DNA from: Prochilodus magdalenae
Taxonomy: Eukaryota; Chordata; Actinopteri; Characiformes; Prochilodontidae
Length of the DNA: 64,000 nucleotides
Reading direction: 5' to 3'
Assembly: GCA_024036415.1 (NCBI GenBank)
Contig: JAMWET010000580.1
Coordinates: 92,501-156,500 of the forward strand
Positions 1 through 64,000 of this stretch are shown in pieces (the stretch's first letter is position 1; every line of letters starts with the position of its first letter). The notes under the pieces are model-generated. The model was not told where the DNA came from. It ran no database searches and worked only from the letters and a program-made list of their open reading frames with translations. Position numbers and translations under genes: made by a program.

Positions 1-340
1 CATGAGTTATGACATTAATGAGGAACCTCAGCATATATAAAAGTAAAGCTGTTATTATTTATTATTATTATTAGTACAAATGTTAACACTATTCTTCTTC
101 TCCCTATTATTATTATTATTATTATTAATGTATTACTACTCTACTTAATATTATTTATTATTATTATTATTATTATCATTTTTCTTCTTAATATTATTGT
201 TGTTACTATTATTACTGTTAGTATTATTGCTATAATTACAATTATTACTACTATTATTGTTATTATTATTCTTGGTATGATTAATGTTATCACTATAATT
301 ATTATTATTACTACTTTATTATTATTATTATTACTACTAC

Positions 341-381
<41 letters not shown>

Positions 382-660
382 TGTCACTGTGATTATTATG
401 ATGATTATTATTATTAATAATAATGATAATGTTGTCACTATGATTATTTTTACTACTAGTATATCGTTATGATTATTACTATTACTATTAATGCTATCCC
501 TATTTTTATAATTATTTTCATGACTGTTATTATTATTAATGTTATCGCGATCTTTCTTCTTCTTCCTATTATTATTATTACTATTACCATCATCATCATT
601 ACCATCATTATTATGATTATTATTATTATTGTCTGGACAATTACATCCTTACATATCCTT
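1..660. repeat. ATT/ATTATT low-complexity tract
   Basis: About 600 bases of imperfect ATT/TTA trinucleotide repeat with interspersed TTC, ATG and CTA variants, densest from about 50 to 640. The open frame at 469-672 translates to an Ile-rich string and is a product of the repeat, not a gene. Confidence 0.9.
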
Positions 661-1500
661 TCGGTTACCTGATTTTAAAGGGGAAGTCTGATTTCCCTAA
701 ATGTGGGCATGATTAATCTGTTGATCTAAACCACAGCGGCGGTGGTGATTATGAACATGCTGCCTGATGACATTATTATATATTCGTTTCATGTTATGGT
801 TTTGGCTTCAAATGTTATTTCTCAGGTTTATGACTATTTTACCATCATCACCTACCTTCCATATCATACTCCAGACACTTGTGTGGGTTCACTGGTGGTC
901 TTAGATGGTAAATAAAATGGCTATATGTGTGTTTAGAAATAAAGACCCCTGGTTCCCATTACAAACACTGTAAAAAAAAACATACGATCCATCTCACAGC
1001 AAACCCACTCTGAACATATTCCCCCCTCTCATGGACTAAACAATATGGACATTTTGAGTCATTGGTGGGATTCCCCTTTAACCTCCCCTTTGGGCGTGTT
1101 TACAGCCGTGGTGAATGGAACCCAGGGGTCACTATGTCTCCAACATAAATGCAGCCGCTCTGGTTACCATCATAACCACCCACACATGGTTTCTGATTTG
1201 TATATGTACTATTGATGATGATGAAGTTATCATTGGGGACCCTGCATGACCTCCCACCCTGAGCAGCTTTGAAAGCCAAAGCCTGCTGTAATACAGGTTT
1301 TGGAAGAGTCTACAGACGTCTGGTTCCCATCACCGTCACTGTGAGCAGTGTAGTGCACATCACAGCTCTCTGAATGACTGCTCACATGCTCATCCAGTGA
1401 CTCACAAAGAAATCTGGGCAAATAGAAATTCGGTGGGATTGTCCTTTCTGGTGGAGGCACCCCCACAAAGTGAGCAATACAAGTCGGAGCGCGTGTGTGT
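661..1500. other. Upstream non-coding stretch
   Basis: Unique-looking sequence between the ATT tract and the GC-rich first exon of arhgap35. I see no exon, RNA gene or clear transposon here. It is likely upstream promoter sequence. Confidence 0.4.
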
Positions 1501-1599
1501 ATATCTATATTATATATATGCGTGCGCTGTAGTGTTGTGCATGCGCCACTGGGCGAGTCTCTCGCGGCTCCGTGACTCTCCTTGCTTTTTCTCCACGAG

Positions 1600-1628
1600 A
1601 GAGAGACAGAGAGAGAGAGAGCGAGAGA

Positions 1629-1676
<48 letters not shown>
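1600..1676. repeat. GA microsatellite
   Basis: A nearly pure (GA)n tract just upstream of or inside the first exon. It generates several overlapping open frames of RE/ER or SL repeats on both strands, which I do not regard as genes. Confidence 0.95.
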
Positions 1677-1678
<2 letters not shown>

Positions 1679-1875
1679 AGAGTTGGGGCGGAGGGGCCGC
1701 CATTATCGGGAAGCTGGAAAAAGCCCACTGCTGCTCGCCCACATGCAGCGCTGCAAGGCGGCCACGCGCTTCTGACCTCTCGCGGTTTCGGGCTCGGCTA
1801 TGAGGCGGCATCACTGCGACTCGGCGGTGGAGAGTGAACGCGAGCTCGCGCGCGCGCGGCAGTCTGAAAGCAGTC

Positions 1876-1918
1876 CATCATCATCATCATCATCGGCGGC
1901 GGCGGCGGCGGCGGCGGC
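1876..1918. repeat. ATC run followed by GGC run in the leader exon
   Basis: A short CAT/ATC repeat runs directly into about eight GGC units, 48 bases before the splice donor. GGC runs in 5' leaders are often length-polymorphic and structured; that part is general knowledge rather than something seen here. Confidence 0.9.
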
Positions 1919-2130
1919 TATCACGGGCCACAACAAAGGACAGCATAATTGGTCCGGAGCAACGTGGTAAGTAAGGCCGGAGGAGGGAAGGAGCTGGGAT
2001 GCGTCCCCCACCTCCTCTGCATGGACACCGCCACCAGCAGCACCAGCGGCAGATGACCAGCAACGGACATATTTGATCTTTGTTGGATATCGCCTGCCTT
2101 CTGCACCCAAACCGGCTCCCACCGTTGGCC

Positions 2131-2224
2131 TGGACTGGGAGGAGGAGGTGGAGGAAGAAGAGGAGGAGGAGGGATTGGAAAAGGGAAAGGAGAGGGAGAA
2201 GAAGGGAAGGACGGACGGACGGAC
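2131..2224. repeat. GGA-rich tract and GGAC tetranucleotide repeat
   Basis: Purine-rich sequence made of GGA/GGAAGA units, ending in four GGAC units (about 2209-2224), shortly after the first donor of arhgap35. Confidence 0.8.
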
Positions 2225-2344
2225 AAACGCAGTAATGGTATTTATCCGTTAGCGTTTAGCCTTAGCAGCCCTTGTGATAAACAATAAACAGGCTATATAA
2301 TGAGAAAAAGATCAGCTAATAAGCTAAAGCTAGCCTATCAGTCG

Positions 2345-2445
2345 GGAATTCTCCGGTCCACCTTAAATGGGGCAGCAGTTCCATTCTGGCGCTTGAGACG
2401 CCAGAATGGAACTGCTGCGCCATTTAAGGTGGACCGGAGAATTCC
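2345..2445. repeat. Near-perfect 47-bp inverted repeat (fold-back)
   Basis: The left arm 2345-2391 and right arm 2399-2445 are reverse complements with one mismatch (a C opposite a C near 2371/2419). The spacer is 7 bases, cttgaga. The arms contain the core ccaccttaaatgg, which recurs in a second weaker inverted repeat at about 5402-5480, so this is probably a fold-back MITE family. It lies in intron 1 of arhgap35. Confidence 0.9.
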
Positions 2446-5401
2446 GACCTGGATGCTAACCGAAGAAAGGCGTGTTTGCTTAAATGGCAGTCATGTTAGC
2501 TAAGCTAGCGAGAAGCACTGAAAGTGAAGCCTGGCTAGTGAGCCGGCTTGTCTTGAGGAAGCCAGGCTGATTTCGGACACTTTATCACTCTCGCCATCTT
2601 TCCGTCAGGCACGTTAAACACAGTTTCTCCCGGTTTCTCCGCCTTTTTGTGCGGCTAAGACTGAATGCTAAGCGGCTAACGTTATTGTTCGCATCGCACG
2701 CGCTAGCCTATGACAAACGGCCGCCGAGAGCCCTGTCATTACTGGGCTCCACTGGGCTTCACTTTCCTTCACGTTTCGTACAAACAAAAGCCTTCCGTGT
2801 GCTTTTGTTTCCGCAGGCAGCTCAAATTGGCCTCTCCCGGAGACGTTGTGTTTATTTCAGTCCCGTTTTCCTTTATTAAACTGCCTTTTCGGGTGCTGAA
2901 GGGGAACTCCACCGAATAGCCCAAAATTGCCAAGCAGTTCAGTCTATGGGACATGAACCGAGCCATCCACAGAGGGAAACTCCACCCATCTGTCAAGAAG
3001 AGTTCTGGGTGATTCAATGTCTGGCATTAAAACAGACCCATTCCGAGTAGCTGAAAGGGAAGTTCCAACCATCTATCAGAATTCCTATGGAAATTCAATG
3101 AGTGGGAAGTATACAGAGTCATTCAGAGGGGCTGGATGTGAGGTAGTACAAGGGCACGTCCACCCATTTTTCTAATTCTCTAAGGATTGCAATGGCTGGG
3201 ATGTAAACAGAGTCAGGGCTTGGTGTGCAGTAGTAGAAGGCCATCCATCTTTCAAAATTTCCATATAATAGAAGATGTTTTTTTGGTGCCAGTTTCCCTA
3301 AAACTGCTCACAGTGATGGGAACCAGACGTTGGTCATTTTGAGACTAATAAAAATGATTATATTATAGTTATTATATCAATAAGTTATTGTATGAAGTGC
3401 TCATCAGTGCACTGCCTGGTGCACCAGACGTTGTTATGTAGTAGTGCTGAGATGTGATTTTGGCCTGAAATGCATTTTTCATAGTATGGTGGGATGTATT
3501 CGGGGTACTGTAAGCCAAAAAAAATCCAGACGAAAACATGCTTTTTCAGGTTTATCACTTTTTTGACTGACCAAACGCAACAACAACAAAAAAACAACAA
3601 CTGTCTCCAATATGGCGACTTCACAGGAGAGCCCCAAAACCTAAATTAATTGTAATGAAAGTTGATGGAACCAGACGTCTTTGCAAGCAGTTTTGGGCGG
3701 TCAATTTTCACCCAGTGTTAAAATCGGCTGCTGTGTTCAAATGATGTGGCAACAAATGCAGATGCATGTTTTTCTTTGGACTGTAAGACATGTAGATTGA
3801 CTGGTGGTGGTGGATAATAAATCAGATGGCAATACCCTTCACCACCACTGTGAAGAAATCTTTTGTCAGTGAACCATTTCACTCCGAACTAGGATTCAGC
3901 TGATGTTTTTTGCCAGGGTCGATAACGATTATTAATAATCAGGGACAGTTCTAACTGATATTTGGGGCCAGCAGAAACCTTGTAAATGTGTAAAAGCAAC
4001 ACCAATCAGGCAGGTGTGAATGTGTCTATGTGTTTATTTTGTTGTTTTGTTCAACCAAAATCAGATTTTATTTGATAACTTGCAGTAATAGTGCTGAGTG
4101 GATCAGATGCAATAGAAACAGAAGAGTAGATAGCCAGTTTAGTGAAGGGGAACATGAAAGAAAATGACCAGAAACGATGCATAACCTATTTATTAAACGA
4201 GACATCCGTACATGCATAACAAAGGAGGCTTTCATAGACAAGGAAGCAACTTCATATGGCGATTCCGATCTGGAAAATGCTGTCTCATCGTCTCTGATGA
4301 TAGATGGGGCCGATAACACTTACTCCAAACCGCTCTGTGTACTTTGTGTACATCTCAACAAGGTATTTACTTTTTCATGTTAGAGAAGCCCAACGTGTTA
4401 ACAATCTGTTTTCAATGCAGTTACTATGGAGATGTGGAGATGGTGTCTCTATACAGATTGTATTTAGATATTGAGGAATATGGGAGGTACAGTTTTTCAA
4501 TATTGACTTGAGTAACATGAAGAATGGCTGTACAAATAAACACAAACATTTGCCCGAAAATAGACAACTTTTGTTGTGCATATATGCATAGTGTACACAA
4601 CACTCAAGCCCAAGATTTGGACTAGCAATCATTAGGCCTGACCCGAATACTTTTGACTACTGTAGTGTTTGTTTATTATGTTCCTATTTGTGTTGAAGTT
4701 TTGTTTTTGTTAACCCTTGAGACTCCAACTGTGCAATTTCTGAGATTGGATTAGGGCTTAGACATCCATTTAGGAAGTCTGATAAAAGGAGCTGGTTTTT
4801 GCAGTGTAAGTAGGTCTCGCTGGACATGTATACACTGACTCTGATTTCTTTCTCGGTTCAGTTTGCCCGTACGCAAAATAGCAGACCGCGGTATCAGAAA
4901 TTAACAAGACATGTTCAAAGCAGCAACCGTGAGATGGTAATAAAACACTTTTAGAGCAACGCTAACTTGCTTAGCAATTTAACATTTTTAAAAGGCATCT
5001 TTATGAAGTTTACTTCACTTTTACGTCACATCTTCTACTGTGAGCTAATTGGCTGGTTGGAAAGCAGAAATCCAATTCCGGCCCGACTCGTGTCGAGTTA
5101 TCTAATTGCTTGAGTGCATGTGAACATGTTGAATGGATTACTGTCAAAATCAGATTTTGTGATGCATGTAAACATGCGCAGTGTTTAACAGAAAGAATTG
5201 GTGTATTAGTTTGACTGCAGTTCTAGCTGATGAGTGAAGTGAGTGAAAAAGCTGATCACCCTCAGGCACTCGTTTATCTGTGGAGCTGGATCAAACCGAG
5301 ATAACGAACAAGCTAATCGGTTTAGCTGATTTCTGGTACGAATGACTTTTTTGAATTTAGTGTAAAACATTATTTCAATGTTCCCATTTGCATTTTCTGG
5401 T

Positions 5402-5480
5402 TCCACCTTAAATGGTGCAGCAGTTATTGTAAAACCTCAGTCGCAGAATGTCACTGGCGTGATTTAAGGTGGAACAGGAA
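5402..5480. repeat. Second, diverged copy of the fold-back repeat
   Basis: Ends with ttccaccttaaatgg and atttaaggtggaac are inverted, and the gcagcagtt string matches the 2345-2445 element. The centre is different and unpaired. A possible third trace, cctaaatggtgcgg, is near 13490. Confidence 0.6.
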
Positions 5481-6935
5481 AACTTGAGCAAGAAGGATAT
5501 GAAGCAACCTTCAGCTCCTATAAAAACTACAGATAGGCTAGTTTAATTGTTGGATAAATAAAAAGTTACAGCATTAAATAAACCACATAGAACCTTTTTG
5601 TAGTCTATATTAGTTTGTTGATTGGGGTTAATGATATTAAACTTAATTAAACTGAATTAACATTCTCTCATGTTCAAAACCCGTAAATCTCTTATGATGG
5701 CAGGGCGCCACCTTTAATGTGACTGTAGATGCGATATGGTTTTCATGTGTTTACATAAGATATTGGCTATGCTATCAAGGTAAAGTTTATGCCGCTGCCA
5801 ATCTTGTGGTTTGTTTAATATCAATTCAATATTTTGAAAAGAGATGATTTCTGTTTTGTCAGTACTTTCTGAGCATTTGTAACACATTTAGTTGGACAGA
5901 TTGTGACAGATAGTGACATTTAAGCATAGTGATGGGGATGAACTGTGCAGTTTTGTTGCTACAACATCCAGAGTGGGCCAAGTGAAAAATGAAATGTCGA
6001 CCAAACCCAAAAAACAACTTGCACACACCCCGTCTGTTGTTTCACCAGTGTAGTTCCATGACAAATGTTGGATTGCCTTCACCATGCTGTTTTTGTCAGA
6101 ATGCAGTAGATCAATAGTCCCCAGCACTGATCCTAGAGGTCTGCTTTCCTGCAGAACTCGAGTCTCCATCTTTCACACCTGACCTAGCTCCTCAGGGTTT
6201 TCAAAGATGGAAACACATTTTTCCAGGAAGATGGATCTCCAGGAGTCGAACGATTTAAGTACAGTATCCACTTGCGATTTTGACCACAATAATAATAGTC
6301 CATACTTCCCATAAATTGAGGTTCCGATTTGTGTTAAGCCAGTCAGACCAGGATGTCAGTTTTTTCTGGCTTAAGGTTAGACCCCTGAATGTAGTTTGCC
6401 AGTAAGGTACGAATGTAATGTCATCAAACATGGAGGTTTGGTCCAATTTAGCTCTGTGTTATTAGGTCATGTTTCCCCATGTAAAACTTCAGACAGTGTT
6501 TTTTAATAATGCTGGCCTCTAGTTAATAAAATTACAGCTTTTTCAGTTTTAAAACTAGTGTTAAACTAATTGATGATTGACAGATTTTGGTTTAAAATCA
6601 ATTTTTTTAGTCTTAATCTGCAGTGTAATCTTAGTCCTGTAGCACCACAACAAAATCTTGGGGGTTAACCATATCCTAAATATAAAAAAAGTGCTTGCAG
6701 TATTGCCATTATACCTAATGAACCTAAAAAGAGATGACATCATAATATTAATAACACCCGTCATTCAACTGATTTACGGGCATTCAGTCAGTCATGGCAT
6801 GCAGATGGTGAGTTGGCTATCCAATAACGTTCTAGAAGTTTACAAGGGTTGACATGCAATCCTTATTACCCATGGTCATGGTAGGATTTGTGCAGTATTT
6901 CAGAGTTATAGGAAAGTTTAAACTATTTCTGTAGA

Positions 6936-6954
6936 CTGTGTGTGTGTGTGTGTG
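6936..6954. repeat. Short TG microsatellite
   Basis: About nine TG units in intron 1 of arhgap35. Confidence 0.9.
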
Positions 6955-7734
6955 TCTATATATGTCTTATTGTGAAACAGGCAAACAGTTCAGTTATATG
7001 TTGGTATACAGTTGGTTTTGCCCTGTGGGGGTTTTCTACGTTGACTCACATCCAGACGTCTGAACAGGACCAATTGTGGGAAGTTCTTCCTAACAGAGAG
7101 TGAAGTGTCAGCTTAACCGAAATGATTCACGAGGGTGCTGTTTCGTTTTTTTGTGGTGGTTTTGTTAAGCGTGTGGTGTTATTTTAGGATTTAAGCCTAT
7201 GGAAAGTAACTAACTGGACATAAACGATGAAGGAAGGATGTTATTGTACATCTGCGAATGAGCCATTTCTGTTATGCTGGTTTGGTAATTGTTGTGTTGG
7301 GTGAGGTAGCAGTACGATGTGGAACTGTACACGTATCGCTTTCTTTGGCTAGCCAGCTCCTGGTGTGGCCTGTATGATTTTGGTAAATCTCGCAAACATT
7401 GTTTTTTTTCAAGCATCACATGTAATTAGTGCTGGTATAAACATGTTAAGTGAGCGAGAGAGCTTTGAGTGTCTGATTGTATTACATCATGCTATTGACT
7501 GGAATGATATTGGATCTGCACATCCATCAGTGTCATCATTCATTACTGAAGCACTAAGTGCTTGATATGATTGCTTCCATGTGCAAACATGCCTCTCCTC
7601 ACATATGCCCCTGGTTATACTATCAGATAAAGATGTATGATGTTTTATATTCTCCCTGCTTAGTGTTCTTCTGAATGTGTTTATATTACGGATGCACCAA
7701 CATAAAAATCTTTTGGCCACTTTTTCCATATTGC

Positions 7735-8060
7735 ATAAATTAAACAGGCTAAATCCTAAATTGCAAGCAGGTGTGGGCCACATCCCACTTTCGGCCAATC
7801 TACTGTGAACCAAAGGTGGCCCATATATTTATGCATTTGGCCCGCCTGTCCCAAAACAGATCTGGTCCACTTCTGCCACAGATACAGCAGAGTTGCCTAC
7901 TTTTGCCTGGGACGTGACCCTAATGTGGGGCATATGTGGCCCACATCTTGCTACTGGGAGCGCTCCACCCAAGTGCCATCAACCCATCTGGCAAGTAGGC
8001 CAGTTGAAAATTGTGAATGTGGGCCAGATTTGGGCCAAAACAGTGCCATGTTTAAAATAC
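7735..8060. repeat. Interspersed repeat rich in GGCCCA motifs, copy 1
   Basis: It contains repeated tggcccac/gtggccc words and shares long stretches with 19240-19610: gccaaaggtggccca, ccaaaacagat, ggtccacttc, gcctacttttg. This is a dispersed element rather than an exon, although both copies give open frames of about 100 codons. Confidence 0.7.
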
Positions 8061-8346
8061 TGACAAAACTATTATTACAGTTAATTTGACTGTGCTTCAC
8101 ATAATGTGTTGACAGTGTTCACAGTATGCTTGGAAAATGATCCACATCTGTTATATGAAAGTATATGTTATTAAATGATCATAAAGTTTCTATTAATTGT
8201 ACTTAATTATGTATCTTTCTTCTTCCTTGTGTTTTCCAGGGTGCTCCTTGCTAAAAGACATCCGTGCCACACATTTGATATTCACAATCGAGTTTGTCAT
8301 TCCCAGTCATCACCATTGCCGAATTGCACCCCAATTTCTTAGTAAT

Positions 8347-8536
8347 ATGGGCAAGAAACATGCAACCATAGTGATACTGATGTGAAGGAGCGAATGAACA
8401 TTGAAAGTAGGAATAAACCTGGGACAAATGTGACCGAACAAAAGGGATCCTCGTGTAGCGCTTTATGGACACGTTTCAGAGAGTCAGCCTGTGTCGACTT
8501 TTGTGGCATGGCAAGATGAGTGCCTGCATACGATGA
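8347..8536 (+). promoter_or_regulatory. Three upstream ORFs in the arhgap35 leader
   Basis: After the acceptor at 8238-8239 the leader has three ATG-initiated short frames before the main start. They are 8347-8385 (12 codons), 8394-8519 (41 codons) and 8516-8536 (6 codons), whose TGA overlaps the ATGATG start. Such frames usually reduce initiation at the main ATG. Whether that happens here is inference. Confidence 0.55.
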
Positions 8537-11500
8537 TGGCTAAAAAGCAAGATTCACGAGCGCCCACCTACAACTTGGTTGTTGTCGGTCTTTCGGGCAC
8601 CGAGAAAGAAAAAGGCCAGTGCGGAGTTGGCAAGTCTTGCCTTTGTAATCGCTTCGTCCGGCCTAGTGCAGATGACTTTCACCTTGACCACACGTCAGTG
8701 TTAAGTACCAGTGATTTTGGAGGCCGAGTTGTCAACAATGACCATTTCTTGTTCTGGGGTGAAGTGGAGCGAGCTTTGGAAGATGGCGCCGACTGTAGGA
8801 TGCACGTTGTTGAGCAGACCGAGTTTATCGATGACCAGACGTTTCAGCCGCATCGTAGCACAGCGTTACAGCCTTACATCAAAAGAGCTGCCTCCACAAA
8901 ACTGGCATCTGCCGAAAAGCTCATGTATTTCTGCACTGACCAGCTGGGGCTGGAACAGGACTTTGAGCAGAAACAAATGCCTGAGGGGAAGCTGCAAGTG
9001 GACGGCTTTCTTCTTTGCGTCGATGTAAGTCGAGGGATGAACCGCAACTTTGATGACCAAATGAAGTTTGTCACCAACCTCTACAATCACCTAGGCAAGA
9101 CGAAGAAGCCTGTGGTGCTGGTTCTGACCAAGTGTGATGAAGGCGTCGAGCGATACATCAAGGACTCTCACACATTTGCCATCACTAAGAAGAACCTGCA
9201 GGTTGTCGAGACGTCCGCTCGGTCTAATGTCAATGTGGACTTGGCTTTCCTGACCCTGATTCAGCTCATCGATAAGGGGAGGGGCAAACCTAAGATAATA
9301 CCTTATTTTGAGGCACTGAAGCATCAGAGTCAGTTGATCGCCACTGCAAAGGACCGCTACGAATGGCTGGTGAACCACATAGTGAAGAATCACAACGAGA
9401 CATGGCCCAACGTGAGCCGTCGCATGCAGACAGCACAAGAATACAAAGAATACGTCTTTTTAGAAGGGACAGCTAAGGCAAAAAAGCTGTTCCAGCAGCA
9501 TATCCATCGGCTTAAACAGGAGCACATCGAGAGACGTCGTAAGGGCTATTTAAGTACTCTTCCCTTGGCCTTGAGTTCCTTAGTATCTGAACTCGATGAA
9601 ATTGAGCATTTAAGCTGGTCTGGGGTACAGAAGGTGCTTGAGTCCAAAAAGGACTTTGACCATTGGTTTGTGGTGCTGGAGGATGCGCCATGGGAGGACA
9701 CCCCGCATCTGGACAATATGGAAGATGAGCGCATACCTTTCGATGTGCTGGATACGACCGCAGCGGAGATCATCTTCGATGCACACCTCGAGCATCTGCG
9801 AAACGAGAGCAGGCGGGCTGAGATGCGACACGAGTTCAAGATGAAACTGGCATCTTCACCTTTCGTCACACCTGGGAAGCCGTGGGAAGAGGCACGCAGC
9901 TTCATAATGAACGAGGACTTTTACCAGTGGCTGGAAGAGCCAGAGTACCTGGACATCTACAACAGACATCAGAAGGTGATTATTGACAGAGCCAAGGAGG
10001 ATTTCCAGGAACTTCTGCTGGAGTATTCTGAGCTGTTCTATGAACTTGAAGTGGATGCCAAGCCTAGTAAGGAAAAGATGGGAGCCATTCAAGAAGTGCT
10101 TGGGGAGGAACAGCGCTTCAAGGCTTTGCAGAAACTGCAGGCAGAGAGGGATGCCTTAGTATTGAAGCACATCCATTTTGTTTATCACCCAACCAAGGAT
10201 ACCTGCCCTAGCTGCCCACACTGTGTCGACAACAAGATTGAGCAAACTTTAGCTTTATGCTTCCCCACACGTTACCCTTCCTTCGGAAAGTCTCACATGA
10301 ACGACAGCAAAGCAGATAGGATCAACCTCGTCATCTTGGGAAAAGATGGTTTAGCGAGAGAGCTGGCTAATGAGATTCGAGCTTTGTGCACCAACGACGA
10401 CCGCTATGTGCTTGAAGGTAAACTGTATGAGCTAATACTCAGGCCCATTGAGGGCAATGTAAGGCTTCCTGTCAACTCCTTCCACACCGCCACATTTACA
10501 CCTCACGGATGTCTGTGCTTGTACAACTCGAAGGAATCCTTGTCGTATGTCGTGGAAAGTATTGAGAAGTTGCGTGAGTCTACGCTTGGCAGGAGGGAAA
10601 ACCACATAGCACAACTTCCCCTCTCCCTTTTGTTGGTCACTAAAAGAGGTGTGGGAGCTTTGAGTGACATTGGTGGGGAGACTGCCCAAACCCTAATCTC
10701 TCAGGGTCAGCAGGTAGCCATAAAACTACAGTGTAACTTTTTGGAACCCGCATCCCCTGGCTCGGGCTATGGACGTAATGTTAACGAAAGGCAGATAAAC
10801 CAGGTTCTGAAAAGTCTTCTGGACTCAAGGAGGAACGCTGTATTCCGCAGCAGTTCCCCACCCCCACCGCCTCTGCCTCCGAGCATCAGGGACTTGCAAC
10901 AGGACCAGAGTCCGGAGGCGGACTTCCGTATTGTCATGTGCCTGATGTGTGGAGACTCTTACGATGTAGATCAACTTCTTGCGCCCTTCTTGCTGCCTCA
11001 GCATTGCAGGCCCACCTCTCCTCTTTCCAGCGGTACTTCAGTGCTTCTGGAGCAGACAGTCGGTGGCCATAGGCAGACGATAGAGCTGTCCCTACTGTCA
11101 TATCACGCCTCTTTTACCATGCGTAAGAGTCGGCTGGTTCATGGGTACGTCGCCGTTTACTCTGCTCGTCGCAAGGCCTCGTTTGAAACCTTGTGTGCCT
11201 TCCTTTGTGAGGTTTCGGACATCATTCCAGTCCAACTGATAGCTGTGGGAGAAACCCAGGCGGAGCTCACAGACTCTGACTTTGCGCGAGAGCTGCTGAC
11301 CCAGGGTGAGGATCTGGCCCGTGAAATTGAGGGTCGTTTTGCCAGCGTGATCTGTGGACCAGGTGGAGTCGTTGGAGGACTACACAGAATAGACCTTCTC
11401 CAGTCATTCTTCATGGAGGTCTTGGAAAAAAAGACCCTCGTCGAGGCCACTCATATGTACGATAATGTTGCAGAAGCCTGTAGCATGAACGAGAATGTGT

Positions 11501-12264
11501 ATTCACCCCAGTGTGGTTCCCCTAGCCCTGTCACAATGCTGTTAGATTCTGAGGAGGACATGGAAGCCTCTCCGCCTTACCATGATGGGACCCTCACCTC
11601 TCATAGTGGATTCAGACTGCCTGACCTTGATTCAAGCGACACATTCTCCGTTATCTCCGAACTTACCACTTTTGAGAACAAGCTGAACAACAAAGTCCCT
11701 CTACAGGTGAGGCCCAGACCCAGTGTCACTTTCGACCTCAGAAAGCACAACTTCAATCCCTACACAGACCCAGTCAGCCATCGGCGATCCCTTACCTCCA
11801 ATGTGACCTGGCCTCCTGGTGGGGATGGAATCTACGATCCTTCAGATTATGCTGAGCCCATGGACGCAGTTTCAAAGCCTCGACCCAGCCACGAAGAAAG
11901 CATCTACTCTGTGCCACATGACAGCACACAGGGTAAGATCATCACCATCCGGAATTCCAACCGGATGCATTCTAATGGAGGAGGTAACGGCTCGGACAGC
12001 GAAGGAGACGGCAGCTCCTTGGAGCGCCGACGCAAGTTCTCTACAGCAGGAGTGAAGCCACGGCTGTACCGGGATCGTTCCAAGCGCCTCGGCAAGTTCA
12101 GTAACTTCCGCACCAGTTTTTCCATTGGTAGCGATGATGAGCTTGGTGTCCTTCCCAAGACGAAGGAGGATGAAGTGACGGTGCTGAAGGGCGAATCCCT
12201 TATTGAGGAAGCGGAGGATCCTAAGAAAAGAAACATTTTGAGGAGCCTTCGTCGACCAGGCAAA
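8533..12264 (+). CDS. arhgap35: arhgap35 coding exon 1 (GTPase, FF and pseudoGTPase domains)
   Basis: This exon encodes residues 1-1244. The start MMAKKQD aligns with the human start; the longer open frame from 8491 begins with GTG and is not used. The P-loop GQCGVGKS is at about 28-35 and TKCD at 199-202. FF repeats lie at about 270-545. The first pseudoGTPase domain begins near 596 and the second near 797. A Pro-rich insert (about 776-784) sits between the pseudoGTPase domains and is absent from the human protein as I recall it. Tyrosines in DYAEP (1106) and IYSVPHDS (1125) match the two known phospho-sites that recruit p120RasGAP. The exon ends at donor gtgagt 12265 in phase 0. Its 5' untranslated part runs from 8240. 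Confidence 0.96.
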
Positions 12265-15200
12265 GTGAGTAGCCTATTCCAGAATGCCTCAACCACATCA
12301 CCATGTCTTTATCTTTGGCACTGAGGTCTACTAATGTCTTTATTTATGTTTTCCTTTATTCTTGGACAGAAAACCAGACCAAAGCCTCGACACTCAATCT
12401 CTAAACCTTTGGAGAGTACTTACTTTGGGGTGCCTTTGGTTAATGTTGTATCTCCCGACAGACCTATACCACTGTTCATCGACAAATGTATCCGCTTCAT
12501 CGAGGCCACAGGTAATTTAGCCTTTTTCAGTGTTCTATTTCCTTTGAGGTGACTGTGTTCCTGTCTTCCATGTAAGAGATTAGACTTGCTTGAACAAACC
12601 CAAAAATCATATAAGAGCCTTTGAAAATCTTATTATTTGGATCAGTTTCAGCATTTAGTTTTGATCATTGTTAGTCAAATAAATTGAAGGTTTTTATAAT
12701 TACCTGGGGAATTAAATCACCTGTTTAAAAAAAAAAAGGTCGAGGCAAAACTGATGAGCCTGTATCAAATATGGGTCTTATTGTGGTTTAGCTAAACGCC
12801 AGACAAGACACTGTTGTTTGCTTACCTGATCATTTTCAGGCAGCAAGTCAAAACCGTCTATACGAGTATATCACATTTCAGATCATGTGGGACGTTTTTG
12901 CTTTAAGTGGGTTTTTGAACTTTTGGTGGGCTACCTTACTGCTCACTGTATCTGGTTCTGGATTTAAATGGTAAATTTTACATTGGTCGTTTCCAAATAT
13001 ACTGTTCATTCTCTCGTCTGTGAAGTCCATGTACCATTAAATTACTGCTTGTTTTGAATGAATTGTTGAAGCTAAGTTATGAACCCTAACTATTGTTTGG
13101 CCAACCGGCATTTAGCCCCATCCATTCAGACTGTAGAGTTTGAATAAGTATAAGAGTGTCAGTCTGAACTGCTTTTAGAAACGGGCAGGACAACCAATCA
13201 GAAGGGCAGGACAACCAATCAGAACCGAGCTAATTTGCATATTTGGATATATATATATCAGTCTTAAAGGCACAGACATAAAAATGCCGCCTGAGATAAA
13301 AGAGGAAGGCTACATGAATCCTTAACATTTTCAGAAGGGGACCTTTATGGGGAGAAGCAGACTCCTGTGATATTTGCTGGTGTCTTCTATTTTTGGCTGA
13401 AGCTTTCATTGGAATGGTTTGGCTTTCAGCATGAATCACTTTGGCAGGAGGGCACAGTGTGTCTCTGCTAGTTTTCCTCTTCATTCAGTCCTAAATGGTG
13501 CGGTAGCTTCCTCTTTTTTTCCTCACGCCGCTGATGACCAGACTGAGTAGTGTCTGACAACTCTGCAAAAGTGCTGATCTCGCGAATAGAACAACAGCAC
13601 CTCTGCACAGACCTCTGGTTGACAAAAGCATTGCCCTCAGCTGTTTAATAAGTTTGATAAGTTGTGATGTGACGATGTATTGAAGAAACATACTGACCTT
13701 CATTTCTGTTCCAAGTGACAAAAAAACCTCTCTCTCTCTCTTTCTCTCTCTCTCTCTGTCTCTCTCTCTCTCTCAGGTTTGACTACAGAGGGTATTTACA
13801 GAGTTAGTGGGAACAAGGCGGAGATGGAAAGCATGCAGAGGCAGTTTGAGCAGGGTGAGTACCGATCCACAGCATCCCTTCAAATCAATACATAAAGAGT
13901 TAGGTGTCATTAGAGCTGGCTTTACTCTGTCTCTCTCTCTCCCACCTCCTTTTCTCTAACGGTGTTGCCTTCTCTTTCTCATAGATCATGGTCTGGACCT
14001 GGTAGAGAAGGACTTCACCATAAACACTGTGGCAGGAGCTCTGAAGAGCTTTTTCTCCGAGCTGCCTGAGCCACTGGTTCCATACGCTGCACAAGTAGAA
14101 CTGGTGGAGGCTTTCAGTAAGATGCTTTCTTTGATATGTATATATTTGTTTTAAGCACCACAACTCAGAACTACACCCATTATTCTTTCCATGTATTACA
14201 CATGAGGAATGAATCATTCAGGTAACAATAAATGGAAAGTCTTGGTTATTTTTAGGCAGAGAAACAAAAGCAACCAAAAAAAGCCCCTGATTTTATTATT
14301 CATTGTTCAGCCAGGTTCCATGCATGTTGGCAGGATAGCAGTTGGTAGGTTAAAGATTCTGTAGTATTGATTCCAGCTGCTGTTACGGCTGAATCCAGTG
14401 CAGTTACCTGCGGACTGTAGAAGCCGGTGACCCAGCCAGTAAAATCAAGTAGGCCTGAGGTGATTTTCAATATGCGCATTGGGAGCTCCTACTTTTGTTT
14501 TTGCGTTCAGTGTTAGGAACTTGATATTTGTTGCACTCAGAGGGATTTGCTCTGACACAGTAGTTTAGAGTCCTAATGGGTGTCTGGAAGACCTTCTCCT
14601 GATGATTTCCTACAGATTTAAAACCCATTTGCGGGACTGCTGCAGCTATTGTTGTCCTTGTTTTCACTTGACTGATGTAGCTCATGAAAGGTTGGCTAAA
14701 GATAGCTCCTTAGTTCAATCAGGTGGGTTACGAAGGGAAAGCGCACAGCTGCACTGCCATGTTGTACTCCAGGGTGAAGCAGCACAGTATCTGCAAAGTT
14801 AGCTCTGAGTTACTATCCAAGACACGGAATACATTCTATATGGTCTAAAACACATACAGAACATGTTAGGCAGCATCTTTTCAGAAATCCTACAGCAGAA
14901 TTTACAGAATTTTTTATGGTTTAAAGATGAGGAAAACTCTTGTAATGTTTCCTGTGGGTTTTAAAACTACAGGTGTTCTGAGGTAGATAATTAAGGGCTG
15001 GCAGTTTGGAATGGGTTGGAAGAAAACCTGAAAAACGTTGCTGCTAGGAAGCAGAATATTCCGACTTTATTTTATATTCTGACTACTTAAATTGTCTAAA
15101 TTGTCTATTCCATTTGCACAACAGCATGTGAAATTGATTGTCAATCAGTTTTGCTTCCTAAGTGGACAGTTTGATTTCACAGAAGTTTGATTTACGTATA

Positions 15201-16089
15201 TTTAGTTATATTGTGTTGTTTAAGTGTTCTCTTTATTTTTTTGAGCAGTGTATAATCCAGGTTGGGTGTAGTAGTGGAAGAATATTCAAGACAATAAGAA
15301 TTCTGATTTTTAAGGCATTCTTGTGTTTGTATTTTTACAGAGATAAATGATCGAGAGCAGAGGCTGCAGACCATGAAGGACGTGCTGAGAAGGTTTCCCC
15401 GTGAGAACTATGAGGTCTTCAAGCATGTCATGAGCCACTTGAACAAGTAAGGGTCTTTACTGCCTAAAGCTTTCATTGCTAGATTTCCAAAGGACCATGG
15501 CATGGCATCGCAACCCACCAGATATTAAACTGCATCGGATGTTAGTAGCAATGGCCTGTGTGGCATTAAAGTGTGTTAATAGATCCTCCATTCAATTTGC
15601 ATATTCTTCGTTTGTTTTTGTTTTTATTATTCTGAATCATGCAGAAACAGTCCAGCTTCATCGTTCTGAAACGAGAGATTTCTTATTGGTCGTAAACTGA
15701 AACATTGCTTCATTTCTCCCAGGGTCAGCCAATGGAACAGGGTGAACCTCATGACCAGCGAGAACCTATCCATCTGTTTTTGGCCCACACTGATGCGGCC
15801 CGACTTCACCACCATGGACGCCCTGACGGCCACACGCACCTACCAGACAATCATCGAGTCCTTCATCCACCAGTGCGCATTCTTCTTCTACAACCAGGCC
15901 CCTGCCGAGTCCCCCACAGGACTCTATGGGACTCCCGGACCGATGGTGCCCTCCGCTCTGCCCCCGTCACCGACCGCCGCACCATCGTGCGTCCCCCCGC
16001 CTCCACACTTCAGCCCCCTGCTGCAGTCTCCCCCTAACTCGCCTCCCCAAAGCCCCCACACTGTCCCACCAGAACCACAGACACTGTGA
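8533..16089 (+). CDS. arhgap35: arhgap35 (p190A RhoGAP), whole coding span of six exons
   Basis: Rho GTPase-activating protein that switches Rho to the GDP state at the cell cortex and links Src and Ras-GAP signalling to the actin skeleton (family knowledge). Coding exons 8533-12264, 12370-12511, 13777-13854, 13985-14116, 15341-15446 and 15723-16089 total 4557 bases and 1518 codons, close to human ARHGAP35 (about 1500). Domain order is N-terminal GTPase, FF repeats, two pseudoGTPase domains, a tyrosine-motif region, RhoGAP, and a Pro-rich tail. The N-terminus, the tail ending in Thr-Leu and the IYSVPHDS motif match ARHGAP35 better than ARHGAP5. I cannot tell fish paralogue a from b. Confidence 0.96.
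12370..12511 (+). CDS. arhgap35: arhgap35 coding exon 2
   Basis: Acceptor cag at 12367-12369, donor gtaatt at 12512, 142 bases, phase 0 in and phase 1 out. It encodes the basic KTRPKPRHS stretch and the start of the RhoGAP domain (TYFGVPL, then [16 protein letters not shown]). The preceding intron is only 105 bases. Reading through it would give a short alternative C-terminus ending at the TGA at 12322-12324, which I consider unlikely. Confidence 0.93.
13724..13776 (+). repeat. TC microsatellite acting as polypyrimidine tract
   Basis: A (CT)n run of about 50 bases immediately precedes the acceptor cag at 13774-13776 of arhgap35 coding exon 3. Confidence 0.85.
13777..13854 (+). CDS. arhgap35: arhgap35 coding exon 3 with the arginine finger
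   Basis: 78 bases, phase 1 in and out, donor gtgagt at 13855. It encodes [18 protein letters not shown]. The Arg of GIYRVSG (about residue 1300) corresponds to the catalytic arginine finger of RhoGAP domains, so the protein is predicted to be active. Confidence 0.95.
13985..14116 (+). CDS. arhgap35: arhgap35 coding exon 4
   Basis: 132 bases, acceptor tag at 13982-13984, donor gtaaga at 14117, phase 1 in and out. It encodes a core RhoGAP segment with [20 protein letters not shown], the conserved helix that contacts the GTPase. Confidence 0.94.
15216..15255 (-). repeat. Solo Tc1-type terminal repeat in an intron
   Basis: The string gtgttctctttatttttttgagcagtg resembles the right end of the Tc1-like element at 56983-58323. 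No transposase lies beside it, so it is a remnant end in arhgap35 between coding exons 4 and 5. Confidence 0.65.
15341..15446 (+). CDS. arhgap35: arhgap35 coding exon 5
   Basis: 106 bases, acceptor cag ending 15340, donor gtaagg at 15447, phase 1 in and phase 2 out. It encodes [19 protein letters not shown] and continues to HVMSHLNK of the RhoGAP domain. Confidence 0.94.
15723..16089 (+). CDS. arhgap35: arhgap35 last coding exon
   Basis: Acceptor cag ending 15722, stop TGA at 16087-16089. It encodes the end of the RhoGAP domain ([20 protein letters not shown]) and a Pro/Ser-rich tail with [10 protein letters not shown] that ends in Thr-Leu, as in mammalian ARHGAP35. Confidence 0.95.
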
Positions 16090-19000
16090 GACAGGGAGCG
16101 CGTAGACACGCACACGCCCTTATAACCGTTTACTTTTTTAACTCGCCTATTGCCTATGTGTTTGCAGATGTACCTATTAGTCATTTCCCTCACGCATGCA
16201 CACGCTGCAGTCTTTGTACAGACACTTGAAAACGCAGTACATATATTTAGGTCAGTGTTGCATGTGGCAGTTGGATGCGGTGCTTCAACACTGGGTCGCG
16301 TTAGTGAATGGGAACAGTTTTGCACACTCTCGAAACAGTAGCGTGCTGTTGACGCACACTCCTAAGCCGGGCGTACACTACATATTTATTATTATTATTA
16401 TTAAGAATCCATATTCCTCCCAAATGGATAGCATTTCTCACCTCGAGTCTTTTACAGACTATCTTCCCTTTTTGTTGGGAGGGCGTGCACAGCGACAGAA
16501 TACAAAACAGGCCAGAGCCAATATCCAATATTTCTAACGCACATATCTGCTGATACTAATACATAAACAGTTGCAAGATGGAGACACTGGGATGATATCG
16601 GACTGGATTACTGCTGCAAAGAATTTAAGTTCAATTTAAATTCCTTTTTGTGGGTTTACAAGAGCAGTAACTACAGTAGCCCATCATTGGCCCAACATTA
16701 CTGATTTTCCAAAAAAGTCAAATAAATGTGTCTGCAATTGTTACTTTGAGGTATTGTTCTAATACCGGATAACTATTTGTGCAATGTTGATATTTTTACT
16801 AATAATTAGCCGCCAATACCTGTATGACCTCTCATATAGTCATCCTTAAAGGGGTACCACAAATTTGGGCTTTGAAAAAGCACTCCAAAGCCCAGATCTT
16901 GCCGTTATCATGTGACCTAAACAAAGTTAAGCTAGACCAGATTTGATTGTATTAGTATGCACACGCAAGTAGCATAGCAGAACCACACCGTGTGGTTAGG
17001 ACCAAGCCGATGTTCCTTCATCGTGTCCCTATTTTTTCGTTCGCTATGGCTCAACAGCTTTGCAGTTCGAGTGACACACAGGAAATCGAGCACTGATGGA
17101 GCATTTAGGCCCAATACAAGGACGAGACACACTAGCAGGATCTCACGAATGTGCACACGTATGGACTTTTGATTGTCAAAACAACCATTAGATTATGTGA
17201 CCATGGTGACGGAAGGTCTCCGTGTTAGCTTGGAAGGCCAAAGGCCGACTTGTTTACCCGTTCACTCCACCTGATGGTGAAAATAGGTTCAGAAACCAGG
17301 CCCGAAACTGTGTAGTGTACGCCTAGCCTTACATGCAGATGGTTGTAAGCATACTTTTAGAATACGCCCACTCATGTGACGGCCTTTACAAAGCGTTTGT
17401 AGCTCTGCGTAGATGGTCGTTCAGATGCACACACAGCTGATTCTCCATATCTCTTTGCTTTCCCTGTATCCTCCCATCTCTGTGAGCCGCCCCGCATCAC
17501 GGGGCACTGTGCGGATGGATCAGGACTTTTCCTTTTTTAGCAAAAGTGAACATTTAGCAGTATAGCAGACTTCCAAGTGTGCAGTTTGTCCCCTCACTCA
17601 ATCTCTCCCTCACTCCTTTGCTGGTTTCCTGAACTCCTGGCTGCTTTCCGGTCCAGAATAGATGAAGAAGATCTAGTTGGGATGCGCATTTTGAATGGCG
17701 TTCCCTCCATCCAGGCACTTACTCCTGTCTTGAAGAAGCTGTCCAATGAAGATCAACGAACTTTGGGAGAGTCTCGAAAATGTGTAATTTATTTATTTTG
17801 ATGAATGGCATCACTGCTGCTGCACCCTCGTTTGCCACTTCGCCAGATCGTTATGACAACCATTCGCCCATGTTGGATTAAAAGGACTGAAGCCAGGAGC
17901 TCTGTCGCGTTCCTCTGTGCTCTTTGACTCGAAACCTCTTGACATGCTAAGGTGTGGCATTTGTGAAGTTCTGCTCATCGGTTCCTGTGGATCTGTGCCC
18001 TTAAACTCCTCGCCAATGGGAGCGAACCCGCTTTTACGCCGAGTCCTTTTCTTCCTGGAACGCTAGGATTCGTTTGGCTGGATCTTCCCAGTCAGGTGAT
18101 TTCATTGAGGGGGGGATGCACTTTAACATTGGGTGAAGAAAAGTGCCCCCTCCGGGGCTGTTACTGAACTTTTGAACCGAACCTCTGAAAACTTGGAACC
18201 TCTTCACCAAGGGCGAAACCCTCACGACCTTAACATAGGATACAGACTCCAAAAACCACATCGATAGGCCTTCTATGGACGCCCCCCACCCCCCCTCGGA
18301 CTGTTAAAAAGAAAAATCAAAAAAGAAACGGCACCGTTTTCACTTACTAATCTAAAGCACTTTGATTTTCTTCATTTGAGGTTTTACCTAGACCTTGTTT
18401 TGTGAAACATAACACTGAATTCCATTTGGTTTAAATCATAGCCCGTGTCGGGGACGATTTTTGATCTTTCACGAGGCTTTTGTTGCGTCTTCGTCCTGGA
18501 TTTTCCTTGTACATGTGTGTCATTAAGGCCAAGCCATGACTAATGTAGACATTAACTCATATCATGATTGTTTCAACATGTATCCATATTTCTTCGACAT
18601 GTACAGCAGTCCTGCTCTCTGCCTCCGCCATCGCATACACCGCCTCCGCTCTCCGGAGCAGCAGCGCGTTTACGCGAATCCGTATGGTGTATAAAAAAAA
18701 AAAAAACGAGATCCAGCGACTCATTGTGTGTAGATTGTAAATGACTTTACTCTTCTCTTAAAACATGAAGCCTTTCTGAAACTGAGATTTGTACTATACA
18801 GTTTGCTTGAAAAGCCCCTTCCCTTTTGTTTTTTCAAATCCAGCCAAGGTACAGTAGCTTAAGTACCAAAGTAGTGCTCAGTGGCCAGCTAGACTCAAGA
18901 CACTAGTTTGAATGACTATTTTGCTGATTTGACAGGGTGGGGGTTGGGGAGGTGATAACGTTCATCTAGGTTCAAATACTTGACACGTCGTTCGTACATG
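16090..19000 (+). other. Probable arhgap35 3' untranslated and downstream region
   Basis: No exon that I can recognise. Candidate polyadenylation signals are AATAAA at 16721-16726 and ATTAAA at 17877-17882; I cannot choose between them. A 67-codon frame is at 17601-17801 and a poly-A run at about 18690-18703. The length is plausible for the long 3' UTR known for this gene family. Confidence 0.45.
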
Positions 19001-19239
19001 CTTTCTTTCAAACAGGAAAATCAGCTTCTTGGGTGAAATATGAATGTGTTTGATCATATGTGTTCTTTCGATAACTGGGATTATACAGCTGGAAAGAGCA
19101 AATCACGAACTCATTCAGCAGCGCAGCAACTCGCCTATCCATGCTCCTCCCACAACGTTACATCGCAAAACTTTTGAAAGACTCCTGATTTGTTTAACCC
19201 AGAGTTTAAGGAATAAGCAAGCGGTTAAAGAAGATAGCA

Positions 19240-19610
19240 TGCTGATGTGGGCCACATCTGGCAAAGATATGGTGCAGATAGCCCACTGTTGGCACTGGCA
19301 GTCTGCAGTGAGCCAAAGGTGGCCCACCTGTTTACAACATTCATTTGGCCCAGGTCTAGCGCTGCCTACTGGCAAACTGCTAAAATGGCCCACATACACA
19401 GTATAGAAACTCATGTGGCCCACATGTTCCAAAACAGATCCGGTCCACTTCAGACAGAACTAGTCACCTACTTTTGTGGTGGCAGATGTGGCCCTAATCT
19501 TGCAAACGGCTGGGGTCTGTCCAAGTGCAGTGATCTCGTGCGACAAGTGGGCCAGATGAAACACAGGAACGTGGGCCATATTTGGGCCAGAACAATATTG
19601 CTAACGTTGC
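19240..19610. repeat. Interspersed repeat rich in GGCCCA motifs, copy 2
   Basis: Related to 7735-8060, with the order ccaaaggtggccca, catttggccca, ccaaaacagatc, ggtccacttc. Words such as tgtggcccacat occur repeatedly and are nearly self-complementary, which may be why the element reads open in several frames. Confidence 0.7.
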
Positions 19611-20493
19611 AAGCTAGCAAAGCAACATCGTAGCCTTGGTAGATGGCTCTATAGGATTGGTAACCCATTGCCCCAGCCTTTGAGGATGAAGACTCAAATT
19701 TGAGTGGGGTCAATCAAAAGAGCCTTAACATGACCTGCTAGCTAGCCTTGGGCTTGCACACCACAAAACTGGCCCAGCTCCAGTGTACCCTCTGGTTGGC
19801 TGTGCAGTTGGCAATTGGCTGAAAATGTACCAAACCCCATTTAGGATTCACCAGTAAAATTTTCCCTCCTTTTCATGTGGGTTGCAACACATGACTACAC
19901 TGGTCGGACTTCTTCACGCTTGTCCTGCGTCTCAGTGGCAGCTTTGACAGAATGCATTTGTGGGCAGGGCATGGACAGGTCTGTGTTGAAGCTCTGAGGC
20001 TCCGAAGTCTAAGTGGTCGTGATGAGGTCAGATTTGTTCCTTCTGTCTTGTTCAGCGTGAGCTCCTGCGATTGTTGTGGACGAATGTGCACCAGCTGAGC
20101 CGATACAGCCTGAATGAGTGTTTGTGTGGGTGTGCGTGCATGTGTATTCCAATTCTGGAATATCCTGGAATACTCTGCTGTTGATTGTTCAGTAGGCTGA
20201 TATGTGGGGCCCACTGCTTTAAAAGAGTTCTCAAAGATTGAAACAGGGTCTTCTCTCCATTCATGTCATCCAGTCGCTGTTGCTGCAGATGTCCTTTTTT
20301 GTCCTAAAGGTTCTCAGAAGCGGAGGGCTGTTTTAGCATCACTGCTAATGACCTGGCCCATGATGCTTATAACGAGGATACATATGAAGAAACTATACGA
20401 CATCATCCATTGATTTTCCCCCAAAATCTTTCGTTTCTGGATGGGTTTAGAGTGGACGTAAGAAAGGGTTGCCACTTTTCAATATTTCATGCT

Positions 20494-20920
20494 ACCACAA
20501 TCATGGGGAGGACTGCTGACTTGACAGTTGTCTAGAAGATGATCATTGTGACCCTCCACGAGGAGGTCAAACCATCAAAGGGCATTGGCAGACAATGCTG
20601 GTTGTTTGTGTGTGGAATGGAAGGTGTGGTAGGAAAAGGCTCAGAGCATCAGGTATCAAGAATAGTCCATTCAAGAACCTGGGAGAGCTTCACAAGGACT
20701 GGACTGAGCCCACCACACATGGATGTTTTCAGGAAAGGGCCTACAACTGAGTGAACATCATTGTAGTAGGATGGGTGTAGTAGGTAAAAGCTGACTGCAG
20801 AGTGTGTTCCCCTTCTTTGCTGTAGGTGTGGCTGTACTATCTGCTGCCCTCTTGTGGCCATAGTATGAACTGCAGGTGAGTCAGTGATAGTCACATACAG
20901 TACCAGTCAAAATGGGGGTT
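20494..20920 (+). mobile_element. Tc1-like transposon remnant, 5' part
   Basis: It begins with caatcatggggaggactgc, which is also found at 21811, and continues with a helix-turn-helix coding segment (MGRTADLTVV-like) and GELHKDWTEP-like residues near 20683-20720. Frames are broken. A typical Tc1 end word, acagtaccagtcaaaatg, follows at about 20898. Non-functional. Confidence 0.7.
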
Positions 20921-21289
20921 TAAATAACTAGTCCAAAAAAGCTGTTAGCATCTTCTAGACCTGCAAGACTCTCTCTTTTGTACTTCAGCCTGTAATTAAT
21001 TGGGAGAATAGAGCCTCCTGCTAATAGCAGTGTGCTTCAGTTGTCATGTTGGAAGGAGGCTGTACTAGTGCGAGTGGCGGCTTGACTGTGTGGCTGCATC
21101 TTCTGGGCTCTTGCAACTTCTACAACACTCACAGAAGCAAGACGGATTGTTCTTTTTTTTTTATTGAAGTAAATAGAGAAATTCCAGTGGGTGTTCGTTC
21201 GTGCGTGTGAGATGTCCGATGTTTTTGCCTTTTACTCGATGGATGCTGTTTATTTTGATACCGAACAACAAGTTTTTTTTTTTATTATT

Positions 21290-21420
21290 ATTCCTTTCAT
21301 TTCGTGGATGGATTTCGAGTGGACTCAGTACCATGCATGATTGAAAACCCTTACCGGGAGAAAGGGTCGCCACTTTTCAGTATTTCGAGAATCATGAAAT
21401 TATGAATAACATGTATTTAA
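21290..21420. repeat. Repeat shared with 20420-20500
   Basis: Both stretches share a tttcgt-tggatgg-tt-gagtgga string and aaagggt-gccacttttca-tatttc. This is an unidentified dispersed element flanking the two Tc1 remnants. Confidence 0.55.
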
Positions 21421-21810
21421 AGATGTAAATGGTGTGAAATGAAAAAGACGCATCAGCAGAGCTTCTCCTGGAGGAGAGACAGGAGGGGCTCTATGTGAGC
21501 TGTACCATAGACAATAAATCAGTCCTGTTACATGAACGAATACGGGGGGTGCTCCGTTTGTGATGTGCTTTGCTTGAAAAGTCTAAAAGTAGGACTCCTT
21601 TACGCTGGTGGCCATAAGAACCAGGGGCTACAGTGTCTACACAGATATAGCCATTTTCCACATTTTGGAACCAGGACGTGTCGTTATATGTACAGGGACA
21701 TCTCAAATTTTGATCACTGTGGCTTATAGTTTTATCTAATTCAAGAAATCCAGCATCTTAGATTATTTGAAACAAGCAGTATGTATACGGTGTATGTCTT
21801 GGTCTAGTAT

Positions 21811-23000
21811 GCAACCACAATCATGGGGAGGACTGCTGACTTGACGGTTGTCGAGAAGTTGATCATTGACGCCCTCCACAAGGAGCTCAAACCACACAAG
21901 GACATTGCTAAGCAAGGCTGGCTGCTAGCAGAGTGCTGTACCAAAGCGTATTAATGAAAGATGTAGTGGAAAAAGTTCCAGAGCAACAGGGAGGATGACC
22001 ACAACCTTGATAAGACTGACAAGTTAAGTCCTTTCAAGAACTTGGGAGAGCTTCACAAGGACTGGGCTGATGCCACCATGCGCAGACGTCTCCAGGAAAG
22101 GGGCTACAGCTGCCACGTCTGCCTGTCTATCAGGTCATTCCCAAACCCGAGAAAACATCAGAAGCATACGGTGGGCTAAAGAGGAAAAGAACTGGACTGC
22201 TGCTCAGTTGTTCGTTTCCTTCCTTCCGTCCTGTGGTAGAATGCCCCAAATGAAGCTGCTCAGCACTTGCAACCTGCCTCATCCTCATTACAGTAGGTCA
22301 AGGTCCCAGATTCTGGGCCTCTCCACTGTTCCTCCAGACTTCGAGGTGCCAGAAGTTCTAGTGTGAAGTTTCCACAGTCTGTGGTGGTTTGGGGTGCCAT
22401 GTCACCTGCCTAGTCTCGGTCCATTGTGCTTTATCATGTCTAAAGTCAATACAGTCATCTACCTGGAGGTTTTGGAGCATTCTGCAGACGAGCTTCATGG
22501 AGATGCCGTATTCCTTTTTTAGCAGGACTTCAGCTCACAGTGCCAAAGCTGCTACGAGATAGTTTGTTGGCCATGCGGTTCCCCTGCTTGCTTAACCAGC
22601 CAACTCCCCAGACCTGAAACCCTATGGGTTTTTGGGAATGTTGTCATAATGAAGACTAGAAACACCTAACCCGGCAATACAGACGAGCCGAAGGCCACTT
22701 TCAAAGTAACCTGGGCTTCAGTAACACCTCGGCAGTGCCACAAGCTAGACTGCCAACGACTTACTGATTCAGTAAGTCGTTGCAAAGGACATTTCCATGC
22801 TTGATTGACCAGCCAACTCTCCAGACCTGAACCCTATAGAAAACCTATGGGGTGTTAGGAGGAACATAAGGAACACCTAAGCCGGCAATACAGACGAGCT
22901 GAAGGCTACTATCGAAGTAACCTGGGCTTTAGTAACACCTCAGCAGTGCCACAAGCTTGATTGCCTTCATGCTACGCTGGACCGTTTCAGTAAATCATGG
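21811..23000 (+). mobile_element. Decayed Tc1-like transposase with duplicated 3' end
   Basis: It starts with caatcatggggaggactgc and keeps recognisable coding pieces of the DDE transposase, including WAKEEKNWT near 22165-22200, FQQD-like sequence near 22516-22535 and SPDLNPIENLW-like sequence near 22817-22850. Many stops and indels are present. The last roughly 190 bases, from the CQPTLQT-like stretch to the conserved QCHK end, occur twice in tandem (about 22597-22756 and 22800-22970). Confidence 0.8.
22754..22782. repeat. 12-bp palindromic hairpin at the duplication junction
   Basis: Arms caacgacttact and agtaagtcgttg with spacer gattc lie between the two copies of the transposase 3' end. 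Confidence 0.85.
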
Positions 23001-26000
23001 TAAAGGAACCAAAACCAAGTACTGAATGTATAAATGAACATAAATATTAAACTAAATATTAAAACATGTCACTTTATGTGTAACGAATGTAAACTATATG
23101 ACCATTTAACTATTTAATTATGAATTTCATCTTTGAGATGCACCTGTACTGTTGGTGGTAAAGTGTTCTTTGGGAATTACTTGGCGTACAATGTCCTACA
23201 TGTTTTTATCTGTCTTTTAATGTGACTTAAGATGAAACCATTGCAAAGCTTTCTATAAGATCTCAGACGGTGAATTCATAACCCTTTCATACAAGGTGCT
23301 GAACTATGTAGACGTCTGATTGCTATCACCACTGCTGTGGACTATTCTGGCCTGTTTCTCTAAAACCCTTCCCATCAAAATCCTTTTACATGCGCTATTT
23401 GTTTATATACTTTCTATTTAAATGCGTTTGGTCCACTAGATGGCGGCATTGAAGAAGCTTTGAAGCTCAAAGCTGCTTATTGAAGGAACTCTCAGCACAG
23501 CTGAGCTTCGGTTACTAAAAGCAGCAGGTGTGTCAACCGACCATCAGTCAAGGACAAGTAAAACCACTAGGTGTTTAATTTATATAGCATTTCTGATGAG
23601 AGATGTAGATCAACATTTCAGCATTTTCCCACAGTATGATTCACCAAGAGAGCAAGAGACCTAAAGAAGACCAGGGGTGGAGTTTCAAACAATCCTCTTG
23701 ATGGTTCAAAGGAGAAAGTCCTACCCCTGGTAGGACAGATGGTGGCTGATGGTAAGCGAAGTTGCCTTCAAAGGCTGCACAAGAAGCAGCATCATGTTAG
23801 GCAGCTTGGTGGGAACTAGCTATATGCATTCTTGGGGTTTGGGATCCTCCCTGCAAAAGTATATGGGGTTTGGGGATATCAGGGTTTGGGTGGGGCCAAA
23901 AAGAAATGGGAGATACTGGTGAAAGCAGAATGGAAAAACAAGACAAACAGCGAGTTGAACCGACTGAAATTGTGCTTGGGGGTCCACCATTGTGCTTGGG
24001 GGTCTTAATGGGAAAACATTTCAGAAAGACGTGTTGCTATGCGGAAACTGTGCATTTGATTAAAAAGCTGTAAACAAGCACACCATTCCTGATCCGGCCG
24101 AGAGTCCGCTCCTAAATTTCAATTCTATGGTCTACATGAGAATACACGCCCAACTGTCACTGTGCCTTGAGATGTCTTTACAGTTTAACAAGAGATTCTC
24201 CTTGTCTTGACATGAAAACTTTGAAAAGTAACATCTTAAGACTAGGACGTAATTGTTCTTGGCTTGGCTTAAGGGTGAGGCATGACGTTTGAAATCACTT
24301 TGCCTCAACACATTGAGATGTGTGTGTGAAGAATCTTCCAAAACTTCTGTGCTCTTGCTTCTACAGGTATGGAACATCTCGGAACGTTTCTAAAGTCTGT
24401 TTAATTTGTTTTTCCAAAGCAGTCAAGCTGCCTGATGGTGTACCAGTGAAACGGAGATAGAGCCTTTCATTCTCTAACATTTCATTCACGGCCTAGCTCT
24501 AAAGGTGTCCAGGCAGCCTCAGTGGCTCTTGCCCGAAGCGGTTCTTCAAACCCAGTTCCAGAAAAGTTGAGACGGTAGGTAAGACCAGGAGACAGTGGTA
24601 GTTGTTAGTAGTTGTAGTCATTCTGATTTTATATTTAGGATACACTAACCAGCCACTTTATTAGGTACAGCCATTTGTTTCTACACTCATCTATTTTATC
24701 AGTTCTTCAATGAAACTGACAGTGTAAGGTTTCAGACGCTTAGGTCCTTGAAGCCGACCGTTGAAAGTTTCAATACGGAAACAAAAGTCTTCTATGACAG
24801 CTGCTTTCTTGGGAAGGTTGTGAAACGGAGAGGAAGAGAAACTCAGAGAGCCGTTCTAGACGTTGGTCATTTCCTCAGAAAGTAGAGGAACCAGACTGTC
24901 ACTAAGCGGGCAATGCCACCACCTGCAGTGGTGCGAGGGTTCTGCTGAAGAGAAAAATGCTGCACTCGGTCTCTTTGCTCTGCACATTCTACTTTCCGAG
25001 GTAGGACTCTGGTGGGGGTTGTGGTTGAGGAGCGACTCTATTTCGATAGATATAGGTTTACTGCTACCGGTTTGTCCACCCATTGTCCACTTTTGTTGGT
25101 CTAAGGATGATCACATGCAAAAACATCATAAACCTGACATGACAAAGCTCGTTTATGGTCAGTTTGAGGCCTGTTTATGGTCAGTTTGCCTTCCCCGTCC
25201 CAGAGGTGAAGAAATTCCACTAGCAGAACCACAAAACCAATTTTTGTGAAGGAGCCTATTTCTTTGACATATCTGTCTATATCTGTAGTCAAGAGCTTCC
25301 TGTCATTTTCTGCTTTAGGCTTGCTTAGCGAGGTTGCCAGAATGGTCACTACCAAGATATTTCAGGCACATAAAAAAATTCAGAAATTCAGTTATATATG
25401 ATCAATTATCATATATATATATATAGACAAGTAAACAGTGGCAGCAAAATTTGTGTGCATATTTGTCTGATCTATTTATCTTTATCTACAAGAAATAATA
25501 AATCATTCTTGTGTAACCAAAGCGCTTTCTAGAATGCAGACACCAAGTCTACAGTACAAACAGATGGGAAATCCCAAAGTAAGTCAGCATTAAAGGTAAA
25601 GACGATAAATGGAATGCCTAGCATTCATTGAGCCTACATCTGGCAAACCAAACGTTTATTTTCCCCTGACCCGCATATACACATATGCACTTCCTGATGA
25701 CCCCTTTACCCAGACTGCTGTCAACTGGAAATCATGAAAGATCTGAAATTCAAAAATGACTGTTAACCTGTAAATCCAACAGTTTGGTTCTAAACACAGT
25801 TTATTTCAAATTAGCATTCAAGGCCAAACTGGAAATTCCAGGACAAACTTAAATGGTTAAAGGGGTAACTGTAGAATCACACAAACTCAAAGGGTCAAAG
25901 GGTTAACTGTAAAAACACACAAATACCATATTTGAGCTCTTTCTCTGGTGTTCAGAATCAAAACGATGTGTGATGGTGGCAAGGCGCCAGACACATCGCT

Positions 26001-26040
26001 AGTTACATCCTACTACTCCTGCACCTGGGTAACATTTAGT
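23001..26040. other. Intergenic stretch without recognisable genes
   Basis: I find no exon here. A fragment tacactaaccagccactttattaggtaca at about 24648 is a common end sequence of fish repeats. Two identical blocks, gtgcttgggggtc, lie at about 23971-24003. Open frames up to 128 codons show no family features. Confidence 0.4.
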
Positions 26041-26051
26041 TAATATTATAA

Positions 26052-26298
26052 TTCAGTAAGCTAGCTTTGTGTATATGCTCAGATGTTGAATGCATAGAAT
26101 GTCAATGACCAGGTGAACTGTGGGAATTGACATTCTGTCCTATGCTGTTTTGTGTGGCGGACAGTTAGGCTAAAGTGCAGCTAGGTGCACACATGTTAGT
26201 TGAGGGATACTCAGTGGGGTCCTAAACCCAGATATGTACACAGTTTTACACATTGAGGTTTTACACGTTAAGGTTTTACACAAAGCTAGCTTACTGAA
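26052..26298. mobile_element. MITE-like element with 22-bp terminal inverted repeats
   Basis: ttcagtaagctagctttgtgta at 26052-26073 is the exact reverse complement of 26277-26298. A second inverted pair, agaatgtcaat and attgacattct, lies inside (about 26096-26135). It is too short to encode a transposase and sits just upstream of the AT microsatellite. Confidence 0.75.
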
Positions 26299-26319
26299 TA
26301 ACTGTGTATAGTAAAGCTA

Positions 26320-26363
26320 GTATATATATATATATACATATATACATATACATATACATGTAC

Positions 26364-26421
<58 letters not shown>
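26320..26421. repeat. AT/ACAT microsatellite
   Basis: (TA)n interrupted by catatacatatacatg units. It gives spurious Ile-Tyr frames on both strands. Confidence 0.95.
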
Positions 26422-26425
<4 letters not shown>

Positions 26426-26877
26426 TGTATATACCACAGTTTTTACTCTCAACAGTTTTGCCACACTACAGAGCGACACACGACCCACACCAGTAGAGGT
26501 CTCACTCTACACAAAAATCAAGCCTCAGAAACGAAGGCAGCACCACACAAGACATCACCCAGAACCCCAGTTTCAGCCTCCCTTGATTACCCCACTAAAT
26601 GTTATCTAATTGGGAGACAGGACTCTGGAGAGTGCGACCCCTGCTGTTCTGGAGGGTCATTACTGGCCATTGTTTATACCCGTATATGCAAGTGGTTGAA
26701 GCCTGGGAGGACCAACTCCATTAAGACACTGGAAATCCAGCTAATACTAGTAGCTCATGGAAAGACTATAGAAATATAGACATAGTGTTTAATAGTTTGG
26801 AGCTGTGCAGAAATAGTGAAATAAGACTGAATGAGTTGTATTTGTTTTCTAGGTATTAGATGAACGCTGGCTGAAAG

Positions 26878-26911
26878 ATGGCTCAAGGAGAAGTACCTAG
26901 GGAACGCATTG
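26878..26911 (+). CDS. Start exon of GIMAP copy 1
   Basis: ATG at 26878 encodes MAQGEVPRERI plus one base, followed by donor gtaaga at 26912. An acceptor (tttgttttctag) ends at 26852, so a 5' non-coding exon lies further upstream. Phase 1 matches the next exon. Confidence 0.7.
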
Positions 26912-29900
26912 GTAAGACGTATGGCTTAGTTGTAAGGTTATGGTTATGTTACAATATTTACTGTTAATTACCATTATTTCCACAAAAGACACAAAAATCG
27001 TTTATTAATACAGCCTCAGTGCTCCTAAAATACCCTGTACTGATGACTGTTAAATAAGCTCACTGGACAAAAAAATGAGTCCCCTGTGACTGAAATGACC
27101 CTATTAGCGTGTAACGCCTCCACAAGCACCAATAACAGCTCTGATTGCATTGGGCATGTACTGGACAGGTTTCTGGATGTAGGCCACATCAGTGTTCAGA
27201 CACTCTTACCTCAAAGGATTGTGCAGTTGGGCCAGATTTGGTGGATGCCTTTCCTGGCACAATTCCGAGGAGAATTCCCTGTGGACTGGGATTGTAGCCA
27301 CTGCTGGTAGACCCGTATGACTGTACGCTTCCATACACCTGCAGATTCAGCTACTTCCTTTACACTATGGTCTTTGACACGCCCAAATGCTCAGTCACTC
27401 CTTTTAGCCAGTCATTAACATCTGCTCTGGAGCCATTTTCCACACATCCCATCATTAAGTTAAGGTGCTACCACTTTAAACATCGAAGGTGACTCACTTT
27501 TTTTGTCCGGTGAGCTTACATAGTCATGGGATGGAGAGAAAACAGGTATAAGGTATGACTTTTTCCTCTTACAGGTGACTTACTCTGTCTCTCAGAGCTG
27601 AGGATTGTGCTGCTGGGGTACAGATATGCTGGGAAGAGTTCAGCAGGAAACACCATCCTGAACAGAGAGGAGTTTGAGTTAAAGGGAACTGCTCAGTGTG
27701 TGAAGAGACAGGGAGAAGTAGCAGGGAGACACATCACTGTGGTTGAAGCTCCAGGATGGTGGAGAGATGAACCTGTAGAGGAGAGCACTGAGTTACTGAA
27801 ACAGGAGATTGTGCTCAGTGTGTCTCTGTGTCCTCCAGGACCTCATGCTGTACTGCTGATCATACGTCTGGACAGGGTGTTTAACAGAAATTATAGAAGG
27901 ATATTAGAAGGATATCTGAATCTTCTCACTGATACAGTCTGGAGTCACACTATAGTGCTGTTCACCTGTGGAGACTGTCTGGAAGACACACCCATAGAGC
28001 AGCACATTGAGAGTGAAGGGAAGGAGCTCCAGTGGCTGGTGGAGAAATGTGGGAACAGGTATCATGTTCTCAACAATGAGAACAGGAGTGATGACACTCA
28101 GGTCACAGAGCTGCTGGAGAAGATAGAGGAGATGGTGGCAGCGAACGGTGGACACCATTTTGGACAACTGAGAATGGGAATGACAATTAGGGAGAAAGAA
28201 ACCAAAGAGAAGGAAGTCTTTGAAAGAAGAAGTAAGTCAAAATTTCTTTGCTTTGTGCTATGTACTGTCGGGTTCTCTTGTTCTTTGTAGATGTTCTGCT
28301 GACTTGGCAGCATTGCTAGCTTAATAAACAGAACAGTGCATGGAAATCACATAGAAGCAGCTTATGCTGCAAGAGCAAAATGAGCATCTATGAAGAAAGT
28401 TACTACAGATAGATAACTCGGGCAGTATACCACTGAGGTGCTACTAGAAAGGGAAAACCTGTTATCTCAAGTCATCTGATGCTCTGTTTGGTGCAGATCA
28501 CCATAGAAATTCGTTCCTACCAGCAACGAAGTGGTGGGTTCATTTGGATTTTGGTTTAGTGGCATTTGGTTAGTGCTCACCAGAGTACGAATTGAGATTC
28601 ACACCTATCAAATGACCCATTTGAGAAAAAAAGGTTTAATTTGTTCATACCAGAAATAGCGGGAATTAAAACACCCTTCAATATAACTAAAAACCTCAAC
28701 CCCATGTGCCTTGCGTTTGAAGGCACTTGTTACTGACACTTCAAGTGTGATAAAGGAAGCGACCAAAATGATCTTTGTTCACCATTATATCTTCTGGTGA
28801 ACTTCAAGAAGTTCAAGAAAAATTCCAGAAATCTAAAAAGAGAGAAATCCCGACTGCAGTTTTTAAAGTTTAATTCTCCTATACTGAAAATAAAATAACA
28901 GCAGGTGGCAAGCTCACGAAGAGTTGACAGCGTTTCAGGCTTAGGCTTCATCAGGTCATTGGCAGGTCCTGTTTTGGATTTCCTCCTGCTTTCTATAGGT
29001 CATCACTGTGAATTTTAGAAAACTCAATAAGCAAAGTCTAATGAAGCCTGCATCCAAGACGGCCTCTCGGGAAGATCCTGGACTAACTCCTGTCCTGCAT
29101 ATTTTGAAGTTTTCCTGACCTACCTACAAGTCATGAAGGCCTTGTTAAGACAGAGATAGTCCATGTGGGTTGACCACCTGAGTGTACTCTCAGTATTAGA
29201 TTAGATTAAAGCCGTTTTGCCAATTGTAGTTACACACAGAGGAGTTCTACCTCGATAGATTGGCCAATACTTATTTTTACACTATTGTGAATTAGAATTA
29301 TTTGAATTATTACAAAGTTACTCTGAGGATGATGATGATGATGACATAACAAATAATAATTCTGGCCTTTCAGTAAAATCAATAGGTTGAAACATGATCC
29401 TCTGAGCCCTCTTGACTGCTAATTGATTAAACCAGTGAGTGGACAGGAATTAAACTTCCTGTATATGCATGTCTGTGTGTTCCTCAATCATAGGTTCATC
29501 ATTACTGATGGAATACAGTGAAAGGACTGCAGCAGATGTGAGTACAACAGTCTTGCCATGAACAGTCTTTGACAGGGTGGCTTTGTGATGGGGTCAAGGC
29601 GGGGTTGTGGGATGGTTATTTAAAAAGTCCCCTAATATCACCAACTTTGGAGAATGACTTCTCTAATGTCAATATCAGACAGTCATTTGCTGGAATAAAG
29701 AGAGCCAAAAAAGGGGACTGGGGGCAGGGATTGGGTTTAGGGGGTGGTTGGAGAACTAGGGTAGCGGGTGGATTATTGGGGATCTGCTGCAATCCAATCT
29801 GGCCAACAGAACTTCAAGCAGGACTTAATATTGCCCAGCAGCTATTGGTTTCTCTGTTAATGTTTAATGTCAGGACAACATGAGCTCCGTGGACAAAAGA

Positions 29901-32900
29901 GTGAGTCCCCTCTCTGATGTTCTTGGGGTGTTTTTAATGGGTTCTTTGGTTGAGCTGACAGTGAATATGAACCACAGTGCCTACACTGAGCTGCTGGACA
30001 ACCGAGAAACATCACATTCCTATCACTGTATTCCAAGATGACAGTTCTGGGCTGTTTTTAGAGGGCTGTGATTGTGACTGATTGGCATGATGAACCTTCA
30101 GGAACACCTGTACTGGCCCACAAAATCCCCAGATTTGGATTCTCTTGAAAATCAGAAGGACTACCTGGAACAACCAGTAAAACGCCAGGGATCCACCAAA
30201 TCTGGTCCAAATGACCAGTTCTTGAGTGGCTGAACATTGATGTGGCCTGTTATAGACGTTCTGTTATAAGCAGTTCAGAATTTGCCATAGTGTCAACAGA
30301 ATTTGAAGACAATATTTCAGAAGAAGGGTCTTAAACTCAGGGCCCTAAGAAGTCCTGTAACTGCTGGCAAATGAAATTCAGGTAGTGGAATATGAAGGAG
30401 CCTGTAAGTTTGGATGTAGATGACTCATAGATGTTCCTGAAGGGGAGTGTGACAGCACCCCACTACCCTGTGGTGGCTCTCCTGATGCAGCCCAACTTTG
30501 ACCTGGGGCTTTTTATGGTTACAATGAGAGGAATTGAGATGACCCTTCCAGTCTACTTAATACTGAATGCACCCTTTCCACTCTGAATCAAGGAGATCCA
30601 ACACCGGAATTCTGGGAAGGTGCCCACACGGGAGTGCAAGGGACCGCCTATAACAAACTATAACAGGATAAAAAGGCGACCTAATCGTGAGTATTGCTGA
30701 CACATTTGATTTTGAACAAATGTAATTATTATTAATTATAGAAAGAGAACAAATGAGTAGTTAAATAGTTTAATATATCAATAAACACAAATTTAGGTAA
30801 CTCTTTATTGTGACGGTCCTCCTGTAGATATTCAGTAGACTATCAGAAGGCTATTTACAAGCACATCTGTTTTACTAGCAATAACAATATCTACAGAGTG
30901 TTAACTAACCGTCAACAAAAACATCAGCATTTCTTTGGTTTATATTGTGCAAACATTTTCTTTGGCTCTTGATTATGGTCTGCAAATATACAGTGGGGTG
31001 CGAAAGTTTGGGCAGCCTTGTTAATTTTCCTGATTTACCTTTATAAAGCATTGATTTTTTGGATAAAAAAGTTAAGTAAAATATATCATATAGGGGACAA
31101 ACACAGTGATATTTGAGAAGTGAAATGAAGTTTATATGAATTACAGAAAGTGTGCAATAATTGTCTAAACAAAAGTAGGCGGGTGCATAAATTTGGGCAC
31201 CCCCAAAAAAAACCTTAACTCAATATTTAGTAGATCCTCCTTTCGCAGAAATAACAGCCTCTAAACGCTTCCTATAGCTTCTAATGAGAGTCTGAATTGT
31301 GGCTGAAGGTATTTTAGACCATTCTTCTTTACAAAACATCTCTAGTTTGTACAGGTTTGATGGTTTCCGAGCATGGACAGCTCTCTTTAAGTGACACCAC
31401 AGATTTTTTAAATAATATTCAGGTCTAGGGACTGAGATGGCCATTCCAGAACGTTGTACTTGTTCCTCTGCATGAATGCATTAGTAGATTTTGAGCAGTG
31501 TTTAGGGTCGTTGTCTTGTTGGAAGATCCAGCCCCGGCGTGGCTTGAGCTTTGTAACTGATTCCTGGACATTGGTCTCCAGAATCTGCTGATATTGATTG
31601 GAATCCACGCGTCCCTCAACTTTAACAAGATGTGTTCTTTTTTCTCCATGCATAACGGCCCTTGTTATGCCCAAATAACTCTATTTTAGTTTCATCAGTC
31701 CACAGCACCTTATTCCAAAATGAAGCTGGCTTGTGCAAATGTGCTTTAGCATACCTCAAGCGGCTCTGTTTGTGATGTGGGTGGAGAAAAGGCTTCCTCT
31801 GCATCACTCTCCCATACAGCATCTCCTTGTGTAAAGTGCGCCGAATAGTTGAACGATGCACAGTGACTCCATCAGCAGCAAGATCATGCTGTAGGTCTTT
31901 GGTGCTGGTCTGTGGGTTGACTCTGACTGTTCTCAACATCCTTCGTGTCTGTTTATTCGAGATTTTTCTTGGTCTGCCACTTCGAGCCTTGACTTGAACT
32001 GTGCCTGTGGTCTTCCATTTTCTCACAATGTTTCTCACAGTGGAGGCTGAAAGCTGAAATCTCTGAGATAGCTTTCTGTATCCTTCCCCTAAACCATGAC
32101 GGTGAACAATCTTTGTTTTCAGGTCATTGGAAAGTTGTTTTGAGACTCCCATGCTGCGACTCTTCAGAGAAGATGCAAAGAGGAGAAAAACTTACAATTG
32201 CCCCCTTTAAATACCCTTTCTCATAATTGGAGTCACCTGTGTATGGAGGTCAAGGGTCACTGAACTTACCAAACCAACAGTGACAACAGTGCCCAAATTT
32301 ATGCACCTGCCTATTTTTGTTTAACCAATTATTGCACACTTTCTGTAAATCATATAAACTTCATTTCACTTCTCAAATATCACTGTGTTTGTCCCCTATA
32401 TGATATATTTAACAGATTTTTTTTTTATCCAAACAATCAATGCTTTATAAAGGTAAATCAGGAAAATTAACAAGGCTGCCCAAACTTTGGCACCCCACTG
32501 TATATTTATAGACATTCAACAGACCCTTAGTAAATTATAAACAGATCATATTATGGCCAATCTGTTTATCACTATCAGAGTATCATCAAGCAATCAGTAT
32601 TATACCTATAGATGTGTTACTGGCCATCAACAGACTATCAGTAGAGTGTGTGTAAATACTCTCCACCTGTCAATATTATCTCTATAGGTGTGTTACTGAC
32701 CATCAACAGACTATCAGTAGAGCATGTGTAGATACTCTCCACCTGTCAATATTATCTCTATAGATGTGTTACTGACCATCAACGGACTATCAGTAGAGTG
32801 TGTGTAGATACTCTCCACCTGTCAATATTATACCTATAGATGTGTTACTGACCATCAACAGACTATCAGTAGAGTGTGTGTAGATCCTCTCCATCTGTCA

Positions 32901-35900
32901 GTATTATACCTATAGATGTGTTGCTGACCATCAACAGACTATCAGTAGAGCATATGTAGATACTCTCCATCTGTCAATATTATACCTATAGATGTGTTAC
33001 TGACCATCAACAGACTATCAGTAGAGCGTATGTAGATACTCTCCATCTGTCAGTATTATACCTATAGATGTGTTGCTGACCATCAACAGACTATTAGTAG
33101 AGCGTATGTAGATACTCTCCACCTGTCAGTATTATATCTATAGATGTGTTACTGACCATCAACAGACCATCATTAGAATGTATGTAGAAACATTTGTAGA
33201 CCAATAATATCCAAACTCATTTAAAGATGCAGGACAACGTTGAAGCCATCATGATAATTTTGATAGCACCTCTTTAGTATTATAGCGATAAGCTAGTGCA
33301 AAGCTTATTGTAATTGAGGTGAAGTGACAAAATCGCCCTGGTCGTTAGTGCATGATGACGTTTTAGAATGTAAGGACCGCTGACACGTTTGATTTTAAAA
33401 TGTTCATGTTACAAATCCAGCTAAACTAGAAACAGTTCAGAACAAAATGTTGTCTCATTAATGTACAGCTATCTCAAACACAGGAGTAGGGAGCTCTTTC
33501 AGCACTGGAACTGGCCAGCCTGAACTACATGCCAGTCTCAGTTCTGGCTAAACATGAATGATTCCCGGTGTTGCACTTCTACATTGCAAAACGATTTGTC
33601 AGTTCCAAAAATAAGCACATTAAACACAATATGTGCTGATAATGAGCTCCGCGATTGTGACCAATTGGCATGATAAACCTTCAGGAACACCTGTACTGGC
33701 CCACAAAATCCCCAGATTTGGATTCTCTTGAAAATCAGAAGGACTACCTGGAACACCCAGTAAAACGCTAGGGATCCACCAAATCTGGACCAACTGACCA
33801 ATTCTTGAGTGGCTAAATATTGATGTGGCCTACATCCAGAAACCCCCCGTTGCAGCGCAGCCTAGACCTGGGGCTCTTTATGGTTACAATGAGAGGAACT
33901 GAGGTGACCCTTTCAGTCTACTTAATACTGAATGCACCCTTTACACTGTGAGTCAAGGGGATCCCAACCCGTAATTCTATGGAGGTGCCCAAATTGGCGC
34001 ATGAAGGACGAGCTATATCACGCCTGGAACAGATGACAAGCCAAAGTAAATGTGAGTATTGCTGACACATTTGACTTTAAACAAATGTAATTATTTTTGG
34101 GCTTAGGGAAAGAATTTTGAATCATTGAATAGTTTAATCGATAAACAATTTAAATATATATTGACACAAACCTCGTGCCACCTGGGTGCATGAGTTTGAG
34201 TTTTGATCTTATGTGCTGCAGAGTCCTTTGTGCAGTTTAATCCTTCCAATTTGCCAGTAGTTTCTTGTGTACAGGTTCTGGATCATGCCTTTTTCCACTG
34301 GGTTTAGGCTGCTGTGATGCTGAACACTTTAGTTCATTCAGCTTCTACATGTAGAGTGTATACATGTACTTGAACCCTACATTATATCAATATGGTTCCC
34401 TGGGCAGGACCCCTAACACTACCTTCACCTCCCTGTATAAGAAATGATCAAATTGAAAGTTGCTCTGAATGAGAGCGTCTGCCCAATACTGTAAACGTAT
34501 AGTGATAAGTGACTATTGTGATAGTATTCTCTTGTGTAGAGGTTCTGGATCATGACCTTTTTCATTAGTGTTAGACCTCGATACTGAAGAAGCCTTTGAA
34601 GAGGAGGACTCAGTCTGGTCTCCGCTGGATTATGATAGGTTACTATGTAAGTATTCCTGACACATTTCAGTTTAGTATTTTATAAAAGATCAAAAGTTTA
34701 CTCAAAAAGCTTTGAAGTGAGCTGCCTTTTAAGTTGATACGTATAGTATTTTTGTTCTATTTTTCAGGGCTACATTCTGTTATCTGTAGCAAATCAAGCC
34801 AGACTAAAACAGTACTTGAGCAAGAGACAAAATACTGTCCAGGTGTAGCAGCAATGTTACTACATTAAACTCAGTACTGACTAAACATGAATTATTCTCA
34901 GTGTTGCATTTATAAACTATAAAATTGTTTGTCGGTTCAAGCTCAGCATAAATAATATTAATAACTGTAGGCTAAAAACAAGATACAAAAGCAAATCAGA
35001 TACAAAGGTTATCTTATCGTAGTTACCTATAAAATCAAACACAGGCAAAGTGCCCCCCTAATATTATTTACTAAAGCATTATTTCTAGAACTAGTGTCTG
35101 GTCTGAGCTGGATGGATGTAAGTATTACACATTAAGGTTTCATATATTGTAAAAGAAAATAATAATAATAATACCACAAATAAAGTTTATTCAAAAAAGC
35201 CAAATTAGAAACTTTAGCTAGAGACAAAATGCTATCCAGGTGTAGCAGCAGCTGTGTTACTTAAGAATCTACAGGTACATCAAACTCTGAAGTAAGGAAC
35301 TCTTATAGGACAGGAACTGGCCAGGCTAAACTACAAGCCGTTCTCTATACTGTCTGATCATGTATTATTCTCAGTGTTGCATATATGCTCTGCACTGTGA
35401 AGTGTTTTGTTGGTCCAACCCAAAATGAAATGACTTTCATTTGTTACAAGCAAATGAACTAGGTTTATTCAACCTAAAAAAAAGGACTTTAAACACACGA
35501 TTCAAATTCCTTGTAACTATTTAGCGTATTTTTTATGTTGCACTTTTTACAGTCTGTAAAATGGTTTGCCTGCTCGAGTCCAAAATGAAAAAAATAAAAT
35601 GTTAATAATTATGTCAAAAAAAAATTAATGTGGCAACAGTTAGTTTAACTTGTTTAACTCAAACAAATGAACAAATGGAAACAATGCTAAAAATCTATTA
35701 ATTTGAATGGTTAGGAAAGAAACTGAACTAAACCCAAACTAAAGAAATGAAAAAAAAGCACAGCTGTAAGTTATAGATTTCATTAATTTTTATAAAATCT
35801 TAAAACTTTTTTTTTCATTAATGTTTTGTGGTCTGTTAGGCTGCAGCAGATTTCGGATTTTAGGAAAAGTACTATAAAAATAATCATATTACTGTGTATG

Positions 35901-38900
35901 TTGTAAAAAGTTCAACCTTAAAAAATGACTTTAGTTTGTTACAGGCTATCAAAAATTTAATTCACCTCAAATAATTACTTTGTTTGAAAGAATGGATCAT
36001 TCACAATTCTTTTTTTATAGGTTGAATAAACCTAATTCACCAATGAAACACTTTTTTACAGTGTAGGAATGGGCCAAATGGGAATTTAATGAATGTAGAC
36101 ACTGTGGTCCAAATTTACCCCAACTAAAACCAAAGCAAGATTCTACTAATCTGACCAAGCCTGCTTTGACTTACTTCCTTGAACCACCTCTATATGCATG
36201 TGTAGGTTTCTCATCCAGTGATGAATTAACACAGACGGACATACCGATGATGGGAGTGATAGCAGAGGTAAACCCAATTCACAATTCTGAGGAAAATGTC
36301 TTTGTAGACTGGGATTTTAGCCACTGCTGGTAGACTTATATGACCATACGCTTCCATACACCTGCAGATTCAGCTACGTCCTTCACACTATGGTCTTTGG
36401 TCACGCCCAAATGCAGTCACTCCTTTTAGCCAATCATTAACATCTGCTTTGGAGCCATTATCCACACATGGAATGAGACATTCCCTGCGCTGTAGCACCT
36501 CTTCCCAATCTATGGATCCCGTCACTCACACCCGGCAGGTATTTAAAGCCCCATCATCCTTGTGTAGGAGCCTAAAGGTACTACCACCTCAACTATGCAA
36601 TATGAGTTGTTTTTAGTTCTACCAGTCAAGAATTTTGTCATGGCTACTCATAGAAAATGGAACCTCCAAAATGGAACTATACAGGAGAATAAAACGGCTT
36701 TCTTAACCTGCAGTGGAGGCTGATACAACTAAGCAGTTTTGGACCAATTCTATTGATTTGTCCTTCATAAATATTCACTTGTATATAAGTTGAAAGGGGA
36801 ACTAGAGCTTTCAAACTGTGCTAAAAGAGATAAAAGGTTTTACACTGCCAAATACATATTAGATGGAGATTAGGTGGATTAGGCGAAGATATGGAGAAAT
36901 ATAATACTGTGGTACATCAGAAGTATGGTATATCATGTGCTCTTTCAGACTCTTATTTGTTGTAGCTGTTAAGTGTAAGACTGTAGAGTCTTTAAAATCA
37001 CCGACAACATCCATTTAGTTGGTTAATAGAGAATACAGGCAAAAATAAAAAAAATAGCACATATTGTTGGTGAATCTCAAGAGTTGGGTCACTGTATAGC
37101 TAGCTATGTTAGCCAGCATGCTAACCAGCCAATAAAACTAGGCATGAATTCCAGCAGTTAGGTTTCTATACAAATTCGTTCATCAATAATACTATGGGCT
37201 TTCAAAGCTTGCTAGCTTTCCTGGACCTGGTACACGCCCAGGCCTCAGACACACCCTCAACAGACAAACTAGGGGCAACGTTAGTGGACTATTATCAGCT
37301 AGTGGGAACACAGGATAGGAATTTCAAAGACATACATCATACAGAAAATGCCACTGTTATATGCATTATACCTCTAAAAATAAATATTTTTAATGTATTT
37401 TTGGCATTTAAAGCATTACATATCAAGGTATGATATTTGTGGTTTGTTCACCTAGTTAAAATTTCTGTATGCAGGACATACCCACCCAGTGTTGGTCCCC
37501 CCCACCTGTAGAAAGGATTGTGCCCCAGGGTCAACAGCCCTCAACTGAAGTATTTGTCCCTGAAGGCATGCATTCAGAAATCAGGAACAGTGATTTCTAC
37601 AGGTACTCTATCGTGCAAACAGACCTTTAAGGTTCACACATGTGTTTGGTTTTTATGGTTCTTCTGCTCTGCAGGTTTCTGTGCCCTCATGCTGGTCAGT
37701 TTCAGTGCAGACTGACCAATCTGATGTTTGAGATGGAGGGTAAAGGGGAGGTGCTGTACCGAATAGACCACTGGGACACCCGACTGTTGGATGGTTTAGG
37801 TCAGATGCAGCCTGCAGGTCCGCTGTACAATATTGACTGCTTTGAAGGTTCAATCAGTCGTCTGCACCTCCCGCACTGTGAGGTTCAGTATGGTATGTAT
37901 GTGTTTGATGTATAAACCTTGTATACAATAGAAACATGTGGTAAAGGACTAACAGTATACCCACTATTGGATCTATAGTACTTTGTGAAATTAGACGCCA
38001 CGCTGGTTGATTAGAACCAGTGAATTAACTGGGGTGTCAAATGAAAGCAGTGGTTAATAATGTTCCTCTGGATGTACACTCATTATAAGTTTCACCCAGA
38101 GGAAATCCACTGACAGGAATGAAACTTGGTGGGTAGGTTTGACATTGTGAGACATGCTAATGATTCCTGTTTCACACCAGCTCCACCGCACAGTCTTCAG
38201 GAATTGTGTGAGGATATTCAAGCTGCATGGGATGGATTATCACAGGACACCATTAGGAACCTCTACAGCTTCATGGCGAGAGGTCTGGCATGTTGGGTTA
38301 GCAAACATGGCGGCCCGACACTTTTTCAATGGAAAAGTAGACTGACTTTCTTTCATTTAACTGGGGTGGCCAGCGGAGTGGGTGGCTGGGTCTTCCTGGG
38401 AGGGTGGTACAGGTCACCCATTGGTTCTGCCCTGTATTTCTGAGGAAACTTTATAATTAAGTAAAATAATGTGTCCACAGTAATAAGCATGGGGACAGTG
38501 CAAATACACTCCATTAAGTGCACTGTAGCGAACACTGCTACTAGTTAGGAACAGCTTAGACACACCTACAGAAATCACTGTACCATCCACAAACGCAGGT
38601 TAAAGCTGCATCATGTAAAGAAGAAGCCATAAATCAACAGGCTTCAGAAACGCTGCCGTCTTCTCTGGGCCAAAGCTCATTTAAAGTGGACTGAGGGAAT
38701 GTGGAAAAAAATGGTCTGTGGATGAATAATTAAAAATCTGAATTTTTTTTGGGAAACCACATACGCCGTTTCCTGCGTCAAGAAGAGAGGGACCATCCAA
38801 CTTATCAGCAGTTTAAAAGTCTGCATCTCGGGTTTTTTGGGTTTGGATTAGTGTCTATGGCGTGAGTAGATTATACATCTGAAAAATCCGGCAAAGAAGA

Positions 38901-41900
38901 CCCAGGACTATTGAGTAGCTAGAATCCTACATCAGACATGAATGGAACAACATTCCCTTCCCAAAACTCCAGCAACTAGTTTTCTCACCTCCTAGACGTT
39001 TACAGACTGTTGTTAAAAGAGAGGAGGGTACGCAAAGGTAGACATGACCCTGTTCCAACCTCTCAAAACGTTTCACCATCAACATCTAATATGTGTTCCA
39101 TGTTCTGATGTTAATAAAATATGGGTGTGTAAGGTTTGCAAATCATAGCATTTTGTTTTATTGTCATTTATTTACATTTTACACAGCATCCCAACTGTTG
39201 AATTGGGGTAGTAATTGTTTATAAATGTAATTGGTAGTAAAAGTTAGAATAGTATTACAGATAGTTAATGTTATAGAAACTGATTTGCTTAAAATATTTA
39301 TTTCCTGTTATATAACATGCTTGTTTTATGATAACTTGTGCTTACCTGCAGTTTAGACAGTCCATTAAATAAATGATGAGTGGTCTCTGACTTTTGCTCA
39401 GCACTATATCTCGTATAAATCCAAAATAAAAGCTTATTCGAAGAATATTTATATATAAGGTTTCTCATTTGAGGCGAGACATTAACATTTAAAACTAGAA
39501 AAGTGCATTTACTGAAGGAAACGCAGGATGGTTGCGCAGCTTGCTCAGTGAGGAACGAGGGATGAGTAAATGAATGGAGGTCTGTATGACTGTGGCTTAG
39601 CGACTGGGGGCCTGCCCTTAGTTTGATGGGTCTCGAGCAAAAAAAGCATTACTGTTTGGTTTGGGTCGAAAATGACTAGGACTCTATGGGAGGAACGAGG
39701 GCTGGATAAGCGACAGATAGACGAGTGCGGGTCAGTATGGCTGTGGGTTATGGCTTGGGGACCTGCCCTTAGTGTGTATGTGAGGTTTCGCGCCTCTCGG
39801 GCGAACGACACAGCCGGCTTTAGGTGGGTCCAAAAATGACTATGGGAGGAATGGGAGGAATGAGGGACCCAATCCATTGTATCTGATTTGAAGTCTCTAG
39901 GTCGAGCGGAAGTAGAGTACGTGTGCAAACACCGTCCTATTCATTCTCTATGGGAAGAAAAACGGATGCGAAAAGAAAGAGAATTGAACGAGTGCGGGTC
40001 AATCCAACACTGAATTCCTGCTCGGGGCTGCCCCCGAGCCAGTGTATCCGATTTGGTGCCTCTAGGTCGAGGAGAAGTGGGTTAGATTGGCACGCGTTTT
40101 TTGACCCCATTCATTCCCTATGGGAAAAAATTCCAGAAAAATTCCTTCCTACTCGGAATCCGTGCATCCGACCCAAAAGCTGTATACAAGCCCACATCAG
40201 CAGATCATACCGGACAATTGCTTTGCAATGCGCAGCCATAATTAAGTTAATCAAATTAATTATGTTCCGACATTTTGTCCAGTGGTTGTGACCACATGGT
40301 TCTGATTATTGTTGATTTGTTGCAGGGGAGAACCAGGAGGAGCTGGCTGTGGCACATTTAACTGGTGATAATATAGAGGTCATATGGCCACTGAAAGTGA
40401 CAGACACCCATGTGGTTATTAGCATCCAGGGCCTCTCTTTCTTTGGTCTTCTAAAGAAGATGATGACCTTTTCCATTCCGATCAACGGCCAGGTGTTACT
40501 CTTCTATAAGGAATTAACTGGCAAACGAATCAGGAAAAAACTACACGTCCATTTACTTCCGGGGAACGTACCTGTTGAAGAGGTAACCTGCATCCATATT
40601 ATACATACATATTATGTTCATAGTAATGTTAATACCAAATTTGTATTTCTGCAAGTTAATCAGTTTCTGATGGGCTTGATTCCGGCTAAATGATGATTTG
40701 ACATTGTGACTTCTTATTGAGAGCCTCCTTGTTGAATGCCACACTTCAGTTCTCTAGATCCTTAACCTGTGTATCGCACTAACCCACTGTAGATGTAAAT
40801 AGTCTCAAATTAAAAGCTGAAACTTTACATTTTAAGCTTATTACGAGAACCTTAATGATGATCCTCCTGCTGTCTGGTAGAGAGCACTGGAGCATCTGTT
40901 TCACCACCACCAGTTTCTTTCAGTTTTGTAGTTACTTTCTGTTTGATAACCCAGCATGGCAGATATCTCGGCATGGAGTTGCAGAGGTTCCTAATGGTGT
41001 CGTGTGTAGGAGTGTAGGTGGAATGACACCAGGCCTTGTGGATGTGCGATGTATGCCAACAAATCGTTCATCTTGGTGCTGATCACGATGCCTCCACACA
41101 TGGATTCATTGCCCTCCATGAGTCATCCTGTTCGTGCCAGCACCATTAGCAGAAACCTGGACCATGCAGGATTACATGCTCACAGACCGTTACCACAACG
41201 GTCCTTAACACCATGTCAACATAACCAAAGACTTCAATGGGTATGTGCCAGACTGTCATGGAGGATCTCCACCAAGACAAAAAAAAAGGACTCGACGAAT
41301 CCGGCATGGTCCAGGTGTCTGCCAATGGTGCTGGCACGAACAGGATAACTCATGGAGGGCATCACTGCTTGACGAATGTCCATAATCATGGCTGTTGGGT
41401 CCGTTAGGTACAGCGATATGGCCCACGTGATACTTGAGATGTTAGCAAGTCTTACGATTTCAATCCTACCCACCTAGTTTCAATACTTTCTGGATGATTA
41501 CTTTAGCCGTATTGTCCCTTCAGGTGCAGAACCAGCATATGGACTTCAGGAAGATAAAAACCAGCTCTAAATGCCAACTGATCCCTGGTAAAAAATATAA
41601 ACCATCCTGTGACCCTTATGTATTTCAGCCAAAGGTAAATAATGACTGGAGAAACAGAACTATGAAGAAGACTGACTATGTTATCACTGGAAGTGAAGGT
41701 TTGAAGGTTGTCTTACCTCCTGGTAGGTTGAAGTGTTTGACTGCGACTACGGTCCCAACTATCACCCCACCTTTGAGGTGTTTCTTGACCCAGAGGCTCA
41801 GGAAGTCACAATTGGTCTTTTAAAAGAAAATGGTCAGGACGTTTGGGACCCTCGGTTGGTCTTTCTTGCAGGTAACCAGTACAGGTTTCTTCCAGCAAAT

Positions 41901-42783
41901 GGACTGTATAATACCATCTGATTAATATATTGTCACTGTCCAGCAAAAACCATGTATTGATTTTTTGTTTTTGATCAATTTTTACTTGTATGCATCATTT
42001 GATCACTCACAAGACCTGCCATTTACCCAAAAATGCTTTGTAAAGGTCTGGTTCCATTGACTTACATTAAAGTCCAATTAGATTTTTGCCCTATCCTGTG
42101 AAGTTGCCAGTTTGGAGATTCTTGTTTTTCTTTGGACAGCAACAGTATACAACACATTCATACAATGCAAGACCTTGCTATTTGAAGCAAATTAGTACAA
42201 TACTATTATAATAATATTTAAACTGTTATTAAGCTATCAGAATCTGCTTCTTAAAGCTACTAATTCAATAGTTCTGCGAACATGGGTTCTTTTAGGTCCT
42301 GCCAGATATACATTGTGTGGCCAAAAGTATATAGATACCTCTTGTAATTGTCCCAATCAGGTGTACCCATCACTAACAGGTGTATAAAATCAAGCACATC
42401 CCAATGGAGTCTCCCTACATGTCTGCCATGCTATATCTGGCTTACAGTCAACTGTAAGTTGTAAATTATAGTAAAATGGAAGAATCTAGGCACAACAGAA
42501 GTCTAGATGTGCCACCCGCCATCTCCCCTCTAAAATTCTAAACCACATAGTTCTTTAATAAACCCCTTATGGCCAGTTTAATACTAACAAATATCTTAGT
42601 ACACATGTATTAGATTACAATAACAACAGACAGCACAAGGTCTATGATTTATATATGTCTATATGTCTTCCTTCAAGAAAGTTTATTGTTTATTGACCCC
42701 CAATAGTATATATGACCATACATGCCAAATCCATACTCCCAAATGTAACTTTCCATCTTCAGAACTTCTTAAAAGGCTATATA

Positions 42784-42842
<59 letters not shown>

Positions 42843-43380
42843 ATATATATATATACATATATACTTTATAATGGCTTGCCAGTAATAATTGTTGTTGCTA
42901 TTGTTTACCTCTTTAGATGATGATACAGAGGCAGCTACATATAAAATGGATTCAGCAGGTAAGACCTCTCGCTCACAGTAGCCTCTACTGCTGACTTTAT
43001 AATAAGTTGATTCTAGTCTAGATTCGAGTGTTTTTGTGTAAGTAAGAGTAAATAAACATTGTCACAATTTTGCTGCCTCTGTTTGAAATGCATGTATACG
43101 ATGTATAGGTGCCAAGTTTGTGGATGAAAACAGGGACAAACTCATTAAGAAAGTTTCCTCAGTTATGGAAATTGCAGACTGTCTACAAAGCAAAAACATG
43201 TTAACTGACGAAATGTACTGCAACATTCAAAGTGGAAAGACATCTCAGGAGCAAATGAGGATATTGTACAGAGCCCTAGACTCAGGAGGAACAGCTGTAA
43301 AAGAAGAATTCCATCAAATCCTTAAACGGAAGCTTCCTTTCTTAGTGGATGAACTGGAGGCTGGACCCAGCAAAGCTTAA
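26878..43380 (+). CDS. Predicted GIMAP-FIIND-CARD protein, whole spliced span
   Basis: Exons 26878-26911, 27575-28231, 34575-34646, 36206-36267, 37475-37602, 37675-37892, 40326-40582, 41524-41871, 42917-42958 and 43109-43380 chain with compatible phases (1,1,1,0,2,1,0,*,1). They give about 696 residues if one missing base in the 41524 exon is allowed for. Order: AIG1/GIMAP GTPase (about 20-215), acidic and Pro-rich linker (about 230-317), ZU5 half (318-390) and UPA half (391-592) of a FIIND, short acidic linker, CARD (607-696). FIIND-CARD is the effector half of NLRP1 and CARD8, where it self-cleaves and recruits caspases. GIMAPs are immune GTPases. Joining them into one transcript is my inference from strand, spacing and phase. 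The alternative is two genes: a GIMAP and a FIIND-CARD gene whose own start I have not found. Confidence 0.6.
27055..27518. mobile_element. MITE with about 25-bp inverted ends in the GIMAP intron
   Basis: taagctcactggacaaaaaa at 27055 is mirrored by ttttttgtccggtgagctta ending 27518, with few mismatches. The right interior (about 27285-27440) reappears at about 36300-36480. Similar ends and interior words occur at about 29883-30250 and 33650-33840. The interior recalls decayed Tc1/mariner coding sequence. Confidence 0.75.
27575..28231 (+). CDS. GIMAP (AIG1) GTPase exon, copy 1
   Basis: Acceptor cag ending 27574, donor gtaagt at 28232, phase 1 in and out. It encodes ELRIVLLGYRYAGKSSAGN with an intact P-loop (GxxxxGKS, residues about 26-33), then the GIMAP motif TVVEAPGWW in the G3 position and LFTCGDCLEDT in the G4 position. 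A charged helix rich in Glu/Lys ends the exon. GIMAPs regulate lymphocyte survival and bind GTP on membranes (family knowledge). G3 reads EAPG where most GIMAPs have DTPG, a variant shared by all three copies here. Reading through the donor gives a stop after a further 20 codons (28290), so a short isoform is possible. Confidence 0.9.
29492..29535 (+). CDS. Possible optional short exon after the GIMAP exon
   Basis: tcaatcatag ends at 29491 and donor gtgagt starts at about 29536. In phase 1 it reads SSLLMEYSERTAAD without a stop. It ends in phase 0, which does not fit the later linker exons, so it may belong to an alternative transcript or be chance. Confidence 0.3.
29883..30250. mobile_element. 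DNA-transposon remnant related to the 27055 MITE
   Basis: The left end gctccgtggacaaaagagtgagtcccc resembles the MITE end. The interior has ccagatttggattctcttgaaaatc, which recalls the SPDLNPIEN segment of Tc1 transposases, and ccaccaaatctgg. A near copy lies at 33650-33840. Confidence 0.6.
30480..30760 (+). repeat. Linker-cassette repeat, copy 1
   Basis: About 280 bases closely related to 33860-34130. Both contain gtctacttaatactgaatgcaccc and end in a donor-like gtgagtattgctgacaca. No open exon is visible in front of the donor here. It may be a dead copy of the linker-exon region. Confidence 0.6.
30991..32500 (-). mobile_element. Tc1/mariner element with long terminal inverted repeats, internally deleted
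   Basis: Ends cagtggggtgcgaaagtttg (30991) and caaactttggcaccccactg (to 32500) are flanked by TA on both sides, the usual Tc1 target duplication. The inverted repeats run for about 210 bases each. Host-type copies are about 1.5-1.6 kb; this one is 1510 bp. It is the best-preserved element in the window. Confidence 0.92.
31209..32152 (-). pseudogene. Tc1-like transposase, frameshifted and internally deleted
   Basis: The start MGVSKQLSNDLK is at 32152 on the minus strand. It has paired helix-turn-helix regions with a GRPRK basic motif, then WTDETKIELFG with the first catalytic Asp near 31690. The frame breaks near 31650, and a block expected between the first and second catalytic residues is missing. 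FQQDNDPKH (second Asp) follows near 31510 in a second frame. The C-terminal part, with SAKGG near its end, continues in a third frame to about 31209. It cannot encode an active enzyme. Confidence 0.9.
32590..33200. repeat. 76-bp tandem repeat, eight copies
   Basis: Units start with (c/t)ctatag at 32605, 32681, 32757, 32833, 32909, 32985, 33061 and 33137: exactly 76 bases apart each time, with scattered substitutions and no indels. Each unit contains tgttactgaccatcaacaga. The last copy decays after about 33200. It lies in the long linker intron of the GIMAP-FIIND-CARD model. Confidence 0.95.
33650..34130 (+). repeat. Linker-cassette repeat and transposon remnant, copy 2
   Basis: Matches 30055-30250 and then 30480-30760, with the stretch between them absent. 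Ends with gtgagtattgctgacacatttgac at about 34052. This shows a segmental duplication of about 0.5 kb on either side of the Tc1 element and the 76-bp array. Confidence 0.65.
34575..34646 (+). CDS. Acidic linker exon
   Basis: Acceptor gtgttag ends 34574, donor gtaagt at 34647, 72 bases, phase 1 in and out. It encodes LDTEEAFEEEDSVWSPLDYD followed by RLL. The acidic composition, open frame, strong splice sites and fitting phase support it as a linker between the GIMAP and FIIND parts. A shortened relative with the same gtctggtct-gctgga core precedes a donor at 35113 but has a stop in one frame and a phase clash in the other. Confidence 0.55.
35391..36063. mobile_element. MITE-like element with cactgt ends
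   Basis: Left end cactgtgaagtgttttgttgg and right end (reverse complement) cactgtaaaaaagtgtttcattgg are inverted. Both are followed inward by aggtttattcaacct. Related end words occur at about 33580 and 34915. Confidence 0.6.
36206..36267 (+). CDS. Linker exon before the FIIND
   Basis: Acceptor gtgtag ends 36205, donor gtaaac at 36268, phase 1 in and 0 out. It encodes FSSSDELTQTDIPMMGVIAE. The incoming phase fits the acidic linker exon and the outgoing phase fits the exon at 37475. Confidence 0.55.
36300..36480. repeat. Partial copy of the 27055-27518 MITE
   Basis: It shares tagccactgctggtagac, cgcttccatacacctgcaga and ttagccaatcattaacatctgct with 27290-27425. The flanking inverted end is not seen. 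Confidence 0.75.
37475..37602 (+). CDS. FIIND first exon (Pro-rich start)
   Basis: Acceptor tatgcag ends 37474, donor gtactc at 37603, phase 0 in and 2 out. It encodes DIPTQCWSPPPVERIVPQGQ and onward to NSDFYR, leading into the ZU5 half. The final split Arg codon continues with FLCPHAGQFQC in the next exon, the usual start of the first FIIND strand. Confidence 0.7.
37675..37892 (+). CDS. FIIND ZU5-half exon
   Basis: Acceptor ctgcag ends 37674, donor gtatgt at 37893, phase 2 in and 1 out. It encodes PHAGQFQCRLTNLMFEM, then AGPLYNIDCFEG and RLHLPHCEVQYG. The pattern of FxCxxTxLxF, then AGPLxxI, then LPH is the ZU5-like half of NLRP1/CARD8 FIIND domains. Confidence 0.88.
38140..38345 (+). mobile_element. 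Tc1-like transposase tail fragment
   Basis: ELCEDIQAAWDGLSQDTIRN and a following SKHGGPTLF-like end are typical of the C-terminus of Tc1-family transposases. A close copy is at 51505-51645, and a reversed piece is at about 40960-41010. Confidence 0.7.
38540..39220 (+). mobile_element. Decayed DNA transposon, 3' half
   Basis: It contains gaaaaatccggcaaagaagacccaggactattgagtagct and a following region resembling the 3' end of a widespread fish DNA transposon, with ttttacacagcatccca-ctgttgaattggggt at the right end. Frames are broken. I do not assign a superfamily firmly. Confidence 0.55.
39425..40270. repeat. Unidentified repetitive block between FIIND exons
   Basis: Internal near-repeats are seen: gtctgtatgactgtgg-tta...ggcctgcccttagt at about 39580-39620 and gtcagtatggctgtgg-tta...gacctgcccttagt at about 39730-39770, plus ctctaggtcgag at 39894 and 40060. 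It is an intronic insertion of unknown family. Confidence 0.5.
40326..40582 (+). CDS. FIIND UPA-half exon 1 with the autoproteolysis site
   Basis: Acceptor ttgcag ends 40325, donor gtaacc at 40583, phase 1 in and 0 out. It encodes ENQEELAVAHLTGDNIEV and on to SIQGLSFFGLLKKM, then VLLFYKEL and HVHLLPG. His at 40355-40357 and Ser at 40436-40438 are 27 residues apart, the same spacing as His1186 and Ser1213 of human NLRP1. Self-cleavage is therefore plausible, but the residue before Ser is Leu (Phe in NLRP1) and the one after is Phe (Pro in NLRP1). Confidence 0.88.
40940..41470. repeat. Fold-back repeat of the 51360-51640 family
   Basis: Arms 41110-41167 and about 41304-41361 are reverse complements around ctccatgag-, cgtgccagcaccatt and ctggaccatgc. 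The outer part contains the reverse complement of accattaggaacctctac, as found at 38250 and 51575. It lies in the intron between the two UPA exons. Confidence 0.75.
41524..41871 (+). CDS. FIIND UPA-half exon 2, with a one-base frameshift
   Basis: Acceptor ccttcag ends 41523, donor gtaacc at 41872. The first frame gives VQNQHMDFRKIKTSSKCQ and on to GLKVVLPPG. At about 41724-41727 the frame changes, and the continuation VEVFDCDYGPNYHPTFEV to PRLVFLAG is typical of the UPA end. The length (348) is one base short for the phase of the next exon, so a single base seems to be missing. Sequencing error, polymorphism and pseudogenisation are all possible. Confidence 0.82.
42300..42400. repeat. Fish DNA-transposon end fragment
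   Basis: cattgtgtggccaaaagtatatagatacctc resembles a common Tc1-type end in fish genomes. No coding part is seen. Confidence 0.5.
42782..42862. repeat. TA/TG microsatellite
   Basis: (TA)n then (TG)n then (TA)n in the intron before the small exon at 42917. Confidence 0.95.
42917..42958 (+). CDS. Short acidic linker exon between UPA and CARD
   Basis: Acceptor ctttag ends 42916, donor gtaaga at 42959, 42 bases, phase 1 in and out. It encodes DDDTEAATYKMDSA. Confidence 0.75.
43109..43380 (+). CDS. CARD exon (C-terminal)
   Basis: Acceptor tatag ends 43108; stop TAA at 43378-43380. It encodes a CARD of about 85 residues: FVDENRDKLIKKVSSV, then LTDEMYCNIQSG and QMRILYRALDSGG, then LPFLVDELE. The order and hydrophobic pattern match the C-terminal CARD of NLRP1/CARD8-type proteins, which binds ASC or caspase-1 family CARDs (family knowledge). 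A possible polyadenylation signal ATTAAA follows at 43444-43449 and an AATAAA at 44057-44062. Confidence 0.9.
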
Positions 43381-43879
43381 CGGACCTAAGAAAACGAGTT
43401 TATTCAGTCTCTCTAAAATGTTTATTGATCATAAACCTTTAGAATTAAACTGTTCTCATATTTCTGAGCATAAATTGTAGTGATCATTGACTTCTGTTCA
43501 TGTTGTACTCAGTGACCGGGGCTAGTGTCCCCTCCTAAAAACAATAATAATTCAACCAAAAAGGCTCCAAAATTTCACCTAAAAAGTTGTTCAACTCCAG
43601 CTGAAAAGGTCTGCTCATCATCTTACCTCACTTTTCATGAGGTAACCATAGAGTAACCATAGAGTAAACACAGTGAGAAACATCTCGGAGATAAACATTA
43701 ATTCATTACATTAATCAACATTATACATAATCAACATTAATCACTGGTATGTGTAGAAGCCTGGACCTTGTTATCAGCATGGTTTGCTTAAAACCCTGAG
43801 AAACAGACCCCCAGCACACTCACCCTCAGTGAGTGGTTACCTTTAATGTAGGTATACAATCAGAGTGCTATCTAACCCA

Positions 43880-44360
43880 CGTAATGTTTACATGGAATGT
43901 ATTCAAAATGATATACTGCATACTATTCACATACTAAACCATCCTAAAAGTAGTATATAGTATGCAGTATAGTATGCAGTATGCGTCCAAATTGAACTGG
44001 TTTTTGTCCATGTTTGAGGGACTTCCATGTTAACTGTCTTGCTCTTGCTGAAGCCCAATAAAGATTTTTGAGTGAGGCTGAAAATAACCCAATAACATTA
44101 CTTTTCACAACTGGACATGACAATGCAATGACTGTGAGAAAGGTCTGTTGTAGGGTTCATTCTTCCTGCTCTACTGCATTAAACACAGAACAAAGCAGGT
44201 TAACTCCAAGTATGAGAAGAATGTACTCCAGAACTAATTACCCAGAAACCTGTGCCCCACCTACTAAACATACTACACTAGTTTGTAATGACAGCAGACT
44301 AGGGGCATCCCAATTACACACTTCAAACTAACACTATCTGGTGTTTAAGTATGTTGTATA
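43880..44360. repeat. Dispersed repeat with tactatactgcatac motifs
   Basis: Words such as agtatgcagtatagtatgcagtatg near 43965-43985 and catactacacta near 44271 recall a common fish MITE. Related words recur at about 61460-61550. Boundaries are not clear. Confidence 0.4.
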
Positions 44361-44769
44361 TAGTGCAGGTACAAATGTCGAAGTTGAGTGAACTCAGAAA
44401 CCCACAATCCACACTTAGAACCTGTAGATTTCTGTGTATGCTAATGCTGAACACTATTGTCCCACAACGCACCAGAAAATGGAAAGGTAGGAGCTTATCA
44501 TGTCTGGGAAATTCGGAAAAACATGTTGGACTGTGATGCAACGGCAGCTGCAGCAGGGGAAAGACCAGAAATGGTGTATAAATGTTCAGTCTATATCTGT
44601 CCAAACAGCCTGAAATAGTAAAGGGTGTAATTTCTTTAGTATGACATGTATAGCTTTCATGAGATATTTCAATGATATGCATGTTGTACTGTATTTTACA
44701 GCATGCAGTAAAGTTCACAACTACAAAATATGGCTTTCCCACCAAGGTTGCCAGATCGGTTGCCACCAA

Positions 44770-47700
44770 GAGATTTTAGGAATCATTTTCAATGAACATT
44801 TATATAAATAGGTAAAGAAGTATTGATAAAAAGTACTGCTACTGTAGTGATACCATGCTAAAGAAAACAATTCAGGTAAAAGCAAATAATTAGTTTACAG
44901 TTAAACCATCTTAATATCTGAGTTTACACAGTTTGAATGGAATTGCTCTCACTGAAGCAGATTTGGCATGAGGAAGGCCACTGTGGCTAGTTAAGATATT
45001 GAGCTACTCAAATTCTTGAGTTGGCAAAATGATCATTATAGTATTTATGATGGGCTCATGTCTGAGAAACAACACATGGTAATTATTTCACTGTCTAAAA
45101 GGATACTATACAGGTATGTAGAGGACATTTCATGCATACTTTTCTCTAGCGTTAAATACATTTAGTTATAGTGACTTATATAAATTAACATAATAAATTA
45201 AGCCAAACTGCCGCAACTCCATCTCGCTCTCACTTGCCTCATAACATGTTCTTTTACCATATTATACATATATCACATATATCACAGCTCGAAACAATCA
45301 AAACACTGAAATCATACCAAACTGTGATAGTCAAACTGTCTTGTTTTATTATATACGTGTTTGACTCTTGTAAGTGGCTTATTCACTACGTATTAATCTT
45401 TATTTATTGTGAGCTTTTTTTAATACATAACTGGACACCTCTTATGTGCATCATGAATAACTGATTTATTAGTTGCTACACCTCACAATAATTGATTTCT
45501 TAATACCTTGTTATGCAAGTTACTGAACATAAACCTTCACCTTAATTCACATTTTATTAGTAGCATCAGGTTTACTGCCTTATCGGGGTTTATTGCAAGA
45601 TAATAAGGGTTTAATAAGTCACTAATACATCAGGATGTGTTCCATATAATTAAGCTGAGTCTTGGCCATCTTTGTAAAAAAGCTAATAATTAGTAATATT
45701 AATAAAATAATTCCATTTGATTTATGTGGGCTGCACATTTTCTTGCAAATTAGTCAAGGGTCTTCTTTGTCGAGGTAGATGCAAGACCTGTTTTTTTATA
45801 GATTTTGTGATCAACAGTTTCACATTCTGCAATTTGTGTGGTGAAAGCAATTGTTCCACAACATTACGGCAGTTGAATGCTTCTATCATAGTGTGCACCT
45901 TTCAAAAAAATGTCATCACCTAGTGGTATCATTTGAGAACCTCCTCAGGTCCTTGGGCTGAAAAAAAAAATAGACAACTGAAATGGATTTAACTTGCACT
46001 GCTTTTAAAGCTATGTAAAATTCATGCTGTCAGAATATGTTGATTATGGCTCAAAAAGAAAAGTCCAGCTCAATTGATATAGTGATGGAGATATTTTGAC
46101 GATAATTCACTAAAGTTTGAACTGCGTTCTCTTTTAATTATCTTTCAGTGCACTCACTATTTGCAGTTTCTTAAGCCCAGACCAAAGCAGGAACACACAG
46201 CAACGTAGTTCCAGTTCAGAGTGAACAATGATGTTAACTAATGTTAACAAACTTATATGAAAAAAAAGATTTTAGTTGAATTTAAATTATTACCAATTTA
46301 ATTGCCCTTTAATTATTGCATGCAAATAAGAATTAAAATGGCCAAATTGCTACCAAGCTGTCAGTAGCAAGTACCTTTCAGTTGGTGAGAGACAAAACTG
46401 AAGCTCAAATAAGCAACATTGCTCATTGCTACCCTCTAAAACACAGGGTCCCAATGCCATTCTCAAACCAAGGTTTTCATACAATTAGGTACACCTAATC
46501 TATTACAGTCACAAATATGGTGCTTCAAGGATGTACACAATTTAAATGTATGGGTTGTACATAATTAACATACGCAATGTTAAATGCTTGTTGCTACTTT
46601 TCACTGTAACTGTCCCTGACTTAAAAATTCAATGCATGGTGTTTTCAACACAGGTACACCTAACGGTATATTATGCTTAGTAGTCAATTAGTGTACATTA
46701 CATCATGTGTACCTCATATAAGGGAGGCAAAGGTTAGGTAGGTAAGGTTAAATTTAAAATCTGCTGTTTTTTTTATTATACCTGAAGAACTCTGGATTCA
46801 AAACCTTTTCCAAAAATGTAATAATAAAAAAAAGTTAAATTACTGGGACTAGTTTTAGTTAAACTAGTCAAGTGGAGCAAACAGATACATATATTTTGCG
46901 TATATGTCATAATGTACAATCTAAAGTCATTTATACATTCAACCTAATTACATTGTGCAGCTAAGATTTCAACCATGAAACTACATTATTTTTATCCTAC
47001 AAAATAATCCCACATTATTTACTACACAAATGAAAGCTGTCATCCTTTTGAGAGTTTGAATGATTACATGCATGAAGTATTTAAAAAAAAGTTAAATAGT
47101 TAAAAAAAAAACAACTAAACATTATAAAAAGAAAGATGTGAAAGTTTTAAAACATTGGAAAGATTTCAAAGGTTATTTAATGTAAATCATGTATTTTATT
47201 TTGTTCATGTATTTTTTCACGTATATATGTTGGTATTTCATGTGAATGTAAATTGTTATTCAGTGGTAAAGGACTTTTTAATTTATTATTTTTTTCATGT
47301 TTCTGAGTTTAGGTAACAGAGGTGCACCAAGCAATTCTAGAATGAGCCAAATATTTAGGTTCCATTGTTTGCATTACCCTACCGGCATTTCATTGAGATG
47401 CATGTTGTTTTGGAATCAGACAGACTGCTGCTTTCCAAATTAAGCTTAACCATAGGCCTATCAAACTAATATAACATTATAACATGGTAAGTCGATTGCA
47501 GTTCCTTCGCATGATTGCTATATCTGCTTATCTAAGCTCCAGCTGTGTCTTTCATCAATTGTGAGGTGCTCAGCATCAGCCAATAAGAAACAAGACAATT
47601 TACGCTGGTAGGCCCTAAATAAAAAAAGTATATATATAACTAAATAATCAATCATGAATGTTTATACAGAATGACTGTTTATTACCAGGTCGATTTTCTG

Positions 47701-48230
47701 AGCGTGACAGGCCTGACTGTGTTACGCACATAGTTAATGACTCATTTTGGTCACACTCCTTGATTACGAATGTAAACAGAATGTTCTGCCCTATCCTGCA
47801 GTGCAGGTTTAAGGATAACCTTTCTGTGATGCACTTAGACACCTCTTGATTTGCAACTACAGGTAAAAGAATGTTTTTCCAGGACATGTTGCTGCAGTGC
47901 ATGACAAAATAATGTGTGTAGTGCTGGTGCTTTTGAAACTATTCTTACAATGAGAAATACCAACATGTCCAAGCAGCTACTCAGTTGTGCATTTGAAGTT
48001 TCTTATGCTGCTCCTCTGTTCCTCATTTTCAGTTTTGATACTTTGGCAACGCACAGTGACAGATAGCACACTCGTGGAAATGTGCATGACTTAAAACCAT
48101 GAAATTATTAAAAATTTATATTTATTTATATATATAGATAGAGATAAATGAGAAGTATCAACAGAGTTATGTGCTTTAGTTTCCTCTGTGCTAAAGTAAA
48201 AAGGCTTCAATTTGTGTTATGTTTTCGTAT
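44770..48230. other. AT-rich intergenic stretch
   Basis: I see no exon, RNA gene or well-defined mobile element. All open frames are below 90 codons and lack family features. Confidence 0.5.
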
Positions 48231-48239
48231 TTAAACCTG

Positions 48240-48338
48240 CCTGACTGGTTTTGAGGGAGGAGCTACTGTGCAGGCGACCTTTATGCAGCTCTCAACTAAA
48301 CCCTCAACGAAAGTATTTTCTCACCAGCCGTCATACAG
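48240..48338 (+). promoter_or_regulatory. Candidate 5' non-coding exon of the GIMAP copy 2 gene
   Basis: A GC-richer segment in AT-rich surroundings, ending tcatacag followed by a good donor gtaagg at 48339. Its position upstream of the start exon at 50362 makes it a candidate first exon and promoter. This rests on base composition and one splice signal only. Confidence 0.35.
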
Positions 48339-49149
48339 GTAAGGACTGTTTTGATTCAGTTTACACTTTTCAAGAATTCTGTGAATATTAACCTTGAAAG
48401 TCCATTAAAGCAAAGCTTTAATAAAAGCTTATGATCTTTTTCTACAACAGAAACACAACAAACATATTTGTGCTCAGAATTAGCAGTTAAGTTCAGACGC
48501 AGTTGTGTTTGTGGTCCTTGGTGCAACTCTGGGTGACGGGTTCCTGTAAGCTGAATAAAAAGTTAATTAATAAGTTCCACTGGGGTCCAAAAAACAAGAC
48601 AATCATCAACCTGTGCTGGGCATCAGCCTTTATTAAAAACCCTCCTTAATTAGTGGGCAAAAAAATCACAGCATGCCTAGCTAAGGCATATAACTAGCAC
48701 ACTAAATTTATGTAAGGGTTAAGTGTTAGAGCTGTGTGTGTAGCTCATGGCCACCAGCAGGAGGCCTGACCAGTGCAGTAGAGAAAAAAACTCCAATCCC
48801 CAGAATCTCCAGCAGTAATAAAGCACTGACCAGGTGTACCTGTGTGGCACGGTGTAAATACCCAGCCCAAATGGCTGCTCACTGTTACACTTTTTAGAGG
48901 GGTGAATGGTAAGGTAAAACAGAAAAGAAAGAAAAGGAAATGCTTAAAGAAATGAGCCTGAAAAAAGACCAATGGGTATGGCTGTCCACTCGAGGCCTCC
49001 CACTGCGGGGCCTTTTGCGTAAGTTGGCAAACAAGTTTATTGGTAAGTGTGGCTCCTGTGCCCAGGGCCCAGCCCCCTCCCCCTTGCCATGCATTTGGGA
49101 AGGGCCTGGTTACCTTATGGTCCATGTTCGGTGAGATGACTGCCTCCAT

Positions 49150-49860
49150 AAGTCAGGGCATGGTCTAACATGAGCAGAGAGTCAACTTTGGTCCATATCG
49201 TATCCCCTGGCCCAGGTCTGCATTTCCCAGTTACCCTAACCTGGGCTTCTCAGAAATGTGCCTCCCTAAAAGCCTTTATGGATTCCGGAGCCTTTTCCAG
49301 ACACCACCTAGATCGGGTTCCCAAAATATACTGGGACCTCTGTGAGGTATTCTGAAAGGAACAAACCTGACCATATGACCAAGAAAGCCTTTATTACCCC
49401 CACTGGGCATTATGGGTACTGCATAATGCTTTTTGGGCTTATAAATGCCCCATGCAGTTTCCCAACATATCATTAATGACGTGCTTCTAGAGGCCCTAGA
49501 TTGCTACATGTATGTCTATCTCGACAACATCTTGATATATAGTTTTGTGAGGAATTTTATCTCCATGGAGGTGCCCCTCAACACCCTAACTCGAAAGACC
49601 CTGAGGCCTTTCCCTTGGTCCACAAAGGTGCAAAAGAGATTAACCTTGTCCCTGGTTTTGCAATTGCCGGACCCCAACTGTTTGTCATCGAGGTAGATGC
49701 ATCTGATGTAGGTGTGGGAGTGGTACTCTCCCAATGTCTAGAAGGGCTGGTGGATCCGGGTAAAGAAACTCCAAGCCCAAACCTCTGCTATGCATCGTGC
49801 TTTGCAGCAGTGGGAATGCTAAGGTAAAAGAGAAAAGAAAAGAAATAAAAAACCAGAAAA
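49150..49860 (+). mobile_element. Ty3/gypsy pol fragment
   Basis: Near 49421-49560 a reverse transcriptase segment reads LINAPCSFP and then YVYLDNILIYS (YLDD-type catalytic box with the second Asp changed to Asn). An RNase H start, IEVDASDVGVGVVLSQ, is near 49688-49738. Stops and deletions break the frame. Flanks carry short A/G-rich runs (about 48910 and 49824). Confidence 0.8.
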
Positions 49861-49886
49861 GAAACTGCCTGAAAAAAGAAGGGAGA

Positions 49887-50401
49887 AAAAGTTGGTCAGA
49901 TCAGATGTACAAGTAAGTTGGGTTTTGGTTTTGCGTGCATGTGTAAAATCCTGGGAATTTAGAACTTAGAATTTTATCTGGCATGCTTAGGAATTTCTCT
50001 CAAGAGGAGGAATTTTTGGAATGTTCACTATAAGACAAGACACTGTCTGTGTAAGGCGAAAGAGAAGAGCTTTACATTAAACTACATGCATGGTTCCTAA
50101 TTCCACACAGCAGTGTATAGTTTCTGAAATTCTGTGGATAGACTGTTACTGTTTAAGTGTATATTTTGGTTTAGCCAAAAACACATTCACTTCTTCACTC
50201 ATACATCAGGTCATGGCAGGTTGAGAATGACTGTTCATAATATGCTTTAACTTTTTTAGGCACCATTATTTTGGCCAGCCCTCCTGTATATACTCTTCTA
50301 GTATAGAGAATTAGGGTCAGTCTTTCTGTGGTCCTTGACTTCTTCAAGGCATGAGGCTGAGATGGCCAAAGCTGATGTTTTCTGGGGCTATGATGTAATA
50401 G
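49887..50401 (+). repeat. Duplicate of the GIMAP exon tail, intron and start exon
   Basis: Closely matches 52600-53115. It starts with the last bases of a GIMAP exon (cagatcagat-tacaagtaagttggg) and ends with the start exon used by copy 2. The GIMAP GTPase exon that should precede it is missing and replaced by the Ty3/gypsy fragment, so a former GIMAP copy has been lost here. Confidence 0.85.
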
Positions 50402-52612
50402 GTAAGATCAGTTGTCTCCAACTGAAAAAAGAGGGGAGAAAAAGGAGAGAAAGGAAAAGGAGAAGGCAAAAAGAAAAAAAAGTTGAAAAAGAAAAGCCTG
50501 AAAAAGGGAGGAAAATAAAAGGCTCAAAAGGTACATAATGCATTTCAACCCCTTGTTCCACATTCTACTATGCAGCCTCAGTGGCAGTAATAGCATGTTG
50601 GTCTGTGGTCACCCATGTGACCAGTTTAAATCTGGCTGGTTGGCCATGTCAGCCATCACAAGCACCACACACACTTATTCAGGTTTTAACACTGAGTTAA
50701 GTATATAAAACAAATAAAAACCTTTTGCTCTTTTGGGTCCACTGCCTCACTAAACCATAGTAGTTCAGGTTTACATTGTAAGTAGATTTTTTACACTAAG
50801 AAAGTAGGGCTTTACTGTATATATAACCTGCTGTATGTGGCTTGTAGGAGAGAAATGGAGAGGATGGCTGCCAATGACCTGAGTCTTTCTGTGGGAAATG
50901 GAAGAAGAAAATAATAAATCTTGTAATAAAACAGTGCAAAAATGGGTAAGTGGATTTTTACGATTATTAAAAACAAAAATTGAAATGAATCTCAAACATA
51001 TGAAATAGACTATGGATTGTCTGCAGAGCAGTATGGCTATACTTTTTCATTTTTGTCTTTCATGATAATAATATAGATACATAATACAGGCAAATTTATT
51101 TGGACACCTGACTATCACACTTACATGAGCTTGTTTGGCATTGACTTATCACACCAGACAACATGTTTTTACTGCTTCAGGTTCTGATGGCTTTACATAG
51201 TCTGACTCATTTCCAAGCGCATGCTTACATATAGAAATTATGTCCTTCAAGAGTGTCCACATACACACGTCATCGTTTGACAATGGGAAAGAAGTTTGGT
51301 CGCACATATGACGTAATCAAGGACCGACCTTATTGCTGTACCTGACTGACCCAACAGCCACAATTGCAGACATCCAGTGAGCAGTGATGTCCTCCATGAG
51401 TCATCCTGTTAATGCAGCAACATTGGCAGACGTCGCAGCCATACAGGATGAACGGTTGTTGTCACATGCCACACGTCCAGAAAGCCTAGTGTCACTCCAC
51501 CTCCACCCCTACCGCACCCTTTTCAGGAACTGTGTGTGGATATTCAAGCTGCATGGGATGAATTATCCTAGGACACCATTAGGAACCTCTACAGCTCCAT
51601 ACCGAGACGTCTGGCATGTTGGGTTAGCAAACACGGCGGCCCGATGCCATACTGAGAGACAGACTTCTGTATGTGTAGCTCAATAAATATTGATCATATC
51701 AGTCTAAATTTATCATCAGTTATTGATCCTGGTCACCTTTATCTTCCTTCCCAATACCACCGCACACCCACACCTCCTTCTGGGTGCAGCTGTTCTTTTG
51801 ATGATGAGGGTATATTTGCCATAGTGTATGAGCATTATTTTACCATTTATTGTATTCTATAAAGTATTTGTACTGTGAACAGGTAGCATTTGTGATTACT
51901 TTTATAATTATATATTGTTTTTAATGGCTCTGGCTTTTTCCCCTAGCAGGTGATAAAGACCATCATATCAGCCTGAGGATTGTGCTGCTGGGGAGCGTAT
52001 ATGCTGGGAAGAGTTCAGCAGGAAACACCATCCTGAACAGAGAGGAGTTTGAGTTAAAGAGAACTGCTCAGTGTGTGAAGAGACAGGGAGAAGTAGCAGG
52101 GAGACACATCACTGTGGTTGAAGCTCCAGGATGGTGGATTAATAGGCCTGTAGAGGAGAGCACTGAGTTACTGAAACAGGAGATTGTGCTCAGTGTGTCT
52201 CTGTGTCCTCCAGGACCTCACTGTCTGCTGTTGGTCATACGTCTGGACAGACAATTTCAAGAGAACAGCAGAAGAATATTAGAGCAACACTTGAAACATC
52301 TCACTGATACAGTCTGGAGTCACAGTATACTGCTGTTCACTCGTGGAGACTATCTGGGAGACACACCGATAGAGCAGCACATTGAGAGTGAAGGGAAGGA
52401 GCTCCAGTGGCTGGTGGAGAAATGTGGGAACAGGTATCATGTTCTCAACAATAAGAACAGGAGTGATGACACTCAGGTCACAGAGCTGCTGGAGAAGATA
52501 GAGGAGATGGTGGAAGCAAACAGTGGACGCCATTTTGAAATGGACAGAAAGATTCTACAGGTTGAGCAAGAGAGGATGATGACAGTGCAGAAACAGCAGA
52601 TCAGATCTACAA
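50362..52612 (+). CDS. GIMAP GTPase copy 2 (two exons)
   Basis: Exon 50362-50401 (MAKADVFWGYDVI plus one base, donor gtaaga) joins exon 51950-52612 (acceptor ctagcag, donor gtaagt at 52613) in phase 1. The protein has an intact P-loop GSVYAGKSSAGN, EAPGWW in the G3 position and LFTRGDYLGDT in the G4 position, and a Gln/Glu-rich helical tail. It is very similar to copies 1 and 3 at base level, which points to recent duplication or gene conversion. The end is in phase 1, so further exons must follow. One option is the copy 3 GTPase exon at 58969, giving a two-GTPase GIMAP8-like protein. Reading through the donor stops at 52671. Confidence 0.8.
51085..51300. repeat. Dispersed repeat shared with 58490-58850
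   Basis: Both contain tatttgga-ac-tgactatcacactt and further similar words, and both lie upstream of a GIMAP GTPase exon. Likely a DNA transposon remnant that was duplicated with the gene unit or inserted twice. Confidence 0.55.
51360..51650 (+). mobile_element. Tc1-like transposon remnant
   Basis: It contains ctccatgagtcatcctgtt, also seen at 41115 and in part at 61960, and the transposase tail region found at 38200-38330 (attcaagctgcatggga, aggacaccattaggaacctc). Frames are broken. Confidence 0.7.
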
Positions 52613-53067
52613 GTAAGTTGGGTTTTTTGGTTTTGCGTGCATGTGTAAAATCATGGGAATTTAGAACTTAGAATTTTATCTGTCATGCTTAGGAATGTCT
52701 CTCAAGAGGAGGAATTTTTGGAATGTTCCTTTGTGGCAAGACACTGTCTGTGTATTGCGAAAGAGAAGAGCTTTACATTAAACTGCATGCATTTCATGGT
52801 TCCTAATTCCACACAGCAGTGTATAGTTTCTGAAATTCTATGGATAGACTGTTACTGTTTAAGTGTATATTTTGATTTAGCCAAAAACACATTCACTTCT
52901 TCACTCATACATCAGGTCATGGCAGGTTGAGAGTGACTGTTCATAATATGCTTTAACTTTTTTAGGCACCATTATTTTGGCCAGCCCTCCTGTATTTACT
53001 TTTCTAGAGTAGAGAATTAGGGTCTGTCTTTGTGTGGTTTTTGACTTCTTCAAGGCATGAGGCTGAG

Positions 53068-53115
53068 ATGGCTCAAGCTGCCCATGTGATGTTTTCTGGG
53101 GCTATGATGTAATAG
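53068..53115 (+). pseudogene. Broken copy of the GIMAP start exon
   Basis: It matches 50362-50401, but 8 extra bases (gcccatgt) after the fourth codon shift the frame and bring a stop before the donor gtaaga at 53116. It lies between GIMAP copies 2 and 3, where a start exon for copy 3 would be expected. Confidence 0.8.
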
Positions 53116-53369
53116 GTAAGATCTCCAGTTACAAGGCAGTGGAAGTGTGCCTTGAGAGTGTGTCAGCTTCAATAAGCTTCCTACCTTTAACATACTCTGT
53201 GCTAAATCTCATCAGTTGCAAAAGTAGCCATTCTAAACCAAAGACCTTATTCTGGCCAGCTTGGATATTAACACCATTTGACCCGTACAGGTATTTTGTC
53301 AACTTTTACCATGCCCAGATCACAGCCAAGTACATTTCAATTTGTGAATATCTAGTTTCTGTACATCAT

Positions 53370-53870
53370 AGTTCTAGAGCTGTATTGTAAATGGCAGGGA
53401 GCTGTACACCAATGATGTACTAAGCAGTCTTCTCCACTTTTGGTCAGGACATTTGGTGGTGCATCGATGGATGTTTATGAGGATCTGTGGAGACAAATTG
53501 TCCTTCTTTAGTTTCCTAAGGATGTACAGATGTTGCTGCCCCTTCCTAACCAAGTGTGAAGTTTTGAGGGTATTTGACAAATTTACAGAGATGCAGACTC
53601 CTAGGAACTTAAAGCTGAAGACATGCTGTTCCTCAGTACTATTGGTTTAGCCAGGGAAGTGTGTGGAGCTCTTGGCTTTCCTGTAGTCCACAATGAGGAA
53701 TTTGGTTTTGTCTATGCTGAGGGTGAGGTTGTTGGATTTACATCAGGCAGCCAGGTACTGGATCTTCTCAACGTAGGCTGATTTGTCGTCATCTCTGATG
53801 TGGCTGACCACTGTGATATTGCCTACCAATTTGATGATGTTGGATGTGACTGGACGAATGCAGTTGTTGG
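53370..53870 (-). mobile_element. LINE fragment, minus strand
   Basis: Minus-strand translation gives NTLKTSHLVRKGQQHLYILR and the following RRC-like end, as in the C-terminal part of fish LINE ORF2. The adjoining sequence to 53870 also fits the reverse of a LINE (rigid phrases around ATCATCAAGTTGGTAGGCAA-like sequence). It is 5'-truncated and broken. Confidence 0.6.
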
Positions 53871-54060
53871 GGAACTGTAAGGGGCCGCCCGCGGCGTGGT
53901 CCTCCCGCCACCAGAGATTGAGGAGACCTGGTTACTGCCCTTATAAGAACTGCCCAAGGTTCAGATGATGCGAAGTCTTAATCCATTTCAAACCACGCCA
54001 GGGTTGGTAGTACAGCTTGTACATGCTCCTAGTTGAAAAAAAGAAAAGAAAGATCGAAAG

Positions 54061-56790
54061 AAAAGAAAAGAACTACTAGTTTGCTTACCAGCCATCTTGG
54101 GTCCTCTCCCTCGAGGCTGCTGTCAGTTTCTTCCCCTTTGTTTTGTTTGAGAAAATTATTTTAGTTTCAAAGCTCAGAAGATACTTGTTCTCCTTTCCTG
54201 AGTATCTTCCTGTTTAGTTTTATGATGAGTGCCTGCAGTTTGATTGTCTTCTTTCTTTCTGTTTGTTTTCGGCACCTTTGTTCTCGTTTTCCCGCCATTC
54301 CTTTGCCGTTTGTTTATAAGGCCGGGCATTGGCCTGGGCCACGGCCTTGTGGAAGAGCAAGAACACTGCCTGTCCTCTACAGTGTTTACAGCAGCCATGA
54401 GAAGAACCTTTGATGGTCCTGTGCGGGGTCGTGAAGCAGCCACGGCCTTGCTAAAAAATCCATTAGGGTTCCCTCTCTGTTGCCGATTACACCACTGACT
54501 TCCGCACCTTGGCCGCAGAGAGTAGATGGAACCCGGAGGCCCTGGGGGCTATGTACCAGCAGGGCCTCAATGAGGACCTCAAAGATGAGCTGGCCACTCG
54601 TGATCCCCCAAACACATTGAAGGACCTGTACGAGCTTGCGATCAAGCTCGACAACAGGATATGAGAATGTCGTAGGGCCAGTAAGAGAACAAATTGGGGA
54701 GCTCGTTTTACTGCCTCTTCTCCCAGATAGTATGTCTCAGCAGCCCCTGGGGCCCCAGAGCCGGTACAGATTGATCGTGCCCATCTGACTCCTCAGGAGG
54801 TTGAGCTACGCCATAGACGGTAATCCCCTTAAGTCTGGAGCAATCAAAAGACAGAACAAACCGATTCTTGTGCAAGTCGGCCTGCACAGCGAACGGTTGT
54901 CTTTCTTTCTCACTCAAGCCCCTGACCTGCTGGTTATCCTGGGGTATTCCTGGTTGCAAAGGCATAACCCCCAAATTGACTGGTTATCCCGGTCTATTCG
55001 TCAATGGGGGCCACATTGCCAAGGATCCTGCTTACGATCCAAGGCTGATAGGGTCTCTTCAGGGGTTGCTAATAATTCTGCAGACCTCAGTAAAGTGCTG
55101 GTAGCCTATCATGATCTCAGGGAGGTCTTTAGCAAGCGAAAGAGGGAGGTCTTGCCTCCTCACAGAGCTTTCGATTGTGCCATTGACCTACTTTCGGGTA
55201 CATCACCTCAAAGAGGGCATCTGTGCTCTCTTTCTGGCCCTGAGAAGACAGCCATGGAAAGGTACATTCAGTAGGCCTTAGCTCAAGGCTTTATACGGCC
55301 AGCCACCTCCCCTGCTGGAGCAGGATTCTTCTTTGTGGGGAAGAAGGACGGGGGCCTACGTCCCTGCATTGATTATAGAGGCTTCAGTAAAATAACTGTC
55401 AAGGATCGTTACCCTCTGCCCTCATGACTACAGCATTTGAGGCATTACAGCAGGCTTCTATATTTACTAAATTAGACCTCTGCAGTGCCTACAACCTCGG
55501 GAGGATTAGGCAGGGGGATGAGTGGAAGACAGCTTTCATAATGCCCACTGGCCACTATGAATACCTGGTGATGCCTTTTGGTCTGATGAATGCTTCAGTC
55601 GTCTTCCAACGACTCATTAATGAGGTTCTTCATGAGGCCCTTGGCCTCTATGCCTTTGTCTATTTGGATGATATCCTTATCTTTAGTAGGACCACTACGG
55701 AACATGTTTCTCATGTATGCTGGGTCCTACAACTACTCCTGGAGAACCACCTCTAATGTGAAACTGGAGACATCCTAGTCCCACGTACCCTCTGTACAAA
55801 TTTCTTGGGTTTATGGTCTCCAGGGGTAGCCTGGCTATGGATTCATCTAAACTAAAGGCAGTGGCTGAGTGGCCTCGTCCCACCTCGCTCCGCCTTGTCC
55901 AACGCTTCTTGGGCTTCGCCAATTTCTATCTGTGTTTCATTCGAGGGTTTGGGTCGGTTGCAGCGGCGCTCACTGCCCTGACAAGGAAAGAACCAGGTCC
56001 ATTTCGGTGGACCGATGCAGCTCAGAAAGCATTTGAAGAGCTCAAGCAGAGGCTCACATACGCCACCTACCAGACCCAGAGCTACCGTTTGTAGTGGAGG
56101 TTGATGCTTCTGAAGTAGGGGTCGATGCTCTTGTCAGGACCAAAAATTGCACCCCTGTGCCTACTTCTCCCATCGGTTATCGCAGGCAGAGCGCAACTAT
56201 GATGTGGGTAACCGAGAGTTCTTGGCCATTAAGATGGTTTTGGAGGAATGGAGGCACTGGCTTGAGGGGGCCAAACATCCATTCTTGGTCTAGACGGACC
56301 ACAAGAACCTATCCTATATTCAAGGGGCCAAACGACTGAACCCCAGACAGGTCAGGTGGGCCTTGTTTTTCAGCCGGTTTGCGTTTACCCTCTCCTACCG
56401 TCCAGGTACCAAGAATGCCAAGCCAGATGCTCTCTCTCGACAGTGAGAGGTTTCTCCTGCCCCACCCACTGCCCCCATTATTCATCCAGAACGCATATTG
56501 GCCCCACTTTGTTGGGGGATAGAGGACTCGGTTCGGTTCAGACCCTGGAGGGGGCCCAGTCAACAGCCTCTATGTCCCAACGTCAGTCAGGAAGAGGGTG
56601 ATGCAGTGGGGGCATGCCACTGGACATCCAGGCACTACCTGTACCCGGGAGTTCATCCAAAGGTGATTTTGGTGGGCCAACCAAAAAAAAAGAAAGAAAA
56701 GAACTACTTGCTCACCAGCCATCTTGGGTCCTCTCCCTCAAAGCTGCTGTCAGTTTCTTCCCCTTTGTTTTGTTTGAGAAAATTATTTTA
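54061..56790 (+). mobile_element. Truncated Ty3/gypsy retrotransposon with flanking direct repeats
   Basis: About 100 bases at 54061-54162 recur at about 56690-56790 (accagccatcttgggtcctc and gtttcttcccctttgttttg), consistent with parts of two LTRs. Between them, in order and in several broken frames, are a gag-like segment (about 54480-54660), a protease-like region, reverse transcriptase, RNase H and a short remnant that may be the start of the integrase region. A complete integrase is missing, so the element is internally deleted. Confidence 0.85.
54480..56640 (+). pseudogene. Ty3/gypsy gag-pol remnant
   Basis: The gag part has EALGAMYQQGLNEDLKDEL near 54532-54590. Reverse transcriptase has [11 protein letters not shown] near 55461-55495, MPFGLMNA near 55570-55595 and the catalytic box YLDDIL near 55660-55680. 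The RNase H/connection part has FLGFANFY near 55900-55930, a VDASEVGV stretch near 56094-56120 and an AKPDALSRQ end near 56415-56443. Stops and frameshifts occur about every 300 bases. Confidence 0.85.
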
Positions 56791-56826
56791 CACTTTGTTT
56801 ATATTAAAGCTGTGCCAGCTTCACTT

Positions 56827-56905
56827 CCGCATCCGCTGTGGTGTAGCTGTTAGCGCGTTCGCCTCCCACACCAAAGATCGCTGGTTCAAATCCGGGTCCA
56901 TGTAT
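56827..56905 (+). repeat. tRNA-derived SINE head
   Basis: gtggtgtagctgttagcgcg resembles a tRNA A-box region, and ggttcaaatcc is a good B box about 40 bases later. The anticodon and acceptor stems do not close convincingly, and the sequence runs on into unrelated text, so a SINE head is more likely than a functional tRNA. Confidence 0.55.
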
Positions 56906-56982
56906 ATCTGATTTGTTTCCCGTTGCGTGACATCTGCATTTGAGTCCACCCTGGTGGAGGTTTCCATCAGGTGTGAAATATA

Positions 56983-58323
56983 CACTGCTCAAAAAATAAA
57001 GGTAACACTTTTTAATCAGAGTATAGCATCAGCTCAGTTCAACTTCAGGGATAATGATCTGGTCAGTTAAGTAATAGGGAGGGCCGTTAATCAGTTTCAG
57101 CTGCTTTGGTGTTAATGAAATTAACAACAGGTGCAGTAGAGGAGAAACAATGAGACATCCCCCAAAACAGGAATGGTTTAAAAGGACGAGGTCAATGACA
57201 TTTTGTACCCCCTCATCTTTTCCCACTGATTCTTCACTAGTTCTGCAGTTGACTTGGGTCAGCGTCACTACTAGTACCATGGTGCGGTGCCTGGACCCTA
57301 CAGAGGTTGCACAGGTAGTCCAACTAATGAAGGATGGCACATCAATATGTGCTGCCAGAGCTTTACTGCTGTGAATGTGTCTGACCAAACAATCAGAAAC
57401 AGGCCTCATGAGGTGAGACATCCTGTAGTGAGCCCTGTGCTCACTGCCCATCACCGTAGAGCTCGATTGGCATTTGCCACAGAACACCAGAATTGGCAGA
57501 TCCGCCACAGACGCCTTGTGCTTTTACAGATGAGAGCAGGTTTTACCTGAGCACATGTGACAGACGTGACAGGCTCTGGAGATGCCATGGAGAATGCTAT
57601 GCCGCCTGCAACATCATTCAGCATGACTGGTTTGGTAATGGGTCAGTGATGGTCCGGGGAGGCATATCCCTGGAAGGACGCACAGACCTCTACAGGCTAG
57701 AGGACGGCACCCTGACTGCTATTAGGTATCAGGATGAAATACTTGGACCCGATGTCAGACCCTACGCTGGTGCAGTGGGTCCTGGGTTCCTCCTGGTGCA
57801 CAACAATGCCTGGCCTCATGTGGCGAGAGTATGCAGGCAGTTCTTGGAGAATGAAGGAATTGATACCATTGACTGACCCATCGGCTCACCTGACCTAAAT
57901 CCAATAGAACACCTCTGGGACATTATGTTTCGGTCCATCCGACGCCACCAGGTTGCACTTCAGACTGTCCAGGAGCTCAGTGATGCCCTGGTCCAGATCT
58001 GGGAGGAGATCCTCCAGGACACCATCTGTCGTCTCATTAGTAGCATGTGGGGGCCATACAAACTACTGCGTACTATTTTGAGTTGCTGCAGTGGAGTGTG
58101 GGTTAAATGGACGAGCCTGCTGCTTCATTTCTTCACTTTGATTTTCAGGGTCTTTGAATTCAACCCTCTGTAGGGTGATCATTTTCATTTCCATCAAACG
58201 ATGTGGCATCCTTTCCTTCCTAACACATTACCCAGTCTATATGAGGAAAGATATTCTGCATGATTTTTTCCCATTGAAATCTGATGTGTTTTCAAAGTGT
58301 TCCCTTTATTTTTTTGAGCAGTG
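56983..58323 (+). mobile_element. Tc1-like element with both terminal inverted repeats
   Basis: Left end cactgctcaaaaaataaagg and right end cctttatttttttgagcagtg are inverted and flanked by TA (56981-56982 and 58324-58325). The size is 1341 bp. It inserted downstream of the SINE and gypsy remnants, between GIMAP copies 2 and 3. The solo end at 15216-15255 belongs to the same family. Confidence 0.92.
57279..58070 (+). pseudogene. Tc1-like transposase, broken
   Basis: MVRCLDPTEVAQVVQLMKDG begins at 57279. FTDESRFYLS near 57523-57550 carries the first catalytic Asp. LLVHNNAWPHVA near 57796-57830 has Asn where the second Asp is expected. SPDLNPIEHLWD near 57887-57921 carries the third acidic residue. 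A frameshift near 57370, another near 57500 and a stop at 57874 make it inactive. Confidence 0.9.
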
Positions 58324-58968
58324 TATAAACGAGACTACAATCCAGAGAGAATCCTCTCCATATAAGGATTGTTGCCCCGTTACATGAACATGGAGAAGAA
58401 GCCACAGTACACAGCCTCGCGGGACTATGGAGTTCCGCCTAAGGGGGCAAGGACATATGACTCGCACAAACTGGGGTTAAATACACAGTGCAGCCAAAAT
58501 TATTTGGAAACATGACTATCACACTTGTATGAGATTGTTAGACGTTGATTCATCACTCCAGACCCAGATCCACTTCTGCAGTGCTTTACAGCACACCAGC
58601 TGACACTTAAAATTGGGCATAGTGATATTCAGCTTGTGTGGAGTTGCTTATCCATGGAACACCATTTCATGAAGTTCTTGTTGCACGGCTCTTGTGTTGG
58701 TGCTACTTCCAGATACAGTTTTGAAATCATTATGTAACAGACTTCTTTTAAAGTCACTGAGCTCATTAGTATGACCCATTCTACTGCCCATGCTTGTCTA
58801 CAAAAATGTGTGACTATGTCCTTGAGGGGTATCTATGAAAATTTGGCCATAGTGTTTTAGCTTTATTGTACTACTCAGTGTTTCTACTGTGAATAGATAA
58901 CATCTGTAATTACATTTATATGTTGTTGATGTTCACTTTTATAGGTGTGTCTTTTTGTCCCCTAGCAG

Positions 58969-59670
58969 GTGATAAACACCATCTCTCAGAGCTGAGGATT
59001 GTGCTGCTGGGGAGCATATATGCTGGGAGGAGTTCAGCAGGAAACACCATCCTGAACAGAGAGGAGTTTGAGTTAAAGAGAACTGCTCAGTGTGTGAAGA
59101 GACAGGGAGAAGTAGCAGGGAGACACATCACTGTGGTTGAAGCTCCAGGATGGTGGATTAATAGGCCTGTAGAGGAGAGCACTGAGTTACTGAAACAGGA
59201 GATTGTCCTCAGTGTGTCTCTGTGTCCTCCAGGACCTCATGCTTTACTTCTGATCATACGCATGGACAGACAATTTCAAGAGAACAGCAGAAGAATATTA
59301 GAGCAACACTTGAATCTTCTCACTGATACAGTCTGGAGTCACACTATAGTGCTGTTCACTCGTGGAGACTGTCTGGGAGACACCCCCATAGAGCAGCACA
59401 TTGAGAGTGAAGGGAAGGAGCTCCAGTGGCTGGTGGAGAAATGTGGGAACAGGTATCATGTTCTCAACAATAAGAACAGGAATGATGATACTCAGGTCAC
59501 AGAGCTGCTGGAGAAGATAGAGGAGATGGTGGCAGCAAACAGTGGACGCCATTTTGAAATGGACAGAAAGATTCCACAGGAGGGGGAGGAGAAGAGGAGA
59601 GCAGAAGAAATTCGAGGGAAAGAGAGGGTAAAGGTGGAGAAACAAATTGAGGACATTAGGTCATGGATGG
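58969..59670 (+). CDS. GIMAP GTPase exon, copy 3, with a P-loop Lys to Arg change
   Basis: Acceptor ctagcag ends 58968, donor gtgagt at 59671, phase 1 in and out. It encodes ELRIVLLGSIYAGRSSAGN: the P-loop Lys, which contacts the nucleotide phosphates, is Arg (codon AGG at 59028-59030). The G3 position reads EAPGWW and the G4 position LFTRGDCLGDT. The tail is longer and Glu/Arg-rich (EEKRRAEEIRGKERVKVEKQ), probably a coiled coil. No intact start exon lies nearby, since the copy at 53068 is broken. It is either a second GTPase domain of the copy 2 gene or uses a start I did not find. Confidence 0.85.
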
Positions 59671-62600
59671 GTGAGTGTATTTATTACAAATTTCAATTTC
59701 ATTTTAACCCGACTTGTCCACCATTTTCCCTCATGCCCCTTTCATATCCCATAAGCCCCTCCCACTACACAGAGCATACCATTACTGGGGGTTACCTGAA
59801 GGAGCATTAGACAGGAGTTCATACATTGATGAGCTCATACATAATCATATACATTACAAGACTCGAAGACAAAAGACTCTAGATAAATGACAATGCCTGA
59901 ACATTACCCAAGTATAGGAGTCTAGTGATGTGCCTGGCGCCTTGACATCATCACAAAATGACATACCATGAATGCCAAACTCCAGGCTGTGAAAGAAATG
60001 TTACTGCATTTCATACTAATTGCAGGTGACTGTACTGTTAGAGGACATGATTGATGTTCCGTTTGACATTTACTTCCTGTTCATCAGCATCACCAAGTTC
60101 TTAATCATTCAGTGTTCCATTCCAGCTCTAGAGTAAATGGGTGTGTAAAACTGTGACTTGGCATTTTTACCCTAACTGAAGTCACAGCATCAGAGACACC
60201 AGCTATTCCATGATGGTGTAAAGTATGGCTGTTGTGTTGGAAGCTCCCTGCACTCTTTTTAATTTTGTATTTATTGTGTGTTTGTATGTAACCTTATGCA
60301 CAGCCAGCACTTTCACTTAATATAGACAAACACTTTTGGAAGGTGGATGAGTTACCAACAACCACAGTTTGAGTTTGGCAATGCAGAGACACCAAATTTG
60401 GGAACACCAAAGAGGCCCTTTTGATTTGTAACCTATTGATTTGGAAGAAGGGCAGGAGAGTGAGCGTTCTTGTCAGGCTGAGACAGCGTGGTAACCATGC
60501 TCGACTCCACAGCATACTACTGGCCAATGTACAGTCCTTGGACAACAAATCAACCAAACTCAGGGCATAGATCTTTTTTAGCGAAAGACACGGGGCTGCT
60601 GTATAATCTGTCCTGCAGAGACCTAGTTGTGAGCACTATTCCTGAAATAAGCATTCAAGCCCACAGGGTTCTCTGTGTGCCATCCAGACAGAACATAGGG
60701 TCACTCAGGAAAGTAAATGAGTAGGTGTATGTTTCATAATCCACAATAATTGGTGATAAAAGTAGTGGATGCTTTGTGAAATCTTGTAGCTGACCAGACA
60801 TGGAATACCTCATTATCCTTTATGTAGGCTATTCAAAGGGCAGGAAATCATTCACCCAGAGGCTGCCTCCATTGTTGATTGCCACTTCATCAAAGCAAAC
60901 TTAAGAAAAGCTGCTCCAAAGTACACTATGGTCTCCAAAGTCTTTTGTGTGTTGGCAGATGACTACTGCTGTCTAATGTTTGTAAGGAAATCCACTATCC
61001 ACTGGATGGATCCGGCACTAACAGGTGGGATAATTTAACATGCAGAAGCTGCAGCATGTGTTAAATGCCAAGCTGAACTCCACAAAACAGAGCACTAGCA
61101 CAGGTTCCCGTACTGTCGTAGCATGAAGTGCTGGGCTATGATGATTGCATTGTCAATAGACCTGTTAGCTCTGTCCTAATGTCGTGTTAGCTATTAGTGC
61201 CATTTTAAATTTAAAATAGTTTTTGGTTTTCAGTGATACAGGAACTTTCATCTGGTGAACGAGGCCTGGCCAGCTACTCTCCAATCAGGAACATCTTTAC
61301 CACTTCAATGTAGTTCACATATTTATTGGAGGCTATTTAAACAGGCTCAGGCCATCTCGTTTTGTGTTTACCTCAGCTGATCATCAGTGATGACCATGCT
61401 TATGCATGCTTAAAAATGTCTCTGAATGTAGTAAGACATTTGGTGAACTTTCGCATACTGTTTTGTGAATACTGCACGGATTCAAACCAACTAACTATCC
61501 TTACATACTACTTTTGCATAGTGTAAAGTATGGTAGTACACAATTTCGAATGCAGCCCAAGTCACGGAGAGGAAATGATAATAGAATGTCATGAAGGCTG
61601 GCTTTTGTCCACTTCAGTGTGAAATTGAGGTACCACTTGCAGCACTGTGCCTACAGTACAGTATAGTACTAAATCGAAAACCACGCTATGCATTTCATTT
61701 CCATTCAAAATGCTGGTTTTATACAAGTGATTCATTATTTCAGTATCATGAAAAACACAGAAACAGACATACAACACTCTCAGGAATAAAACCTGTAAAT
61801 ACTGTTTAATGTAAACGTCTAACAATATATACTCATCATCAATAGAATAGCTGCATCCAGAAGGAATCAGCTGTGTGAGGTAAGCAAGGACAGGTCCTAT
61901 CTCTGTACCTGACCGACCCAACAGCCATGACTGTGGACATTCAGCAAGCAGTGGTGTCCTCCATGAGTCATTTGCAGACGGCTGCACCCAGCAAGACTAC
62001 ATGCACACAGACCGTTACCACGACTGTCCCTAACACCACGTCACCGTCACCAAAGACTGCAGAAACTGATCATCTGAAATATGTTTACTCTGTACTCTAC
62101 AGTGAGCAAAGAGTGGAGCTCAGATACATCATATCTAGGAGCTTTGGTCAGAACACGCTGTGGACCTCTTTCTCAATCAGCATGCTCCATGGGCGCAACT
62201 TACCTCTCTAAATTTGGTTCTACTGAAATCATTACTGAATCTTCTCCTTTTGAAAGGATTGCAAGCATGGACTTTCTAACATCCAGTGAGTATTGCAGAT
62301 TTGTTTTCTTGTCATTTTGAAATCCTAAATCACAGGTGTTGTTCCTGAGTAGCACTTCCCTAAAGGGTAAAAACAAGACTGTAGACTTCTGACTTTTGAA
62401 ACATGGTGGTGAGAATGGTCGTATTATGAATGTATAAATAATCCAGTATCTGGAAGAGGTAATGACTGCTGAGTCAATATCATGGCATAACCTGCACCAG
62501 GAGGAGAAAAGAACACTCCAAGCAATCCACCACAATTAAACTGAAACTGTCAGGGGATGGATGTCCCGGAACATGTCCAGGTCACTGCATAACTCTAGGA

Positions 62601-63561
62601 GGACAGTTGAATGTATGATGATATATGAAAACTTAATGTCTTTGCGAGATGGAAATTAATGAGGGAAGCCCGTAAAAGACCCGTGACAACTCTTAAAGCC
62701 TTAGATGTGCAAAAAACAATGTCCTGTTGCAGGTTTATGGGCAAGTGGCAAGAAAAGCCAGTGATATTTAACGGTCACATGACCTCATGGCTATTGCCAG
62801 TAGTAACCTTTTTGGTCTGATGAAACCACAATTAATCTTTGTGATGTATCTTTATAAACTTACCATGCCCCTGTGAAGTATGGTGGTGGCAGCACGCTGA
62901 TATGATGCTCATCTGTTTTGGGTAAGATAATGAGTTATCCACAGCCCCTCCTGATTGGCCTATTTTATTGAAAAGTCATTCATGGTTATTTGGACGAGTG
63001 TTTGGTCTTATAATAGTTAAGTCTTGTTTTATCGGTATGAAAGTAAGTCTGTGCTACACACATTTAAACATAATAATTGTAATACTGTTTGTTCACATCA
63101 GAAGACTCTGTACAAGTAGACCACACTCTGGGTCTAGAAGAGTGCTGAGGCAGAACATTAAAGCACTGAATTAAGCAAAAACATGATGAAGTTTAGAATT
63201 CTAATGATAACTGATGTTACAGGGCTTTATAACAGTCAGGCAGAATTAAAGACTACCACATATGAACAACGCAATCACAAAGTGAAGCTGGGGCTGACAC
63301 AAAGACATAGAGAGGAAATGATAACAGGAAGCAATCAAGTTCCAGAGCATGCTCCCCACTGACAGAGATTGTGTAACACATAGTGAAGTTAGATTGAAGG
63401 TGGGAAAGGTGGGCTATGGTTATTAGTTATATCCTCTGAGTAGATTAATTCAGTACAAGTGCACATTCTTCAGTCCAGTTTGTAGCTGCTGAGAGATCTA
63501 TACTGCAAATGAACACATGCAGCTTTTACATGCTCTCTCTTCTCTCTGTATCCTGTTGCAG
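59671..63561. other. Probable intron or intergenic stretch
   Basis: Apart from the LINE piece and dispersed repeats listed separately, I see no convincing exon. A Tc1-family fragment at about 61900-62060 (ccaacagccatgactgtgga, ctccatgagtcat, cacagaccgttaccacgac) matches pieces at 41100-41220 and 51345-51430. Confidence 0.4.
60390..60720 (+). mobile_element. LINE endonuclease-region fragment
   Basis: In broken frames it reads RAG--FLSG, then VRLRQRG-like residues and LLANVQSLDNKSTKLR near 60515-60560, the usual N-terminal ORF2 phrase of fish LINEs. It is short and inactive. Confidence 0.65.
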
Positions 63562-63735
63562 TGTGTGGAGAAAGGAGGACAGATACAGCTTCTGTGGGAC
63601 GTTTGTTCAGATCACTATCAGAACCTGTCTGTACATCAACACGATCCCAAGTCTCCCCCCGCAGCTCTGGATTTGGTTTTACATCCATTCCTGACCCTCT
63701 GGGAAAGTTTAAGAGCATGAACCTTCCACCAGTCT
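63562..63735 (+). CDS. Candidate Ser/Thr/Pro-rich linker exon
   Basis: Acceptor gttgcag ends 63561, donor gtgagt at 63736, 174 bases, phase 1 in and out, open throughout. It encodes CGERRTDTASVGRLFRSLSE and on to TSIPDPLGKFKSMNLPPV. The phase matches the copy 3 GIMAP exon, so it may be a linker in a gene that runs beyond the window. I do not recognise the sequence. Confidence 0.4.
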
Positions 63736-63749
63736 GTGAGTGTCACATG

Positions 63750-63775
63750 TTATTTATTTATTTATTTATTTATGT
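63750..63775. repeat. TTTA microsatellite
   Basis: About six TTTA units just after the donor of the candidate linker exon. Confidence 0.85.
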
Positions 63776-64000
63776 TATTCTTTTCTATTTTGAAACATGA
63801 AACATCCTTTTTGATTTCATGAGCCTACATGGCAGCTCACGTAAGTCTTTCATGAGAACTGACGGAAATGTACATACAACATTTGAAAGCAGTTCGGCAT
63901 CATGAAAAAAACAGAAACTCTGGGGACTCTGTGGTGGCTCCAAATTTTTTTATTATTAAGCCTAATCAGAGTGTCTAGGCACTGCATGCAATAACCACTG

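Follow-up and report, generated by a model that had tools for sequence, protein, structure and literature searches.

A GIMAP GTPase exon in line with FIIND and CARD exons in Prochilodus magdalenae: a candidate GTPase-FIIND-CARD gene

Does a GIMAP GTPase exon that lies upstream of FIIND and CARD exons in the fish Prochilodus magdalenae form one gene with them, or do two neighbouring genes meet here? The region analysed comprises positions 92,501-156,500 of the forward strand of contig JAMWET010000580.1 (the window, 64,000 nt, with its own numbering). On the + strand of the window, Pfam profiles placed a GIMAP (AIG1) GTPase exon, the two FIIND halves (ZU5 and UPA) and a CARD in this order (Table 1), in agreement with the first-pass annotation, which had arranged a start exon, the GIMAP exon, linker exons, the FIIND halves and the CARD in line on the same strand. 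The compatible phase chain that it proposed is indeed consistent, but its length of 2091 bases (697 codons) had to be revised: the corrected model has an intact frame of 1998 nt, corresponding to 665 aa plus the stop codon. AIG1, FIIND, UPA-FIIND and CARD were the only Pfam matches to this 665-aa model at E 0.001. Because of the splice phase and one modest linker exon, we lean towards a single multi-exon gene that encodes a 665-residue protein with an acidic linker. The combination of GIMAP, FIIND and CARD is probably a new GTPase-FIIND-CARD architecture. Pfam profiles were run on 27 of the 160 listed ORFs and one shorter piece, so further genes in the window may have been missed. For the scoring of splice sites, acceptors were ranked among 4346 AG and donors among 3874 GT.

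Table 1. Features of the corrected gene model, in window coordinates.
Feature	Position	Strand	Remarks
Start exon, MAQGEVPRERIG	26878..26911	+	34 nt, exits in phase 1; score 4.0
GIMAP GTPase (AIG1) exon	27575..28231	+	657 nt, phase 1-1, P-loop GYRYAGKS; PF04548
Linker exon 1, acidic (LDTEEAFEEEDSVWSPLDYDRLLC)	34575..34646	+	72 nt, phase 1-1; rank 1 of 2561
Linker exon 2	36206..36267	+	62 nt, phase 1-0; rank 12 or 13 of 2561
Linker exon 3	37475..37602	+	128 nt; end encodes first FIIND-matched residues
FIIND, ZU5 part 1	37675..37892	+	PF13553
Second ZU5 part (catalytic His401 and Ser428) and beginning of UPA	40326..40582	+	PF13553/PF23679
UPA part 2	41524..41634	+	PF23679; acceptor top 2.5%, donor top 1.8%
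Intron, GT...AG	41635..41726	+	92 nt; inside the earlier frameshifted exon
UPA part 3	41727..41871	+	PF23679; best of 1441 candidates in 40800-43400
Short pre-CARD exon	42917..42958	+	42 nt, phase 1-1; donor top 0.1% of 3874 GT
CARD exon with stop codon	43109..43380	+	PF00619

The AIG1 profile matched in 27559-28287 with E 2e-39 (135.6 bits, cut-off 27), and the nearest PDB structure of the exon is GIMAP2 (2xtm, E 1.9e-24). Of the GTP-binding motifs G1-G5, the exon has, in addition to the P-loop, EAPG at the G3 position and TCGD at the G4 position, compared to TRGD in the two neighbouring GIMAP exons. Its acceptor ranks in the top 0.5% and its donor in the top 1.8%. Altogether, three GIMAP exons of 657, 663 and 702 nt were found in the window; they look internal, each having phase 1-1 and a donor at its end. 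Pairwise dN/dS values between 0.45 and 0.66 suggest that these exons are under constraint. The start exon, which has in-frame stops upstream, was the top one of 57 ATG..GT initial-exon candidates in 26500-27500. An acceptor-like sequence, TTTGTTTTCTAG, ends at 26852 ahead of it, and thus a 5'UTR exon may precede the start exon.

At the other end of the model, PF13553 (FIIND) matched 37631-37912 (E 1e-29) and 40316-40690 (E 2.8e-10), and pieces of PF23679 (UPA-FIIND) matched 40316-40690, 41446-41820 and 41727-41918, all on the + strand. Within the 665-aa model, the matches cover positions 4-128 of 131 of PF13553 and positions 1-116 of 117 of PF23679. His401 and Ser428 align with H1186 and S1213 of NLRP1, the catalytic residues of FIIND autoproteolysis; the residue preceding the Ser is Leu, in contrast to Phe in NLRP1, a difference that, like the deviating G4 motif, counts against the favoured reading. 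The UPA region had previously been read as one exon of 348(+1) bases with a one-base frameshift. This reading was rejected, because two exons flanking the intron at 41635-41726 explain the sequence better: after splicing, the UPA match is unbroken and has 114.5 bits, whereas retention of the intron yields 106.1 bits in two stretches. The CARD profile PF00619 matched in 43087-43377 on the + strand (E 2e-13), and the closest CARD in the PDB is the zebrafish GBP-like CARD 4irl with 47 of 91 residues identical. The short exon ahead of the CARD was second among the 1441 candidates in 40800-43400, the acceptor of the CARD exon is weak (top 32.9%), and an ATTAAA lies at 43444, past the stop codon. 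Relatives of the ZU5 part were sought in viral and prokaryote contig collections, where none of 4 and 38 pattern matches was confirmed, a result that by the nature of these collections is little informative on fish.

The connection between the two ends depends on the linker exons, which the first-pass annotation had named as the weakest part of the model. If GIMAP and FIIND-CARD are fused, splicing must bridge an intron of 6343 nt between the GIMAP exon and the first linker exon, in which repeats, a minisatellite and a fragment of a transposase lie, and this weighs against the fusion. Candidates for this gap were 2561 open AG..GT exons in 28300-37470, with 40 shuffles as control. The score of linker exon 1 was reached in 6 of the 40 shuffles, and in 2 of them with the needed entry in phase 1, which is the exit phase of the GIMAP exon. 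The sequence on its donor side (34645-34667) resembles repeat DNA at 34050-34072 in 21 of 23 bases. Linker exon 2, the weakest part of the model, is indistinguishable from chance; an alternative pair, in which linker exon 1 is shortened to end at 34638 and followed by 36219-36267, leaves the frame unchanged. Linker exon 3 has weak splice sites. With it included, the FIIND match gains 6.3 bits and begins at profile position 4 instead of 10, compared to a gain of 0.8 bits in a control with other letters. Codon usage discriminates poorly here: linker exon 1 lies above the 95% control, and linker exon 3, the exon at 41524-41634 and the CARD exon do not. When + strand ORFs of at least 25 aa were compared with the window (E 0.01), the linker exons proved to be without a second copy, and the only exon shared downstream of GIMAP exons was a duplicate at 49.9-50.4 and 52.6-53.1 kb.

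Two separate genes, GIMAP at 26.9-28.3 kb and a CARD8-like FIIND-CARD gene with its own promoter at about 34-43.4 kb, are a plausible, if less than probable, alternative. The GIMAP gene would then end by intronic polyadenylation or with another exon. Reading through the end of the GIMAP exon leads to a stop at 28290, with an AATAAA 33 bases further at 28323, and a terminal-exon candidate with phase-1 entry at 29874-29917 (score 6.9) could close a GIMAP-only product, but the donor of the GIMAP exon is good, and the exon has phase 1-1 like both of its paralogs. As start of the second gene, an ATG exon at 33979-34051 was the best of 406 in 28240-37500, and its score of 6.5 compares with 4.0 for the accepted start exon, the best of 57. 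It exits in phase 1 and splices in phase to 34575; however, it lies inside a repeat (33851-34098) that is 80% identical to 30486-30733, and the entry phase of the exon at 34575 fits the exit phase of the GIMAP exon. The exon 37475-37602 additionally contains an in-frame Met. Within the window, tblastn with the gene's own pieces detected no second FIIND-CARD and hence none for the other two GIMAP exons, though the third GIMAP exon is located 4.3 kb from the window end. In PMC8467531, a trout gene is called 'caspase recruitment domain-containing protein 8-like'.

It is improbable that the GIMAP exon is an optional phase 1-1 exon and that the locus yields fused, GIMAP-only and FIIND-CARD-only proteins, with the start exon splicing either to GIMAP or directly to the linker and GIMAP sometimes ending alone; the phase 1 shared by the start exon exit, the GIMAP exon and the linker exon and the AATAAA at 28323 would allow it, but the argument is purely combinatorial. 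Very improbable is a decaying FIIND-CARD remnant beside a working GIMAP gene, with the chain an artefact of splice-site choice, for which the one-base shift of the earlier exon model, the weak CARD exon acceptor and the codon usage of 41524-41634 and the CARD exon could be cited, because the shift disappears once the intron is spliced and FIIND, UPA and CARD are open and almost full length.

For the single gene that we favour, the order of an N-terminal GTPase followed by FIIND and a C-terminal CARD has a precedent in zebrafish Gbp1, Gbp3 and Gbp4, as described in PMC6721725 and PMC4932187, the latter of which also reports that Gbp4 works together with Asc. The GTPase of the zebrafish proteins is, however, a GBP, whereas here it is a GIMAP (AIG1). 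NLRP1 shares the ZU5-UPA FIIND with the aligned His and Ser and the C-terminal CARD. Membership among NLRP1 or GBP proteins was ruled out, as Pfam at E 0.001 found neither NACHT and LRR, which NLRP1 has, nor a GBP domain in the 665-aa model. CARD8 has the FIIND-CARD tail in common (7jkq, E 2.5e-13), with GIMAP upstream of it here, and CARD8 is not known to have a GTPase domain, a contrast that depends on the predicted 28231-34575 junction; ARHGAP35 and CARD8 are presumably syntenic on one human chromosome arm. With the GIMAP family, of which GIMAP2 is closest in the PDB, the protein shares the AIG1 GTPase domain with its P-loop. The terms FIIND, CARD and inflammasome were searched for in a GIMAP review of 2021 and do not occur there (PMC8201404), and no GIMAP-FIIND fusion was found in the passages returned by a full-text literature search for both words.

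The mode of action of the fused protein is most likely that of NLRP1, CARD8 and the GBP-FIIND-CARD proteins of fish. Beyond the splice from GIMAP to FIIND, we infer cleavage, a trigger and Asc recruitment. FIIND is predicted to cleave itself before Ser428, after which the N-terminal GIMAP-ZU5 part would stay non-covalently bound to the 238-residue UPA-CARD part. UPA-CARD would come free once the GIMAP part is triggered, either by GTP-driven membrane assembly or through degradation of the N-terminal part, and the CARD would then recruit Asc and next a caspase. Of the initial suggestion that GIMAP takes the sensor place of an inflammasome-type sensor, the domain order and the open, phase-compatible chain are supported; the sensor role is a reasonable inference from the sequence, because the FIIND autoproteolysis residues are kept and the nearest relative of the CARD is a GBP-like one from zebrafish. 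Tentatively, and with nearly even prospects, we propose that fish have an additional class of FIIND-CARD sensor: with GIMAP in place of the NACHT-LRR of NLRP1 or the GBP of Gbp4, it would be a GTP-switched, self-cleaving inflammasome protein that arose via phase 1-1 exon shuffling.

If this proposal is true, the GIMAP family would be directly tied to inflammasome signalling. If the locus is expressed as one transcript, the FIIND-CARD tail would be found on at least three kinds of NTPase sensors (NACHT-LRR, GBP and GIMAP), which would point to a portable output module. The question for the GIMAP family would then be whether the GIMAP GTPase switch controls the release of UPA-CARD.

The first-pass annotation read a GIMAP GTPase, both halves of a FIIND (ZU5 and UPA) and a CARD in this order on one strand, and the Pfam matches bear this out: AIG1 (27559-28287, E 2e-39), FIIND (37631-37912, E 1e-29, and 40316-40690, E 2.8e-10), UPA-FIIND pieces (40316-40690, 41446-41820 and 41727-41918) and CARD (43087-43377, E 2e-13) all lie on the forward strand and are far beyond chance. 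No other FIIND or CARD was detected in the window by tblastn with pieces from the same gene. The annotation had also joined these parts into one protein, which required a one-base excess in an exon given as 348(+1) to close the chain. In this exon, the UPA profile match breaks off at position 76 in one frame and restarts at 78 in another, at a GT...AG pair (Pfam), and the frame shift disappears when 41635-41726 is taken as a 92-nt intron, which replaces the excess base. When this stretch is spliced out, UPA is matched once, from profile position 1 to 116 of 117 (114.5 bits), compared with 106.1 bits in two stretches when it is kept with the frame shift. The corrected chain of 34+657+72+62+128+218+257+111+145+42+272 = 1998 nt encodes 665 residues plus stop, with AIG1 at residues 20-210, FIIND at 313-437, UPA at 443-556 and CARD at 578-659, and no further Pfam domain at E 0.001. 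The earlier observation is thus partly confirmed and also improved: an open, phase-consistent chain exists after the intron correction, while the joint between GIMAP and FIIND is unproven.

Positions of GIMAP exons and neighbouring features in the window
Feature	Position	Strand	Remarks
p190RhoGAP gene (ARHGAP35/ARHGAP5 type), large exon and RhoGAP piece	8434-12321, 15670-16086	+	upstream of GIMAP cluster
GIMAP exon 1	27575-28231	+	657 nt, phase 1-1, donor at end
Tc1/Sleeping-Beauty-type transposase fragment	31625-32191	-	within proposed joining intron
Minisatellite, 76-bp units, 7.8 copies	32594-33188		within proposed joining intron
GIMAP exon 2	51950-52612	+	663 nt, phase 1-1, donor at end
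Retroelement pieces: reverse transcriptase, weak RNase H-like	55391-55753, 56037-56336	+	between GIMAP exons 2 and 3
GIMAP exon 3	58969-59670	+	702 nt, phase 1-1, donor at end; AGRSS, P-loop Lys replaced by Arg

Since all three GIMAP exons share their phases and the terminal donor, the GTPase exon of this cluster looks internal. Their pairwise DNA identity is 89-91%, for the second and third against the first over some 600 bases, and pairwise dN/dS over 195 codons (0.66 for exons 1 and 2, 0.49 for 1 and 3, 0.45 for 2 and 3) suggests that the encoded protein is under constraint. Similarity of exon 1 to the other two begins only 19-24 bases upstream of the exon and stops at 28162; exons 2 and 3 additionally have about 110 upstream bases in common. 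Downstream partner exons of exons 2 and 3 were not identified within the window. The end of exon 2 and its following intron (52597-53123) recur as a 92% identical duplicate at 49897-50409, which has no detectable GIMAP exon in front of it and reverse-transcriptase-like pieces directly upstream.

Splice sites were scored with a vertebrate splice matrix and ranked among the 4346 AG and 3874 GT of the window. For the GIMAP exon, the acceptor falls within the best 0.5% and the donor within the best 1.8%, and the start exon 26878-26911, with in-frame stops upstream, ranks first among 57 ATG..GT candidates in 26500-27500 (score 4.0). The splice sites of linker exon 37475-37602 are weak (acceptor top 13.6%, donor top 10.1%), and it lacks a codon-usage signal; with its 3' end included, however, the FIIND match begins at profile position 4 instead of 10 and gains 6.3 bits, compared with 0.8 bits for arbitrary letters in its place. 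The CARD exon likewise has a weak acceptor (top 32.9%) yet a clear domain, and codon usage separates poorly here, as neither this exon nor the domain-bearing 41524-41634 exceeds the control.

Joining GIMAP to FIIND takes one or more linkers that change the phase, because the GIMAP exon exits in phase 1 and the exons at 37475 and 37675 are entered in phases 0 and 2. The first linker, 34575-34646, is entered in the phase required after the GIMAP exon, also exits in phase 1, and has the top combined splice and codon score among 2561 open AG..GT candidates in 28300-37470, even with a codon model trained on the p190RhoGAP exon only. An equal or better candidate occurred in 6 of 40 dinucleotide shuffles of this interval, and in 2 of 40 with phase-1 entry, which is modest support for the joint rather than proof. 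For the second linker, 36206-36267, two scorings give ranks 13 and 12; an alternative pair, 34575-34638 with 36219-36267, stands at ranks 3 and 8 in the latter scoring and leaves the frame unchanged. Against the joint speak the length of the proposed joining intron (6343 nt) and the resemblance, in 21 of 23 bases, of 34645-34667, where the first linker has its donor, to the repeat part 34050-34072. On the acceptor side of this linker, 34257-34298 is similar to 34524-34565; such short flanking similarities are perhaps traces of duplication or repeat-derived splice sites.

A GIMAP-only product ending before the FIIND-CARD is possible because read-through of the GIMAP donor leads to a stop at 28290 and an AATAAA at 28323, and because 29874-29917 is a terminal-exon candidate with phase-1 entry (score 6.9). 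A separate FIIND-CARD gene could start at the ATG exon 33979-34051, which exits in phase 1, would splice in frame to 34575 and, with a score of 6.5, is the best of 406 ATG exons in 28240-37500 and above the accepted start exon, but lies inside a repeat (33851-34098, 80% identical to 30486-30733), which lowers this explanation without removing it. On balance, we give a slight preference to fusion of GIMAP and FIIND-CARD in one product.

In the predicted fused protein, His401 and Ser428 align with the NLRP1 autoproteolysis residues His1186 and Ser1213; NLRP1 has Phe before the Ser, whereas the model has Leu. By analogy with known FIIND proteins, the FIIND may cleave itself, the 238-residue UPA-CARD would stay attached after the cut, and a putative trigger acting on the GIMAP part might release it towards a presumed partner. 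The best PDB match of the CARD is that of a zebrafish GBP-like protein (4irl, E 1.5e-21, 47/91 identical), whereas ASC (best 5gpq, 3.6e-9) and isolated NLRP1 CARD chains (best 3.5e-6) match more weakly. Like the Sleeping-Beauty-type transposase, this CARD match points to a fish host. Human ARHGAP35 and CARD8 are located on the same chromosome arm; with a p190RhoGAP gene upstream of the GIMAP cluster, this may hint at where the FIIND-CARD came from.

In the open-licence literature from 2022 on, no co-mention of GIMAP with FIIND was found, which does not imply absence from print. Up to 2021, both terms co-occur in one paper, PMC8195603, mentioned apart: the passages concerned describe fusions of TRADD-N domains with AIG and with GBP GTPases and, elsewhere in the text or in different proteins, with FIIND. 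In trout, GIMAP4/7-like genes and a 'CARD8-like' gene were induced and are listed as separate genes in the relevant passage (PMC8467531). By term search, the available text of reviews on teleost inflammasomes (PMC9978379) and fish NLRs (PMC12436146) and of a zebrafish NLR paper (PMC4852459) does not mention GIMAP, and that of a review on GIMAPs (PMC8201404) does not mention FIIND. FIIND-CARD, as in NLRP1, is present in zebrafish Gbp1, 3 and 4 (PMC6721725), and Gbp4, which combines a GTPase with these two domains, requires its own GTPase activity and Asc (PMC4932187). If true, the fusion in Prochilodus magdalenae would add a variant to this GTPase-FIIND-CARD architecture.
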